Positions 1 to 64,000 of a DNA stretch of 64,000 nucleotides are shown here, piece by piece. Source of the DNA: Tomocerus qinae (Eukaryota; Arthropoda; Collembola; Entomobryomorpha; Tomoceridae). The stretch is taken from the NCBI GenBank assembly GCA_020055645.1, contig CM034547.1:40961909-41025908 (forward strand), given 5' to 3'. The position numbers were made by a program, and so were the translations under genes. How positions within the stretch are numbered: the stretch's first letter is position 1; every line of letters starts with the position of its first letter. Under the pieces are notes generated by a model that made no database searches, was not told where the DNA came from, and worked only from the letters and a program-made list of their open reading frames with translations.

Positions 1-361
1 CTGAATAATTTTAATGCATAAAGGTTTAAATGAATCATTTCAGTCTTCCTATAGATAAAAATTAATTTGTGGATGATGCAAGGAAATAAATAAATTTCTA
101 AATGAAATTACATCAATTTGTATAGAAATGTCAATCTGTTATCGACCATCGAACTAAAGATTAAAGATAAAAGGTAAATAAATAACATTTGTGCATGATA
201 ATTTGAGGACGCCGATTAACGGAACAAACAAATCGTCCATTGGACTCATCTGAAAATACGAGGTCTTCGCTCTGTCTGCACGTCTGTCTTTTCAGTGTCC
301 TCTAAGTAGATGGTAGCCGATCTTTTCACTTAAAATTTCAATTTCCGAACATAAATCCAAA
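1..361. other. Intergenic, nothing recognised
   Basis: AT-rich sequence without an open frame, repeat or RNA fold that I can support. Confidence 0.5.
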
Positions 362-589
362 ATGGAATTTCGGGATAAAATGGAAATTGGAAATCTGCCA
401 GTCCCGAAAGCGAGAGATTCAACTGCCATCCGCGAATTCAGACCTCAAACTCTGCCCCGACGAACCCTCACCTTTGAACCGCAACCGGAAAATCGTCAAA
501 TTAAAGAATTTTTTCCTCCCCCCGCCTTGCCGAGAACAATCGTCAACACAAACTCCTGCGACTACAATCACTCATTCATCTCCGGTTAA
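362..589 (+). CDS. Possible small 75-aa protein
   Basis: The stretch 400-590 is clearly richer in G+C than its surroundings, as real exons are elsewhere in this window. An ATG at 362 opens a 75-codon frame rich in Pro, Arg and Phe and ending in TAA at 587-589. An AATAAA polyadenylation signal lies at 703-708. A second frame starting at 387 is also open over the same bases, so the frame choice is uncertain. No signal peptide or known domain is visible. It could equally be the last exon of a gene starting left of the window or a chance frame. Confidence 0.22.
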   Translation: MEFRDKMEIGNLPVPKARDSTAIREFRPQTLPRRTLTFEPQPENRQIKEFFPPPALPRTIVNTNSCDYNHSFISG

Positions 590-847
590 CCTTTTTTATA
601 ATTAATAATTACTAACCTAACCTGCTTTATTTATTGGCCGTTAAACTGCTTTTATAGAAAATTTTATGTTGATTATAAATTATTTTTATGTTAATGGCAA
701 TGAATAAAACCAGTTAGGACTTTTGGGTTTTGTTACATTATAACCCGCCTTTTTGGTTTTGATTGGTTTTTGAGTATTTGCAGTGATCTCCTGAGTACTC
801 CGCTCACGGGGAACAAAAAAGGACCTTTTTTGTCTTTTAAAAGTGAA

Positions 848-948
848 AGGTACTCTTTTTTTACAGAAAGAGTACCTTTTTGTAAAGAAAGAGTACCTTT
901 TTGTAAAAAAAAAGTACCTTTTTGTAAAAAAGGAGTACCTTTTTGTAA
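848..948. repeat. 21-bp GTACC minisatellite, short array
   Basis: About four to five copies of a 21-bp unit with core GAGTACCTTTTTGTAAAA. Because 21 is a multiple of three, false open frames (repeats of VPFCKK) run through it. The same unit recurs at 2889-3140. Confidence 0.85.
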
Positions 949-950
949 AA

Positions 951-2116
951 TATTAAAAGGTAAAAACCTTAAAAAACCTCATAGGGAGACGCAAGAAAAA
1001 CCAGAAAACAAGGAAAAGTAGTTTCTGAATAATTTAAATAGGGCGTGATTTAATAAACATGTATGCCCCAGTCTACCGGTTGAAATTGCATTTGAATCGT
1101 TTTCAGCATTGTGCAATGCGAAAATCGGTAGTACAAGTGCAGTTCTAATAATATGTGGTAGTTTTAGTAGAATTTTAAATAACCTACCCAAACAAACGAC
1201 TATAAAAATCAAAAGAGACCATGAAAATTCCAGTAGTATACACGTAATTTAAAACTTTACTATAGTAGTAATTCTTTCATTGGCAGATCGGAGGAAAAAT
1301 TCTTTTAGATGGTGAGTAAGAGTAGTAGTAGTCAACCCGCGGCAAATCCCCATAGAAAATCTCAAAAATCAAAAAATATTTTTGTGACGTCATCTGCAGT
1401 ACATTTTAAATGGGAAATTCTCATTTCAAAAAATTGATTTCCAACAAATCCCATTTAAAAAGTACTGCAGATGACGTCACTTTCCAATAGCAACAAAATA
1501 TGATTATTTGCCTTTCCTTCTGTATTCTAGGTTCTTTGGTAGTAGTAGTATGAATGAGTGGGGATGAGTATTATAATTTGGTTGCTATCAAGGTGCCTTA
1601 AGTCTTCTTGGCCCCATATCTACTAGTTACAAGGTGGAGACAATGAGATAATTAGGGTAAGGGAGTATCGTATAGTGTTATTAGTAGAACTCATGACAAT
1701 AATGTTCTTATTTGCTGGAAAACAATTAACTGGTTGTACAAGGCTAAATTTTGTCTTTGGTGCTATCTAGATTGTTTTTTGTTTTCAGAATTTGCAACTA
1801 CGATTTAAAAATATTTTTATGTCACAATATATATATATAAATAAAAATATTTTAGTAAAAAATGTGCATTTTTCTATATAGTCTTGCATTTTTCTAATTT
1901 TTTACATCGTTTCAGAAGAACCTTCTTGAATCAGTTGAATTTTTTAAGGAATTTTCAATATCGTGAAAAGACTATTTCGAATTTCAACCGGGAGACTGGG
2001 GCATACATGTTTATTAAATTACGCCCTATTTAAATTATTCAGAAACTACTTTTCCTTGTTTTCTGGTTTTTCTTGCGTCTCCCTATGAGGTTTTTTAAGG
2101 TTTTTACCTTTTAATA
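951..2116. mobile_element. Long inverted-repeat (foldback) element
   Basis: Bases 951-1088 are repeated as a nearly exact reverse complement at 1980-2116 (arms of about 137 bp differing at only a few positions), with an 890-bp spacer. No transposase frame is visible in the spacer, so it is a non-autonomous foldback-type element or a composite. It sits beside the 21-bp GTACC array. Confidence 0.7.
1318..1482. repeat. Dispersed hairpin module (copy 1)
   Basis: The module starts with TAGTCAACCCGCGG and carries an internal inverted repeat: GTGACGTCATCTGCAG near 1384 and its complement ending at 1480. A second copy lies at 29088-29206. It is nested inside the 951-2116 foldback element. Confidence 0.65.
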
Positions 2117-2362
2117 TTTTTATTTTGTAGTTTTCATTGTTTATAAATAGTTTATATGTAATGTAGCGCTATATTGAAAGTTAGGTAAAATATTCTCAGT
2201 GAAGTAAGAATATTATAGGTCTGTTATACGCAAAACAATATTTTCTATCCCTGGAATATTTCCCTATTTCTAAAATTATTTTCAATCCCTAGAATTTTTT
2301 CCCATTGCTGGGATCCGTAAAATGTATACTATCATTTATTCTCACAATCATTAATAAAATAC

Positions 2363-2885
2363 TCTATCGAATGATATCAGAATTTGGTTTTATGGGGGGC
2401 TCTGCCCCCCAACCCCCGTCAGGGGAATGAAAGGTTGGTGTTATGGTTGCACCCAATGGTTGCACCTAGTAATTCAAATCCTTTAATTTAGTACTAGACG
2501 ACGGGATTCAGTCACCTTGTGTATTACTATGCCAAAGTAGAGTGAGTGGACGTAAGACACGTAATGATAGGGATTTGAAAGAATACTACACTATACTACT
2601 ACTATACATTGTATCTACGGAAACTGAATTTGACTATTGCATTATGATGACCAAACAATGGGACAACCGAATCTTCGGTGTCTAGCGAGAGAACCGGACC
2701 TCCGACAGAGTTGCTGAGCTAAAGCAACGTAGTTCGAATTATAATTTACCCGTTTTGTATCTATAATTTTTTCCCAAAAGTTTCAGGTTTTTGAGGTATG
2801 CTTGGCTAGTCCATTTGGACCAAAAGGGAAAAGGATACTTAGGGATTGGAAATCCTGAGGACAGTTAGCCTGCCTCGAATGTCTC
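2363..2885 (+). repeat. Dispersed repeat R1 (copy 1)
   Basis: About 520 bp, starting near AATGATATCAGAATTTGG and containing a short G/C-rich hairpin (GGGGCTCTGCCCC, then AACCCCC). It is repeated with moderate divergence at 10955-11455 in the same orientation, ending in the same phrase AGTTAGCCTGCCTCGAATG. No coding capacity is seen; it may be a MITE or a retroelement tail. Confidence 0.65.
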
Positions 2886-2888
2886 CCT

Positions 2889-3142
2889 ATGAAAAAAAGA
2901 GTACCTTTTTGTAAAAAAAGGGTACCTTTTTGTAAAAAAAGAGTACCTTTTTGTAAAAAAAGAGTACCTTTTTGTAAAAAAGTAGTACCTTTTTGTAAAC
3001 AAAGAGTACCTTTTTGTAAAAAAAGAGTAAATTTTTGTAAAAAAAGAGTAAATTTTTGTAAAAAAAGAGTAAATTTTTGTAAAAAAAGAGTAAATTTTTG
3101 TAAAAAAAGAGTACTTTTTGTAAAAAAGGAGTAAATTTTTTG
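2889..3142. repeat. 21-bp GTACC minisatellite, long array
   Basis: About twelve copies of the 21-bp unit seen at 848-948. The first copies have GAGTACC, the later ones the variant GAGTAAA. Both strands are open through the array because the unit is a multiple of three; neither frame is a gene. Confidence 0.9.
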
Positions 3143-3882
3143 TTCCCTGAATTAGTATCTACATTGTCATTTGTAACCAAGACCGTATTGAGGGGGGGCT
3201 TTGGGGCAAATGCCCCCCCCCCAAATCCAAGAAAAAGGGAAATTTTTTCTAAATATACCAAAAAATTTTACGCGATTTTATGTGATTTTTACGCTATTTT
3301 TGACTCATTTTAGACAAAATAAGCCAAAATTTTTCTAGCTTCGCGCGATTATGCCTAATACATATTGTCCTATGATATCATTGCCTCCTCCGAAATCGAC
3401 TTCTAAATATCTAAATACGGTACTGTTTGTAACTAATTTGTTGGTTTGTCCCTAGGTGCGAACGAGTCAGTTTTGTCCCTTCACCATGCTTCAACTGCCA
3501 AGGACGACGCAGATCAAAATAGAAAACAAAAAGCATTCGGCCTTTCTGTGAATTCCCTGTCTTTAAGGAAAAAAAAAGGTGGCCAAACCTCGTTCAAGAC
3601 ATCTTGTAGAGAACAGACGAACAAAAAGATTCAGTTGGCAAAGGAGTGTGAACAGGAATACGTAGCAAATTCCCTCATTTCAAAATGCAATATTTTATAA
3701 CATTTATTTTATAAAATTCAAAAATATAAGCAAATAAATATCCTGGAAAAATAGAATGCTAAAAACTGAAACCTGAAAACAAGGCATAATTTTCTCTGAA
3801 AAAATAAAACATATATTTTGTGACATGGGCTTGTGACGATCCCTATTGATTGTTGACAAAATAAGTCTAACGGTTCGCAAAT
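3143..3882. other. Intergenic, no supported gene
   Basis: Contains a poly-G/poly-C patch near 3188-3225 and an 84-codon plus-strand frame (3446-3700) without features of a real gene. Confidence 0.5.
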
Positions 3883-3883
3883 A

Positions 3884-4431
3884 CACACTTAGAAATCCAG
3901 TCAAAGTGGTTTAACATTATTAACTTAATGTTAAAATTTAACATTAAATAAGGCACCTGCAATATTTTTTTAATGTAAGTTTTAACAGTAAATGTCCTGT
4001 AGGCAAAAGTCACGTTAATTTTATGTTAACCTGACATGACCATAACGTTAGTTGAGGTTAACAGTATGTCATGTCAAGTCACCTCAGTTAGATTTATCAC
4101 CAGCAATAACCACCTTAACATTTCATGTGGCGGTGTGGTTCAGTGTGTAGGGTGTCCGCCTGATTAGTGCATGGAACTGGGATCGCTTCCTGGCTTCACT
4201 TCTTGCAACATCAACATTAAATAATGTTATAATGACATTATTCCTAACATGAGGCAATGTTAACTTTTAACATGATCCCATGTTAATTTTAACCACAAAT
4301 ACTGTTAAAATATTAACAGGATGTGGACAATGTTAATTTAACGCTAAATAATGTGTAACCATCCCTACGTGATTTCTAAGGTGATATACTGTTAAAAATA
4401 ACAGTATATCAGCTTAGGATTTCTAAGTGTG
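3884..4431. mobile_element. TA-flanked MITE (Tc1/mariner-like)
   Basis: A 15-bp perfect terminal inverted repeat, CACACTTAGAAATCC at 3884-3898 and its complement at 4417-4431, is flanked on both sides by TA (3882-3883 and 4432-4433), the duplication typical of Tc1/mariner elements. The 548-bp interior has no transposase frame and is full of GTTAAC/TTAACATT motifs. Just inside the right end is a small palindrome (ATACTGTTAAAAATAACAGTAT). Confidence 0.8.
4129..4206 (+). repeat. tRNA-like segment (SINE head?) inside MITE
   Basis: GGCGGTGTGGTTCAGTGTGTAGGG resembles a tRNA 5' end and A box (tGGttcAGTgtGTAgGG), and GGGATCGCTTCC resembles a B box about 45 bases later. The spacing and order fit an RNA polymerase III tRNA-type promoter, as in a SINE head. 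The sequence is too diverged to be called a functional tRNA. Confidence 0.4.
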
Positions 4432-4630
4432 TAACAGCCGAAATAATGTGTTATTTAATCTTCGGTGTTACTGTTGATTGCCATAATGCCGCTTTTATTG
4501 AAAACTTGTTGAAATATTTGTAATGGTTGTAAAATACAGACCAAAATAAATCTGTATGCTTGTCAAACATGAATTTCTGCTCTTGTATTACTTGGATTAA
4601 TATAGCATTAATTGTCAAATTATTGGTTAA

Positions 4631-5930
4631 CCCTTTAGGCTGGCTCGGGTACTTTAGTTCCCAGCAAAATTGATTGCTATAAAACGGACTGGGAAGTATA
4701 GTTCCCAGGAAAGGTCATGTCGTTATGACGGCCTGGGAACTATACTTCCCAGAATAGTATTTTCGTTACTATGGGTTGGGTACTTTAATTCCCATCACGG
4801 GCTTCATCCTTACTACGGACTGGGAACTATAGTTCCCAGTCAAAGAAAAAATTAGAATTTGGTGGTAAAAAATCATTATCTGGCCAATTAACTTTTAATT
4901 ATCACCAAATCAATTTTAAAAATGACCCAGCAAAGACAGAAAACGTCGTGATGGATTGAAAGGTCAAGCTATATAAATCATTGGCCAATCTGCAAAGACT
5001 CTAAAGATGCAGAATCTTGTAGATAAGTGCATGGATGTGATTATCGAATTTATACTTGCTTGTAAAATATACGAAGGCGAGGAATTATTAAAAGAGCTTG
5101 TCCCTAAAAATTCGGAAACGGTGGTGCCATTGTTATAGAATTAACTGAAAAATATTTTATGATTAAACATACGGTTTGACAATTTTTTCAATCCCCTAAA
5201 CCTTGAATTGGCTTGCAGCAAAACGCTGGAACTTTAAAATCGAATAGGAAAAATCCCCCTACGAAACTCATTGAAGAAAAATTACAAAGTGGAGATGTCC
5301 GACCTTTTACGAGCCATACGAGTAACGGAGTAGGCATACATGGAAAGATAAAAAGGTCGTGACAATCTCTACTAGGAAAGAGCACGCTCGGAAAGACAGA
5401 AAGCTTTACCTTACCGAAGAACGGAGCAATATAAATAAAACCTGAACTAAAATGCAACGGTAAAGCTCGAAGAATTGATTTAGTTGACATGCAAATGCAT
5501 AATTAATTATTATGAAATCATTCGAAAGACAAAGTTTGGTTTTCAGTGTATTCAATTCTTTTGTGATTGTAATTCGTCGGTCAATTCGCGGGAGGATTAA
5601 TCTCCTCTCTCAATTTTCTGTAATAATATCCTAAGCTAAATGTGAATTGCATTAATATACTGTACTAATATAATATTCTTCATCATCAAAAGAATTTCAA
5701 TTTTCAATTACTAAAATATTTAATTTTGATTGAGAGCTGACATTTGACAACCAAGATTAGATTATAATATCCAGGAAAAACCGCCCGCTTTGGGAAACCT
5801 AGCATTTAAATATGTCATACGGTTTTGGTAGAGATCGTTTGTATTAGTTCCCCATTATAAGTTCAAATAATTTATTAAAGATACCCATAGTAACGTTAAA
5901 AAAATTAAATTCCCTGCCCAGCTGAAAGGG
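4631..5930. mobile_element. Decayed piggyBac-like element with TTAA duplication
   Basis: TTAA at 4627-4630 and 5931-5934 flanks imperfect terminal inverted repeats: left CCCTTTAGGCTGGCTCGGG, right (reversed) CCCTTTCAGCTGGGCAGGG, followed by matching TACTTTA/AATTTAA. TTAA duplication and CCC termini are hallmarks of piggyBac. On the plus strand between about 4950 and 5510, broken frames recall piggyBac transposase: a peptide reading KIYEGEELLKELVP, then KLQSGDVRPF and, after a frame change, WKDKKVVTISTRK (5341-5379), which recalls the family's Gx(x)WKDKR-V-xxLST region. Stops and frameshifts make it inactive. The 1,300-bp length is short for an autonomous copy. Confidence 0.72.
4650..4840. repeat. 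Subterminal palindromic repeats of the piggyBac-like element
   Basis: Four spaced versions of a 20-bp palindrome: CTGGGAAGTATAGTTCCCAG (4689-4708), CTGGGAACTATACTTCCCAG (4733-4752), a degenerate one near 4768-4791, and a perfect one CTGGGAACTATAGTTCCCAG (4820-4839). A half-site TACTTTAGTTCCCAG lies at 4650. They sit immediately inside the left terminus, where transposase-binding subterminal repeats would be expected. Confidence 0.75.
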
Positions 5931-6252
5931 TTAACATATTCAACCTACAAATTGTCCATTTTATTCTGCTTGCTTTTAATAGGTAATTTTATAGTCGCAA
6001 TAAACGTTTCTACTTAAAACTGATCCTGTTAGTGGAAATTAAAAATGGCAATAAAAACATTTGTGTGTTTCTAAATTAGACTTTTTTGAATAGTAAGAAC
6101 AATAATCCTATTTTTTGTGTGTTAAAACTGCTTCCAGCTGTCGAAAAACGAGGATAAAAAAGATTAAATTGAAAATTTAGATGTGCTTTTATTTAACAAA
6201 GCATGACGATTTCAATTGGTAGACAATATTAATGCATTATTGTACACTAGCG

Positions 6253-6612
6253 TTTTAGCTCCCCTCAATACTAATCAATTTTGATTTTCTGTTGATTTTG
6301 ATAATCAACATTAATCAATTTTGATTTTCTGTTAATTTTGATAGTCAACATTAAACAATTTTGATTTTCTGTTGATTATGATAGTCAGCATTAATCAATT
6401 TTGGTTGTCTGTTGATTTTGATAGTCAACATTAATTTTTTTATGTTCTGTCGATTTTCATAATCAACGTTTATCTACTTTGATTTTCCATTTTTTTGATA
6501 CTCAATGTTAATCAAAAAATACCAAAATAAACATATTTGTATTATTCTACCAAAGATGTGGGCGCGGTACAAAATTGCCAATTTTTCTTGAATTTTTGTA
6601 CATTTTCCCCTG
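6253..6612. mobile_element. Truncated Helentron-like element with 40-bp array
   Basis: Begins TTTTAGCTCCCCTCAATACT, a degraded form of the 5' end of the two following elements, continues with about five to six units of the 40-bp satellite and ends with the same post-array segment, but lacks the 3' hairpin. Confidence 0.5.
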
Positions 6613-8135
6613 TTTTAGCTCGCCTGATAAGGCAGCTTATAGAATCGCACAGTCCGTCCGTCCGTCCGTCCGTCCGTCCGTTCGTCTGTTATCACGATAA
6701 CTTTCGAACGCATTGACCGATTTTGATCAAACTTGTCAAAAACATTGCCTAAGCCCATAGGACAAAGCCTATTGGAAATGGGCCACATCGGTCCACAGGT
6801 TGCTGAGATGACGCGCGCGCACTTTGTCTTCATTTTGATAGTCAAAATGAAAATGTGACATTAAATGGACATTAAAAGCTCAAATGCGCTTCCTATGAAT
6901 TGTTAGCGTGATAGTACAAAATATTAAATGCCGCTTCGACCAAATTCAAGATTTTATAATAAAGTAAATAAAACCGGAAAATACCTATTATAGGACAGAA
7001 ATAAATCTATTTCGCATTTATATGCAAATATATAGTTAAATTTATATTTTTCGAATTGCTTTTCATTATGATAGCCAACATTAATCAATTTTGATTTTCT
7101 ATTGATTTTCATAGTCAACATTAATAAATTTTGATTTTCTGTTGCTTTTCATAGTCAACATTATTTAATTTTGATTTTCTGTTGATTTTCATAGTCAGCA
7201 TTATTTAATTTTGATTTTCTATTGATTTTCATAGTCAACATTAATAAATTTTGATTTTCTGTTGCTTTTCATAGTCAACATTATTTAATTTTGATTTTCT
7301 GTTGATTTTCATAGTCAACATTATTTAATTTTGATTTTCTGTTGATTTTCATAGTCAACATTATTTAATTTTGATTTTCTGTTGATTTTCATAGTCAACA
7401 TTATTTAATTTTGATTTTCTGTTGATTTTCATAGTCAACATTAATTAATTTTGATTTTCTGTTGATTTTCATAGTCAACATTATTTAATTTTGATTTTCT
7501 GTTGATTTTCATAGTCAACATTATTTAATTTTGATTTTCTGTTGATTTTCATAGTCAACATTAATTAATTTTGATTTTCTGTTGCTTTTCATAATCAAAA
7601 TTATTTAATTTTGATTTTCTGTTGCTTTTCATAGTCAACACTATTTAATTTTGATTTTCTGTTGCTTTTCATAGTCAACACTATTTAATTTTGATTTTCT
7701 GTTGCTTTTCATAGTCAACACTATTTAATTTTGATTTTCTGTTGCTTTTCATAGTCAACATTTTTTAATTTTGATTTTCAGTTGGATTTCATTGTCAACC
7801 TTATTTAATTTTGATTTTCAGTTGATTTTCATTGTCAACATTATTTAATTTTGATTTTCAGTTGATTTTCATAGTCAACATTAATATATTTTGATTTTCT
7901 ATTGCTTTTGATAGTCAAAATTAATCTATTTTTATTTTCTGTTGATTTTCATAGTCAACGTTAATCTGCTTTGATTTTCTATTGACTTCTTCTTCTTTCA
8001 GTCATGCATTACGATTTTGATACTCAATATTGACCAATAAATATGAAAATAAACCTATTTATATTATTTTACTAAAACTGTGTACACGGTCCCCTTCATT
8101 CAGGCGAGCTTCTGTTACGGCTTGCCGTAGGTTTT
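6613..8135 (+). mobile_element. Helentron-associated (HINE/DINE-1-like) element, copy 1
   Basis: The 5' end TTTTAGCTCGCCTGA (6613-6627) is complementary to the subterminal TCAGGCGAGCT near 8100-8110. That is followed by the hairpin TACGGCTTGCCGTA (8116-8129) and the end GGTTTT. Paired subterminal repeats, a 3' hairpin, a T-rich junction and an internal minisatellite core are the published hallmarks of non-autonomous Helentrons. Internal parts are a CCGT-n microsatellite (6655-6680), a unique block of about 400 bp and a 40-bp array (about 7070-8010). Confidence 0.68.
7070..8010 (+). repeat. 40-bp satellite array within element copy 1
   Basis: About 23 tandem copies of a 40-bp unit, for example TTTTGATTTTCTGTTGATTT followed by TCATAGTCAACATTATTTAA, with blocks of locally homogenised variants (GTTGCTTTTC versus GTTGATTTTC). 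Confidence 0.92.
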
Positions 8136-9242
8136 AGCTCGCCTGAACAGGCAGCTTATAGAATCGCACAGTCCGTCCGTCCGTCCGTCCGTCCGTTTAC
8201 ACGATAACTTTTGAAGACATAGATGGATTTCAACTAAACTTGGCAAAAACATTGCCTATGGACCTGTGACAAAGCCTATTGAAAATGGGCCACATTGGTC
8301 CATAAGTTGCTGAGAAGCCGCGCGCTCACTTTGTCTTCATTTTGATAGTCAAAATGAAAATGTGGCATTAAATGGACATTAAAAGTTCAATTGTGCTTCT
8401 TATGGATTGTTAGCGAAATAGTACAAAATATTAAATGCCGCTTCGACCAAATTTAAGATTTAATAATAAAGTAAAAAAAACCGGAAAATACCTATTATAG
8501 GACGGAAATAAATCTATTTCGCATTTATATGCAAATAGATAGTTAAATTTATATTTTTCGAATTGCTTTCCATTATGATAGCCAACATTAATCAATTTTG
8601 ATTTTCTGTTGATTTTCATACTCAACATTAATAAATTTTGATTTTCTGTTGCTTTTCATAGTCAACATGATTAAATTTTGATTTTCTGTTGCTTTTCATA
8701 GTCAACATTAATAAATTTTGATTTTCTGTTGCTTTTCATAGTCAACATTAATCAATTTTGATTTTCTGTTGATTTCCATATTCAACATTAAAAAATTTTG
8801 ATTTTCTGTTGATTTTCATAGTCAACATTAATCAATTTTGATTTTCTGTTGATTTCCATATTCAACATTAAAAAATTTTGATTTTCTGTTGATTTTCATA
8901 GTCAACATTAATCTATTTTGATCTTCTGTTGATTTTCATAGTCAACATTAATCTATTTTGATCTTCTGTTGATTTTCATAGTCAACATTAATCTATTTTG
9001 ATCTTCTGTTGATTTTCATTATCAGGATTTATCTATTTTGAGTTTCTGTTGATTTTCATAGTCAACGTTAATCTGCATTGATTTTCTACTGACTTTGATG
9101 GTCAACATTCATACATTTTGACTTTGATACTCAATATTAACCAATAAATATGAAAATAAACCTGTTTCTATTATTCTATTAAAACTGTGTACACGGTCCC
9201 CTTCACTCAGGCGAGCTTCTGTTACGGCTTGCCGTAGGTTTT
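8136..9242 (+). mobile_element. Helentron-associated (HINE/DINE-1-like) element, copy 2
   Basis: Starts AGCTCGCCTGA (8136-8146) with no gap after the GGTTTT end of copy 1, so the two are a head-to-tail tandem. It repeats the CCGT microsatellite (8171-8195), the unique block and a shorter 40-bp array (about 8580-9140), and ends with TCAGGCGAGCT (9207-9217), hairpin TACGGCTTGCCGTA (9223-9236) and GGTTTT. Confidence 0.68.
8580..9140 (+). repeat. 40-bp satellite array within element copy 2
   Basis: About 14 copies of the same 40-bp unit as at 7070-8010, with its own subset of variants (for example ATCTTCTGTTG in the later units). Confidence 0.9.
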
Positions 9243-9630
9243 ATTAACTTGTAGACTTTTATTAATGATCTATGACTATGAAACACTAAAGTAGTTTGAA
9301 CATGCCGTATATCAATCATTTATTCCAGCCACTTAAGCCCCACGCGATTGATAATCCGGCCAGTCAGCAATTTCATGGACTTCATAAGATGGAAGCAGTA
9401 AGCCCAAATCGATTTTCGTAAAAGTGCTCAGAATTCTTTATTTTTAGTATAATTTTAACTTCCGCCCCCCTAAAACAAATTTCTAGATACGTGCCTGATC
9501 GGTATAGTTTTTAAACCATCGTTTCGATATTCATGAATGCATAAATATTTAATTTACATTCAATTTGTACAATTTGTTGTATGGCAATTCGAAAGAAATA
9601 AATAACTTAATTTGGAAAAGAATGAAAATA
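9243..9630. other. Intergenic spacer
   Basis: Follows the end of the tandem elements and holds the 3' flank of the next minus-strand gene. No gene or clear repeat is seen. Confidence 0.4.
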
Positions 9631-12600
9631 TTAAAATACAAAGAGTGATAGTTTTTCAATCAAGGACGTTCGCGATTTGAGGAACCAGGAATTGTAAGAT
9701 GTGGCGATGTCTTTGGCGGAAGTGTAGTCTCCCCAGGAAGTGACAACAAACTCGAAGAGTCCGAAGGAAGTGAGCATGTCGTAGTCCGCATCTGCAATTT
9801 GCTCTTTGGAACATTTCTTGCAGGAATTGTAGCGATAAAAGTCCTGCATGACTTTGGCCATCAAAGTCTTGAGAGTCGTGGCGAGGTTCCTGATGAGCTT
9901 GACAGCGTGCGTTGGACACGTCTTGCGGACTTGGTTCAAATACTCTATCGTCATCGCCTGCACCACACCCACATTTATGTTGATTTTATCCCCCGACGGA
10001 TTTTTCAAGTTGACCGCCTTTTGCAGAACTTTGGACAATGCACAAATCTCAAATGCCCGGGAAATGTCACCGATTTCTGAATTGGACAACTTTATCCTCG
10101 TTCTGCAACATTTGGAAATAGTCTTAACCAAGGAGTGTCACAGTTTTAACAGGAGGGTTCAGCTAGGCACTTTGCGTGAATATCTATAAGGGAGAAATCC
10201 TGCCAGCTGTCATTGGCAACAATCGGATAAGAGACGAAAAACGTCCCTTATAGATATTCACGCAAAGTGGCTAACTGAACGTTCCTTATGAAAAAACAGC
10301 CAAAGAGAAACCTTCCAAAGGGACATAAAACGTATACCTTATAGATATTCACACCCCAACCAGTTAAAGCTCCTTGGTCTTAACTATCTAATTATTATTA
10401 ATTATATCAATCGTATTTAAGTTACAGCAAAGCGGATTTGGTGAGGATGGAGACGGTTTTGTCGGCCTCAACGTGGAGGAGTCCCTGAGTGAAGAGTCCC
10501 TGCAGCTGCTTCTTTTGCGTGGCCAAACAGTCCGTCCTCAGAATGTTCATGTAGAAATCAGTCAACTTGTCCGGGTTGTTCAATCCCTCCGAGGATTCCG
10601 GTTTCGCTGGACAATTCCCAAACCCGCTGAACTTGGTTTCGGTGACATTGGTGGACGACAATCCTCCCACACTGATGTCAACTGATCTCCATCCAAAGTG
10701 GCTAAAGAGATCCACATTTGTCACCAGGGCAATCCCATCCACAGCTAAAATTTATTAAAAGTTTAGCTTATTATTTAGCTCTGACTTTAGTCCAAGTCAA
10801 TTAAGTGTTAAAGTGAAAACAATGTATGTATTGTTAACACAGCTCAACGTCTAAGTACAGGGCAAGACAGTTTTTAATTTCTAAAAATATTTTTATCTGT
10901 GCAACCTGGTGAAATGTCCATTTACTCACAAAATTATTATTACTAATATACTCTATCGAATGATATCTGAATTGGGTTTTATGGGGGACTCTGCCCCTCA
11001 ACCCCCGCTAGGGGAATAAATGGTTGGTGTGGCAGTTGCAGTTAGTTGTACCAGTAGTAATTTCAAACCTTTGGATTAGTAATAGACAACGGTATTCAGT
11101 CACCTTGTGTATAACTATAATATACCAGTGCAGAGGCGTGGGGTGAGTGGACCTATTGATTTGGATTTGAAAGATAGTACACTACACTACTAGTACTACT
11201 GCACTGTATCTACGGAAACTGAATTTGACAATTGCATAATGATGACCAAACAAAGTCACAACCGAATCTTCGGGCTCTAACGGGAAAACGGGTCCTCCGA
11301 CAGAGTTGCTGAATTAACGCGCACTCCGTCGAAGAATTCTTTACCAGCACTGTCTCTATAATTTTTTCCCAAAAGTTTCAAGTTTTCGAGTTATGCATGG
11401 CAAGGATTTTTGAACAAAGACTGGAGAGCAGTTAGCCTGCCTCGAATGTTGAATGTTGAATGTCAATGTACATGGATAAATACATGGATAGGTTATAATA
11501 GATGGATACAAGGCAGCTATAACAACACAATATGTTATATTTGCCTTGAGATGGATAGGTATTTGGTGGCATATGTTGTCTTTCTTGTTTATTTGACCGC
11601 CTGTTGACTCGTCTATTTTCGATGGACACGGAGAAACTCATCAAGTCCCCCGACAGCTACTCTGCCCTAGCCACCCACGACCCTGACGACGACCAGCAGG
11701 AACAACAACCCAAAAGGTACCAACCACTCTAACATATTAGGAATTGAGACTGTTTTTAATAATTTTCACTAAGACTGTTTTTCACAAATCAAATTGGTCA
11801 ATCTCCCTATAAGTTTACCAATTAAATCTGTTTTTTACACCCCTATGGAAACAGCCTAGAGATGATATCCAAACTGACTTTTGTGACAGCCTCACATACG
11901 TTGTTTTCAATTTAATATAGGCCTTACGGCGGACAGCTCTGACTTCGACAAAAGTCAATTTTACTGTTTATTATGACGATAATGGATCCTGTCTTGCCCT
12001 GTACTTAGAAGTTGAGCTGTGGTAACAATAAGGCTCTCACGTCCTACTGAAAAAGTGATTTTCGATCTCTAGGCTGTGCTACCTTTAAGTTACTGTTAAA
12101 TACAGAGTTAAATATAAATGTGGAGGAGGAGGAGGTTTACCCGCAGGACCAGCAGATTTGTCTTTATTCAACTGATTCATAGCTCGTCCGTAGCCACCAG
12201 GAGGGTAGCCTTGAGGGTAGCCTTGAGGGTAGCCTTGAGGGTAGCCTTGAGGATAACCTGCTGGAGGATAGCCTTGGGGCATTTGAGGGTGGGGCACGAC
12301 CTGGACTGAAGGAGCGCCTTTTCCCGATTCCACTTTATAGTTATCTGAAAAGGGTTAATAAATATGAGTTAATTGGCATTTAACTAATTGCAATTAATTT
12401 ACCTCCGACGAGCATCCCTTCGCCTTTGTAGCCTTTGCCGATGACTTTGGCCCCTGTGCCCCAGCCCTGAGAGGCCGTATAGGCGTCGAGTTCAGCCCGC
12501 GAGGGGGACCCGCGGTCAGTGTTGACAATCCCATCTGCCTTCTCCACTCTGGCTTTGGACCCTTTCATGCCAATCAATCCTCCGAGGCCCAGCGTCTTCA

Positions 12601-14370
12601 GCCCCGTCTTTATCAAATTGTACGGCCCAAGAACCACCTAAACACAATTAACAGTTAAACCAAAGGCATTTAAAATTAATTGCAATTAAACCAACCTGGG
12701 AAATTCCACCGCCAACGATTCCCAAGGCCCCCGAAGCGATGTTGGCCGCTGCATGGGCGACGCTGCCCAATCCGAGGGGAGCGAGAATGTCCGCAGCGAG
12801 ATCCACGATAGGGCCCGTGGCACTGGCGATGGCCGTGGACGTTTTGTCGAGGAGGTCGTCGATGACGGATCTGTCGTCCGAAACCTTCCCGTCCGCCCCC
12901 AACACGCCCCCCAGAATGTTTGCCACATCCTCAACAGCCCCCAGAGGGAAGTGCCAGCCCAACTTTAAATTCTCGGCAAAGACTTGTCCCGTGGACTTTT
13001 TGCCGTACTCCTGAGCCAGATTCTTGGTGCCCGCCTTCCAAGTGTCCACCGCTATCGACCCGGTTTTCGACCCGTCCCGCTGAATGTCCGCGTCATAAAT
13101 GCGGGTTCCCTCGTTGCCAAAAGCCCTTCCCAGTTTGACGTCGTCACTGCGACTCTCCTTGGCCAGATTTCGGGCGACGTCCAAGTTGAGCAACAGAGTA
13201 GGGTCGGGGTTGACGCCTCCGCCGTAGCGGGCATTGCCATTCGTCAATCCCGCCAACAATTTATTGCCCAAAGAACTCGACAAATCTGCTTTCAGGTCTT
13301 TTAGTGCCTCCGTCTTGTTTTCAGCCCCGTCCAACTTGAGCCCGTCTGTTTCAATCGGGGCATTGGGAGACATGGACACGGCCAAACTCCCGATGGCGCC
13401 CCCGAGGACAAAGAACATCAACACACCCGAAGAAATGGCCTGCTTGCCCTTGTCCATGACGTTCTGGGCGGCAGTTTCGCTGACGTTGCTGAGCAGTTCC
13501 ATGTTCTTCAAGGTCATCCCGAAAGCCCGTCCGTTTTGCGTGTTGGTCTTGAGGACGCTGCTGACGTCCTTGACAATGTCTTTGTACAGCTTCATCTCGT
13601 CTTTGTAAATCATGTCTGCCCCGGTCAAAATGATGACTGCCGTGTTCATGGCACTGACCACCCCGCCGAAGAAGTTGGCCTCGATCTTGGTCACGGCAAT
13701 GTCGCACATGAACTCACTGGCCACCTCCCTCTTCGGAAGACTGTTTTCCGAGTTGGACTTGGCCACGGGAGGAATTTCCACATTCTTGCAAGGCACCAAG
13801 TTGCTGTAACCACAAGTCGTCCATCCGAATATCTGGGCCTTGTTGTTGTGGCTTTCCCGTCTCGTCCACGAATCCCATTCTACCCGGTAACCCTGCCCCG
13901 AAATCACAACGTCCTCCTCCTTCTCCGTCGAAAACCGTTCTCTATCATCAATTATTAATTAATTAATTAATTAGTTAATTTCAATTAATTACTAATTACC
14001 TTAGATAGGCCACGAGGACATTGTATCCCTTTGAATTCTTGACTAGGACGATGTGAGTTTTTCTGTCGCCGTTGCAGTCCGGAATGTTGTCTTGGTCTTC
14101 CTTCAAAACGACGACATCTTTGCCACTGTCATCCTCCTTCAGTCTGCTGAATATGACGTCATTGGTCTGGCTGCATCTGTAAACGGTTTTAGACGAGTCT
14201 ACACTTTGGATGAGCAGTCCATCGTCAACTGGTTGCAACAACTCCTTCGGGATTTTTGACACTTGCTTCTCCAATGCACTTGCAATCTCTTCCCCGAGTG
14301 GAGCCGCTATGATGACCAAATAATTGATGCATAATAATGCAAAAACCAAAAGAATTTGTTTATTATACAT
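9631..14370 (-). CDS. Unrecognised secreted protein, about 948 aa, six exons
   Basis: Exons (minus): 14000-14370, 12696-13941, 12403-12637, 12141-12344, 10426-10744, 9631-10102. All junctions are GT-AG and in frame, totalling 949 codons with stop. The start begins a signal peptide (MYNKQILLVFALLCINYLVI). Residues about 20-150 are hydrophilic with paired Cys (VYRCSQ, IPDCNGD) and a YRVEWDSW segment. The middle is a long Ala/Gly/Asp-rich region with a hydrophobic stretch (GVLMFFVLGGAIGSLAV) that could cross a membrane. Exon 4 encodes about six PQGY/PPGGY repeats. The C-terminal 260 residues contain several Cys (KTCPTH, NSCKKCSKEQ). I recognise no family. If the GT at 12140 is not used, exon 4 reads through to a stop at 12085 and a shorter, 703-aa product results. 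Intron 4 holds nested transposons, intron 5 a MITE 25 bp from the acceptor. Confidence 0.72.
10128..10377. mobile_element. CCAAGGAG-terminus MITE with 6-bp duplication, in an intron
   Basis: Ends CCAAGGAG (10128-10135) and CTCCTTGG (10370-10377) are flanked by TCTTAA at 10122-10127 and 10378-10383. Inside is a strong inverted repeat (GCACTTTGCGTGAATATC near 10170 against its complement near 10245). It lies in the last intron of the 9.6-14.4 kb gene, 25 bp upstream of the exon. Confidence 0.75.
10955..11455 (+). repeat. Dispersed repeat R1 (copy 2)
   Basis: Collinear with 2363-2885 with many substitutions. It is inserted inside foldback element F in intron 4 of the 9.6-14.4 kb gene. Confidence 0.65.
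11622..11716 (+). CDS. Orphan first-exon-like fragment (captured exon?)
   Basis: ATG at 11622 opens a G+C-rich, Asp/Gln-rich frame (starting MDTEKLIKSPDSYSALATHD) that ends at a good donor, AAAAG/GTACCA (11716/11717). No acceptor or further exon on the plus strand is evident nearby. It lies inside foldback element F and opposite to the host gene, which suggests a gene fragment carried by a transposon, or a nested gene whose other exons I cannot see. Confidence 0.35.
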
Positions 14371-14681
14371 GGTCAAGCAGAAATGACTAAATCTTAAATC
14401 ATTCAACAGCCTCAATTTACACAAACGGGTCATCGACCCGAGGGAATGAGTTAAAAAAATGCAAAACAATGACAATTATTACCTTTTCCGCATTCATATT
14501 GTCTATTCATTTACAGTAAAAAAGGTATTCCAAAAAGGTCAGTTTGATTTTGATCGATGTAAATGCATTCCAAGGGGTAATATTTATTGCAACAATATAC
14601 TCGAAATTTAGATAATATGTCTAAATGATTACTAAATTTGATATCCAAAAACCGGCCCATTTCAGCCATAAGTCCGTTTGG
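14371..14681. other. 5' flank of the 9.6-14.4 kb gene
   Basis: AT-rich region upstream of the start at 14370. No convincing TATA box or repeat is seen. Confidence 0.4.
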
Positions 14682-14805
14682 ATTGGAAATACGTCATGAC
14701 AACTCAAGATTAGAGCAAGGCGGGAATGCAAAAAAGCTTAAGAATTGGAAATACGTCATGACAACTCAAGATTAGAGCAAGGCGGGAATGCAAAAAAGCT
14801 TAAGA
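14682..14805 (+). repeat. 62-bp direct duplication
   Basis: Bases 14682-14743 (from ATTGGAAATACGTCATGACA) are repeated without a visible mismatch at 14744-14805. Confidence 0.95.
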
Positions 14806-14857
14806 GTCCCGGTTACCAAGTCACGTGACTTGACCTCGACTATCAAATTAGCCCTAA

Positions 14858-15156
14858 ACTTTTTTTGGAAACTTATAACTCCTTCGAGAATACTGATCGT
14901 AGAAAGACAAGATTGGTCTCTAAAAACGCAGAAAAGGTTGTTATAACCAAGTACGTTGGAATATTCAACATTTTTTCTTCCGATTTTCAGATATTAATGT
15001 TTTTGTGGAAAAAATGGTAATATCTCGCAACCATAGGTAAAATTTTAAAATTTTCCAACGTACTTGGTTAAAACAACCTTTTCTGCGTTTTTAGAGACCA
15101 ATCTTGTCTTTCTACGACCAGTATTCTCGGAGGAGTTACAAGTTTTCCAAAAAAGT
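14858..15156. mobile_element. Palindromic MITE
   Basis: Arms of about 105 bp (ACTTTTTTTGGAAACTTATA at 14858; its complement ends at 15156) enclose a loop of about 90 bp. Inner arm ends read TTGGTCTCTAAAAACGCAG and complement. No clear target duplication is seen. Confidence 0.75.
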
Positions 15157-15820
15157 ATTTTTCAGTATTGTCATAGAGTAAATTTCTATGCCTCTATGCA
15201 CTTAAAACGTAGCCATAGATACTTCCCCATAACCTTTACTTGACCTTTTTTAAAGAATTTCCCCGTATTTTGAAAATACCTGGAGGGCTATTCACTATGG
15301 TTCCTATTTGAAAATTTTGCTATTTCTAAGAAATTTTTGATTCAGTAAAATTGCTAAGTATTTCCAAAAAGTGAGACAATTATTTGCGATGCTTACTGAA
15401 TGAACTTAAGCCTGAAAAAGTGATTAAGTCAAGCTTGAGAGCAATTTTCGGACTTAAGTCCGAAATTTAATTCAGTATCTTTACTGAATCGAAGATGGTG
15501 ACTTAAGACAGATTATTTGAGCAAAAAGATAGGGATGGTCGGAGTTACCCTAAGTGGGATTGTTGAGATTGGAAGTAGGATTGTAATGTTTTTAAATGAA
15601 CTTTTGCGTAGATCTTATTACAAATTTTACATAGGTCGTAGCATGTTGAAGGGTTGGACGTGATACAGCTAGTAAATTCGGTATTCTTTCCTCGACGCTC
15701 GGCGAAGCGAGTGTTGGTCGAGGAAAGACAATTGAAAAGCAATTAGCAACACAATGCAAAATATCCAATTAGTGATAGTGTTTCCTTTGTTTCCATTGTC
15801 CTTGATGTTAGTTTGTAATA
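15157..15820. other. Gene-free stretch with a small hairpin
   Basis: Only a perfect-armed hairpin stands out, TCTTTCCTCGAC at 15685 and GTCGAGGAAAGA ending at 15728. No coding evidence. Confidence 0.5.
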
Positions 15821-15824
15821 GTAA

Positions 15825-16250
15825 TAATAGTGAAGGAGGAGAATGACATTGTTTGTTAGCATTGGGTGACTTGAACAAGAGGATATTGTTGGGTGTGGGT
15901 GACTATGATGGGGATAGAGTGGAAGAGGAGTAGTTTGTTGGCAATGAGTGCCTTTGAAGGAGGAGGATGACATCGTTGCATGGCAGTGGACAATTTTGAA
16001 GGTGAAAGATGTGATTGTAACCAGTGTGATTTAGAAGTAGGGTAACATTGTTAGTAGTGGGAGATTTTGAAGGAGGAGGATGGCATTGTTAGTAGTGAGT
16101 GATTTTGAATGAGGAGGATGACATTGTTGGCCGTGAGTGATTGTGAAGGAGGAGGATTAATTTGTTGACAATGAGTGATTTTGAAGGAGGAGGATGACAT
16201 TGTTGACAGTGAGTGACTATGATAAAAGTAGAGTAGAGGAGGGTTGCTTT
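15825..16250. repeat. Degenerate purine-rich tandem repeat
   Basis: About ten irregular copies of a 40-45 bp unit built on GAAGGAGGAGGATGACATTG followed by TTG-AGTGAGTGATTTTG. Short minus-strand frames through it (Ser/His/Pro-rich) are artefacts of the repeat. Confidence 0.75.
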
Positions 16251-16877
16251 GTTGTCGAAGGAGGTAGTAGATAAATGCTGAGTTTATTATTATCACATTT
16301 ACTCAATTTTCAATTGTATCATCAAGATACTCCGTCGTACGTAACCAATTTAACACTAAAGACGGCCATTTCCAAAACTAACTACAACTAAAAACAACAT
16401 GTTGCCTATTGACGGATTTGCCATTGATCTCTCAAGGGTCCGTCAAATCCGCAGGAAAAGAAGCCGGTAAAACTGGTAGCTCGATTTAATAAGAATAGGT
16501 TAACTTTTATAATGCTTGTGTTTTGAATTTTAAAACGTCGCGCTTGGTTACGTCGCAGGCTTGGGAATTTTTTTCTTAAATGGTTGCTTATTGTAAGTTT
16601 TACTTAGCAGTCAATTTTTGCTAACCGACTCTTAGCATTTTTTTTACTGAATTAACATAAGAAATGGATTAACTTTTTGCTAAGTCAATCTTATATTCGG
16701 ATACTTAATCCAAAATCCTAAGCAAACCATAGAGAATAGCCCCCCTGAACCTTAATGGGCGACTTATGAATGAAATAAATAAATTAGTTTTGAAAGTTGA
16801 CAAGTTTTTTATTTTTAATCTTTTAACCTCTTCTGATTTCGATAAAAGCGCAAGTTAGGATTTCCAAATGAATGGTT
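16251..16877. other. Intergenic, nothing supported
   Basis: AT-rich, downstream of the crystallin-like gene. No repeat or frame worth calling. Confidence 0.4.
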
Positions 16878-18272
16878 CTAATCAGTAGTAAACGAGATCG
16901 TCCTCCACGAAAATTCAGAGTTGGTATTTTTCTTGAATTTGTAAAAAGCCGCATAAACCAAAACTGAAATAATTAAAAGAGTCCCCGAAATAACTGAAAA
17001 GACCATAAAATGGGACATTCCGTTGCAATTACTGGACTCGGCGTTTTCTGAGTTTTGTGACTCAGTTTTAGTCCCGTTTAGTGACCAAACCGTTGTTGGG
17101 ATAGGAGCCTGTGACGTCACTGTGGTCGGGTTAGGTGTTGTCGCCATGTTAAAATGGCCACACCGCCCGATGGAAACGACGGCACTCAAACGTAACTTGT
17201 CACCTACAATGTGATTTTGGGGTAACTTAATTTCATTTCCGGTGCAGTTGGCATTGGCGAAATATCGGAAGCAGGTTTGATATGTCACGATACTTTGCAT
17301 TTGGTTCCGGAAGAAAGCGGGCAGCGTCTCACACGAAAACACATTCACGTGATACTCGTCTGAAAACAAAAATGACGTGGTCAACCAGAAATATTAAATT
17401 ATATATAGAAACAATAGAAATGCGTGTTGTTATGGTTATATTGTTACTTATTGATGTGATTGTTGTCGAGTTGCGCACTCGCACCAAAATCGAAAACCTG
17501 TTTTCTGTAAATTATTTCAATAAATTAATTCAAATACCATAAAGAATTATCATCATTTCCAAAGTTATTCCAATGACTGAATAGAGTTGCTAACGGAGAT
17601 GGCCATATATACCGTATGAGGCGTTTGGGACCACTCATACGGCCTCATAGTTGCCTGTTATTTCCCTATCCTCGGTTTCTATTTCCATAGCAACAGTAAA
17701 ATTTATCCTATACCCAATACATACTCAATACTCACTCATGTTAAATCCCAATGAGTGTTCCCAAACGACCGTTGTATTTGGTCCCTTGTGTAAAAAATGT
17801 TGCTCTAATGAAAAGTGATTTTCATGTCGTCTAATAAACCAATTTATGCCAAAAGAAGTTTGAGGGGATAAAAAATATTTATGACTAACCAAGATGGTTG
17901 TCGTCGATGACCTGGTCGCAGACTCTTATGGACCGGGCTGCTTTATCAAAGATCCACATTGCCATATCGAAATGGTGGGTGGAGGGATACAGCACAATTT
18001 TCTTGCCTCCACAATTGGCTTCCGAGTGCAACTCGACGCATAGATTTCCCGTGTTGGCTGAAGACACCCGATTGAGCCAATTCTGTGGGAAATTAATGCA
18101 GTCTCTGTCCTTGTACTCCATCGTCAAATTCAGAGACGCCCCTGCAAAATATAGCCAAAGTCAAAATATATTTGAATACATTCCAAATTCACTTACCTTT
18201 AAAACGAGCATTTTCGAAAAGAGTGACATTTGCACTTTGGACTACTGACACGAAAACAAGCAAAAGGATCAT
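16878..18272 (-). CDS. Crystallin-like type I membrane protein, 269 aa
   Basis: Exons (minus): 18197-18272, 17890-18141, 16878-17359; the GT-AG junctions give 270 codons. A signal peptide (MILLLVFVSVVQSA) is followed by two Greek-key-like modules: about residues 16-100 (opening VTLFENARFKG, then CINF, LCVEL, NCGGKKIVLYP, RSIRVC) and about 108-175 (opening YHVNVFSCETLP, then TCFRYF, NCTGNEIKLP). Each starts with an aromatic/acidic beta strand, has xCxGxxIxL and ends VxIxxC, as in beta/gamma-crystallin-type folds. A Thr/Pro-rich stalk, a transmembrane helix (MVFSVISGTLLIISVLVYAA) and a 22-residue basic/Ser-Thr tail follow. The fold assignment is from pattern only. Confidence 0.78.
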
Positions 18273-18806
18273 CTCGAGATGCTGAATGAAGAATAAATAT
18301 TTGCAGTTAGGGCTTATCTTTTACACCAACAGGATGTTGCATTTCCTCTCAATCAACTAATCGAAAATCCTTTGCCATTCAATGTCATTCACTTCAGAAA
18401 ATGCAAGAAATATCTATTCTATTAAAACACAAACATTTTGTAACCGTTGATTCACGTGGGAGTTGAGTTGCGTTGAGGGTTACGTACCATTTGGATGGAA
18501 CCAATCAGTACAATCTATCTCTATATAATAAACACAGAAGGAAAAAAACTTACCAATATACTATAACCACAGAAGAGATTTAGCAATAAATCAGACATGG
18601 CATTAAAATATTTCTCGGAAATAAATAAGAGAAATTTTTTAAATATATCGCGAAATATTTCAAATAAATAAACTTTTTATATTTTTTTTTTTATATATTT
18701 TTATATATATATTTATTTTATATATATATTTTATATATATATTTATATATATATTTATATATTTTTTTTATATATTTTTTTATATAAATAAATAAATTAC
18801 ACATAA
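18273..18806. other. 5' flank and AT low-complexity tract
   Basis: Upstream of the crystallin-like gene. Bases 18670-18795 are almost pure TATATTTTTAT low-complexity sequence. Confidence 0.6.
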
Positions 18807-19067
18807 ACTTTTTTTAGGAGAATCCCTAAGGATCTGAGACATTAAATGTAATAAAGATCCGTCGAAACGTATTCTATGTAGGACATAGAGAACATTTCAC
18901 ATTTTTCTCTTCTACTTCAAGATATAAGGTTTAAAGCTGATATTTTGAAGTAGTAGAAGACTTCTCTATGTCCTGCATAGAATAGGTTTCGACGGATCTT
19001 CTTTACATTTAATGTATGGGTGTAGGACCAATGGTCTCAGATCCTTAGGGATTCTCCTAAAAAAAGT
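18807..19067. mobile_element. Palindromic MITE, 261 bp
   Basis: The left arm ACTTTTTTTAGGAGAATCCC (18807) and its complement ending at 19067 form near-perfect terminal arms. Internal arms (GATCCGTCGAAAC, TCTATGTAGGACATAGAGAA and complements) also pair, so most of the element folds on itself. Confidence 0.8.
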
Positions 19068-19339
19068 ACGAATTTCGCATAAACCGAGTGTTCGGGTCTA
19101 AATGTTCTAGTAGGTATAGGCTAAATAAAAATATTATATTAGTATCAAACAAAGTTGTTAGTCATAGGTTTTTAGTTGTAAGAAAGTAATCATTCTGGTC
19201 ATCATCAGTCCAAGAGTCACACGTCACATTCGTCTTCTCGTCAATGTCCATGATTTGTCACTAGTTTCAGAGTTTAAATAAAAGTGTTGCGTTAAAACCT
19301 ACAGTCCTTTACAATCTGCATCAGCAGCATACATTTTGG

Positions 19340-19690
19340 TCCTTCGAGCCGGATAATCTGGTACCAACCCTTTAGAGAAAACAGCAGTTTGTCTCGATCC
19401 ATCTCTTGCGACAGCGAATACAACAGTATCTCCCTCAAGGATGAAGCATTAATCAAGAAACGTGGAATACCGAAAAGAACTCTGACAAGGATTAGGACAT
19501 TTCTGGATAATTTGGATGAAAATCAATATGATATTGAAGCAGTTGAAATTAAGCTGGATCAGAGGCGGAAAATGATCAGTTTATGGAAAAGTATGATACA
19601 ATTAAGGTGAACCTAGTTCAACTCATTAAGAGGAAACAAGTCATTAATCAGCCGCAGCAAGAAACTACTAACAACAAAATCTGTTATGGG
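19340..19690 (+). pseudogene. BEL/Pao-type retrotransposon gag remnant
   Basis: The leader contains TTGGTCCTTCGAGCCGGAT, a phrase familiar from the start of BEL/Pao coding regions. The frame beginning at 19389 includes ALIKKRGIPKRTLTRIRTFL, matching the KxRGxxKGxLTRxxxFL start of BEL/Pao gag, then ends after a frame change near 19605; the next frame (from 19583) continues with KYDTIKVNLVQLIKRKQ. No protease, RT or integrase and no second LTR are visible. Confidence 0.55.
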
Positions 19691-19697
19691 GGAGGGA

Positions 19698-19862
19698 ACA
19701 TGGGTGGAAACTACATGGAGCTATTAAAATACTATTTGTTCGGGGAGTATGTATGTCGGGAGATTACAATATGAAGAATTACATGGAGCTATTAAAATAC
19801 TATTGTTCGGGGAATATGTCGGGAGATTATAATATGAAGAATTACATGGAGCTAAAGAAAAA
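19698..19862 (+). repeat. Tandem repeat of about 70 bp
   Basis: Two and a half copies of a unit containing TACATGGAGCTATTAAAATA, TTCGGGGA and GTCGGGAGATTA, directly after the gag remnant. Confidence 0.7.
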
Positions 19863-20126
19863 TATAAGTTTTCTGCTTCAAACAAAGTGCTCGTTATCGT
19901 TATTTGGGGGGTGTTTTCTAAAGACCAAAAAAACGAAAGAAACCGTTTTGGGTCTATCAGTTGTGTAAACTGTAAACTTTATTTTTGTTTTGTAAGCGAT
20001 TTCGTACAATTGCTACCGTGACTTGGTCGCGGGTCGCCCAAGGCCTCGTAACTTCTGATGCGCATTTTCCATGTACATTTTAATACGTTGGATAAATTGA
20101 TAAAGTAACAAAAACAGAATAAATAA

Positions 20127-22388
20127 TTAGTAAAATGTTTTGGCGACACGGTTGCCGTCGCCGTCTTCCCCGTCCTCGTCTTCGCCATCCTCATCTTCAT
20201 CCACGGGTGGTGGAATTGGATAATTGGGATTTCCCAAGTTATTGGGACGCAGAACTCCAGTTCCATTGTAAATTGGCGGACGTCCTCCAAAGATGTCAGC
20301 GGGAGGACGGAAATTCCCAATAAAATTTTGGGACGGTACTTGCTGGTTATTTGTTGGTATTTGCTGGTTATTTGTTGGTACTTGCTGGTTATTTGTTGGT
20401 ATTTGCTGGTTATTTGTTGGTACTTGCTGGTTATTTGTTGGTACTTGCTGGTTATGTACTTGCTGGTTATTTATTGGTACTTGCTGGTTATTCGTTGGTA
20501 CTTGTTGGTTATTTGTTGGTACTTGCTGGTTATTCGTTGGTACTTGCTGGTTATTTGATGTAAGTTGATGATTATTTGATGTAAGTTGATGGTTATTTGA
20601 TATAAGTTGATGGTTATTTGATGTAAGTTGATGGTTATTTGATGTAAGTTGATGGTTATTTGATGTAAGTTGATGGTTATTTGCCATTACTGTTGACAAT
20701 GCATTTAGAGATTGTGGGTTGGTGGTAATTCGGTCTTGTTCGATTCTGTTGAAATTTGACTCCAAATTGGTCTGCTCAGACTGTGCTTGATTGGCATTTT
20801 GTTGGGGTTGTTCCCGCAGCAAAGAGTTGGTTATCGTGGGTCGGTTCCCTGCCAGCAGCAATTCCGAAAAGGACTGTCCGCTGGGGCCACTCAACGGCCT
20901 CTTTGTTGTTGGCTGGTTATTGTTCAGCAGCAGCTGGGAAAATTTCGACGTCGTTTCTTTAATTTTATTTCCATTCAAAAATGTTGAGGACTCTGAAGAA
21001 ATCGGAATCTTGGAAAAGGTGGCCAAATTTGAACCAATCGGAGCTTTAGAAAATGTCGGAGAATTTGAAATTGGATTTTTAGAAAAGGCGGCTGAATTTG
21101 AAACAAAATTGTTAGAAAATGCAGGAGAATTCGGACTAATCGGGATTTTAGAAGACGCGGGTGCATTGATATTGGACAATGTGGAAGAATTCGGACCAAT
21201 CGGTAATTTAGAAGGTGCGGGTGCATTTATATTGGACAATGTGGAAGAATTCGGACCAATCGGAATTTTTGAAGACACGGGTGCATTGATATTGGACAAT
21301 GCGGGAGAATTCGAACCAATCGGTATTTTAGAAGACGCGGGTGCATTGATATTTGAAAATGTGGGAGAATTTGAAATGATAGTATTCTTGGAATTTGAAA
21401 TCGGAGGAATTTTAGTAGACGCGGCATTTGAAGAAGTTGTTGGAGAGACGATTAATTTGTTTGAAATGACGGAAGTGGTAGGAAAGGTGGGTGGAGGATT
21501 GCTGGCTGGATTATTTGAATTGGTTGCTTGTTCCGATTTAGATACCGGAGGAATGGTACTTATTGGTTTGTCTTGGGAATGGATCGGTCTTTTGTATCTG
21601 TCTGAATTGGAATTAATGGGCAAACTAGAAATAGAAGCGGCCAAGGAAAGTGGTCCTCCTGATTTGTTGGGCAGAGACGGTTTAATCGGGATCAGGGCAG
21701 GCAAGTTTGTCGTGGGCGCCTGGTGCACAAAAAATACATGGGAAACGGTAGGGGCCTTTGTAGTCGCTATTGTCGGCGCTTTAGTAGTTGGTGTCTTGGG
21801 CTTGGGTTTCGGAGTGCTCGTCGTTATCGGAAAATTCTGGTCAAGATACTCTTGGAATTGCTGGAACGGGTTGCCCACAACCGCGTTGATTGGCTCTGCC
21901 ACGCTGTTCAGAAATCCACTCACTATCCCCAATTAAACATTTAATTAATATTAAGTTTAAATAGTATTTAAGTCATTTAAACTTACCGGTTTCACCCGCA
22001 TCTCCGGGTAAGATTTGAGCAGACTCGGCGAGGGCGTTACCGAATTTGAAATTGTCCGTGAAAACATTGTTGGCTACACCTGTTAGTGTTTGTGCAATCG
22101 ACGACACCAAATTCCCTTCGTCCCCGCCGTCTTCGTCTTGTCTCGGAGACTTAATCACCTGCAACTAAATCTATCTTGTAATATTCCATCCTTCCATGTT
22201 TATAATATTTAATACCTTTTCAGCCTCTTTGCTGTTATTGTAGAGCATCTTGAGATGACTTTCCAGCACGGGCGTCGACCCCTGCAATTTTCAAAATGTT
22301 AACAAGTTGGACATAATTTAATATTTTAAGTATACTCACTCACAATATTTTGCAGGAAAAAGAGAAAAAGGCCGAGAACGACGTTCAT
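20127..22388 (-). CDS. Secreted low-complexity S/T/N/Q/P-rich protein, 692 aa
   Basis: Exons (minus): 22344-22388, 22216-22281, 21987-22158, 20127-21922, all GT-AG; 693 codons with stop. A short hydrophobic leader (MNVVLGLFLFFLQNI) is encoded alone by exon 1. Exons 2-3 encode an acidic globular-looking part of about 79 residues. Exon 4 is one long repetitive block: Thr/Pro/Lys-rich (TTSTPKPKPKTPTTKAPT), then about seven copies of a 24-residue unit (SSKIPIGPNS, STLSNINAPA), then about 6 units of NNHQLTS and about 13 of NNQQVPT, and an acidic tail (EDEDGEDEDGEDGDG). Many Ser/Thr suggest O-glycosylation. A mucin-like, silk-like or cuticular matrix role is possible; no family is recognised. Confidence 0.75.
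20335..20690 (-). repeat. Coding 21-bp minisatellite (NNQQVPT / NNHQLTS)
   Basis: Tandem 21-bp units in exon 4 of the secreted protein gene; two homogenised subtypes lie side by side. The false plus-strand frames here read as repeats of LVICWYL and related phrases. Confidence 0.9.
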
Positions 22389-22587
22389 TTTTAATAAGAG
22401 ATTCCTCTAGAGTTGGATGTGTCTGTGACAATGAAGGCAATAGACTCTGACGTCATTCACCGTTATAAGTTTATTCAACCACCTGCACTATTACCACAAT
22501 CCATGCATACTAATCATACCAACAGTTGGTAGAGACGGAATGACAATAAAAAAACCAAAAAAGTAGCCAAATAATTTTTTATTTCAA

Positions 22588-25271
22588 TTATTTCAATTTT
22601 AGTTCTTTCCGCAAAATTTTTCCAGAGGCGGCTTTCGGGACGATTTCAATAAAATGGACTCCCCCTTTCAGCTGCTTAAACGAAGCCAATTTGTCTTTTA
22701 GGAAATCCTGCACATCCGTCTCCGTCAACGACTCGCTTTTCTTTACTACAAAAGCCCGTGGCAGTTCTCCTGCATCTTCATCGGGGACACCCACCACAGC
22801 CACGTCTGCGATACCCGGGTGTTTTCGCAACACATTTTCAATCTCGGATGGCGACACCTGCCATTATTATTAAATTATTGCCAACATAAAATATTATATT
22901 ATTAAAATATTTTGGTAGATTTGTACATACCTGCATTCCCTTGACTTTAATCAGGTCTTTTAGTCTGTCGACAATGTAAAAACTTTTGTCGTCGTCGTAG
23001 TAGCCAATGTCACCCGTATGAAGCCAACCTTGTCCATCGATAGTCGCTGCTGTCGCCGCTTCATTTTTGAAATAGCCTTTCATGACCTGAAAATTGTTTA
23101 CATTTTATTTCGTTTCAAATGAATGATTTCCAATCAAAATTACTTGAGGTCCTTTGACGAGAATTTCTCCCTCTTGGTTGGGACCGACGGGTTGTCCGGA
23201 CTCGACATTGATGACTTTGCACAGCGTCGAAGGGACGGGAGTACCACAAGAACCCACTTTTTTGTTTTTCGTTTCCGGGAGGACCATGTGGCTGCAAGGA
23301 GACAATTCCGTCATTCCGTAGGCCTCTTGGAAACAGACGTAATGTCCCGCCTTGTCCAGCATCTTGGAAATCAGGGCCGTTCCAATTGGCGCGGCGCCCC
23401 CACAAATCGCCTCCAGCGAGCTCAGCTCTTTGCTACCCACTTGGGGATGGTTTGCCAGAAACGCAATCAGCGGAGTCACGAGGTGCAGCAGCGTAAACTA
23501 AACATTATTGTAAACCAAGATGCCTTGATTGGTCCCATGGCTACGCCTCTCGGGGGCAAGGTGACGACATGCTCCAGAAAACTGGTTTCCCCCAACCAGT
23601 TCTTTCCAACCACTTTACCCCCGATTTCGATTCGGAGAACTGGTTGGGGGAAACCAGTTTTCTGGAGCATGTCGTCACTTTGTCCCTGAGGGCGGAGCCC
23701 TGGAAACATTCAAAGCACTTTGTTGTAAACATTAAGGGTACTCACTTTCAGCTCGCACTTTGTAAGTCTGTAACTTTGTGACTTGAAGTAACAGAGTGCA
23801 GGAGTCACGAGGTGTAATGTAATGTTACGGGCTCTGTTATTGGCTGACGCAAGTGCGGGCCAAAGTAACAGTCTGCCGACCAAAAAGGCATGTATACTTT
23901 GGCTGACAGTTTGTTTACTTCGGATTTCAGGCAGAGCGCTATGCCGTAGGGCAGCATTTAGCTTTTCTTTGTTTGGATTGAAGCTAGTTTCGTACTGGGG
24001 CGTTCACTTTCATTACTTTCGCACTTTGTCACGCAGTCGCAATAAAAAATTTTGATCTAACAATCTGACAAACTAACTAACTGCGGATTTGAATGAGTAC
24101 CCTTATTAAATTACATTAAACATTGTCTAAACAATTTAACAGAGGTTAACATTAACATTATTGTTATTTTAACAATTGGTTTGCATTTCATAACGGTTTT
24201 AAGGGCTACCTGATGTTTCTGCAGCAACTGAACAAAAGACGTCGGTTCGAATTTGGGAAGGACAATGGTGTGAGCCCCATGGGACAAAGTCCCCATCGCC
24301 AAACCCTGCAGGGCCATCGCATGAAAGAATGGCAACAGCCCTAGAGCCTTTTCTGGTTTGTTTCCTCCCAAAAACTTTTTTGCCACGCCCACACCCGGCT
24401 CTGAAATCTGGCCCAAGTTGTTGGCGAGTCCAAAGTGGGTCAGCATGACGGCCTTCGGAGGTCCAGTGGTGCCACTGGAGTAGGGCAACAGGGCCACGTC
24501 CTCCTTGGTATCCACGTCAGGGTCGCCACCACTCACCATTTTCACTCCTGCCGAATTCGTCTTGACCATTTCAAAAAACGTGTGGCAATTTTCTTGGGGC
24601 TCGCCAATCACAATTATTTTTGCAGACGACAACTCTTTCGGGCACAACTCTTTGGCTTGCAGAATCACCGGAAGAAGCAGAGGAATCGTCACTATGCACT
24701 TGGCCTCGCAGTCTTTCAACTGACTTGCGATTTCCGCTACAAATTAATTAAATAAATACGTCTCAAGTCTAATTAAGTTTAAATATTTTAAATTGGATTT
24801 ACTTGGAGTGTAGGTGGGGTTGGCGAGTGTGACGGTCAATCCAGCCTGCCAAGCACCGACCATGACAATAGAAAATTCGGGAAGATTAGGCAAAAACGTA
24901 GCTAGGACGTCCTTTTTCTTCAGTCCGGATTTCATAAGGGCGGCTGCAAAATTCCTGCTGAGCTGATAGACTTGCAAATGGTTGTATTTCCGTCCAGTGA
25001 GTCCGCATTCCTAAATTAAAATAATTGTATTGCAATTCCAACTTTTTGCCAATTTGTATTTATTACCCACGAAAGCAGTCGACTTTTCCCAGTGACCCAA
25101 ATTCTGGAACAAATACTCCGGAATCGTCAACCCAACAATCGGCTCCATATCCGGCTTAGGGGAACGCACCCACAATTTCTCATTTTCAACCGACTGGGAC
25201 GAAAAGGGATTTGAAACAAACCGAAATCTTGTCAGTCCTGCACATTTTCCAATTCTAAACGACCGAATCAT
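22588..25271 (-). CDS. Acyl-CoA / 4-coumarate-CoA ligase-like enzyme
   Basis: Exons (minus): about 25067-25271, 24803-25010, 24210-24736, 23144-23497, 22931-23086, 22588-22857; about 572 aa. ATP-dependent adenylation of a carboxylic acid and transfer to CoA (ANL superfamily, 4CL/luciferase branch). Visible motifs: the P-loop-like [19 protein letters not shown], the A5 region YGMTELSP, the A7/A8 region [14 protein letters not shown] followed by [13 protein letters not shown], and the catalytic-lysine end [13 protein letters not shown]. Length is normal. The Arg/Phe/Ser-rich N-terminus ([18 protein letters not shown]) looks like a mitochondrial presequence. The C-terminus is LKLK, not a usual peroxisomal SKL. 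The exon 1/2 junction is one base out of frame (GTGGG at 25066-25070). Intron 3 holds two MITEs. Confidence 0.9.
23532..23705. mobile_element. Palindromic MITE in intron 3 of the acyl-CoA ligase gene
   Basis: A near-perfect hairpin: GTGACGACATGCTCCAGAAA at 23561 pairs with its complement ending near 23684, and GAACTGGTTGGGGGAAACC pairs with its complement. Arms of about 75 bp. Confidence 0.75.
23734..24104. mobile_element. Possible MITE with AAGGGTACTCA ends
   Basis: AAGGGTACTCA at 23734-23744 and its complement at 24094-24104, both flanked outside by ATT. There is no coding evidence in the interior despite a 77-codon chance frame. It lies in intron 3 of the ligase gene next to the palindromic MITE. 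Confidence 0.45.
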
Positions 25272-25909
25272 TATTAATTCTTTGGCTTTATTTCTATGTG
25301 AGCAAATCTAAACTGACTTAAAATACTCTGCCGGATAAATAACGACAAGCACGTGCAATCTAAATGATAATAAATATGATAACATAAATCAAATATATTT
25401 ATAGACATTCCAGGGTTAATATTCACAGGTTAATATTCATTAAATCGTTTCAGAGGCGGAGCTGGAGCTTGGCAAACAAATAAAATAGTCTTTTCCCTAT
25501 GTCAATTTCAACCGGACCAGTAAATTGCCAAAAATATATAATATATATGAAATATGAAACCCTGACGTTCTTTATTATCAATTTGGCTAAAAGCCTATTT
25601 CTGTGGTATGAGCCTACCGACTGGCCAAAATATTAATTCATTCCTTGTTAGGACAGGAAAATAAGTGTTTAGCATGAAACCTTTTTTTGACTCGTGCAAC
25701 AAAATAAACTTTGACTTATCGTTATCAACTCAAGTAGTCGTCCTTCGGAAGATTAAGGTGGGATGAATGAGTGTAAATTCCAGTAAAATGTCTTTCTTGT
25801 CTAATCTGACTAGTTATGATATTTATTCTAGTAAAATTGAAACAATTTGCTGATTTAATTTTCAAACTTTACAAAATTTTGAAATGGTCATAAAATTATT
25901 TCCGCATTG
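25272..25909. other. Intergenic between ligase and maltase genes
   Basis: AT-rich; includes the 3' flank of the maltase gene. No further gene or repeat recognised. Confidence 0.5.
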
Positions 25910-28592
25910 CTAAAACTGGACGACAAGGCTGGACTTTGCTCCAAGAACGATGTTGGCGGTGGTCACGGATGACCTAAATAAAATCATTTAAATCAAAATA
26001 AATTTTATTCTCCAAATAGAGAGAAATTTACATACCCAATGACGATGGTTGTAGGAATAAATCCAAGATTTCTGGCAGCAACCGTCGCAGTTGGCGGGAG
26101 ATTTTGAAACGTAGACGCAGCATTGACAGTCACCAAAATATCGCCTAAATTGGCCAATACTAAAAGTCCCGTCCCGTCTTGCAAAATTCTTGCACCAAAA
26201 CAGTCAGATTAGTGATTTTCATGCTTGCCTGTTAAAATACCCGGGTAGATGAATTTACCTCGTGAAACCGAAAACTTGTCCCGTGTTGGGTGCAGCTGCT
26301 TGTAATCCTCCATATTTCCATGCATCCGTTTTTCTTAACTGGGACAATTGTTGGTAGACTTTCAGATGGCTTTCGGGTTCTGCCAACTGCGCTATTACAT
26401 TCAGGGTTTCGTAATTTGGGTTGACAGGCAGCCAAGTAGAATCCCCGGATGAAAAACCTTCAAAAATGATAGGCCTAATTAACATTTATCAAGTGTAACT
26501 TTATTATGTTAATTACCTGCATTGAGCGTGGAATTCCATTGCATTGGGGTTCTGCAGGGGTCTCTAGAGTACAAATGATATTTGTCAGGGCCGGCGTTGC
26601 AGCCAGCCGGGTCGACAGTCTCTTCCCAAGTCAGAAACATTTCCTCCATGCCTATTTCTTCTCCGTAGTAGGTGACTGCACTCCCGGGTAGCAGAAGGGT
26701 GATCATGTTGAGGGTGTCAATGTGTTCATTTCCGAATCTCTTGCTCACCCGCGGCTGGTCGTGGTTGCCCACCAACCAATTAGACCACGCCCACTCGGGC
26801 AATTTGCTGTACCATTCCTCCAGAAGATTTAGAATCGAATTTCCATTCAAAGGAGATTTAATCCTCAGAATAAATTCAAAGTTAAACGGATAATGGGCCA
26901 CGGGCTTCTCTCGGCTCCCGTAATATTTGAAAGTGTCTTCCAGTCGGTCCAGAACCGCCTCCACCATCATAACTCTGCAAATAAATAAATGTCAAATAAT
27001 TTACAATATTATAAATATTTAATTAATTATCAATTAATTATTATTATTAACTTTAACCTTGGTCTTCCATCAAGGCGGGTGTAATTGTCCAGCAATTCCC
27101 TAAATTTGGCGAGTGCGTCTAAAGTTGCAGGCAAATCCAAAGTGTAGGGATGGAGCCAGTAGAAATATTCATCAGGGGTCAGAGTTGGGTCACGGTTGGG
27201 GTCTTCAGGCTCGTCCAAGAAACGTTGGTCTTCGTACATAAAAGTGACTGCATCCACTCTGAAACCGTCGACTCCCAAATCCAACCAGAATTTCATGGCG
27301 TCGAGCATTTCCTCAAGAACCAGAGGATTTTCATAATTCAAATCCGGTTGGCCTACCACGAACTGATGCAAATAGAATTGCTCTCGTTTCTCATTCCACT
27401 CCCACGCCGAACCACCAAACCGCGAAACCTTTTTATCATTTAAACTTTACAACCTCCATTATTTATTTATTTATTGTACTAATAAGTACTACTAACTAAC
27501 CCAGTTGTTTGGTGGCAAGGGATTTCCGTCTGCGTCACTTCCACTTGCGTTTCTCCAGACATAATAGTCCGTATAGGGTTCAATTTTATTAATGGACTTG
27601 AAAAACCACTCATGCTCATCACTTGAATGATTTGGAACAAAATCCATAATCACTTTGATATCTGACAATAATAATTATGTTATTGTTAATTTTCGTAAAA
27701 GTTTATTTCCATTTTGATTTTTCAAAATTTTGATTCAATATTTTCGTACATTTATTTCCATCTTAATTTTTTCAAAAAATATTTATTACTATTTTAATGT
27801 TCCAAAAAAATTTCCATTGTGACTTTTCAAAAAGAAAATTTTGCTTTACATTTTTCACAAACTTTTATTTCTATTTTAATTTTTCCAAAGTTTTGATTTC
27901 TGTTTTAACTTTATCAAAATTTTGTTTCTAATTCCTAATTTTATATTTTCAGATTAATTTAATTCAGTTTAAATTTTTTCAGAGGAATTAAATTTAATTG
28001 TAAAATTTAATTTAGGCTTTACAAGAAGAAAAAAGTTTTTGCTAATGAATGTTTTAGAAACTCATTTTTCAGTTTTCCAGAAAAGTTTAATTGAAATTAA
28101 ACTTATGTTTAGTAAATAAATGGCAAATGAGACCTTTTTCTCTCATAGAAGCAGCCATGTGTTGAAACTGGCTGAGATTTCCAAACGTGGGTTCAATATC
28201 TTTAAAATCGGAAATGTCGTAGCCGAAATCTTTCATGGGGGATTTGTAGATGGGGGAGATCCAAGCGGCGTTGACACCCAAGTCTACCAGATGATCCAAT
28301 GTCGACTCGATTCCTTAAACATAATAATTATTTTAATATTTACTAAGTTGCAGTTTTATTGGAAAACTAGAAATGATATTTTAATTGGCTGACCAAGAAT
28401 GTCGCCGACTCCATCTCCGTCAGAATCCTTGTGCGATCTCGGATAGATCTGGTAAACAATTGTCTCTTGCCACCACTCTAAAGGATCGTTTACCAATTTG
28501 GATGGAATTAGTAGCGTCTTGGCTGATTCGACGTCGCCTACTACTACATCTTCAATTAACACTATTAGCAAAAAAATATTTAATTTTAACAT
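25910..28592 (-). CDS. Maltase / alpha-glucosidase (GH13), 594 aa
   Basis: Exons (minus): 28394-28592, 28134-28313, 27501-27661, 27058-27428, 26517-26974, 26259-26457, 26036-26188, 25910-25973; every junction is GT-AG and the sum is exactly 595 codons. Hydrolyses terminal alpha-1,4 (possibly sucrose-type) glucosidic bonds in the lumen or at the cell surface. Signal peptide MLKLNIFLLIVLIEDVVV. GH13 regions in order: WWQETIVYQIYPRS start; DIKVIMDFVPNHSS (region I); GVDGFRVDAVTF (region II, nucleophile Asp); VMMVEAV (region III, acid/base Glu); LVGNHDQPR (region IV, transition-state Asp). All catalytic residues are present and the length is normal for insect-type maltases. The C-terminal beta domain (VLANLGD, TTIVIG) is in the last two exons. 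Confidence 0.95.
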
Positions 28593-28666
28593 TTTTGTTA
28601 TAATTAAGTCAAGTTGGACTCTTGGTTTGAAATAAACTGACTCTATCCACGACTAACTATTGCAAA

Positions 28667-28693
28667 GTTATCATTTATCGTTTACCTTATCAG
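28667..28693 (-). promoter_or_regulatory. Cluster of GATA-type sites upstream of maltase
   Basis: Read on the minus strand, three GATA cores lie within 27 bp, about 75-100 bp upstream of the start codon: TGATAAG (28686-28692), CGATAAA (28674-28680) and TGATAAC (28668-28674). GATA factors drive digestive-enzyme genes in arthropod guts; the link here is inferred. Confidence 0.4.
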
Positions 28694-29087
28694 TAAACAA
28701 ACAAATAAATAATATTTAATTATACATTTTTTATTCATATCAATATTTTGTTCATTCAAATTCATTTAATGTACTTATTATACACATTTTAACTTAAATT
28801 TTTAAAATTTAAGATCCTCTCAGCTTAAATTTTCATCATGAATTAAAAAATTTCATCAGGAATTAAAAATTGACTTGAAAATCTGTAATTTATCAAACTG
28901 GGAAAACCTGTCCTGGAGATAATAATTTTTATTGCGAATGAGTGAGTAGGTTGAGTACTTTGTTTTGTTTGTGATAAACAATTTTGGGATTACAACTGAC
29001 ACAGTTTCTTTGCATTGAACGAATATAAATTGAAACAACAAAAATTATATCGAATTAACTCACTATTTTTATCTCAAAATAATGAAT

Positions 29088-29206
29088 AGTAATAGTCAAC
29101 CCGCGGGAAATCCCCATAGAAAATGAAAAAATATTTTTGTTACGTCATCTGCAGTACATTTTAAAATTCTCATTTCGAAAAATTGATTTCCAATAAATCA
29201 TATTTA
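29088..29206. repeat. Dispersed hairpin module (copy 2)
   Basis: Shares TAGTCAACCCGCGG, AAATCCCCATAGAAAAT and ACGTCATCTGCAGTACATTT with 1318-1482, but the right arm of the hairpin is missing. Confidence 0.6.
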
Positions 29207-29894
29207 AAACTCCAAACTTCGTCCTGAGTTATTTAACTAATAATAATAATAATGGTGTTAAGAAAATACATTGAGTTATATAACAACACATGAGCTAAGC
29301 AAAGGCTGAGGGGGCGGCCGCCCCCAAACCTAAAGGAAATTAATTATTAATAATAAGTTAATTAAACTATTTTTGAAATAATAATCAAACTCCAAATTTT
29401 CCTCACTTAAAAAAGAAAACAAACAATAAACGATAAGAATCACTTTGAGATTGACTAAAATGACAAGCATGATTAAAATGGTATGGTGTTAATCAAAGCG
29501 ACAGGATTGACTATAATAACGAGGGAGAAAGATGATTAAAATAACGGACACGCAAAGCTTTTACGGCACATTCGACACCTTAGTTATTCATATTCACTTA
29601 AATAGTCATAGGTTCATTTTTTGAATTTCTCTTCATTTTGATAGTCAGTATTAATATGTTTAAAATACCTTGATTAATCCCATGCACATCGAATTTCGGC
29701 AACTCGAAAATCAGATCACATGAAAAAAAACATTTTCATGTTTCGGAAAATAAATTTTGACCTAATCTGAAAATTTTGGGCCAAAAATAATGAAAATTTT
29801 GGTGGAAACGTTGTCATTTTTTAAAGAGGTGAAGCTTAATTTTGTGGGCGTAGACTGTTACCTGGAAATTTGAAAATTCTTTCCATCAAATGTT

Positions 29895-29935
29895 CATCAA
29901 ATTGCTTCTGTTACGGCTGGCCGTTCGTTTATAAT
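29895..29935 (+). mobile_element. 3' tail of a Helentron-like element (fragment)
   Basis: TTGCTTCTGTTACGGCTGGC followed by CGTTCGTTT resembles the hairpin end of the elements at 6613-9242; a TTTTGATAGTCAGTATTAAT piece near 29635 matches their satellite. It is a degraded third location of the family. Confidence 0.4.
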
Positions 29936-30418
29936 TTTGTATTCAAACCCTCTCCCAAATAAAAGGAAATTAAAGGAGATATTGACAAATTATCGAGTTT
30001 AAATGATAGGACTGGGGAATTGGGGATCACAACAATCTTTGGCTAAATAGGTTTACTTTTCCGTGTAACTTACTATATATAGTTACTAAGAGCCGATTTA
30101 TCCTGAATAAGTACAGTACTGAAAAGATACATCCCAAATTTTGGGGGAATCTGAAATCGATTCCCCTACCTATTTAGCCAGGGAGTAGGTTGGCATGGCA
30201 ACTTCTCAGGTGAAGAGTTTTCGATGAAACCATTTGTAAGGATTTGCCCGCCCTTGAAACAGTGACTACATCTTTCACTGCGAACTCAGGTTTACTGCAA
30301 TCTTCCCATTATTGGCTTCGAGTGGTTTTCGGGGAGTCGTAATTGCATGGGCATACCTTGTAGTAAAGAGTTGCCATATCAACGCCGTTGCAAATTACAT
30401 ACCTACTTGTTTCGAGAT

Positions 30419-31541
30419 CAGGGCCGGTAAAGTTTTCCTGCTGCCCGGGCAAATGCTATTTTGATGCCCACTATATACTAACTTTAAAGGCATTCCAGAA
30501 TTTAATTACGGGGAAAAATTATTATTGTAGCACATAATTATACTAAAATAGGGTTTAACTAATAGAAAGCCTAAAGTTCATACTATAAGACTTAAAACTG
30601 AGATGATTTAAGTGAGACTTTTCGTGTTGACACGGTTTGGGTACGTCAAGAATGTTTACAGGAGGGTTTGGGGGCGACTAACATTTCATTTAGATATCTG
30701 AAATGTATATATTCGCGCGTAGCGCGAAAATTTTTGGCATTTTTTGACGAAAATGAGACAAAAATAGCCTAAAAATTGAAAACAATCGCGCGGAACTCGA
30801 TTTTTTTGCTATTTGCAAAAGCCCGTAAAGCCCATACCTCAATGCGGCCCTGGAATAGATGCTAGTTGGATTGAGACGGTTTGCTTTGAAATAGTTTGGA
30901 TTGAGAAGGTTTGGCTTAAAACAGTTTGAATTAAGACGGTTTGGGTTGAAACAGTTTAGTTTGAGACGGTTTGGGTCAATACGGTTCAGTTTGAGACGAT
31001 TTGGATTGACACAGTCAGTGCTGGGAAAGCTTGGGTTGAAGTTGAAGCAGTGTGGATGACGATAGTTTCGAATGTTAAAATATATATTTGCTCGGAGCAT
31101 AAGAAATTTTTGAAAAAAGTACTAATTAATTCAAAAAACAAAATATCAGAATTGATAAACTTCCTTAGCTTCACTTACTAATTAAAACACTAGGTTACTA
31201 GAAGAAAATTTTGAATTTAACTAAATAGTGAATAGATAGGCAGATTTCTAATGCGCAAAAATATCTAATATTTCAAACTCATTTTGAAGAAATATTTTGA
31301 TGTGATTATTACTAGTAAATCGATTTTAGGATTTTTAGAAAATTTTATTTTACGTTTTGTACATAATATAAAAATGCATATTAAATAAACACAACAGGTA
31401 TTTTGTCATTATAGTTTCTTTGGAATACTAACAGATCGGTCACATAACAAAAAAATATTATTTTTCTTTTATTTTGCTGCCCCCCTCAGCTTGATGCCCG
31501 GTGCCGTCGCCCCGGTTGCCCCCCCCAATTTCCCGGCCCTG
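30419..31541. mobile_element. Possible hAT-like element
   Basis: CAGGGCCGG at 30419-30427 and CCGGCCCTG at 31533-31541 form a 9-bp inverted repeat of the CAGGGxCGG type common in hAT elements. No matching 8-bp duplication could be seen, so the boundary call is tentative. Confidence 0.35.
30865..31020. repeat. Degenerate tandem repeat of about 30 bp
   Basis: Repeats of TTGGATTGAGACGGTTTG-like units; the minus strand gives an artefactual frame of NPNRLKLN-type decapeptides. Confidence 0.6.
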
Positions 31542-31574
31542 AATCACATTTTTCAACCTTCATCTTGGTCTGAT

Positions 31575-31897
31575 CCAAGAAGCATAAACTGTATAAGGAG
31601 GGTCCAATAGAGAACTTCCCGTAAGGGATTTTGAAAGTTTATAAGGGACATGTTTGACAAATTTTATCCCCAAATATCCAACTTTGTGTGGTTGCTATGT
31701 GGTTGGAAACGGAATAAATGCAGAACGATTACTTGGATGCTGGAGTGGGATAATCAGTGTTGAAGCATTATAGCAAAGGTAGAGATAAGGGACTTTTCTC
31801 AGAAAAAATCCCTTATAAATCTTCAGAAATCTAAATAGCAAAATTCGCTACTGGACTCTCCTTATACAGCGCTATGACTACAGTTTATGCTTCTTGG
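31575..31897. mobile_element. CCAAGAAG-terminus MITE with 6-bp duplication
   Basis: CCAAGAAGCATAAACTGT (31575-31592) and its complement ending at 31897 are flanked by TCTGAT at 31569-31574 and 31898-31903. The 323-bp interior contains TATAAGG and AAGGGA motifs and no frame. Confidence 0.85.
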
Positions 31898-33250
31898 TCT
31901 GATCTATCTACACAGTGGCGGTCGAAAAATTTAGTTTAATTTTTTTCAATTAAATTTTTCAAAGAAAATTTAGACATTTGATTTAAAATTTATTATTTAA
32001 AAATTGTAGAATTTTATGTATTTTAATTAAGTTTTATTTTAATAATGGGAACACAATTGTAATTTCAAATCTTTATTTGTACATCCCATTTAAAATTTGT
32101 TTTATAAAAGAATTAATTTTTCAAGAAGTTAAGAAGTTATGTCCAAATTTTAGATTAGAAGTATTAGAACTAAATTTTTAAATAGTTAAAATTCAAATTG
32201 GGATATTTAGTAAATAAACGAAAAGGGCCTTTGGAAACTTTGCTACGTCCCTGGCATCCCGTGGCGAGCATCGTGGCAAACAAAGTCCAAATGTCCAGGA
32301 AAAAGTGATTATGAAAGCAGGATTAGGAAAGAATTCCAGAATAATTTATGCAACTACGCAGTTCTCATACATTGCTTAATACCCACAGCAAGTCTCTTCG
32401 TAACGACAAAAAAATTCTTGTAAAAATCTCTGGAGTAGAAAAAAGTGGATTTGGCAACTTGAATGAACTTGGTTTGACAATAATAACCACCTACTTGGGT
32501 TTCTTCACTCTACGAGAATGACTATAGTCTAGAAAAAACCGGACCCCAACAAAAAATGAAGGAGAGTCTATCCACACCTATTAACGGATTTAGATCTAAA
32601 ATATTCTTCATCAAAATATTTCAATCTAATAATTAGAATAACTTACGTTTTTGCTAAATTTAAAATAAATTTAATTTCCCAAGATTAAATGCATTTTTAA
32701 TATAATGTTGAAAAATAAATTCGAATAGTATTAAAAAATTAATAAAGAAAAGTATATAATTAAAATAATTTCCATTTTATGAATAATTTATTTAAACTTA
32801 TTTTTAAAGTTTAAAAATTTCGACATGTACAATATTTCTGTTAAATTAATGATTCAATTAAAATTTTATTGTTTAACTTTATGGCTTTAATTTAATTCTG
32901 AGTAGTGCGAATGTTTTTGTGACACGAGGCAAAGATGAAAAGGACGCACCTTTTCTGTTTGTAGATAATAATAACAAGTGCAATGAAACATTCAAGCACG
33001 AACTCTGAAGAAGTAAACAAATTATAAATTCATGGCTAATGATTAAGTAACGACTTTTTTGGAGGTGAAGGCTCTATGAGGAAAATTGAAACAAAGCAAA
33101 CCAAAAGATTCTATTTAATTACATATTATTTAATGCTAATATGGATTTACAAATAAACTATTCCAATTATTATATATTTTTATAATTATTACTTATTATA
33201 TTCATTTATTATTTTTTAAGAAATTTTACAAATATTTTGGAATGAAACGA

Positions 33251-34923
33251 TTAATATTGGTAAGCGACTCTCATTCTTTCTTTGATGTGCTCACCGGCCG
33301 TTTTGTGCCCTGCAGTCGGGTATTTGGTATTAGGTTGAACGAGTTGTGATTTCAGAGGAGAGACGACTGTGGAGTCATCAGGGGCGTAGAAATAGGCAAA
33401 AGAGTAGCGCGGAATTCGTCTCCTCACTTCTTCTGTCGGGATTATCACTCGGTGCAACTAAAACCCAAAATATAATTTGATTTCCACCGTCAAAGGAATA
33501 ATCCCAGTAATTCTTACCGTCGCTGGAAAATAGCCACAAGTCCAAAATTCTAAAAGGTCTCCAGTATTCACTAGAATAGAACCGGGAATTGGCGTTGCGG
33601 GTAGCCAATCTCCATTTGCAGTTTTCACCTATTTAAAATTAATAATAAATAAAAATAAAAGAAATTTACTTCCTCGAAAAATTATTTACGCTAACTCAAA
33701 AGTTTTAAATAAATTTTCCCAAATTGCCCCAAGCACCGTAATTGCTAAATACTTGTACTTGATGGATATCTTGTTGGAGTAAATAAAGCTTACCTCCAAT
33801 CCTCCGATGTCATCTTGGAAAAGCAAAGTCAGAATTTCGTAGTCTGTATGTTCTGCACACCGAACTGTGTTTTCTGGGATTTCCGTATGTTGTGGGATGG
33901 CTGGATAGTAAATACTTCTCAGGTCGCAATTGTTATCAATGTGCTTCTTTTCCAAATGACTTGAACATTTTATCAAATAATCCGGATCTTCCAACTTGAG
34001 GGAAACCCCGACGAGTCTCAGCAATTTCCTCATCAAAATGTTGCAGCAACTTTCAAATTTTTCAATCACAGACTTATAGTCGGGAATCTCGTCCGGGTAA
34101 ACTCGGTTGTGGCCAGTCACGTCAAAACATTCTCGCAGTTCAAACACCGAATTCGGATGCAATCTGACAACAAAAATAAAAGCTGCTTAAAAGTTGATCT
34201 TAAGGGTCAAAAATTAATAAAAACTTAATTAATTGATTAATTAAGGTGTAAAGTAAATATTTGTGTGGTTACAAATAATTTTGCAAAACATTTACTACAA
34301 ATACTACAAAACCCATCAAAATGTGTCTGAGGGTCGAAAAATACGTAAAAATGCTTTAGGGGTCAAAAATTTAAAAAAGTTAAAATTTGATTAAATAAAA
34401 TAAAAATTAATTTTGTCAAAGGATTCCTTAATTTCACAAACTATTTTAAGGGATAAAAAATAATAGCAAATTGCTTCAGAAGATTAAAAATTGATTACAA
34501 ATTATTTCAAGAATAGAAAAAAACTTGATTAAAAACACAACTTTTATAATATTGACAAAAAATATGCAGACTCAGACTGAAAAACCTACAATTCTTGACC
34601 GGGTCGAACAAATCCGTGAGGTTGTTTGGCTGTCTTGGAATATTTCAATTTCGTCTCAAGTGGAAACGAAAAAAATGTTTTATTTTGCTCAAATGCTTTC
34701 TGGACCTGGAATAATTGAAAAGAGAAATAGAAAATGAGCAACAAATAAACGTCAATAATGTTAAAGGACTAACAACTTTCTCGGGAACTTTATGATTGAC
34801 CAAATACATGAATCCAACTTCGTTCAGGGCTTTCCCGATTTGACTTGCAATTTCAATTTCTGTTTCGGGTAGGCATTTTTCGGACCAAAGGAGTGACAAA
34901 TCAATTATCGGGATGTTCTTCAT
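33251..34923 (-). CDS. 2-oxoglutarate/Fe(II) oxygenase, isopenicillin-N-synthase-like, 317 aa
   Basis: Exons (minus): 34774-34923, 34590-34705, 33794-34163, 33518-33628, 33251-33457; all GT-AG, 318 codons. Starts at 34923 with the family's N-terminal IPIIDLS motif, followed by VGFMYLVNHKVP. The catalytic double-stranded beta-helix shows the iron ligands His and Asp in AEHTDYEILTLLFQD, the distal His in LHRVIIP, and an RYSFAYFYAPD segment with the Arg-x-Ser that binds 2-oxoglutarate. Length is normal for the soluble plant/fungal-type (DOXC/IPNS-like) class. No signal peptide, so probably cytosolic. Substrate cannot be inferred. Confidence 0.9.
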
Positions 34924-36735
34924 TGTTGGCTCGATTATAATAGTCTGCTAAGTTAAATATGTTGCTGCTTACTGCGTGATCAAAGAAATGCAAGCTAGAA
35001 GCCAGGGATGGAAAATAATTTTTCTTTTTGTATTGACTTTGTAGGGAAAAGGTTAAACATGAAATTAAAAATAAAATCCGGCCATGAAATTTTATTGCGT
35101 TCAAAAAAATGTTAAATCCGTTTTTAGATTCGGAAAACCAATTAATTTATCTAAATAATTTAAATATTTCGAATCACCAGCCTTTAATACAATTTTTAAT
35201 TACAAAGCCATAACTTTATTAAGTTCATGAAAATGCATTTAACTAGCGCAATTTAATTATATCTACATTAAATAATCATTTATTGGAAATAAAGGTCCGG
35301 GAAGGGAACCCTGTGGAAGGCCTCCGGAATGGGAAAAGTAATAAAAAGCAATGAGAGTTGTGTGACAAATTCATTTTTATTTTAAACAGTTTATTCCATG
35401 GTCGAAATGTTTGTAAAGCTGCCAAAGTCGAGAGAAAGATTCAAGTAGGTCGAGTGAAGGAGATTAAAGGTTATCACCTTCCGATTGATTATTGAGTCAA
35501 CTTTTATGGATCCCTCCGCTTCCATCCCATTACTAAGTCATGCACTCAGACAATCCTCCTTTCCTACAACTTAACAGCATTTTCCCTTTTCAGCCCAACT
35601 TAACTTTCAGTCCAGGGACAAAAATATCCCAAACCAACTATGTTAAAATTGCCAACAAAAACTTTTGACCTGCTATGTCAAAATTATTTATTTCATTTTT
35701 AAAATTTTTGCATATTTTGGTTACATAAAATGATATTTAAATTTTCTTTTTTAACTTTCCCTATTTTTTTATTTGTTAATTTTTTTCAATTCATTTAATT
35801 CATTCATTGTAAAAGCGAATTTTCTATAATAATTTTATCAATTTATAATTTAATTAAGGTTATTATACATAAATTTTGATTTTATTAATTCAACAAAATA
35901 TCATAGCTCTATAATGTAATCAATATCTATCTAATAAAACTTTTCTCTGTAGAAATAATGACGTCACTAGATATTTGACACATTATTTTATATTTGCCTA
36001 GATGCTAAAAATAAAAAAAATAGTAAAAAATAAAATGTGGAGTGTAATTATTTATGAAAAATGGAATATTTATTTAAACCCGGGGCGGATTGAGTAGAAT
36101 TGGAAGAAGAGTCTCATAAACGAGGAAAATGTTCGTCTTTTGTTTGTGTGTTTATTTCTTTTAGTCGACACTCTAGTCTAAGTGGTTGCAATTTGGAGTC
36201 AAGTAGAGAAGCAAATCCCATCGCTTTGCTAGTTCACACGGCTACTTCTTTCTTGGTGGATGGACTTTTCCTCTCCAAGGTTTGACTGCACCAACTCTGC
36301 AAGCACGTAGTCAGGAAATTGTCCAAATGCACCATTTAATATTTACAAAAATACCATTTCTAAAAAAATGTATTTAAAGGAATTTTAGGGGCTGTCGCCC
36401 CCGCCAAATCTACCTCAATGGATTCGGAATTAATTCTAATTCTCCGTTAGTTGTGTAGCTGCACCAATTTCTCGCATGTAGCCAGGAAATTATAATATAT
36501 TCCTAAATACCAAAATATTTCCAATTTTTGAAAATTCATAATCTGATGGGATTTAGGGACTCCCACCTACCTTCACCAAACATTCATTCAAAAAAGTAAT
36601 GTAAGCCATTTTGAAAAAAATTGATATTTGTAATTTTTTTAAATGTAGGAAATAAATTTTCAGAAAGTGAAGAATAAATGGAATTAGAAATGTTTTATTT
36701 GCAATAGTTTTGTAGAGAAGAGAGCGTTGAGTGAG
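34924..36735. other. Gene-free, AT-rich
   Basis: Nothing supported except G/C-rich patches (GGGGCTGTCGCCCCCGCC near 36389) resembling ends of degenerate repeats seen elsewhere in the window. Confidence 0.45.
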
Positions 36736-36782
36736 TATAATTAATATGATGGAAAAGACGGAGATTCGGAAGAGGAGAATGG

Positions 36783-37390
36783 GTGGTTGAACGGCCGAAG
36801 ACGTCACAATTCTTGCGTATATTGCAAAACGGAAGAGAAATGCCTACAATGGATGGAGATCAGCCATGCACGGGAGACTGCAACGTCCTATACAGATATA
36901 TGTCTATGTGCTCAAAGATCCGGATACATATTCTCTTTCTGTTTTCACTGCAGTCTTTTCTTGGCACTTGCTCACCGAACTACTTCTTCGTCTCCTCCTC
37001 ATCCTCCATATCCTCGTAAGTACATCCTCCCTTCATTTTTAAAACAATAACCTCAATATTAACCAACCTTAGTTAACGTTTCGAGCTGTAATCTTATTGA
37101 TTAATTAATACTAATTCCATCTTTTTACGCAATCATCGATTTTGTCACATTCCAACATAATAATAATAATAACAATAAATTGTTCCCCTTGTTATTATGT
37201 TATTATTATTATAAACTGTGAGACGGGCAATAAAAATAAAATGTGAATTTGTAGAGATGTGCGGTTGAAAAGATTGCCCGATGACGACCAATTCGCGGCC
37301 AGCACCGAATTCCGAGATTTCTTTGTGATGGATGGCGCCGTCAAGTTACTAAACCAAAAACTTAAATCGACCGTCACTCACTCATTCTGA
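36783..37390 (+). CDS. Possible upstream coding exons before the 62-aa microprotein
   Basis: A G+C-rich exon-like block ends at a strong donor (TATCCTC/GTAAGT at 37015/37016). A second block begins after TTTGTAG (37255) and encodes, in the frame that continues the first, DVRLKRLPDDDQFAASTEF and so on to TGA at 37388-37390. Two frames are open in the first block, so the protein is uncertain. The TGA lies one base before the ATG of the next small gene, so this could be the 5' leader ORF of the same transcript. Confidence 0.3.
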
Positions 37391-37391
37391 A

Positions 37392-37932
37392 ATGGACTCA
37401 GGCGCTTATTACACCATTCTCATCATCATTCTCTGCATTGCTTTAGGTTAATTTAATTTAATTACTAAATCATGTTTTAATTAATCAATATCTTTATTTC
37501 ATTTCACGACAAAAACAAATAATTTAATAATAACCTGCAAATTTTTAAATATTAAACAAAACCATAAAAACAAAATTAAGCTTTACTGGTGGGAAAAACA
37601 ATTTTATTAATTAAAAAATTGGTGTAAAATTTATTTAAAAAATTAACAGAAAAACGGACAATTAAATCAAAATACATTTTTTAAAAGCTTAGCAAAATTA
37701 ATCCTTAAAAACTAAATTAATTAATATTAGAAAATTTTTTAAATTAGGTGTAAAATTTCCTTAAATATTTAATTAATTAAAATAAAATTTTTGAATAGTT
37801 TTGCTGTCAATAATCGGAGCGTACGTGTGCTCGGTTTGCATATGTTCGTTCGTGTATTGCAAGACGTTGCAGTCTCCGCCGACGACAAAGAGTGCGGAGA
37901 GTATCCATTCTTCTATCATCCTCACCGTTTAG
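37392..37932 (+). CDS. Cys-rich single-pass membrane microprotein, 62 aa
   Basis: Exons 37392-37446 and 37799-37932 (TTAG/GTTAAT donor, GAATAG acceptor), 63 codons with stop TAG at 37930-37932. The peptide begins MDSGAYYTILIIILCIAL and continues with a second hydrophobic stretch, then a juxtamembrane cysteine cluster of pattern CxxCxCxxxxC and a short Ser/Thr-rich tail. One long transmembrane segment is expected. Homologues are not recognised; the layout recalls small Cys-rich membrane peptides that are palmitoylated or regulate a larger partner, which is only an inference. Confidence 0.55.
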
Positions 37933-38612
37933 CCGTCTTTTTCTCACCCAACTCTGACATTCCAAGAATTATTAAAAGTGCCAAATTTTTAATTTAGGGA
38001 TGATTAATAAAAAGAAGTAGATGATTTGTTAGTCGACACGTAATTCTCACTCTCTCTCACATCACAATCTCTTTCAAATATTCAATTGTAGCCACAGAGT
38101 ACCCGAAAGTCTCATCTATAGAGATCCCGAAAGTCTCTTGTTCTAATACTTAAGTCCTTTTACTGATTTGCCTGTTGCTGTGTGGCGGGAGCGTCGTTTG
38201 GTGTCAACCAATTCATGGAGTTGCCTTATTGCACTTAAATTTCCGTCACTTTTCTACCAAGAAATTTACGAAAATTTAAAAATTGTCATTCCGTTGTAGC
38301 TGCATGTCAAAATTGTGATACTTGATTTCTTATTAATAAACTTGCGTGTCAACTTTTTATTCAACATTCTTTATTCCTTCACGTGAATTAATATTATCGA
38401 CTAATTAATAATCATTCATCTTAAATTTAACTGTTTGGGAATAACAAATTATTTTTAGTCGGTAAAAGCTTTCACCAGAAAGCATAAATTTAATTGCTAT
38501 AGGAATGTATGCCAAAATTTATTTCACCAGGGGCACTTTTCTTGTATAGTACCATTTGCAACTTTTAATTGTCAATATTAGTGCTAATATTTTTACATAT
38601 GAAAATTGCAGT
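37933..38612. other. Gene-free stretch
   Basis: AT-rich with a few isolated G+C-richer patches (38150-38230) but no open frame or repeat I can support. Confidence 0.4.
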
Positions 38613-39092
38613 TATTGTTACCACAGCTCAACGTTTAAGTACAGGGCAAGACAGGATCCATTATCGTCATATAAACAGTAAAATTATTGACTTTTGTCGA
38701 AGTCAGAGCTGTCCGCCGTAAGGCCTATGCTAAAGTGTAAACAACGTATGTGAGGCTGTCACAACGTCCTGCCCTGTGAGAAAGTCATTTTGGATAAATA
38801 TCATCTCTGTTTCCATAGGGGTGTGAAAATCAAATTGGTCAATCTCCCTTTAAGTTTACCAATTTAATCTGTTTTTTACACCCCTATGGAAACAGCCTAG
38901 AGATCATATCCAAAATGACTTTCTCACAGGGCAGGACGTTGTGACAGCCTCACATACGTTGTTTTCAATTTAACATAGGCCTTACGGCGGACAGCTCTGA
39001 CTTCGACAAAAGTCAGTAATTTTACTGTTTACATGACGATATAATGGATCCTGTCTTGCTCTGTACTTAGACGTTGAGCTGTGGTAACAATA
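38613..39092. mobile_element. Foldback element F (copy 2), nearly complete palindrome
   Basis: The terminal TATTGTTACCACAGCTCAAC (38613) and its complement ending at 39092 start arms of about 230 bp. Inner arm sequences (AAGTCAGAGCTGTCCGCCG, CCCCTATGGAAACAG and complements) pair across the centre. Same family as 10829-12030. No frame and no obvious target duplication. Confidence 0.85.
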
Positions 39093-39131
39093 GCTCTCAA
39101 CTTCATTTGCTTTTCCAATTTTGAGGTATTA

Positions 39132-39181
39132 CCAAGGAGCTTGGACGGCTACTGTACTATGGCAACGTCCATGCTCCTTGG
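39132..39181. mobile_element. 50-bp bare hairpin with CCAAGGAG ends and 6-bp duplication
   Basis: CCAAGGAGCTTGGACG and CGTCCATGCTCCTTGG form a stem with an 18-base loop, flanked by GTATTA at 39126-39131 and 39182-39187. It is a minimal relative of the 10128-10377 and 31575-31897 elements. Confidence 0.75.
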
Positions 39182-39631
39182 GTATTACAATTTTGGATTT
39201 AATAAAGCCCTATAATTTGTCTCTGGCAAAATTGACTGTGGTTTTTAGACTAATTTTGTCATTTAAAATTTTCATTAATTTTCTGCCAAAATTCACCAAA
39301 ATTAATTTAATAGTCAACATAAAAAATGTCTTAAAACATCAAAAAATGAGCCAGGAAAATTATTGAAATTAACGACACTTTGAAGTTTTTATGATTTTAT
39401 TTTGCATTCTATCAAAGCTACTACAACTATCATTAAAATTAATTAGCTATATCACACAAGATTTTGCAAAAAGGTACGTTTGGATCTACTCGGATATTAC
39501 TCGCCCATTTACTCCACAAGTTATCCGTCTGCAAAAAAAATTAATAGTTAATATTTAAATTTATTATTGCTACACAGAAGTTAAGGTCACAAATAAATGT
39601 TATTATTATCGACTTTAAGGGAAGTGTCTGT

Positions 39632-40014
39632 GGGCAACGGGCAAATTATTCTGACTATCATATTGCCTCTTAACTTTTTTTGCAGCAAAAGAATCAACTC
39701 AAAAACCAATAGACCTACAAAAAAGTTTAAATTGGGAAACAGATCCTCCACAATCTTCTGCATTCGGCTCCGAAAGAATATTTCAAACATATTGGTCCAA
39801 TCTGGAGATATAAACGTTTTAGTGCGGAATTTGCAATTAATCGCAACTACAGAGAAAAGTTTAAAATATTCTTTCGGAGCCGAATGCTGTAGGTTATGGA
39901 GCATCTTTTTCCCTATTTAAACTTTCTTGTAGCTCTTTTGGTTTTTGAGTTGATTCTTTTCCTGCAAAAAAAGTTAAGAGGCAATATGATAGTCAGAATA
40001 ATTTACCGGTTGCC
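39632..40014. mobile_element. Palindromic MITE, about 380 bp
   Basis: GGGCAACGGGCAAATTATTC (39632) pairs with its complement ending at 40014. Internal arms TTCGGCTCCGAAAGAATATT and TCAACTCAAAAACCAA also have complements. Frames on either strand are chance. Confidence 0.75.
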
Positions 40015-40102
40015 AACGTACGTCCTACTTAAGTTAAATATAAATATATTTTCAAATACAAATATTGTTTGCATCCATTTATTTTTTAGTTTTAACCCTA
40101 AC

Positions 40103-40138
40103 CCAGAAGCATAAACTGTAGTCAGTTTATGCTTCTTG
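40103..40138. mobile_element. 36-bp bare hairpin of the CCAAG family
   Basis: CCAGAAGCATAAACTG, a 4-base loop and CAGTTTATGCTTCTTG: the same terminal repeat as 31575-31897 reduced to its ends. Direct repeats ACCCTAAC flank it (40095-40102 and 40139-40146). It lies just downstream of the stop codon of the 82-aa gene. Confidence 0.7.
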
Positions 40139-40141
40139 ACC

Positions 40142-40479
40142 CTAACCGAGCTGGTGATGCCCGCAGGGATCGAAAAAGTCCCACATCAATAATTGCCGAT
40201 TTTTATCACGATTATCGTCGCCTTGACGTAAGTACATTCGATCGGCATAACAAAGTCCAAAAAACGACAATACGGAGACGGAGACCTTAAATAAATATTT
40301 TAACATTATTATAAATTTCAACTAAACATTAAAATTAATTAAAGCTAAAGTAATTAAACTACAAATTTTAATACCATTAACGGTTTCGGCTTTAAGGCGA
40401 CCTGTTCCGATGTTTTGAAGACATTAACGATCTTTAATAAATTGATAAAATTGGGGCGTAAAACAACAGTGGCGCTCAT
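40142..40479 (-). CDS. Small single-TM protein, 82 aa (mitochondrial subunit-like)
   Basis: Exons (minus) 40375-40479 and 40142-40285, GT-AG, 83 codons. The Arg/Lys-containing N-terminus without acidic residues (MSATVVLRPNFINLLKIVNV) could be a mitochondrial presequence. A short hydrophobic helix (VSVSVLSFFGLCYA) and a charged tail ending WDFFDPCGHHQLG follow. The size and layout resemble accessory subunits of inner-membrane respiratory complexes, but I do not recognise which. A possible AATAAA for this strand lies near 40079. An extra exon-like block at 39452-39529 (minus, 25 sense codons then TAA) does not join in frame and is left out. Confidence 0.55.
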
Positions 40480-41640
40480 CTTATTTCAACAAAATTTAAT
40501 TACTATTCTGGAAAAATTAATTAATAGATTATTAAAAACATAAAGTTGATTGTAAAGTGAATTGCAATTAATTAAGTTTATGAAATACTAATGAAAATAA
40601 AACTACGCATTAACAGAAAATTAATTTTGTAAATATATAAAAGTCAAAATCTCGCGGGTCTATTTATCATGATTTAAACAACGCTTAGTCTGCCTCCAAA
40701 AATTCCGAAACCAAACAAAATAAAGATAAAATAATTTACTATTTCACCAAAAATGGTACTCAAACATTTTAAAATCCAAAAATTTGACATTTTCATTTTC
40801 ATGATTTAGGGATATTTTACTCAGAATATAATGCCAAGTAATACCAAGAGGTCGGGTACCAAGTTTTTTGTTGGTTAAAGTTATAACCATGAAACTTTCG
40901 GTCAATTATTTTGACCTTTTGGAACTTAAAACCGATTGCAACCCATTTTGGCCGTTGAAACTAGTATGTTGCCACTATTTTAATCCTTTTAATATTTTTT
41001 TATCCTTTTTCTGGAAAATTATTCCGACCACTTGTAATAATAACTTAAATCCGACACTAAAGAATAGTTTTAAACAATAACAATAAAATAAGTTATGCAA
41101 TAAATTAAATAAATGAGTTATGCAATAAATTAAATAAATAATATTTGAAAATAACTTTCGAAGAATTTAATGACTTTTATAAATGAACTAGTTGCGTGTC
41201 GTTTATTTTTAGAACTGAGTCTTTCATTCGATCGGATTACAAAAGGAAGAAAAGGTTTTATTTTACAATCAACTCGGAAGTGATTTAAAATGAACTTAGA
41301 GTGTCTGTCATTGTCATTAATCTTCCGCTTTCTTTTAGTCTGTCAACCATCCAAGAAGTATATTTTTTGTAATTTAGTATTTGGTGGTAAGATTAGACTT
41401 GAAAATTAAATTTAAAGTAGACCAAAAGACTGAAAATAAGTTTTCAATTGCAAAAATAAATCTATGAATTATAATTTTTATTTTTTTAAACTTAAAAATG
41501 TTACAAAAGAGTTGACTACATGAAATGTGATTAAATGGAAACAAAAAGAAAGCGAAAGTTGTGAGTTTTCTGAGAGTGTGAGTTGGAGCGTGTCGTGAGT
41601 TGCTGTTTTTGGAATTCTCTTTTCATTATGTAACTCCATC
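40480..41640. other. Gene-free stretch
   Basis: AT-rich, upstream of two divergent small genes. No supported repeat. Confidence 0.4.
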
Positions 41641-41646
41641 TCGACT

Positions 41647-41655
41647 TATAAAAAG
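41647..41655 (+). promoter_or_regulatory. TATA box of the glycine-rich protein gene
   Basis: TATAAAAAG lies 53 bases before the start codon, with a pyrimidine-rich initiator-like stretch (CACTCCACTTGTCGCAATTC) about 25 bases downstream. Confidence 0.75.
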
Positions 41656-41707
41656 GACTCCTCACTCCACTTGTCGCAATTCACTCTCATTCACCAAATC
41701 ACTAACA

Positions 41708-42775
41708 ATGAAGCTAACACTTGTCAGTCATTTCTTCATTTTTATTAATATTACTTTTATATTTCAACTCGTTTTATTCCTTATTCAATTTTTATAAAAT
41801 TTTTACTCATAAATAATATTTTTAATTTTTAGTTTACTTTCGTTATTTCTTATTTCAACATATTTACATTTACTTTTCATTTTTAAATTTTCACTTTACA
41901 AGTTTTTTTTGGTTTTATAAAATTGTTTTATTTAATAATCACATTAAATTTCTAAATTTATCTATTTTTAGACTTTTTGCATGTTGGCCCTTGTGGCTCT
42001 GACCAATGGGACAAAATACAAAGGCGGAGGTGGAGGCGGAGGCGGAAAGCGAGTCGTAGTAATTAATACGACTTATCAAGGGGGACACGGAGGAACTGGA
42101 GGAACAGGAGGACATGGTGGGTATGGAGGCGGAGGAGGAACTGGAGGGCATGGAGGTTATGGTGGCTACGGAGGTCAGTTTAATGCTATTTTATTTACTT
42201 TTTCTGTTCAAGTTCGTTATATCATTATTTTAATAATTTTAGGCGGAGGAGGCCGCGGTGGGACAGGATACGGTGGTCACGGAGGTTTGTCTAACTCATA
42301 AATTTAATAGCACCATAAATTTAACTTTTTCTGGTTTTGGCTTCAAAATAAATATAATTTAATTTTAAAATTTTAATCCAATATATCAATTTATATTTTA
42401 AAAGACACCCACCACTTTTATTTCAAATTATTTCTTAAATTGGCTTAAAATAACTTAAATTATTTTCAAAATCTAAACTTTCTTAAGTTTATTTTTAATT
42501 TTCTAATTTTTAAAGAATTTCAACAACATTGACTTTTAAAAATCTGTTTATAAGTTATAAAATATTTTAAAACTTTCATTAAAACTTTGTTATATTTAAT
42601 TGCTCAACATTTTATTTCAATTTTGTTTGTTTTGACTAAAGGACATGGAGGTGGCGGCTACGGCCACGGCGGAGGACATGGTTAGTTAAGAATATTATTT
42701 AATTCGTTAAAATGGGATTATAGAGATAAAAATGATTTTTTTTGATCAGGAGGAGGTTACGGATATGGGAAATGA
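41708..42775 (+). CDS. Glycine-rich secreted protein, 107 aa
   Basis: Exons 41708-41722, 41972-42173, 42243-42284, 42642-42680, 42750-42775; all GT-AG, 108 codons. The 15-base first exon (MKLTL) splices to complete a signal peptide, MKLTLTFCMLALVALTNG. The mature part is TKYKGGGGGGGGKRVVV, then tandem GGH/GGY/GGT triplets to the end (GGGYGYGK). Exons 3 and 4 are 42 and 39 bases, in the same phase, and look like duplicated GG(H/Y) cassettes. AATAAA at 42917-42922. Gly/His/Tyr repeats resemble arthropod cuticle proteins or antimicrobial glycine-rich peptides; the sequence does not decide. Confidence 0.85.
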
Positions 42776-44363
42776 ATGACACAAGTTCCGGAGATTATTT
42801 TTTTCGAGAGTGCTATAAAAATGTTCAAAATGACGTCATTAATCAATTAATTAGAGTATTAAGTGTTGATTTGTTATTATATTTTTGGAATAATTCATTT
42901 GTACAAATTATGGTTTAATAAACAAACGCTAAACAAATGAAACTATAAATTCAATATTTTGGATAAATAAAAAAACATTAAAAATAATATTCGGTGATAA
43001 TGTACGGACACGTATCCAGGAAATTACCCTAAAAGGAACATGAAAATATATTGGCAAAAAAATATTTTGCGAAAAAGGTTTCGCTTTTTAATCTTTTTGA
43101 AAAGAAAACTTCCTTTTCTGGGAATTTAGGGGGCTTGCTCCCTCTAGATGCATGCCTGATACACCCCTTATGACGTAGCCATGGAAACATTCAATTCACC
43201 TTGATACCAATTTGGGTGCCAATATTATGTGACCCCCCCAAACTGATAAATGACCATCAGAGACAAAACAAAACGACGAATTAATTCGCATCCCTGTAAT
43301 ATTTATTTTCTTCACCCAAACATTTTCCAATTCTATTTATTTCAATTTCTAAAAAACGCATTATTACAGACCTTTTTTCTTCAATTTTCTTCGTGACCTC
43401 TATTCTAAGTTTGTAAGGTTTACTTATTCAAATAACTAATTTTAAAAAAATCTGGGAAAATTGAAAATATCCGGGGAGAATGTCAGAGAAATTGAAAACG
43501 ATTTAATTAACAATGCGCCGATGACGTCATTGTCAAACCACTTTCATTTTCCACAAAGAACTTGAGATGTTTGAGAGTCAAGGAACATGAAAACTTTTAG
43601 CCCCATCCAATTAATGGAAATCCAGGAAATGAAATGCAAATGACAAAATATGAAAAAGCACAAAATGTTCAAGTAAGTAGCAGGTCAAGCAAAGTCATAA
43701 AGTATTTAATTGAAATTGAGTATAAAGATTAATTAATTAGATATTTATTTGGTTTTGTGGTTGTTGGGCATAAAAAAGTACGAAGAAAGAAGAAGAAGAA
43801 AGGAAACAACGGGAGAAGGTGGCAGAGTAGCCTAATAATAGCAATCGGATTAGCCGATTCCATCAAACAAGCAATTCACCTCCATCCATTCCTCGCTCTA
43901 CATTTCTCCTAACATAAATATTTTTTTAACTTTATTGCCCTTTTGGCATTTTTACAAACATGCAAAACGAAGCAGCTAAAAAAATGAAAAAATAAAATAG
44001 TAAAAATAAAAAGAATGTTGCAATGTTGGTGGATGGGTTTGTGAAAATGACCCCAGTGTGAATAAATAAATGGTCAATAAATAAATCAAGTAGGTAGGGA
44101 TATTGAGGGGTTTGTAGTCCGGGCAACAAAGTATATTTAGCCCAGACCGTGGGAGATGTGAGAGGGGAGGAGGAGAGGAGGAGGAGGAGGAGACGACAAA
44201 GGAAAGAAAAGAAGATTGAATTTAGTTTAGTTTCTTCCGCGTCTGTTGAGTCAGACGTTCACTTTGTTCCTTCCTTCCGTCGTCGGTCGTCGTAGCAGAA
44301 AATCGGACAGTGCGTGAGAGTGATTATAGAAGTACGTAGTGGCAGACTGGACCAACGACAACC
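42776..44363. other. Intergenic and 5' leader of the thioredoxin-repeat gene
   Basis: No gene is seen. A LINE-tail-like G-rich patch lies near 43130-43160. The last 120 bases are G+C-richer and probably 5' UTR; purine repeats at 44158-44200. Confidence 0.45.
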
Positions 44364-47300
44364 ATGAGGATCCTCTGGTTGCTCTTACTGCTGAGTGCGT
44401 ACTCCTGTGACTGCAAACGAGAAGACGTCATCGAAGATGTCAACGCCAAGGACCTCGCACGACTTCTCGAAGAAAAGGACTACGTCGCCGTCTTTTGGTG
44501 TAATCATTATTATTATTATTATTATTAACCTTTACCATTTACCATTTAATTGTATTTATTGTCGTCCATCGGCCACCGAGGATTGCAAATATTTGCAAAT
44601 CTGCACTAATCTAAATTTAGCAGGAGGCAGACTAACCCAATTGACTCTCACTCTGCTCAGACCCAGCCACACAAAAAACGTCCGGAAATAGAACGGAGCT
44701 CAAACCTCTATCTAACTAACTGCTTCCTCCATCCATCCCATCCTCCTTTCTTATTCTCGTGTGACCTTGACTCCTTTTAAAACAGGGTTCACTCTATTCC
44801 CAATTTATCCCAAATTATATTAATTCTATACAATTATTATTATTCCCTCAACAATTAATTATTCCCCCCGACAGAGAAATAACTCTGATTGAGTGTGAGA
44901 GACGAAGCGACCTTGAATGTGCATTTCTTATTACATCATCCGCTCCTCTATCTTTTTCGGTCCCAGGGAATCTAATTAAATCTCACCGTTTAATTTAATT
45001 AACCAAATACTTTGGCACGCTTTTCTTTTCCGTCACCCAAACAACCGAAACCCTGTCAACCCTATTAAATACCAAGGTGATTATTCATGGCGACGGTGAC
45101 CATACCACCGGCGACATAATCAAAAAAACTATGGGAAAGTCCCCTTGGTGTGTTAACCCTACAGTCCATGACTGCTATTTTAGTTAACCCTATAGCCCGT
45201 GACATGTCTTTTAGTTAACCCTATATAGCCCGTGATGTCATGTCTTTTAGTTAACCCGTGAAATGTGTTGATGGTATTTTGAGTGTTGAATTTGTAGACA
45301 CCAAGAACTGCAAGACTTGTGAGACGGTGTTGGCGGAACTGGAGAAGATCGACGACGAGGCGGATGGATTCGGACTGGATTTTATCAAGATAAACGACAA
45401 GCGGATGGCCAAGAACCACGGGATCGAGTCCTTCCCGTCCCTGACTTACTTCCGCAACAAGGAGCCCGTCACGTTCACTGGAGACCTGGAGAACGAAGAC
45501 GCCGTCCTGGACTTTCTCACCAGTCTGGACTCGATGGACAACCCCGACAGAATTGAAGAGGTGAACGCCAAGATCCTGGACAAGATCGTCAAGGAAACCA
45601 ACTACGTCGCCGTCCTATTCTGTAATCAAAGATAACTTGTACAAATATATGATATATATATTATATAATTATATAATGTTGGATAGGACTATGTAGAGGT
45701 AAATCGTTGTTGGTGGTAAATGGCTAATTTTTGTACAGGTCGGTCAATTGCGGCTTGCCGGGAGAAAAGTAGGTCCACTCCACACAATTACAATTACACA
45801 ATCCGAATGCTGAACTTTCGGCTCTCCCCACCCACCCCACCCCTCACCCCCTTAAAAGACAAGACAAGTCGTGAGAGTGTAATATTATTTGGGCGGGTTG
45901 TTCTGACTTGACACGCACATACCAACATACTGCCAACCACACCCTAACAATTATACCACCATTTTATCCCATTTCCCACTTTTTATTAAAAATACCATTT
46001 CCCACTACTTAAATAATTGTGGTACATTAATTGTTGGGTGCGGATGGCGCTACTTATTGCGAGTATTCTGTAGATCGAATTATGTTTGTAGCACTTTTGA
46101 TAGTCGCCATAGAGATATTATTTATTTATTTATTCATTTATTAGAATTTGTTTTCTTTGAGTGGCGTGACTGGCGTGGAGTGTGAATTTATAATAATAAT
46201 GGGATCATGATGACTGACATTAGACACGCCCGACTGTCGGAAGTGCGAGAAGGCCCTTCGGGAGTTGGAGAACATTGATGACGAGGCCGATGAGTTGGGC
46301 ATCGCCTTCGTCAAGATCAACGACGAAGAGTTGGCTGACGAATACTCACTCAGCCAACTCCCCGCCCTCGTCTACTACCGAAACCAAATACCAATCGTCT
46401 TTGACGGAGACTTGTCCAAGGAGGAAGAAGTCCTCCACTGGATCGTCTCCAACAAATCCACCGGAGACGAAGATGACAACGACGAGATTGAGGCCGTCTC
46501 CGCCAAGGCTCTCTGGACACTCGTCGACTCTGTCGACCATCTTACCGTCCTTTTCTGTACTATTATTTTTTATACCCAGGGGGGCAATTTACAATTTCAT
46601 TCTTTTTAGACTCAGGGTCCGAATTTACAATTATTTTGTTAAATCGTAGACGACAATTCCGCGCTGAGCAACAATGCCCTTAAAGAACTGGAGAACATTG
46701 ACGACGACTGTTCCCGACATGACATCCAATTTGTCAAGACGGAGGACAGGAAGGCGGCCAAAGACTTCGGAATCGACGAAATTCCCGCCCTCGTCTATTT
46801 CGAAAACAAAATTCCAAACCTCTACGACGGTATTCAATATTATTCAAGCGTTTAATTAATTACTTAATTCATATTAATTAATCATTTTAGGCGATCTCCG
46901 GGACGAGCACGACGTGCTCAAGTGGCTCCTGCACCAAAAGGACAGCGACGAAATTGAAGATGTCACCAGCGAGATGCTGGACAGACTCATCCGCGAATCT
47001 AAATCTCTCGCCGTCCTCTTCTGTAATTCTTGAAATTCTTAAATTTAAATCATTTTAAGCATAAACTTTAAAAAAGTTAATTTTAATTTTTAATGATATT
47101 TAAAATTTAATTTTGTAGACGAAGATGACGGTACAGAGTCGAATACTGCTTTGGCTGAACTGGAAAACATTGACGACGAATGTGACGCCAAGGGAATAAT
47201 TTTCGTCAAGATTGACGACATGAAGGAGGCTGCCCACTACGGAATTGACGAAACACCTAGGCAACATTTTAACTCTATTTTAACTTTATATTTCTAAATT

Positions 47301-48591
47301 AAATAAATATTCATGGAAAATGATTTTACAGCCTGGTATATTTCGAAAACTCGATTCCTTCTGTCTTCGAGGGCGACTTGAGCAAGGAGGACGACGTTCT
47401 GCAGTGGCTGACGGACCAACTCGTCAAAGACGAGATCGAAGAAGTCACCGATGAAATGCTCAACATGCTCATCAACAAAAACCAACAACTCGCCGTCGTC
47501 TTCTGTAAGCAAATTCTCAATTTATTCCCTTAAACCGAATTCAAAAAATATCTTGAAAACTTTTTAAGCCACAAATAAAATTTTAAAAAATCCATCATAA
47601 AAATTATAAAAATATTTTAAAAAGAACATGTTTAGTAAAATTTAAAATTACAGTAATTTAATGGAGTCATTAAAATTTAAAAGCATAAATAATTTTCACA
47701 AAGTCCTGTCAGGTCAGTAACAAAATATTAAAAAAGCAAGAGTAACGAAATTATTAAGAACTTATAACAAGAAATAATTCCCAAAATATATTTTTCGATA
47801 AATTACGTAAAATTGTAGCGAATAATAAATGTTTAAGATAAGTTTATGTATTAATGTATTAATATTTGGTTGTCTGGGATACTATAATAATAATATTAGA
47901 TAATAGTGTAAATATAATTTATTTGTAACAGCGGAGCACGACGATGTGGCCGTGCTGTTTTGTAAGATTCTTTTTCGCTTCTTTTCATTTCTCTAACACT
48001 TTTTGCCCTTTTCGTTGAAAAATACGTTTTTTCCGATTTTTGTCGTCGACTCTGTCGATGGAATTTTTGGACTAACACTAACCCTTAACTTGTCCTTATT
48101 TTGTACAGTAGAGATGTTTCGTTGACACTTTCTGCATATTTGAATTGGTCAACGAAGGGTCTCGGAGATGGTAGGGAGGAGTCTAATTGGATTGGTTGGT
48201 AACAGACGACAAGGAGAGTCGCAAGAGCGAGAAGATCATCGAAGAGTTGGAGTCCATTGACGACGAGTGCGACAAGTACGGAATCATCTTTGTCAAGATC
48301 TCGGACGAGACCAAGGTCCGCGAGTTGGGCATCGGACTCCCGAGTCTCGTCTACTTCGAGAACCGAATCCCCCATCTCTACGAAGGAGACCTCACCGACG
48401 AAGACGCCACCCTCAACTGGCTCGTCCACCAGCTCAAGTCTGACGAGATCGAAGAAGTCACCGACGAAATGCTCGACCAACTCATCGACAGACATCCATA
48501 CGTCGCCGCCCTCTTCTGTAAGTAAATGATATAATATTATAATAACGACATTGGGGGTATTCACTCCCAATCACTTAATTACTTACTCACT

Positions 48592-48624
<33 letters not shown>

Positions 48625-51600
48625 AGGTGCTGCGAATAGTTGTTTCGTATCTGTAATCTAACGTAGTTTGCATCTTTTGGGATTAACCCCGATTAGAGTT
48701 ATGCTTTCAATTACATTTGGCAGCCAAGGAATAGCGGAAAATAGCTATCCGCAGCGCCCCTATTATTTAGTATGTGTTAGTAGGGGTATTCATTCATATT
48801 AGTATATTCATGTAGTGTGACGTCATTGGTGTTGTGTGTTTGTGTTTAGATGACCTCGAGGCGCTCTCCAGTAACTATTTTTGGGTTCACATAGCAACGC
48901 AAATATTCGTCCGCCTTTGGCCTAAGCATTTCTTTTTCTTTTCTTTGTGCACTAAACTTGTTTGATTGAGAAATAATCTAATCGAACGATTATATTTGCC
49001 TGTTGCTGCGTGAATCTCCATTTTATACTGGAGACCTTTTCTATGTCTTTCATTTATTATTTATTTGTGCTAATTCATTTTCTGTGGGTAGACGACAAGG
49101 ACGACAAGACAGATGTCCGCATCCTCCTCGAACTAGAAAACATTGACGACGAGTGCGACGCCCAGGGCATCGTCTTTGTCAAGATCGACGACGACAGCGA
49201 GGCCAAGGAGTACGGATTCGAAGATCTCCCTGTACTCGTCTACTTTGAGAACAAAGTGCCCTCTCTCTTCGAAGGAGACCTGTCCAACGAAGAGGAAGTC
49301 CTCAAGTGGCTCGTCGAACAACGGGACACCGACACCATCGAAGAAGTCACCGACGAAATGCTACAAAAACTCATCGGCACCCACCAATATGTTGCCGTAT
49401 ACTTCAGTAAGTCAATATATCTCCTCAAAATTATTAAAGGCTGCAAATTAACTCGTACAGCACACACATGACTTTTGTATGGCAGATTTTTTAACAAATA
49501 TTGTGAATTACTTTATGAATGTATATAGCAAGATTGGCAAACATTGAATAATAATAGTAATAATTAACCGTAGGTAACAACTGTAGAACCTAAAACAAGC
49601 ACAGTTTAAAAAAATTTAACTTACCATATAAATTCAATCGTGCCATACACGTTCATATACCGCCATACAAAGTCACACTAATCTAAAAAAGTTACACATT
49701 CAGTCTTGCCATACACATTCATAAACCGCCATACAAAGTCACACTAATCTAAAAAAGTTACACATTCAGTCTTGCCATACACATTCATAAACCGCAATAC
49801 AAAGTCACACTATATAAACTTAACTTACCATACACATTCAGTCTTGCCATACACATTCATAAACCGCCATACAAAGTCACACTATATAAACTTAACTTAC
49901 CATACACATTCAGTCTTGCCATACACATTCATAAACCGCCATACAAAGTCACACTATATAAACTTAACTTACCATACACATTTAGTCTTGCCATACACAT
50001 TCATAAACTATCATACAAAGTCACACTATATAAACTTAACTTACCATACACATTCAGTCTTGCCATAAACATTCAAAAACCGCCATGCAAAGTCACACTA
50101 TATAAACTTAACTTACCATACACATTAAGTCTTGCCATACACATTCAAAAACCGCCATGCAAAGTCACACTATATAAACTTAACTTACCATACACATTAA
50201 GTCTTGCCATACACATTCAAAAACCGCCATGCAAAGTCACAATATATAAACTTAACTTACCATACACATTCAGTCTTGCCATACACATTCATAAACCGCC
50301 ATACAAAGTCACACTATATAAACTTAACTTACCATACACATTCAGTCTTGCCATACATACACATTCATAAACCGTCATACCAAGTCACACTATCTAAACA
50401 AATTAACTTACCATACGCATTCAATCTTGTCATACACATTAATAAACCGCTCTTATAATTATAATAAAAATAATAATCTTAATATAATCCTAATAATCTT
50501 AATATAAAATATAATCTTATAATAATAATAAATACAAAGTCAAACTACATATTTTTAGCTATCTTATACGTAAGTCATGTGTCTGCCATACAATTTCCTA
50601 TTTCAATTTCCAATATTAATCAAAACCTTGGCCCAATTATTTATTTAGTAATATTATACTCCAGTTGATTAATACTAAGAATCATTGATAAATAACCTAA
50701 GTGACTAAGGTGACCTTAGTATTTTTCTGTGGCCTACTTCATTTTTCTGTTACAATGAACAAGTTTCTCCCACTTGACCTTGGCCCAATTAATTAAAAGT
50801 AGGCCCACTTAAATGAACCTTGTTTTAGTTAATTAAACCTTGGCCTAGATAATTGAATGGTTGGTTCAGATAATTTAACGCTAGCTCGATTGATTGAAAC
50901 CTGAGCTGAATTAATTGAAACTTTTGCGCACTTATTTAAATCTTGGCCCAATTAATTGAAACTTTTGCCCAATTATTTAAACATTGGCTCAATTAATTGA
51001 AACTTTTGCCCAATTATTTAAACATTGGCTCAATTAATTGAAACTTTTGCCCAATTATTTGAACCTTGGCCCAATTAATTGAAACTTTTGGCCAATTATT
51101 TAAGCCTTGGCCCAATTATTTGAAACTTTTGGCCCCATTATTTAAATCTTGGTCAAATTAAATTGTCCTCTCGTTAGCCGAAACCCTGAGGAAAATAATA
51201 AATAAATAATACCCTGAAAAGTGGAAAAGGTTTGTTTAAACTAAATCCTAAATTGGAAAAGGTGGTCCCTGTGAGGAGGAAGAAAAGTGTTCTTCAATTC
51301 TTGACGATTTGGAATCGCTGGACGACGACGCTGATGAGGCGGGTATTACGATGGTGACAACAGAAGAGACTTCTTTCGCATCCAAGTCTCTGGGAGTGAA
51401 GACGTTCCCAGTTCTGTTCTTGTTCCGTAACGGCGAGCCTCTTCTGTTCAAGGGCGACCTGCAGGACGAAGACGAAGTGTTGACGTGGGTGACAGACGAA
51501 CAGAGTCTCGAGTTGCCCGACAGAATTGAAGAAGTGAACCTGCGCATGCTCCAGAAACTGCTGGACAACAACGAACACGTGGTCGTCTATTTCTACCGCG

Positions 51601-54600
51601 AGTCTGACAAGAAGTCGGTCAAGATCCTCTCAGAACTCGAGAACATTGACGACGAGGCCGACGACGCCGAAATCGCCTTCGTCAAGATCTCGGACGATTC
51701 GATGCTGCGGGAGTACGAACTCGACCCGTTGCCTACCCTTGTCTACTTCCGGGCCAAATTCCCACAGATCTACCCGGGAGACCTCAGCAAGGAGGAGTCT
51801 GTCCTCGAGTGGCTCATGCGACTCAAGGAAAGTCCACGTGATGTCATTGAAGAAGTTGACCACAGAACTCTCAAGATGCTTCTCGACGAACTCGACCACG
51901 TCGCCGTCCTTTTCCGTGAGTCTAACCAAAACTCATTTAAATACTCAGGGGTGCACTTTAAAAATGAAAATTACCTATACTCAGGGGTGCACTTTAAAAA
52001 TTGAAATTAAGTATACTCAGGGGTGCATTTTAAGCATGAAAATTAAATATACTCAGGGGTGCATTTTAAAAAGGAAAATTACCTATACTCAGGGGTGCAC
52101 TTTAAAAATTGAAATTAAGTATACTCAGGGGTGCATTTTAAGCATGAAAATTAAATATACTCAGGGGTGCATTTTAATTAATGATAGCACTATGCATTTT
52201 AAAAAGGAAAATTACCTATACTCAGGGGTGCACTTTAAAAATTGAAATTAAGTATACTCAGGGGTGCACTTTAAAAATTGAAATTAAGTATACTCAGGGG
52301 TGCACTTTAAAAATTGAAATTAAGTATACTCAGGGGTGCATTTTAAGCATGAAAATTAAATATACTCAGGGGTGCATTTTAAAAAGGAAAATTACCTATA
52401 CTCAGGGGTGCACTTTAAAAATTGAAATTAAGTATACTCAGGGGTGCATTTTAAGCATGAAAATTAAATATACTCAGGGGTGCATTTTAAAAAGGAAAAT
52501 TACCTATACTCAGGGGTGCACTTTAAAAATTGAAATTAAGTATACTCAGGGGTGCATTTTAAGCATGAAAATTAAATATACTCAGGGGTGCATTTTAAAA
52601 AGGAAAATTACCTATACTCAGGGGTGCACTTTAAAAATTGAAATTAAGTATACTCAGGGGTGCATTTTAAGCATTAAAATTAAATATACTCAGGGGTGCA
52701 TTTTAAAAAGGAAAATTACCTATACTCAGGGGTGCACTTTAAAAATTGAAATTAAGTATACTCAGGGGTGCACTTTAAAAATTGAAATTAAGTATACTCA
52801 GGGGTGCACTTTAAAAATTACAATTAAGTATACTCAGGGGTGCACTTTAAAAATTAAAATTAAGTATACTCAGGGGTGCACTTTAAAAATTGAAATTAAG
52901 TATACTCAGGGGTGCACTTTAAAAATTGAAATTAAATATACTCAGAGGCAGTTAAGCATCCAGGGGTGCACTTAAAAATGAAAACGATGGAATGCATGAA
53001 TGGAAATAGAAAGGGTTGGATTTTAATGATATATTATTGTACTATGATAGACGAGGACGATTGTGGCACTCTATGTGACACTGTGTTGAAGGAGTTGGAG
53101 ACAATTGACGATGAGGCGGACGATGTGGGTATCTACTTGGTCAAGACAACAGACACGTCAGTAGCGGAAGAATTGCGGGTGCGGGAGTTCCCGACATTGG
53201 TGTACTACCAGGGCGGCGCCCCTTCCATCTACAAGGGTAACATTGACTTTTATATGTTTGTGCATCTTTTTACTTACTTTCGGATTTCGGATGGCACGGT
53301 TTTTAGCGTAGTGTAGTTCTTAAGGAATGATTTGCAGGTGACTTGCAAGACGAAGACGCCACCATCGCGTGGATCAAACGGGCCTGGTTCGTCTACAACT
53401 CCCTCAACAACGAAGGTAACCACTCCTCTGTCGAAATCTGTAGTGACAAAAACACCGCCTCACCAAACTCTGTAAAGTTGTAATAAAATGGGGCCCTGTT
53501 GGGGAATATTGAATACTTGATTGTTGGTGGCCAAGGGGATGAGTTTAGAGGTAGTGAGGTGGTGTGAATTTAGTTCTGTTTGTTTGATGTCAAAAATGGA
53601 TGATAGAGGATGAGGAAGAGTCTTGTATGATAATGAAGTTGTCAGATGACGACTCGGACGAAATGTTTGCCTCCGAAGAGAAGGAGTACCGCTGCTGCCC
53701 TGCCCACATTGACATCTGCCAAGGTAAACAACAAGTCCCCCCTCCAGAGGAAGGCCACCAACCCTCATCCGAAGACACCGACGGGTCCGAGGAGGCATCC
53801 GGCTCCGGAGACGACGACGACCACCACGAGTTGTCCGAAGAGGAGATTGACGAGTTGACGATGAAGGAGCAGCTGCGGCGGGAGGCCGTCCGAAATACCA
53901 TCCTCTCCACGGGCAAACTGTCAGGTTAATCTTTGGTGGCCTTCTTCTGTTAACAACTTCCGGTTACTTAATTCATTAACTCTTTTTTTGTCTAATCGGA
54001 ACAATAATAATATAATCCAATATTCGTTAATATTCGTTAATAATTATTCGTTAATAATTATTCGTTGTTGTTGTTGTTAATATTCGTTGCCCAAGTAGCG
54101 ATTAGACAAAGAGCCGATTGGCGGGAGGGACGGACATTTAAATGTTTTGTTGTGAATTCCAGGAAAGTCCAAGAAAATCGAAAAACAGGAAAGTTTACTG
54201 CAACGAATCGTGACGAATTTGTTCCGACTTTTCAAATAAATTGCTCAACTCTATTGATCATCTCTTGTTTTCCACTGAGCCACTCAGCCACGCCACAGCC
54301 ACCGCCAAATAAACCACAAAGAAATGCTATAAATTATAATTGATTAATAAAACCGTGCCATTTCGATTGCCTTTCGTAACTTGCTTTTGTCTTTTCTTTC
54401 TTTCTTTTACTCTCTTCTTTTCCAGGAGATCTTCTCGAGGAAGGCGAAGTCCTCCACTGGCTCGTCTACCAACGCAAATTCGAGGCACTCCCCGAACTCA
54501 CCCGCTCCGACCTCGACGACCTCATCGGAGACTCGGACTATCTCGCCGTCGTCTTTTGTCAGTAACTCATCTATTCATTCCATCTCCACATTTATTCCAT

Positions 54601-57600
54601 TCATTTATTTATCTATTCAATATTCAGTCAGCAATTTTAGCGACCTCAACGGACGCGCCCTGCGACGGGCCAGCTTGATTGCCGAAGATGCTGCCACTTT
54701 TGGAATTCCCATCGCCAAGATGGGAGATCCTCTCATTGCCAAAAAATACGGCATCCGTGATCTCCCAGGTCTCATCCTCTTCAGAAGGGGAAGACACATC
54801 AAGTACGAAGACGACTTGGAGGACGAAGAGGAAATGCTCGATTGGCTCACTGCACCCGAAAACATGATTCTCAGAGATCAAGTAACCATCTTGTTTTGTG
54901 AAATGCACCCCTCCTTAACATGTACACTTTTAAAAAGTGAAATGCACCCCTCCTTAACATGCACCCTTTTGAAAAATGAAATTCACCCCTCCTTAAAATG
55001 CACCCTTTTGAAAAATGAAATGCACCCCTCCTTAAAATAATAAATACCCCTCCTTAACTTGTACACTTTTGGAAAGTGAAATGCACCCCTCCTTAAAATA
55101 ATAAACACCCCTCCTTAAAATGATAAACACCCCTCCTTAAAATAATAAACACCCCTCCTTAAAATAATAAACACCCCTCCTTAAAATGATAAACACCCTT
55201 CCTAAAAATGCACCCTTTTGAAAAGTGAAATGCACCCCTCCTTAAAATGCACCCTTTTGAAAAATGAAATGCACCCCTCCTTAAAATAATAAATACCCCT
55301 CCTTAACTTGTACACTTTTGGAAAGTGAAATGCACCCCTCCTTAAAATAATAAACACCCCTCCTTAAAATGATAAACACCCCTCCTTAAAATAATAAACA
55401 CCCCTCCTAAAAATAATAAGCACCCCTCCTTAAAATGATAAACACCCTTCCTAAAAATGCACCCTTTTGAAAAGTGAAATGCACCCCTCCTTAAAATGCA
55501 CCCTTTTGAAAAATGAAATGCACCCCTCCTAAAAATCTTCCTTGTTTGCTAGATTGAAGTTGTTAATCGAAAGATGCTGGAACGGATGCAGCAGAACACT
55601 GACCATCTCGCCGTTCTCTTTTGTAATGACATTTCCCTTCGGGTGTTTTAAGGCATCGAAAATGTTTGGCAATCAGTTTGCTCTATGTTAGATGAAAAAA
55701 TGTTTTTTTGAAATTTTTGGAACAAAGTGTGGAGTATTGGGTAACCCAACGCGCTTTGACAGAACTTGCTTCATTAATGGTGATTAATGAAGAATGAATT
55801 AACGTAAAATGAAAATATATTTAATTTCCTAACCTAACCTAACCTAACTTTGTAAGAATGTCAACGCGTGTTGGCTTAACCATTTTTAAAAGTGGACGGA
55901 GCTTAATTTTAGAGACGTTTTGCTGGAGATTATAACATTTTCGATGCCCGTGTTTCTTTGCGACTCATAAGTTTTGTCATCCGACTCGCTCGAAGGACCA
56001 AATGAAAGTTTTGAGTCAAAGAGGAGTTTGACAGAATTTGTGGTATTTGCTTGTAGTTAGTGAGACTGACTGTAAGCAGTGCGAAAGAGTGGTCAGTGCC
56101 CTCGAAGAAATTGACGACGACGCCGATGAAAATGGAATCGCATTCGTTAGGTAAAGTTAGGTTGGTCATATGGTAACCTTGAGTATCAATTCATATTCAT
56201 TGGCATTATTAATGGTTTAGGGTCGATGACTGGGATTTGGCCAAATTCTGGGGTGTCCACGCACTGCCCGCCCTCCTCTACTTCCGGTTAGTCAAAAAAA
56301 TGTAAAACCCGAAATAATAGAATGAGAGTATTAAAAGTTAAAAAATACTGATTAATATTCATGGGTGTATTTTAATACTTTATTATTTAATATTCATGGG
56401 TGTATTTTAATACTTTATTATTTAATATTCATGGGTGTATTTTAACACAAATATTCTGTTAGAGTTGAATGAATTATTGACATTGTAGATTGGGGTCGGA
56501 CGAGCCTGTGATATTTGCGGGTGACTTGCGGTCGCCACCCCGAATTCTGGAGTGGCTGTTGATGAGAAAAGACCCGAGTGGTACAGCCATGGAGGAAGTC
56601 ACCGGAGAACAACTGAGCAAAATTATTCAAGAGGAAGATCATTCCGTCGTCGTCTACTTTTGTAATTGCAATAAATTAAATCAGTTAATAATAGTAATTA
56701 GTTAATTGAGTTAACGTTTAAATTAAATAGACAACAAGCCTCAGTGCACGGCATGTGAACCCACCAAGAAGAAGAAGAAGGACAAGGAGCAGGAGACACC
56801 CGAACAAGAAGCCGGTACTCTTGATCCATCCACTTGGGTCTTTTTAACCATTAAATGTCGGCTGATTGTGTTTTAGAGCGCCTGGCGGGTTGTGCCAAGT
56901 GTCGGGAGATCATGGAGAAGCTGGAGAACGTCGACGACGAAGTTGCCCGCCACAGCGTCAACTTTCTCCGAACTGCGGATTTGGCCTTTGCGGCAGAACA
57001 GGGCGTCGGAGAATACCCGGCACTGGTCTACTTCCAGAATAACCAGGCGAGCGTGTACGAAGGAGAATTGACGGCCGAGGAAGACGTCCTCCACTGGATC
57101 GTGGAGCACAAGACAGAGTCGCGGATCGAGTTGGTCACACGCGGCATGCTGGAGCAGCTCCTCGTAGACACTCACTATCTCGCCGTCTTCTTTTGTATGC
57201 TGAATACGTATTTAATAGGCAGATTGCGAATATACATAATAATAACATAACGTTAACGTCAACGTAAACGTCAATAGACAAGCAGCCGTGTCGGGCGTGT
57301 GACACGATTCTGATGGAGCTGGAGAAGATTGACGACGAGTGTGACACGTACGGGATCCACATGGTCAAGATTGCGGACCCGCAGCTGGCCAAGAGGTACG
57401 GCATCACGACGTTCCCTGCGCTGCTGTACTTCCGGAACGGAAACCCGCTGCTGTTCGAGGGAGACATGAAGAACGAGGACTCAGGTTGACATATCTCAAT
57501 TCTCAGAATATTCAATTCTTGCCAATAACACAAACTGTAATTCTGTTTTTTATTAGGAAAGCGACTTAACCACAGTAAGTGACGCTTGATAGATTCTTAT

Positions 57601-60438
57601 TCATTTATTTAGCGGTTTCTTTTTGCCATTAACATGTCTCTTGTCTTATCGTTTACGTCCATCCATCGTGTCATCTGACACTATCTTTGTCATTGCCTGA
57701 TTCGCTTGCGCATGATCACAAACTTAATTTAATTTATAAAAGAAAAAAAAAGAAACCAGCGCACGAGGCAGCAAAAAAGACTAAAATGAAAATCGGAATT
57801 GTGTGTTTAGTTCTGGACTGGCTCACCGACGACGACAACCGAGAACTCGCTGACGAGATTGAGGCCGTCAACCACAAGATGCTCGAGAAACTCATCGACA
57901 CAAGCCCCTTCCTCGCCGTCTTTTTCTGTAAGAAATAATTATTATGACCATCAATAACTCTATCATAACTGCACGTGTAAAAGTCTTTTTTAAGATATTT
58001 GAACCAAGTTAGGAAATTTAATTAATTATTTAATTTTACGTTTATTTTTCCACGCAATTCCTCTAACATTTTAATAAATGTCATTCATGATTTGCCTAAA
58101 TAGATGACGAGGAGGAGTGCGGCGAAGAGTGCGACTTGATTTTGGTTATTCTCGAAGAAATCGACGATGAAGCAGACGCTTTCGGTGAGTGAATATTAAT
58201 ATCATTTATTGTTAATTAATTAACTATTGTGAATGTTGTTAGGGATCGATATGGTGAAGGTGGTTGAAGGAGACACGGCGGCAGAATTCAATATCATGCA
58301 GACTCCGGTGATGGCCTATTTCCGGAAGGGCACTGCTCTTTTGTACGAAGGAGATCTCATGGACTCTGCTCAGATCCTCGGATGGCTCACCAGCAACGAG
58401 GCTTTCGAGCTCAAGGACGAAATTGAAGAAGTCAACAGGCGCATGCTCGAAAAGTTGCTCGACGACTCGGACTTTGTCACCGTCTACTTTTGTAATGACC
58501 TTTTAAATCTGTGCAACACTTGACAGCATAAACTAGACAATAGACAATTAATATATGACGAGACTAATCGGGGGGCAAACTCTGGGACAAACATTCATAA
58601 TATCCAATAATGACGTCACCATCCATAAATCCAATGATTACGTCACTATCCATAAATCCAATGACGTCACTAACCATAAATCTAATGACGTCACTATCCA
58701 TAAACCAAATGACGTCACTATCCATAAATCCAATGACGTCACCAAGATGCCTCCATTACAAGGTGAAGACATAGAGGGATATTCCCCCAGTTTGCACCCA
58801 ATTTGAATTCTACCTATACTGCCACAGAGAAGTAAACACCCAAGCCGAAAGTAACCATGGTTATTTGGTTTGGGTGCCTACCACTCTGTGGTAGAAAGTA
58901 AATACGGATTGGGTGCTAAAATCCGGGAAACCCCATCTATGTCTTCACCTTGTAATGGAGTTGATATTAAACAATTGCGTTACTATAGAGTGACAAATTC
59001 GAGGCATCTTGGACGTCACTATCCATAAATCCAATAACGTCACTATCAATAAATCCAATAACGTCACTATCCATAAATCCAATGACGTAACTATCCATAA
59101 ATCCAATGACGTCACTATCCATAAATCCAATGGCGTCACTAACCATAAATCCAATGACGTCACTAACCATAAATACAATGACGTCACTAACCATAAATCC
59201 AATGACGTCACCATCCATAAATCCAATGACGTCACCATCCATAAATCCAATGACGTTATTATTGATAAATCCAATGACGTTATTATTGATAAATCCAATG
59301 ACGTCCCTATCCATAAATCCAATGACGTCCCTATCCATAAATCCAATGACGTCCCTATCCATAAATCCAATGACGTCCCTATCCATAAAACCAAAGATGT
59401 CACTATCCATAAATCCAATGACGTCATTATTGATAAACCCAATGATTACGTCACTATCCATAAATCCAATGACATCACCATCCATAAATCCAATCATGAT
59501 GTCACTATACATAAATCCAATGACGTCACTAACCATAAATCCAATGACGTAACTATCCATAAATCCAATGACGTAACTATCCATAAATCCAATGACGTAA
59601 CTATCCATAAATCCAATGACGTCACTATCCATAAATCCAATGACGTCATTATTGATAAATCCAATGACGTCATTATTGATAAATCCAATGACGTCATTAT
59701 CGATAAATCCAATGACGTCATTATTGATAAATCCAATGACGTCATTATCGATAAATCCAATGACGTCATTATTGATAAATCCGATGACGTCCAATGACGT
59801 CATTATTGATAAATCTAATGACGTCATTATTGATAAATCCGATGACGTCCAATGACGTCATTATTGATAAATCCGATGACGTCCAATGACGTCATTATTG
59901 ATAAATCCGAAGACGTCCAATTACGTCATTATTGATAAATCCAATGACGTCACCATACATAAATCCAATGATGACGTCACTATTGATAAATCCAATGACG
60001 TCACCAAACATAAATCCAATGATGACGTATTTATTGATAAGTCTAATGATGACGTTACTATTGATAAATGTAATTGATGACGTAGATGAGAATGACGTGG
60101 ACTGTCCCCGATGCCCGGAGATCCTGGAAGAATTGGAGAGGATCGACCAGGAGATTGACAACTTGGACATTGTGTTTGTGCGGATTGAAGACACCAAGTA
60201 CGCCAAGAAGTGGGGAGTGACCAAAATACCCGCCTTGGTGTACTTCAGGAGGAAGTTCCCGGCTATTTTCCGGGGAGAGTTGACAGACGAGGTGGCGGTG
60301 TTAGAATGGCTTCAGAAGAATCGTTACAAACAACCAGAACTGAACCTGTTCATGTTCGGACTGGCGTCCCTGTCACTGGCCTTCGTCGTCTACACCGTCT
60401 TCATTCTCGTCTGTCTCAAACACCCGCCAGAGTCTTAA
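44364..60438 (+). CDS. Giant membrane protein with about 16 tandem thioredoxin-like units, 1,836 aa
   Basis: Exons: 44364-44499, 45298-45621, 46224-46556, 46650-46829, 46891-47022, 47119-47260, 47332-47504, 47932-47961, 48206-48517, 49092-49406, 51262-51915, 53051-53236, 53338-53415, 53607-53924, 54426-54557, 54628-54881, 55553-55622, 56057-56150, 56221-56286, 56489-56661, 56731-56814, 56877-57194, 57278-57484, 57811-57927, 58104-58184, 58243-58491, 60086-60438; they sum to exactly 1,837 codons. Signal peptide MRILWLLLLLSAYS; C-terminal transmembrane helix (LFMFGLASLSLAFVVYTVF) and short tail KHPPES. Each unit of about 105 residues reads: E(I)EEV...LL...YVAVLFY, a CxxC position, ELExIDDEAD, GIxFVKI, a central P in PALVYFRN, FxGDLxxEEEVLxWL: a thioredoxin fold. 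CxxC is intact in units such as NCKTC, DCRKC, PCRAC and DCPRC, spaced CxxxC in others, and lost in about seven. Overall very acidic. Predicted lumenal or extracellular redox, Ca-binding or chaperone role by analogy with PDI and calsequestrin. Confidence 0.88.
45153..45256 (+). repeat. 36-bp tandem repeat in intron 1
   Basis: Three copies of a GTTAACCCTATAGCCCGTGA-type unit, immediately before exon 2. Confidence 0.7.
48592..48624. repeat. (GTA)n microsatellite
   Basis: About eleven uninterrupted TAG triplets in the intron after exon 9. Confidence 0.9.
49628..50455 (+). repeat. 72-bp minisatellite in intron 10
   Basis: About eleven copies of a 72-bp unit containing CATACACATTCATAAACCGC and CACACTATATAAACTTAACT, itself with an internal half-repeat (CCATACACATTCA). 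Confidence 0.9.
50755..51165 (+). repeat. 41-bp minisatellite in intron 10
   Basis: About ten copies, partly degenerate, of a 41-bp unit such as CTTGGCCCAATTAATTGAAA plus CTTTTGCCCAATTATTTAAA. Confidence 0.85.
51944..52975 (+). repeat. 36-bp minisatellite in intron 11
   Basis: About 28 copies of TATACTCAGGGGTGCA(C/T)TTT followed by 16 A/T-rich bases, in a few alternating variants (AAAAATTGAAATTAAG, AAAAAGGAAAATTACC, AAGCATGAAAATTAAA). A multiple of three, so a 264-codon false frame runs through it. Confidence 0.95.
54896..55540 (+). repeat. CACCCCTCCTTAAAAT minisatellite in intron 16
   Basis: About 30 short units of CACCCCTCCTTAAAATAATAAA and of AATGCACCCTTTTGAAAA type, with a higher-order duplication of about 270 bp (near 54990-55225 against 55255-55500). 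Confidence 0.9.
56345..56450 (+). repeat. 35-bp tandem repeat in intron 19
   Basis: Three copies of AATATTCATGGGTGTATTTT plus AATACTTTATTATTT. Confidence 0.9.
58606..60065 (+). repeat. 24-bp minisatellite carrying the CRE palindrome TGACGTCA, intron 26
   Basis: About 50-60 copies of AATGACGTCACTATCCATAA plus ATCC, with variants in the middle (ATTATTGATAA, AACCATAA, CCCTATCC). Most units keep TGACGT, many the full TGACGTCA. A CCAAG-family element interrupts it at 58742-59012. Both strands are open for over 260 codons because the unit is 24 bp. Confidence 0.95.
58742..59012. mobile_element. CCAAGATGCCTC-terminus MITE with 6-bp duplication
   Basis: CCAAGATGCCTC (58742) and GAGGCATCTTGG (to 59012) are flanked by ACGTCA at 58736-58741 and 59013-59018, a hexamer of the CRE repeat it entered. 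Inner arms ATTACAAGGTGAAGACATAG and complement make most of the left half fold. Confidence 0.85.
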
Positions 60439-60734
60439 TTTTATTATTATATATTATCTACATTTAATAAATTTAATTTATTACGCTCAGCCTTATTTAT
60501 TCATCTATCTCTATATTATAACCACCAAGATGCTTTACCCACAGGTTATGACTAAAGTTATAATAAAAGGTGTCTTGGGATAGATTTGATTTGATTTTGT
60601 TACCTCCCATGTTATACCCGTTTATTTGTATTTACATCAGGCGAGGAGAGTAAACTCGATTGGTTGGTATTTACAAAAATATACAAAAATATACAAAGAG
60701 TAAATTTAATAGATAACTAAATAATTATATTAAA
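60439..60734. other. Convergent 3' intergenic region
   Basis: Separates the plus-strand thioredoxin-repeat gene from the minus-strand papilin gene. A weak CCAAGATGC...GTGTCTTGG inverted repeat at 60525-60579 might be another degraded hairpin. Confidence 0.4.
60466..60471 (+). terminator. Polyadenylation signal of the thioredoxin-repeat gene
   Basis: AATAAA 28 bases after the TAA stop codon. Confidence 0.7.
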
Positions 60735-63700
60735 TCACGATAGTTTGGACTCTAGTTGAGATGGCGAAGAGGAATTCCTCCTGCGGGTCACGTACTCGGT
60801 CGCCCGTCTCTTGAAGTACGCTAATTAAAAGTAATCTTGCATCAACATACATTATGGTCACAATTAACACGCAAGGACGGACACGGGACAATCACAACAA
60901 GCCAAAAATCTTGTGCAGCAGCGGCAGCTCTTTTTTACCCTGTCCGTATTCTTGCAGGTGAGGCCCATAGGACGGCAACTGACCCGCCAGAGTGCACGAC
61001 TTGCAGCAGAACCGCGCGTAGTACTTGTTCGTACAGTACGACGCCTTCACTATCAACTTGCAGTTCGCAAAGAAAGGATTGTCCGTGCAGTTCTCGTGCA
61101 AGTGCAGCGCTGCAATTAAATCAAGTTGAATGAAATTAAACGAGTCATTTAATCGTTTCAAACATTTAATTACCTTCTACAGATATTTCAAGGGCGTCAG
61201 ATGCAATTGTGTAATCGTTGGTTGCTTTGCATGTATACACTCCGCTGCAATAAATTAAAAGACGGTTCATGGGTCTGTCATTGTGCTAGTAATAAATTAT
61301 AAATGCTTGCCTGTCCGTGACGGTGGCGTTAGAGATGACGATGGAGTTGGTCTCGGTGAATAGGACTCGGTCGTTGCTGTATATCTTGACGTCATCTCTT
61401 AACCAACTCACTTCTGGAGGCGGGTAGCCTTCGGTCGTACAGTCCAGTCGTATCTCGTCCCCTTGATTGTACTTTATCTTGTCCGTCCGAACTTCCGCTC
61501 TCAAAGCAACTAACCAAAATTAATTCTTATCTACTTAAGTCGAGGTTAGAAATAAATAAAGTTAAATGTTAAATGAATGTTAGAAATAAAGCAGAAAGAG
61601 AAAAAGAAAGCGCAAGCGCGGATTGTTTTACCGACGTATCTACGCTCAGTGGTGGTTGTGACTGGTAGATGATGGTGGTGAGGAGGCGGCGGGGGTGCGA
61701 CGACCCGGGTGACATCAGTTCTTCCTCCGACGATGTATTGGAGCAGATCGGCGTCATCTTCGGTGAGGGTGGAGTAGTCGACGTTGCCCTCGCCGAAGAC
61801 GTAGACGGTGTAGGAAGCGGCTCGTCCCATTCCGTTGTAGGCCTGGCACGTGTAGCCCCCGAGTTCCTTCACACTCAGCACCCGGATCAGGAGGCTAAAG
61901 TCCCGCAGCTGCTGGTACTTCTCCGACGAGAATGGCAACATTGTCTCTCCCCGCCACCACGTGATCGAAGGACGGGGCCATCCGATCGCATAGCAACGAA
62001 TATTCGTCGGTTCGTTCAGACGGGCAACAATCTCCGGATTTGCGTGCTCCAGAATTGTCGCTTGCGAAGGAGAAGGATCCTCTACAAATAACAACCGTCA
62101 CCAAAGCAACCATCACCATACACATCACCCTTAAAGAAATTCCCCTGCATAAATAAGCCTAAAAGAAATTCCCAACCAAAAATCCCCCATAGAGAAATTT
62201 TCGAGATTCCTATATATATATAGGCATCTCAGAAATGCCTATATATATTGTATATATAGGCTATATAAATATTAAATAGTTGATATTAAATAAATGCGTT
62301 ACTATAGAGAGGCATCTTGGAAATTACCATACAGAAATCAGTCGAATAGAAATTCCCATACAAAAAACACACATACAGAAATCAGCCAAAAAGAAATTTC
62401 CATACAAAAATCACCCATATAAAAATCAGGCTTAAAGAAATCCCCATATAGAAATCAGATTTAAAGAAATCCCCATACAGAAATCAGGCTTAAAGAAATC
62501 CCCATAAAGAATCAGTCTTAAAGAAACCCCCACACAGAAATGACGCTAACAGTTGATGAAATCAAGTGTAAAAATAGGTTTACCTTGGATGGAGACTGTG
62601 AAATGTCTGGCGTCTGTGGAGTGAATGTTGGAGGCGGTGCAGAGATATTGACCCTCGTCCGTTTTGTAGACACCGACGATCTGAAGAGTCCCGTCCTCTA
62701 GAATTCGCATTCTTCCAGAGTCTCCAGAAATCTAAATCAATTTGTTTTTCTAAATCTCTTGTTGAATTGTAAATAAAGACATTGTCACCTTTTCGCCATT
62801 CCTTGACCAAATGATTTGCGGTTCGGGAGATCCTCTGGCCATGCACTCGAGAGAGACCAACCCGCCTTCGGCTGCCACCACGTTCACGTCTTCAGAAATT
62901 ATCCGGGCACCGTCCTCTGCAATAATTAAATACCAATGTTATTACCAAGGTATTTTAAATACCATGGCTACCAAACAAGGTATGGTAATACTTTTTTTAA
63001 TCTCTCACAGCCACTAATGAGGATCAAAGGAGGAGGAGCCATAGAGCATTATTACTCTATGGCATGGGGACGCGTTTCGTGGTTTTCAGTGAATTTCAAA
63101 ACGGACTTACGGTTGGAAATGGGCGGGAGGCAGTTGGAACCGCAAGAAGTTCGACAGCATTTGAGTTCCTCGCTGCAATCGGCGTCTGTCGCACATTCCT
63201 CCACACACGTCTTTGTATGTCCACTCATCACTGGACAAATACCCGTCTTGTTCACTGCACAAATAAATATCAAATTAGTATCTAAAATCTGTCTACAGAC
63301 AGACAGACAGACAGACAGACCTTTGACAATAGCTTATTTGGTTAGATAATAATAATAAGTCACCTTGACGACAGATGGCTCTGAAGGAGGGACTGTCTCC
63401 ATTGTTGTCGTGTTGGTAGTAAATGTCGACAGCGCAGAGGGATTCGGGTGGACACGTGGTTTCGCGGCAAACGTCTCTGCACTGACATCCGATGCACGTG
63501 TCTTGCCAAGTCTCGATTCCGTAGGGACATCTCAATTCACGGCAATAGCTTTCTTCCCGCTCGCAGTCACGCACCTCCGAAGACACTGTCAAAACCAACA
63601 ATGAACGTTACAAGGTGATGCCAACTTTTGGTCACAACCAAGGTTAGTGAATTGCATGAATAGTTTAAATCAAATAGGATGTGCGCATGTGCAGTGCAGG

Positions 63701-63936
63701 GTGCGGGAGTTGGAAGTAAAAAGTACTGCTGAGTCGGTTGTTGTGGTGCGAGTCGGACTGGAGTCCTTGGGCAGACGAGCAGAACGAGATGCAAATGTTA
63801 AAGTTCTTGAACCGATTCAGATTTCCTGCGCAGCCTCCATACTCGAAAGGAATGCAAGTGCGCTGCGCGTTGTCGTAGTACCAACGTCGGTAGCCGTCCC
63901 TGCACGGACCAACGTCCACTCGCTGCTTACAGATAG
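60735..63936 (-). CDS. Papilin-like extracellular matrix protein, C-terminal part (partial)
   Basis: Ten exons on the minus strand: 63727-63936, 63364-63585, 63111-63254, 62789-62916, 62584-62731, 61632-62081, 61311-61509, 61174-61244, 60939-61109, 60735-60820. They join in frame (610 codons counting one base from an upstream exon beyond the window). Domain order: Kunitz inhibitor (GPCRDGYRRWYYD, FEYGGCAGN, Cys spacing intact); a Cys-rich papilin-type cassette (CPYGIETWQDTCIGCQC, PPESLCAVD); WAP four-disulfide core (DADCSEELKCCRTSCG); three Ig-like domains (VSLECMARGSP...QYLCTAS; IRCYAIGWPRP...YTCQAYN; IRLDCTTEGYP...YTCKATN); a PLAC domain with six Cys (NCTDNPFFANCK, ARFCCKSC). This order is that of papilins, basement-membrane ADAMTS-like proteins. 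One intron has a GC donor (61310). If the GT at 60938 is ignored, PLAC reads on to an alternative stop at 60892. Confidence 0.9.
62279..62311. mobile_element. Right-end fragment of the CCAAGATGCCTC element
   Basis: GTTGATATTAAA, GCGTTACTATAGAG and GAGGCATCTTGG match the right end of 58742-59012. The left end is missing. In a papilin intron. Confidence 0.6.
62330..62545 (-). repeat. Degenerate repeat of about 29 bp in a papilin intron
   Basis: About seven copies of AAAGAAATCCCCATACAGAA plus ATCAGGCTT with variable spacing. Confidence 0.8.
63295..63321. repeat. (CAGA)n microsatellite
   Basis: Six to seven CAGA units in a papilin intron. Confidence 0.9.
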
Positions 63937-63986
63937 CTAACCAACCATTTAGTTACAATCCTCCTCACCAGTATCCAATGTAAACA

Positions 63987-64000
63987 CCAAGATGCCTCAA
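63987..64000. mobile_element. Left end of another CCAAGATGCCTC element (cut by window edge)
   Basis: CCAAGATGCCTC, identical to the terminus at 58742, runs to the end of the window inside a papilin intron. Confidence 0.4.

What the first reader, a model, noticed from the sequence alone, without database searches (positions are those of the whole stretch)
44364..60438. A predicted 1,836-aa membrane protein made of about 16 tandem thioredoxin-like units
Twenty-seven exons join in frame to give a signal peptide, a long string of thioredoxin-like repeats and one C-terminal transmembrane helix. Known PDIs carry two to five such domains; a 16-unit array on a membrane anchor is exceptional. Several units have CxxC, others CxxxC or none, so the array mixes potential redox and purely structural units. 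The high Asp/Glu content suggests Ca2+ binding as in calsequestrin, which is also a thioredoxin-fold repeat.
Basis: partly seen in the sequence, partly recalled or inferred. Interest (0 to 1): 0.75.

Follow-up and report, generated by a model that had tools for sequence, protein, structure and literature searches.

The report
Membrane protein with fifteen thioredoxin-like domains
A genome, probably an arthropod's, carries one intact-looking gene for a membrane protein built of fifteen thioredoxin-like domains in a row, some with possible redox-active cysteine pairs and some without, against at most six such domains in the relatives looked at here.

Summary
A 26-exon gene model on the + strand (44364-60438) splices in frame to 1,813 aa: signal-like N-terminus, 15 (not 16) thioredoxin-like units, one C-terminal transmembrane stretch. 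Each exon scores as coding above all 309 intron windows. Mean identity between units is 39.7%. In 14 of 15 units a phase-1 intron cuts the same codon, the mark of tandem duplication of one exon module. Searches of the 334-Mb genome with parts of the protein found no second copy. The one unit readable from a single exon is predicted as a thioredoxin fold. Six units carry CxxC at the PDI active-site position, three have wider pairs, six have none, four of them neighbours (U3-U6).

Best reading: a membrane-anchored PDI-like protein of the secretory pathway, redox-competent towards both ends, largely redox-dead in the middle. Calcium binding is possible but untested; no calsequestrin family match was listed. 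From memory, not by sequence test, it recalls fly l(2)01289/CG9432, called a PDI in print. No eukaryote sequence collection or transcript was available, so orthology, species, expression and function stay open.

The parts
44364..44499 (+). Exon 1: start codon, signal-like peptide (about residues 1-17, MRILWLLLLLSAYSCDC), first part of unit U1
   Evidence: signal peptide by inspection only
45298..45621 (+). Exon 2: U1 from its CKTC site, start of U2
46224..46556 (+). Exon 3: U2 from its CRKC site, start of U3
46650..46829 (+). Exon 4: middle of U3 (no Cys pair)
46891..47022 (+). Exon 5: end of U3, start of U4
47119..47260 (+). Exon 6: middle of U4; followed by a GC-AG intron (donor AG|GCAACA), chosen by hand
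47332..47504 (+). Exon 7: end of U4, start of U5
48206..48517 (+). Exon 8: U5 main part (no Cys pair), start of U6
49092..49406 (+). Exon 9: U6 main part (no Cys pair), start of U7
51262..51915 (+). Exon 10: rest of U7, all of U8, start of U9; the only place where the unit-boundary intron is missing. Stretch used for structure prediction
53051..53236 (+). Exon 11: U9 with CGTLC
53338..53415 (+). Exon 12: repeats the GDL...W segment also encoded by exon 14; phase 1-1, so skippable together with exon 13
   Evidence: coding score 1.18 over 25 codons
53646..53924 (+). Exon 13: acidic linker, no Pfam match; phase 1-1, so skippable
   Evidence: coding score 0.91 in frame, 0.00 and 0.04 in the other two frames
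54426..54557 (+). Exon 14: end of U9, start of U10
54628..54881 (+). Exon 15: rest of U10, the most divergent unit (no Cys), and the first residues of U11
55553..55622 (+). Exon 16: start of U11 (weakest coding score, 0.43)
56057..56150 (+). Exon 17: U11 with CKQC; junction chosen by homology (score 5.1) over a higher-scoring one (6.3)
56221..56286 (+). Exon 18: U11 continued
56489..56661 (+). Exon 19: end of U11, start of U12
56731..56814 (+). Exon 20: CTAC and Lys-rich insert of U12; skipping it would make a TAG at the joint (read by eye)
56877..57194 (+). Exon 21: U12 from CAKC, start of U13
57278..57484 (+). Exon 22: U13 with CRAC
57811..57927 (+). Exon 23: end of U13, start of U14
58104..58184 (+). 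Exon 24: U14 with CGEEC
58243..58491 (+). Exon 25: rest of U14, start of U15
60086..60438 (+). Exon 26: U15 with CPRC, TM stretch, 6-residue tail KHPPES, stop; AATAAA at 60466-60471
60340..60417 (+). Predicted transmembrane helix (residues 1782-1807), the only stretch with 19-residue hydropathy above 1.6

Best explanation
One intact-looking, apparently single-copy gene encodes a type I membrane protein of the secretory pathway, probably of the ER, whose lumenal part is a chain of 15 thioredoxin-fold domains. The array arose by repeated tandem duplication of one phase-1-bounded module. It most likely works like a membrane-anchored PDI: units with CxxC near the N-terminus (U1, U2) and near the membrane (U11, U12, U13, U15) exchange dithiols and disulphides with client proteins, while units without a cysteine pair (U3-U6, U8, U10) act as spacers and client-binding surfaces, as b-type domains do in PDI. 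Shown by computation: the gene model, the array, the predicted fold of one unit, the placing of the CxxC motifs. Inferred: ER location, catalysis, client binding, any calcium binding.
For: In-frame 26-exon model with a signal-like N-terminus and one C-terminal TM stretch. All 26 exons have coding scores 0.43-1.47 against a maximum of 0.06 in 309 intron windows (trained on the other exons of the same model, background from the same introns). 15 units, mean pairwise identity 39.7%. Pfam Thioredoxin E 2.6e-52 for the whole protein; 7 of 15 units match PF00085 alone at E<=0.01. A profile of the 15 units finds ERp72 (3.5e-14) and PDI (2.5e-13) as best PDB matches. AF2 model of exon 10: mean pLDDT 78.4, the complete unit shows the helix and strand order of a thioredoxin fold; Foldseek's first hits are PDI, ERp72, calsequestrin, ERp44, ERdj5. 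The Cys pairs sit as in PDI: FYTPDCRKC here (U2), FYAPWCGHC in ERp72 (3idv alignment), and the proline before the third strand is invariant in 15 of 15 units.
Against: No CGHC site: the XX residues are atypical and the Trp before the first Cys is absent. The C-terminus KHPPES shows no retention motif known to me, so ER retention is unproven. No transcript evidence. 9 of 15 units lack CxxC. 8 of 15 units did not match PF00085 alone at E<=0.01. The earlier 7-row profile reached only 8 PDB sequences at E<=0.01, best 1.2e-5. NCBIfam PDI and thioredoxin models match far below their cut-offs. The two-unit model superposes on multi-domain PDIs only loosely (rmsd 9-17 A, TM by query up to 0.45).
Confidence: 0.6

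Rival explanations
1. A calcium store or sensor working like calsequestrin: the acidic Trx-like array binds many Ca2+ ions with low affinity, with the cysteines only structural.
For: 24.0% D+E and pI 4.25 for the mature lumenal part, all 15 units pI 4.05-4.69 (U9 without its insert); acidic exon 13; calsequestrin among Foldseek hits from rank 9 on; the only PF01216 match in the genome is marginal (27.9 bits against a 27 cut-off) inside a Trx-rich locus on C4, so no clear calsequestrin gene was seen.
Against: PF01216 is not among the 23 families listed for this protein at E<=10; the sequence profile points to PDI and thioredoxin, with no calsequestrin among the 60 shown of 171 matches; no acidic C-terminal tail; CxxC kept in six units. 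The genome search is exon by exon and could miss a split calsequestrin.
Confidence: 0.15
2. A structural rod or tether without catalysis: consecutive Trx-like folds hold a terminal domain at a distance from the membrane, with cysteine pairs making permanent disulphides.
For: 9 of 15 units lack CxxC; U3-U6 look locally duplicated (92/92 support, below the tool's starred level; 48-60% identity); very short cytosolic tail.
Against: CxxC lies at the catalytic position in six units spread over both ends of the array, which suggests retention under selection; the tree is too poorly resolved (0 of 12 inner branches starred) to tell retention from recent duplication.
Confidence: 0.15
3. Several shorter genes, or a partly decayed locus, wrongly chained into one.
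For: No transcript data; weak splice scores at some joints (1.8 at exon 2/3, 2.2 at exon 22/23); long minisatellite-filled introns.
Against: One signal-like start and one TM stretch; no in-frame stop; unit halves on neighbouring exons complete each other; intron phase 1 at the same codon in 14 of 15 units.
Confidence: 0.05

Closest known systems
Drosophila l(2)01289 (CG9432)
   Same: Papers call it a 'Thioredoxin-like domain' gene (PMC2777252, passages) or a protein disulfide isomerase tied to lipid droplets (PMC5362240, passages); PMC3827500 (passage) lists a splicing difference between female and male heads. My recollection, from no call, is that it is a large multi-Trx protein.
   Different: Not comparable here: no fly sequence was available and none of the passages seen gives its number of domains. 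Homology is a recalled lead, not a test.
PDI family of the ER (P4HB, ERp72, ERdj5)
   Same: Trx-fold domains with and without CxxC in one secretory protein; best sequence and fold matches.
   Different: Up to six domains (ERdj5, PMC3040216 passage) against 15; CGHC sites there (seen in 3idv) and KDEL-type endings (recalled), neither here; TM anchor here.
TXNDC16/ERp90
   Same: Multi-Trx-like ER protein (5 domains); PF24508 TXNDC16_N matches above cut-off for the whole protein (65.3 against 27 bits) and in 2 of 15 units at E<=0.01.
   Different: ERp90 is soluble and has no CxxC (PMC3040216, abstract and passages). The PF24508 search of the own genome, exon by exon, found nothing, this locus included.
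TXNDC11
   Same: Five Trx-like domains in one ER protein, linked to ERAD (PMC7563561, passage).
   Different: A third of the domain number; no sequence comparison made.
Calsequestrin
   Same: Acidic repeated Trx folds; Foldseek match.
   Different: Three domains and an acidic C-terminal tail (PMC12862029, passages); PF01216 not listed here.
UGGT
   Same: Four tandem catalytically inactive Trx-like domains (PMC7563561, passage).
   Different: It is a glucosyltransferase; no such domain among the 23 families listed.

Membership tests
PDI family | Thioredoxin-fold domains | tested here: met
   fold predicted for U8 only, the others by homology (23-51% identity to U8)
[quoted passage not shown]
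   Six units; the aligned positions in U8 are model residues 115 and 118, at the start of helix 116-134
PDI family | Proline (cis in PDIs) before the third strand | tested here: met
   Invariant P73 in 15 of 15 units; cis geometry itself not checked
PDI family | Secretory signal peptide | tested here: inconclusive
   Typical N-terminus by eye; its 19-residue hydropathy does not exceed 1.6; no signal-peptide predictor available
PDI family | ER retention signal | tested here: not met
   Protein ends in CLKHPPES; members of the TMX subfamily are membrane anchored (PMC7563561, passage), so I treat the feature as common, not required
PDI family | Thiol-disulphide exchange activity | not testable with these tools
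   Needs biochemistry
Calsequestrin (PF01216) | Match to the family profile | tested here: not met
   Not among the 23 families listed at E<=10
Calsequestrin (PF01216) | Three Trx-like domains and an acidic C-terminal tail | tested here: not met
   15 units, TM and short tail at the C-terminus
Calsequestrin (PF01216) | High-capacity Ca2+ binding | not testable with these tools
   Acidic composition only
TXNDC16/ERp90 | TXNDC16_N domain at the N-terminus | tested here: inconclusive
   PF24508 matches inside the array, best at 451-507, not at the N-terminus; 2 of 15 units; nothing exon by exon
TXNDC16/ERp90 | Soluble, five domains, no CxxC | tested here: not met
   TM, 15 domains, six units with CxxC
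Fly l(2)01289/CG9432 orthologue group | Sequence orthology | not testable with these tools

The most novel reading that the evidence does not exclude
The 15-unit array is a new kind of ER machine: a long membrane-anchored rod with redox-active units at the N-terminal tip and next to the membrane, joined by a largely cysteine-poor spacer, which passes disulphides or holds clients over a distance that a four- to six-domain PDI cannot span, with optional use of an acidic linker (exons 12-13) as a switch.
Probability: 0.12. Interest if true: 0.75.

Novelty: new variant of a known kind. Interest (0 to 1): 0.45.

Why it matters
It extends the thioredoxin/PDI fold to a 15-domain array in one chain and offers a natural series of versions of the same domain with and without cysteine pairs, duplicated with their exon boundaries. 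If the fly gene l(2)01289 has the same plan, the lipid-droplet and A-beta toxicity phenotypes reported for it would gain a concrete molecular hypothesis. If not, the array is a lineage-specific expansion.

Tried and rejected
Sixteenth unit: all six-frame ORFs of at least 20 aa in the window were searched with a unit profile, filters off; no unit besides the 15, and exon 13 has no Pfam match. Paralogues: the two own-genome protein searches used only part of the protein (682 of 1,813 aa, 131 aa); 17 of 17 and 19 of 19 matches lie in this locus, the second at E<=10; the tool scores only its best candidates, so this is strong but not exhaustive. Calsequestrin membership: rejected. Relatives in prokaryotes or viruses: none by tblastn, with limited probes (one 104-aa unit-length stretch in genome contigs, 65 pattern matches; one conserved motif in viral contigs, 144 pattern matches). 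Exons 12-13 as non-coding: rejected by coding score, though skipping stays possible. NCBIfam: only matches far below cut-off, in the 5 of 7 exon proteins given. RNA families: none at gathering score in the window.

Literature: ten searches over open-licence PMC. In their listings (titles and starts of abstracts) I saw no description of a protein with more than six Trx domains; most papers listed were not opened. Eight papers were opened, all as passages only (PMC2777252, PMC5362240, PMC3827500, PMC8654903, PMC3040216, PMC3654919, PMC7563561, PMC12862029); PMC8654903 and PMC3654919 were chance number matches and gave nothing.

Full report
Gene model. A unit profile, seeded with eight stretches read from the ORF list, was run over every six-frame ORF of at least 20 aa in the window. 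Strong hits are confined to + strand ORFs between 44340 and 60435; outside them the best i-E is 1.5. Two short exons score weakly on their own (i-E 0.013 and 0.01). Splice junctions were then listed around hand-chosen cores by phase, absence of stops and a generic splice matrix. The chosen junction is the top-scoring listed one in 23 of 25 joints. The exceptions are exon 16/17, where the joint that preserves the homology scores 5.1 against 6.3, and exon 6/7, where the GT-AG search listed nothing and a GC-AG intron (AG|GCAACA), found by eye, restores DETP-SLVYF exactly. The 26 exons join to 1,813 aa without an internal stop. AATAAA lies at 60466-60471, 28 bases after the stop.

Coding evidence. 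With codon frequencies trained on the other exons of the model (12 and 13 always left out) and the introns as background, each of 26 exons scores 0.43-1.47 bits per codon, against a median of -1.22 and a maximum of 0.06 in 309 intron windows of 30 codons. Exon 13 scores 0.91 in the model's frame and 0.00 and 0.04 in the other two. Short exons (for example 16, 23 codons) are noisy. This test is internal to the model: it shows coding character, not transcription.

Units. The protein holds 15 units of 104-111 aa, apart from U12 (134 aa with its insert) and U9 (225 aa with exons 12-13). Mean pairwise identity is 39.7%, range 21-60%. U10 and U12 have the longest branches. U3-U6 form a group with 92/92 support, just short of the tool's starred level; none of the 12 inner branches is starred, so the order of duplications is mostly unresolved. 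Invariant in the 15-row alignment: L12, P73, L97; nearly so: E5, V7, V24, F26, L41, E42, D45, L75, G88, L90, W99.

Duplication history. In 14 of 15 units a phase-1 intron interrupts the codon after the VAVxF strand, just before the active-site loop; it is missing only in U8, inside the 654-base exon 10. Modules bounded by introns of the same phase can be duplicated or skipped in frame. Further introns inside units differ in place: U3, U4, U9, U11 (three), U12 (a second one near the loop), U13, U14; U3 and U9 share one in the Gly codon of GDL.

Cysteines. CxxC at the PDI position: U1, U2, U11, U12 (twice, around a Lys-rich insert encoded by exon 20), U13, U15. CxxxC: U9, U14. Cx5C: U7. No pair: U3, U4, U5, U6, U8, U10. 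U3-U6 have instead a single Cys in the IDDEC/IDDDC segment at the end of helix 2, which U13 has in addition to its pair. So redox-competent units lie towards both ends, and units without CxxC fill the stretch U3-U10. In U11, U12 and U15 the pair sits one or two residues further from the FY than in PDI.

Fold and relatives. Exon 10 contains the one complete unit (U8) readable without splicing. AlphaFold2 on a 7-row alignment of single-exon translations (P0001-P0007) gave mean pLDDT 78.4 and pTM 0.53; the U8 part is 80-91 in blocks of ten, with element order helix-strand-helix-strand-helix-strand-strand-helix. The relative placing of the neighbouring half units is not reliable. Foldseek against the PDB: 354 matches at E<=0.001. 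The first ranks are PDI (also in EDEM, prolyl-hydroxylase and MTP complexes), ERp72, calsequestrin, ERp44 and ERdj5, with rmsd of 9-17 A where both units are aligned. Five of the 50 listed rows superpose one domain at 1.7-2.1 A over 105-111 columns (archaeal thioredoxin 3, two chains; ERdj5 J-Trx1; rice PDIL2-3; yeast PDI). A sequence profile of all 15 units finds 171 PDB sequences at E<=0.01, best ERp72 3.5e-14 and PDI 2.5e-13; the earlier profile of the 7 exon translations, cut across domain borders, found only 8, best 1.2e-5. Pfam on the whole protein: Thioredoxin 2.6e-52, Thioredoxin_2, Thioredoxin_6, Thioredoxin_3, TXNDC16_N and others; scores of repeated weak hits add up, so single units are the stricter test: 7 of 15 for PF00085 and 7 of 15 for PF13098 at E<=0.01, and none for U6, the first member scanned.

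Uniqueness. Protein searches of the 334-Mb genome with two parts of the protein gave 17 and 19 matches, all inside this locus. PF00085 gives 52 matches genome-wide, none of them in this locus, probably because single exons score too low; those are other Trx-domain genes. The species was not identified.

Function. By family knowledge, Trx-fold units with CxxC at the start of helix 2 and a proline before strand 3 can catalyse thiol exchange, and units of b type without the cysteines bind clients (PMC3040216, passage). Hence the PDI-like reading. Acidity (24.0% D+E) is compatible with weak Ca2+ binding but proves nothing. The C-terminus shows no retention motif known to me, so a surface or post-ER location is not excluded.

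Literature. From memory I connected the array with fly l(2)01289/CG9432. Papers, seen as passages, say only that this gene is annotated as Trx-like and that insertions at or next to it modify A-beta toxicity (PMC2777252), that it is called a PDI, that its RNAi gave enlarged lipid droplets and that its product was reported on droplets (PMC5362240), and that it shows a splicing difference between the sexes in heads (PMC3827500). No passage states the number of domains. Orthology therefore remains a lead, and the grade 'new variant' would fall to 'new member of a known kind' if the fly protein proves to be a comparable array.

Noticed in passing
G000:C1:7194025-7369319 (own genome, not the window): 11 Pfam Thioredoxin matches on the minus strand within 175 kb, two of them with in-frame stops: a likely tandem cluster of thioredoxin-domain genes.
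   Followed up: no
window 53416-53487: Reading on past exon 12 gives a stop at 53481-53483 overlapped by AATAAA (53482-53487): a possible alternative last exon that would make a form without the TM. Coding score of the extension 0.11 over 21 codons, barely above the intron maximum.
   Followed up: partly
window 49612-50450, 51941-52945, 54899-55536, 58609-58742, 59012-60083: Introns of the gene hold long minisatellites (main periods 72, 36/108, 39/61, 24 and 24/27 bases); periods divisible by three make long open frames that I take to be meaningless.
   Followed up: partly
U3-U6 and U13 (exons 4, 6, 8, 9, 22): A lone Cys at the end of helix 2 appears in the four neighbouring units that lack the active-site pair, and in U13.
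   Followed up: no
window 33689-34186 (-): ORF with a 2OG-Fe(II) oxygenase domain, closest in the PDB to thymine dioxygenase and an ethylene-forming enzyme; a foreign origin is only a guess.
   Followed up: partly
window 23108-24743 (-) and 26512-27446 (-): Exons of an AMP-binding enzyme gene and of an alpha-amylase-family gene (the exon at 27033-27446 only by eye).
   Followed up: partly
window 61549-62097 (-): Immunoglobulin-domain exon of the neighbouring gene on the opposite strand.
   Followed up: partly
window 12651-13958 (-) and 20130-21932 (-): Two long ORFs without Pfam match at E<=0.01: 436 aa in the most G+C-rich 2-kb block of the window, and 601 aa rich in Ser/Pro/Asn with internal repeats.
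   Followed up: partly
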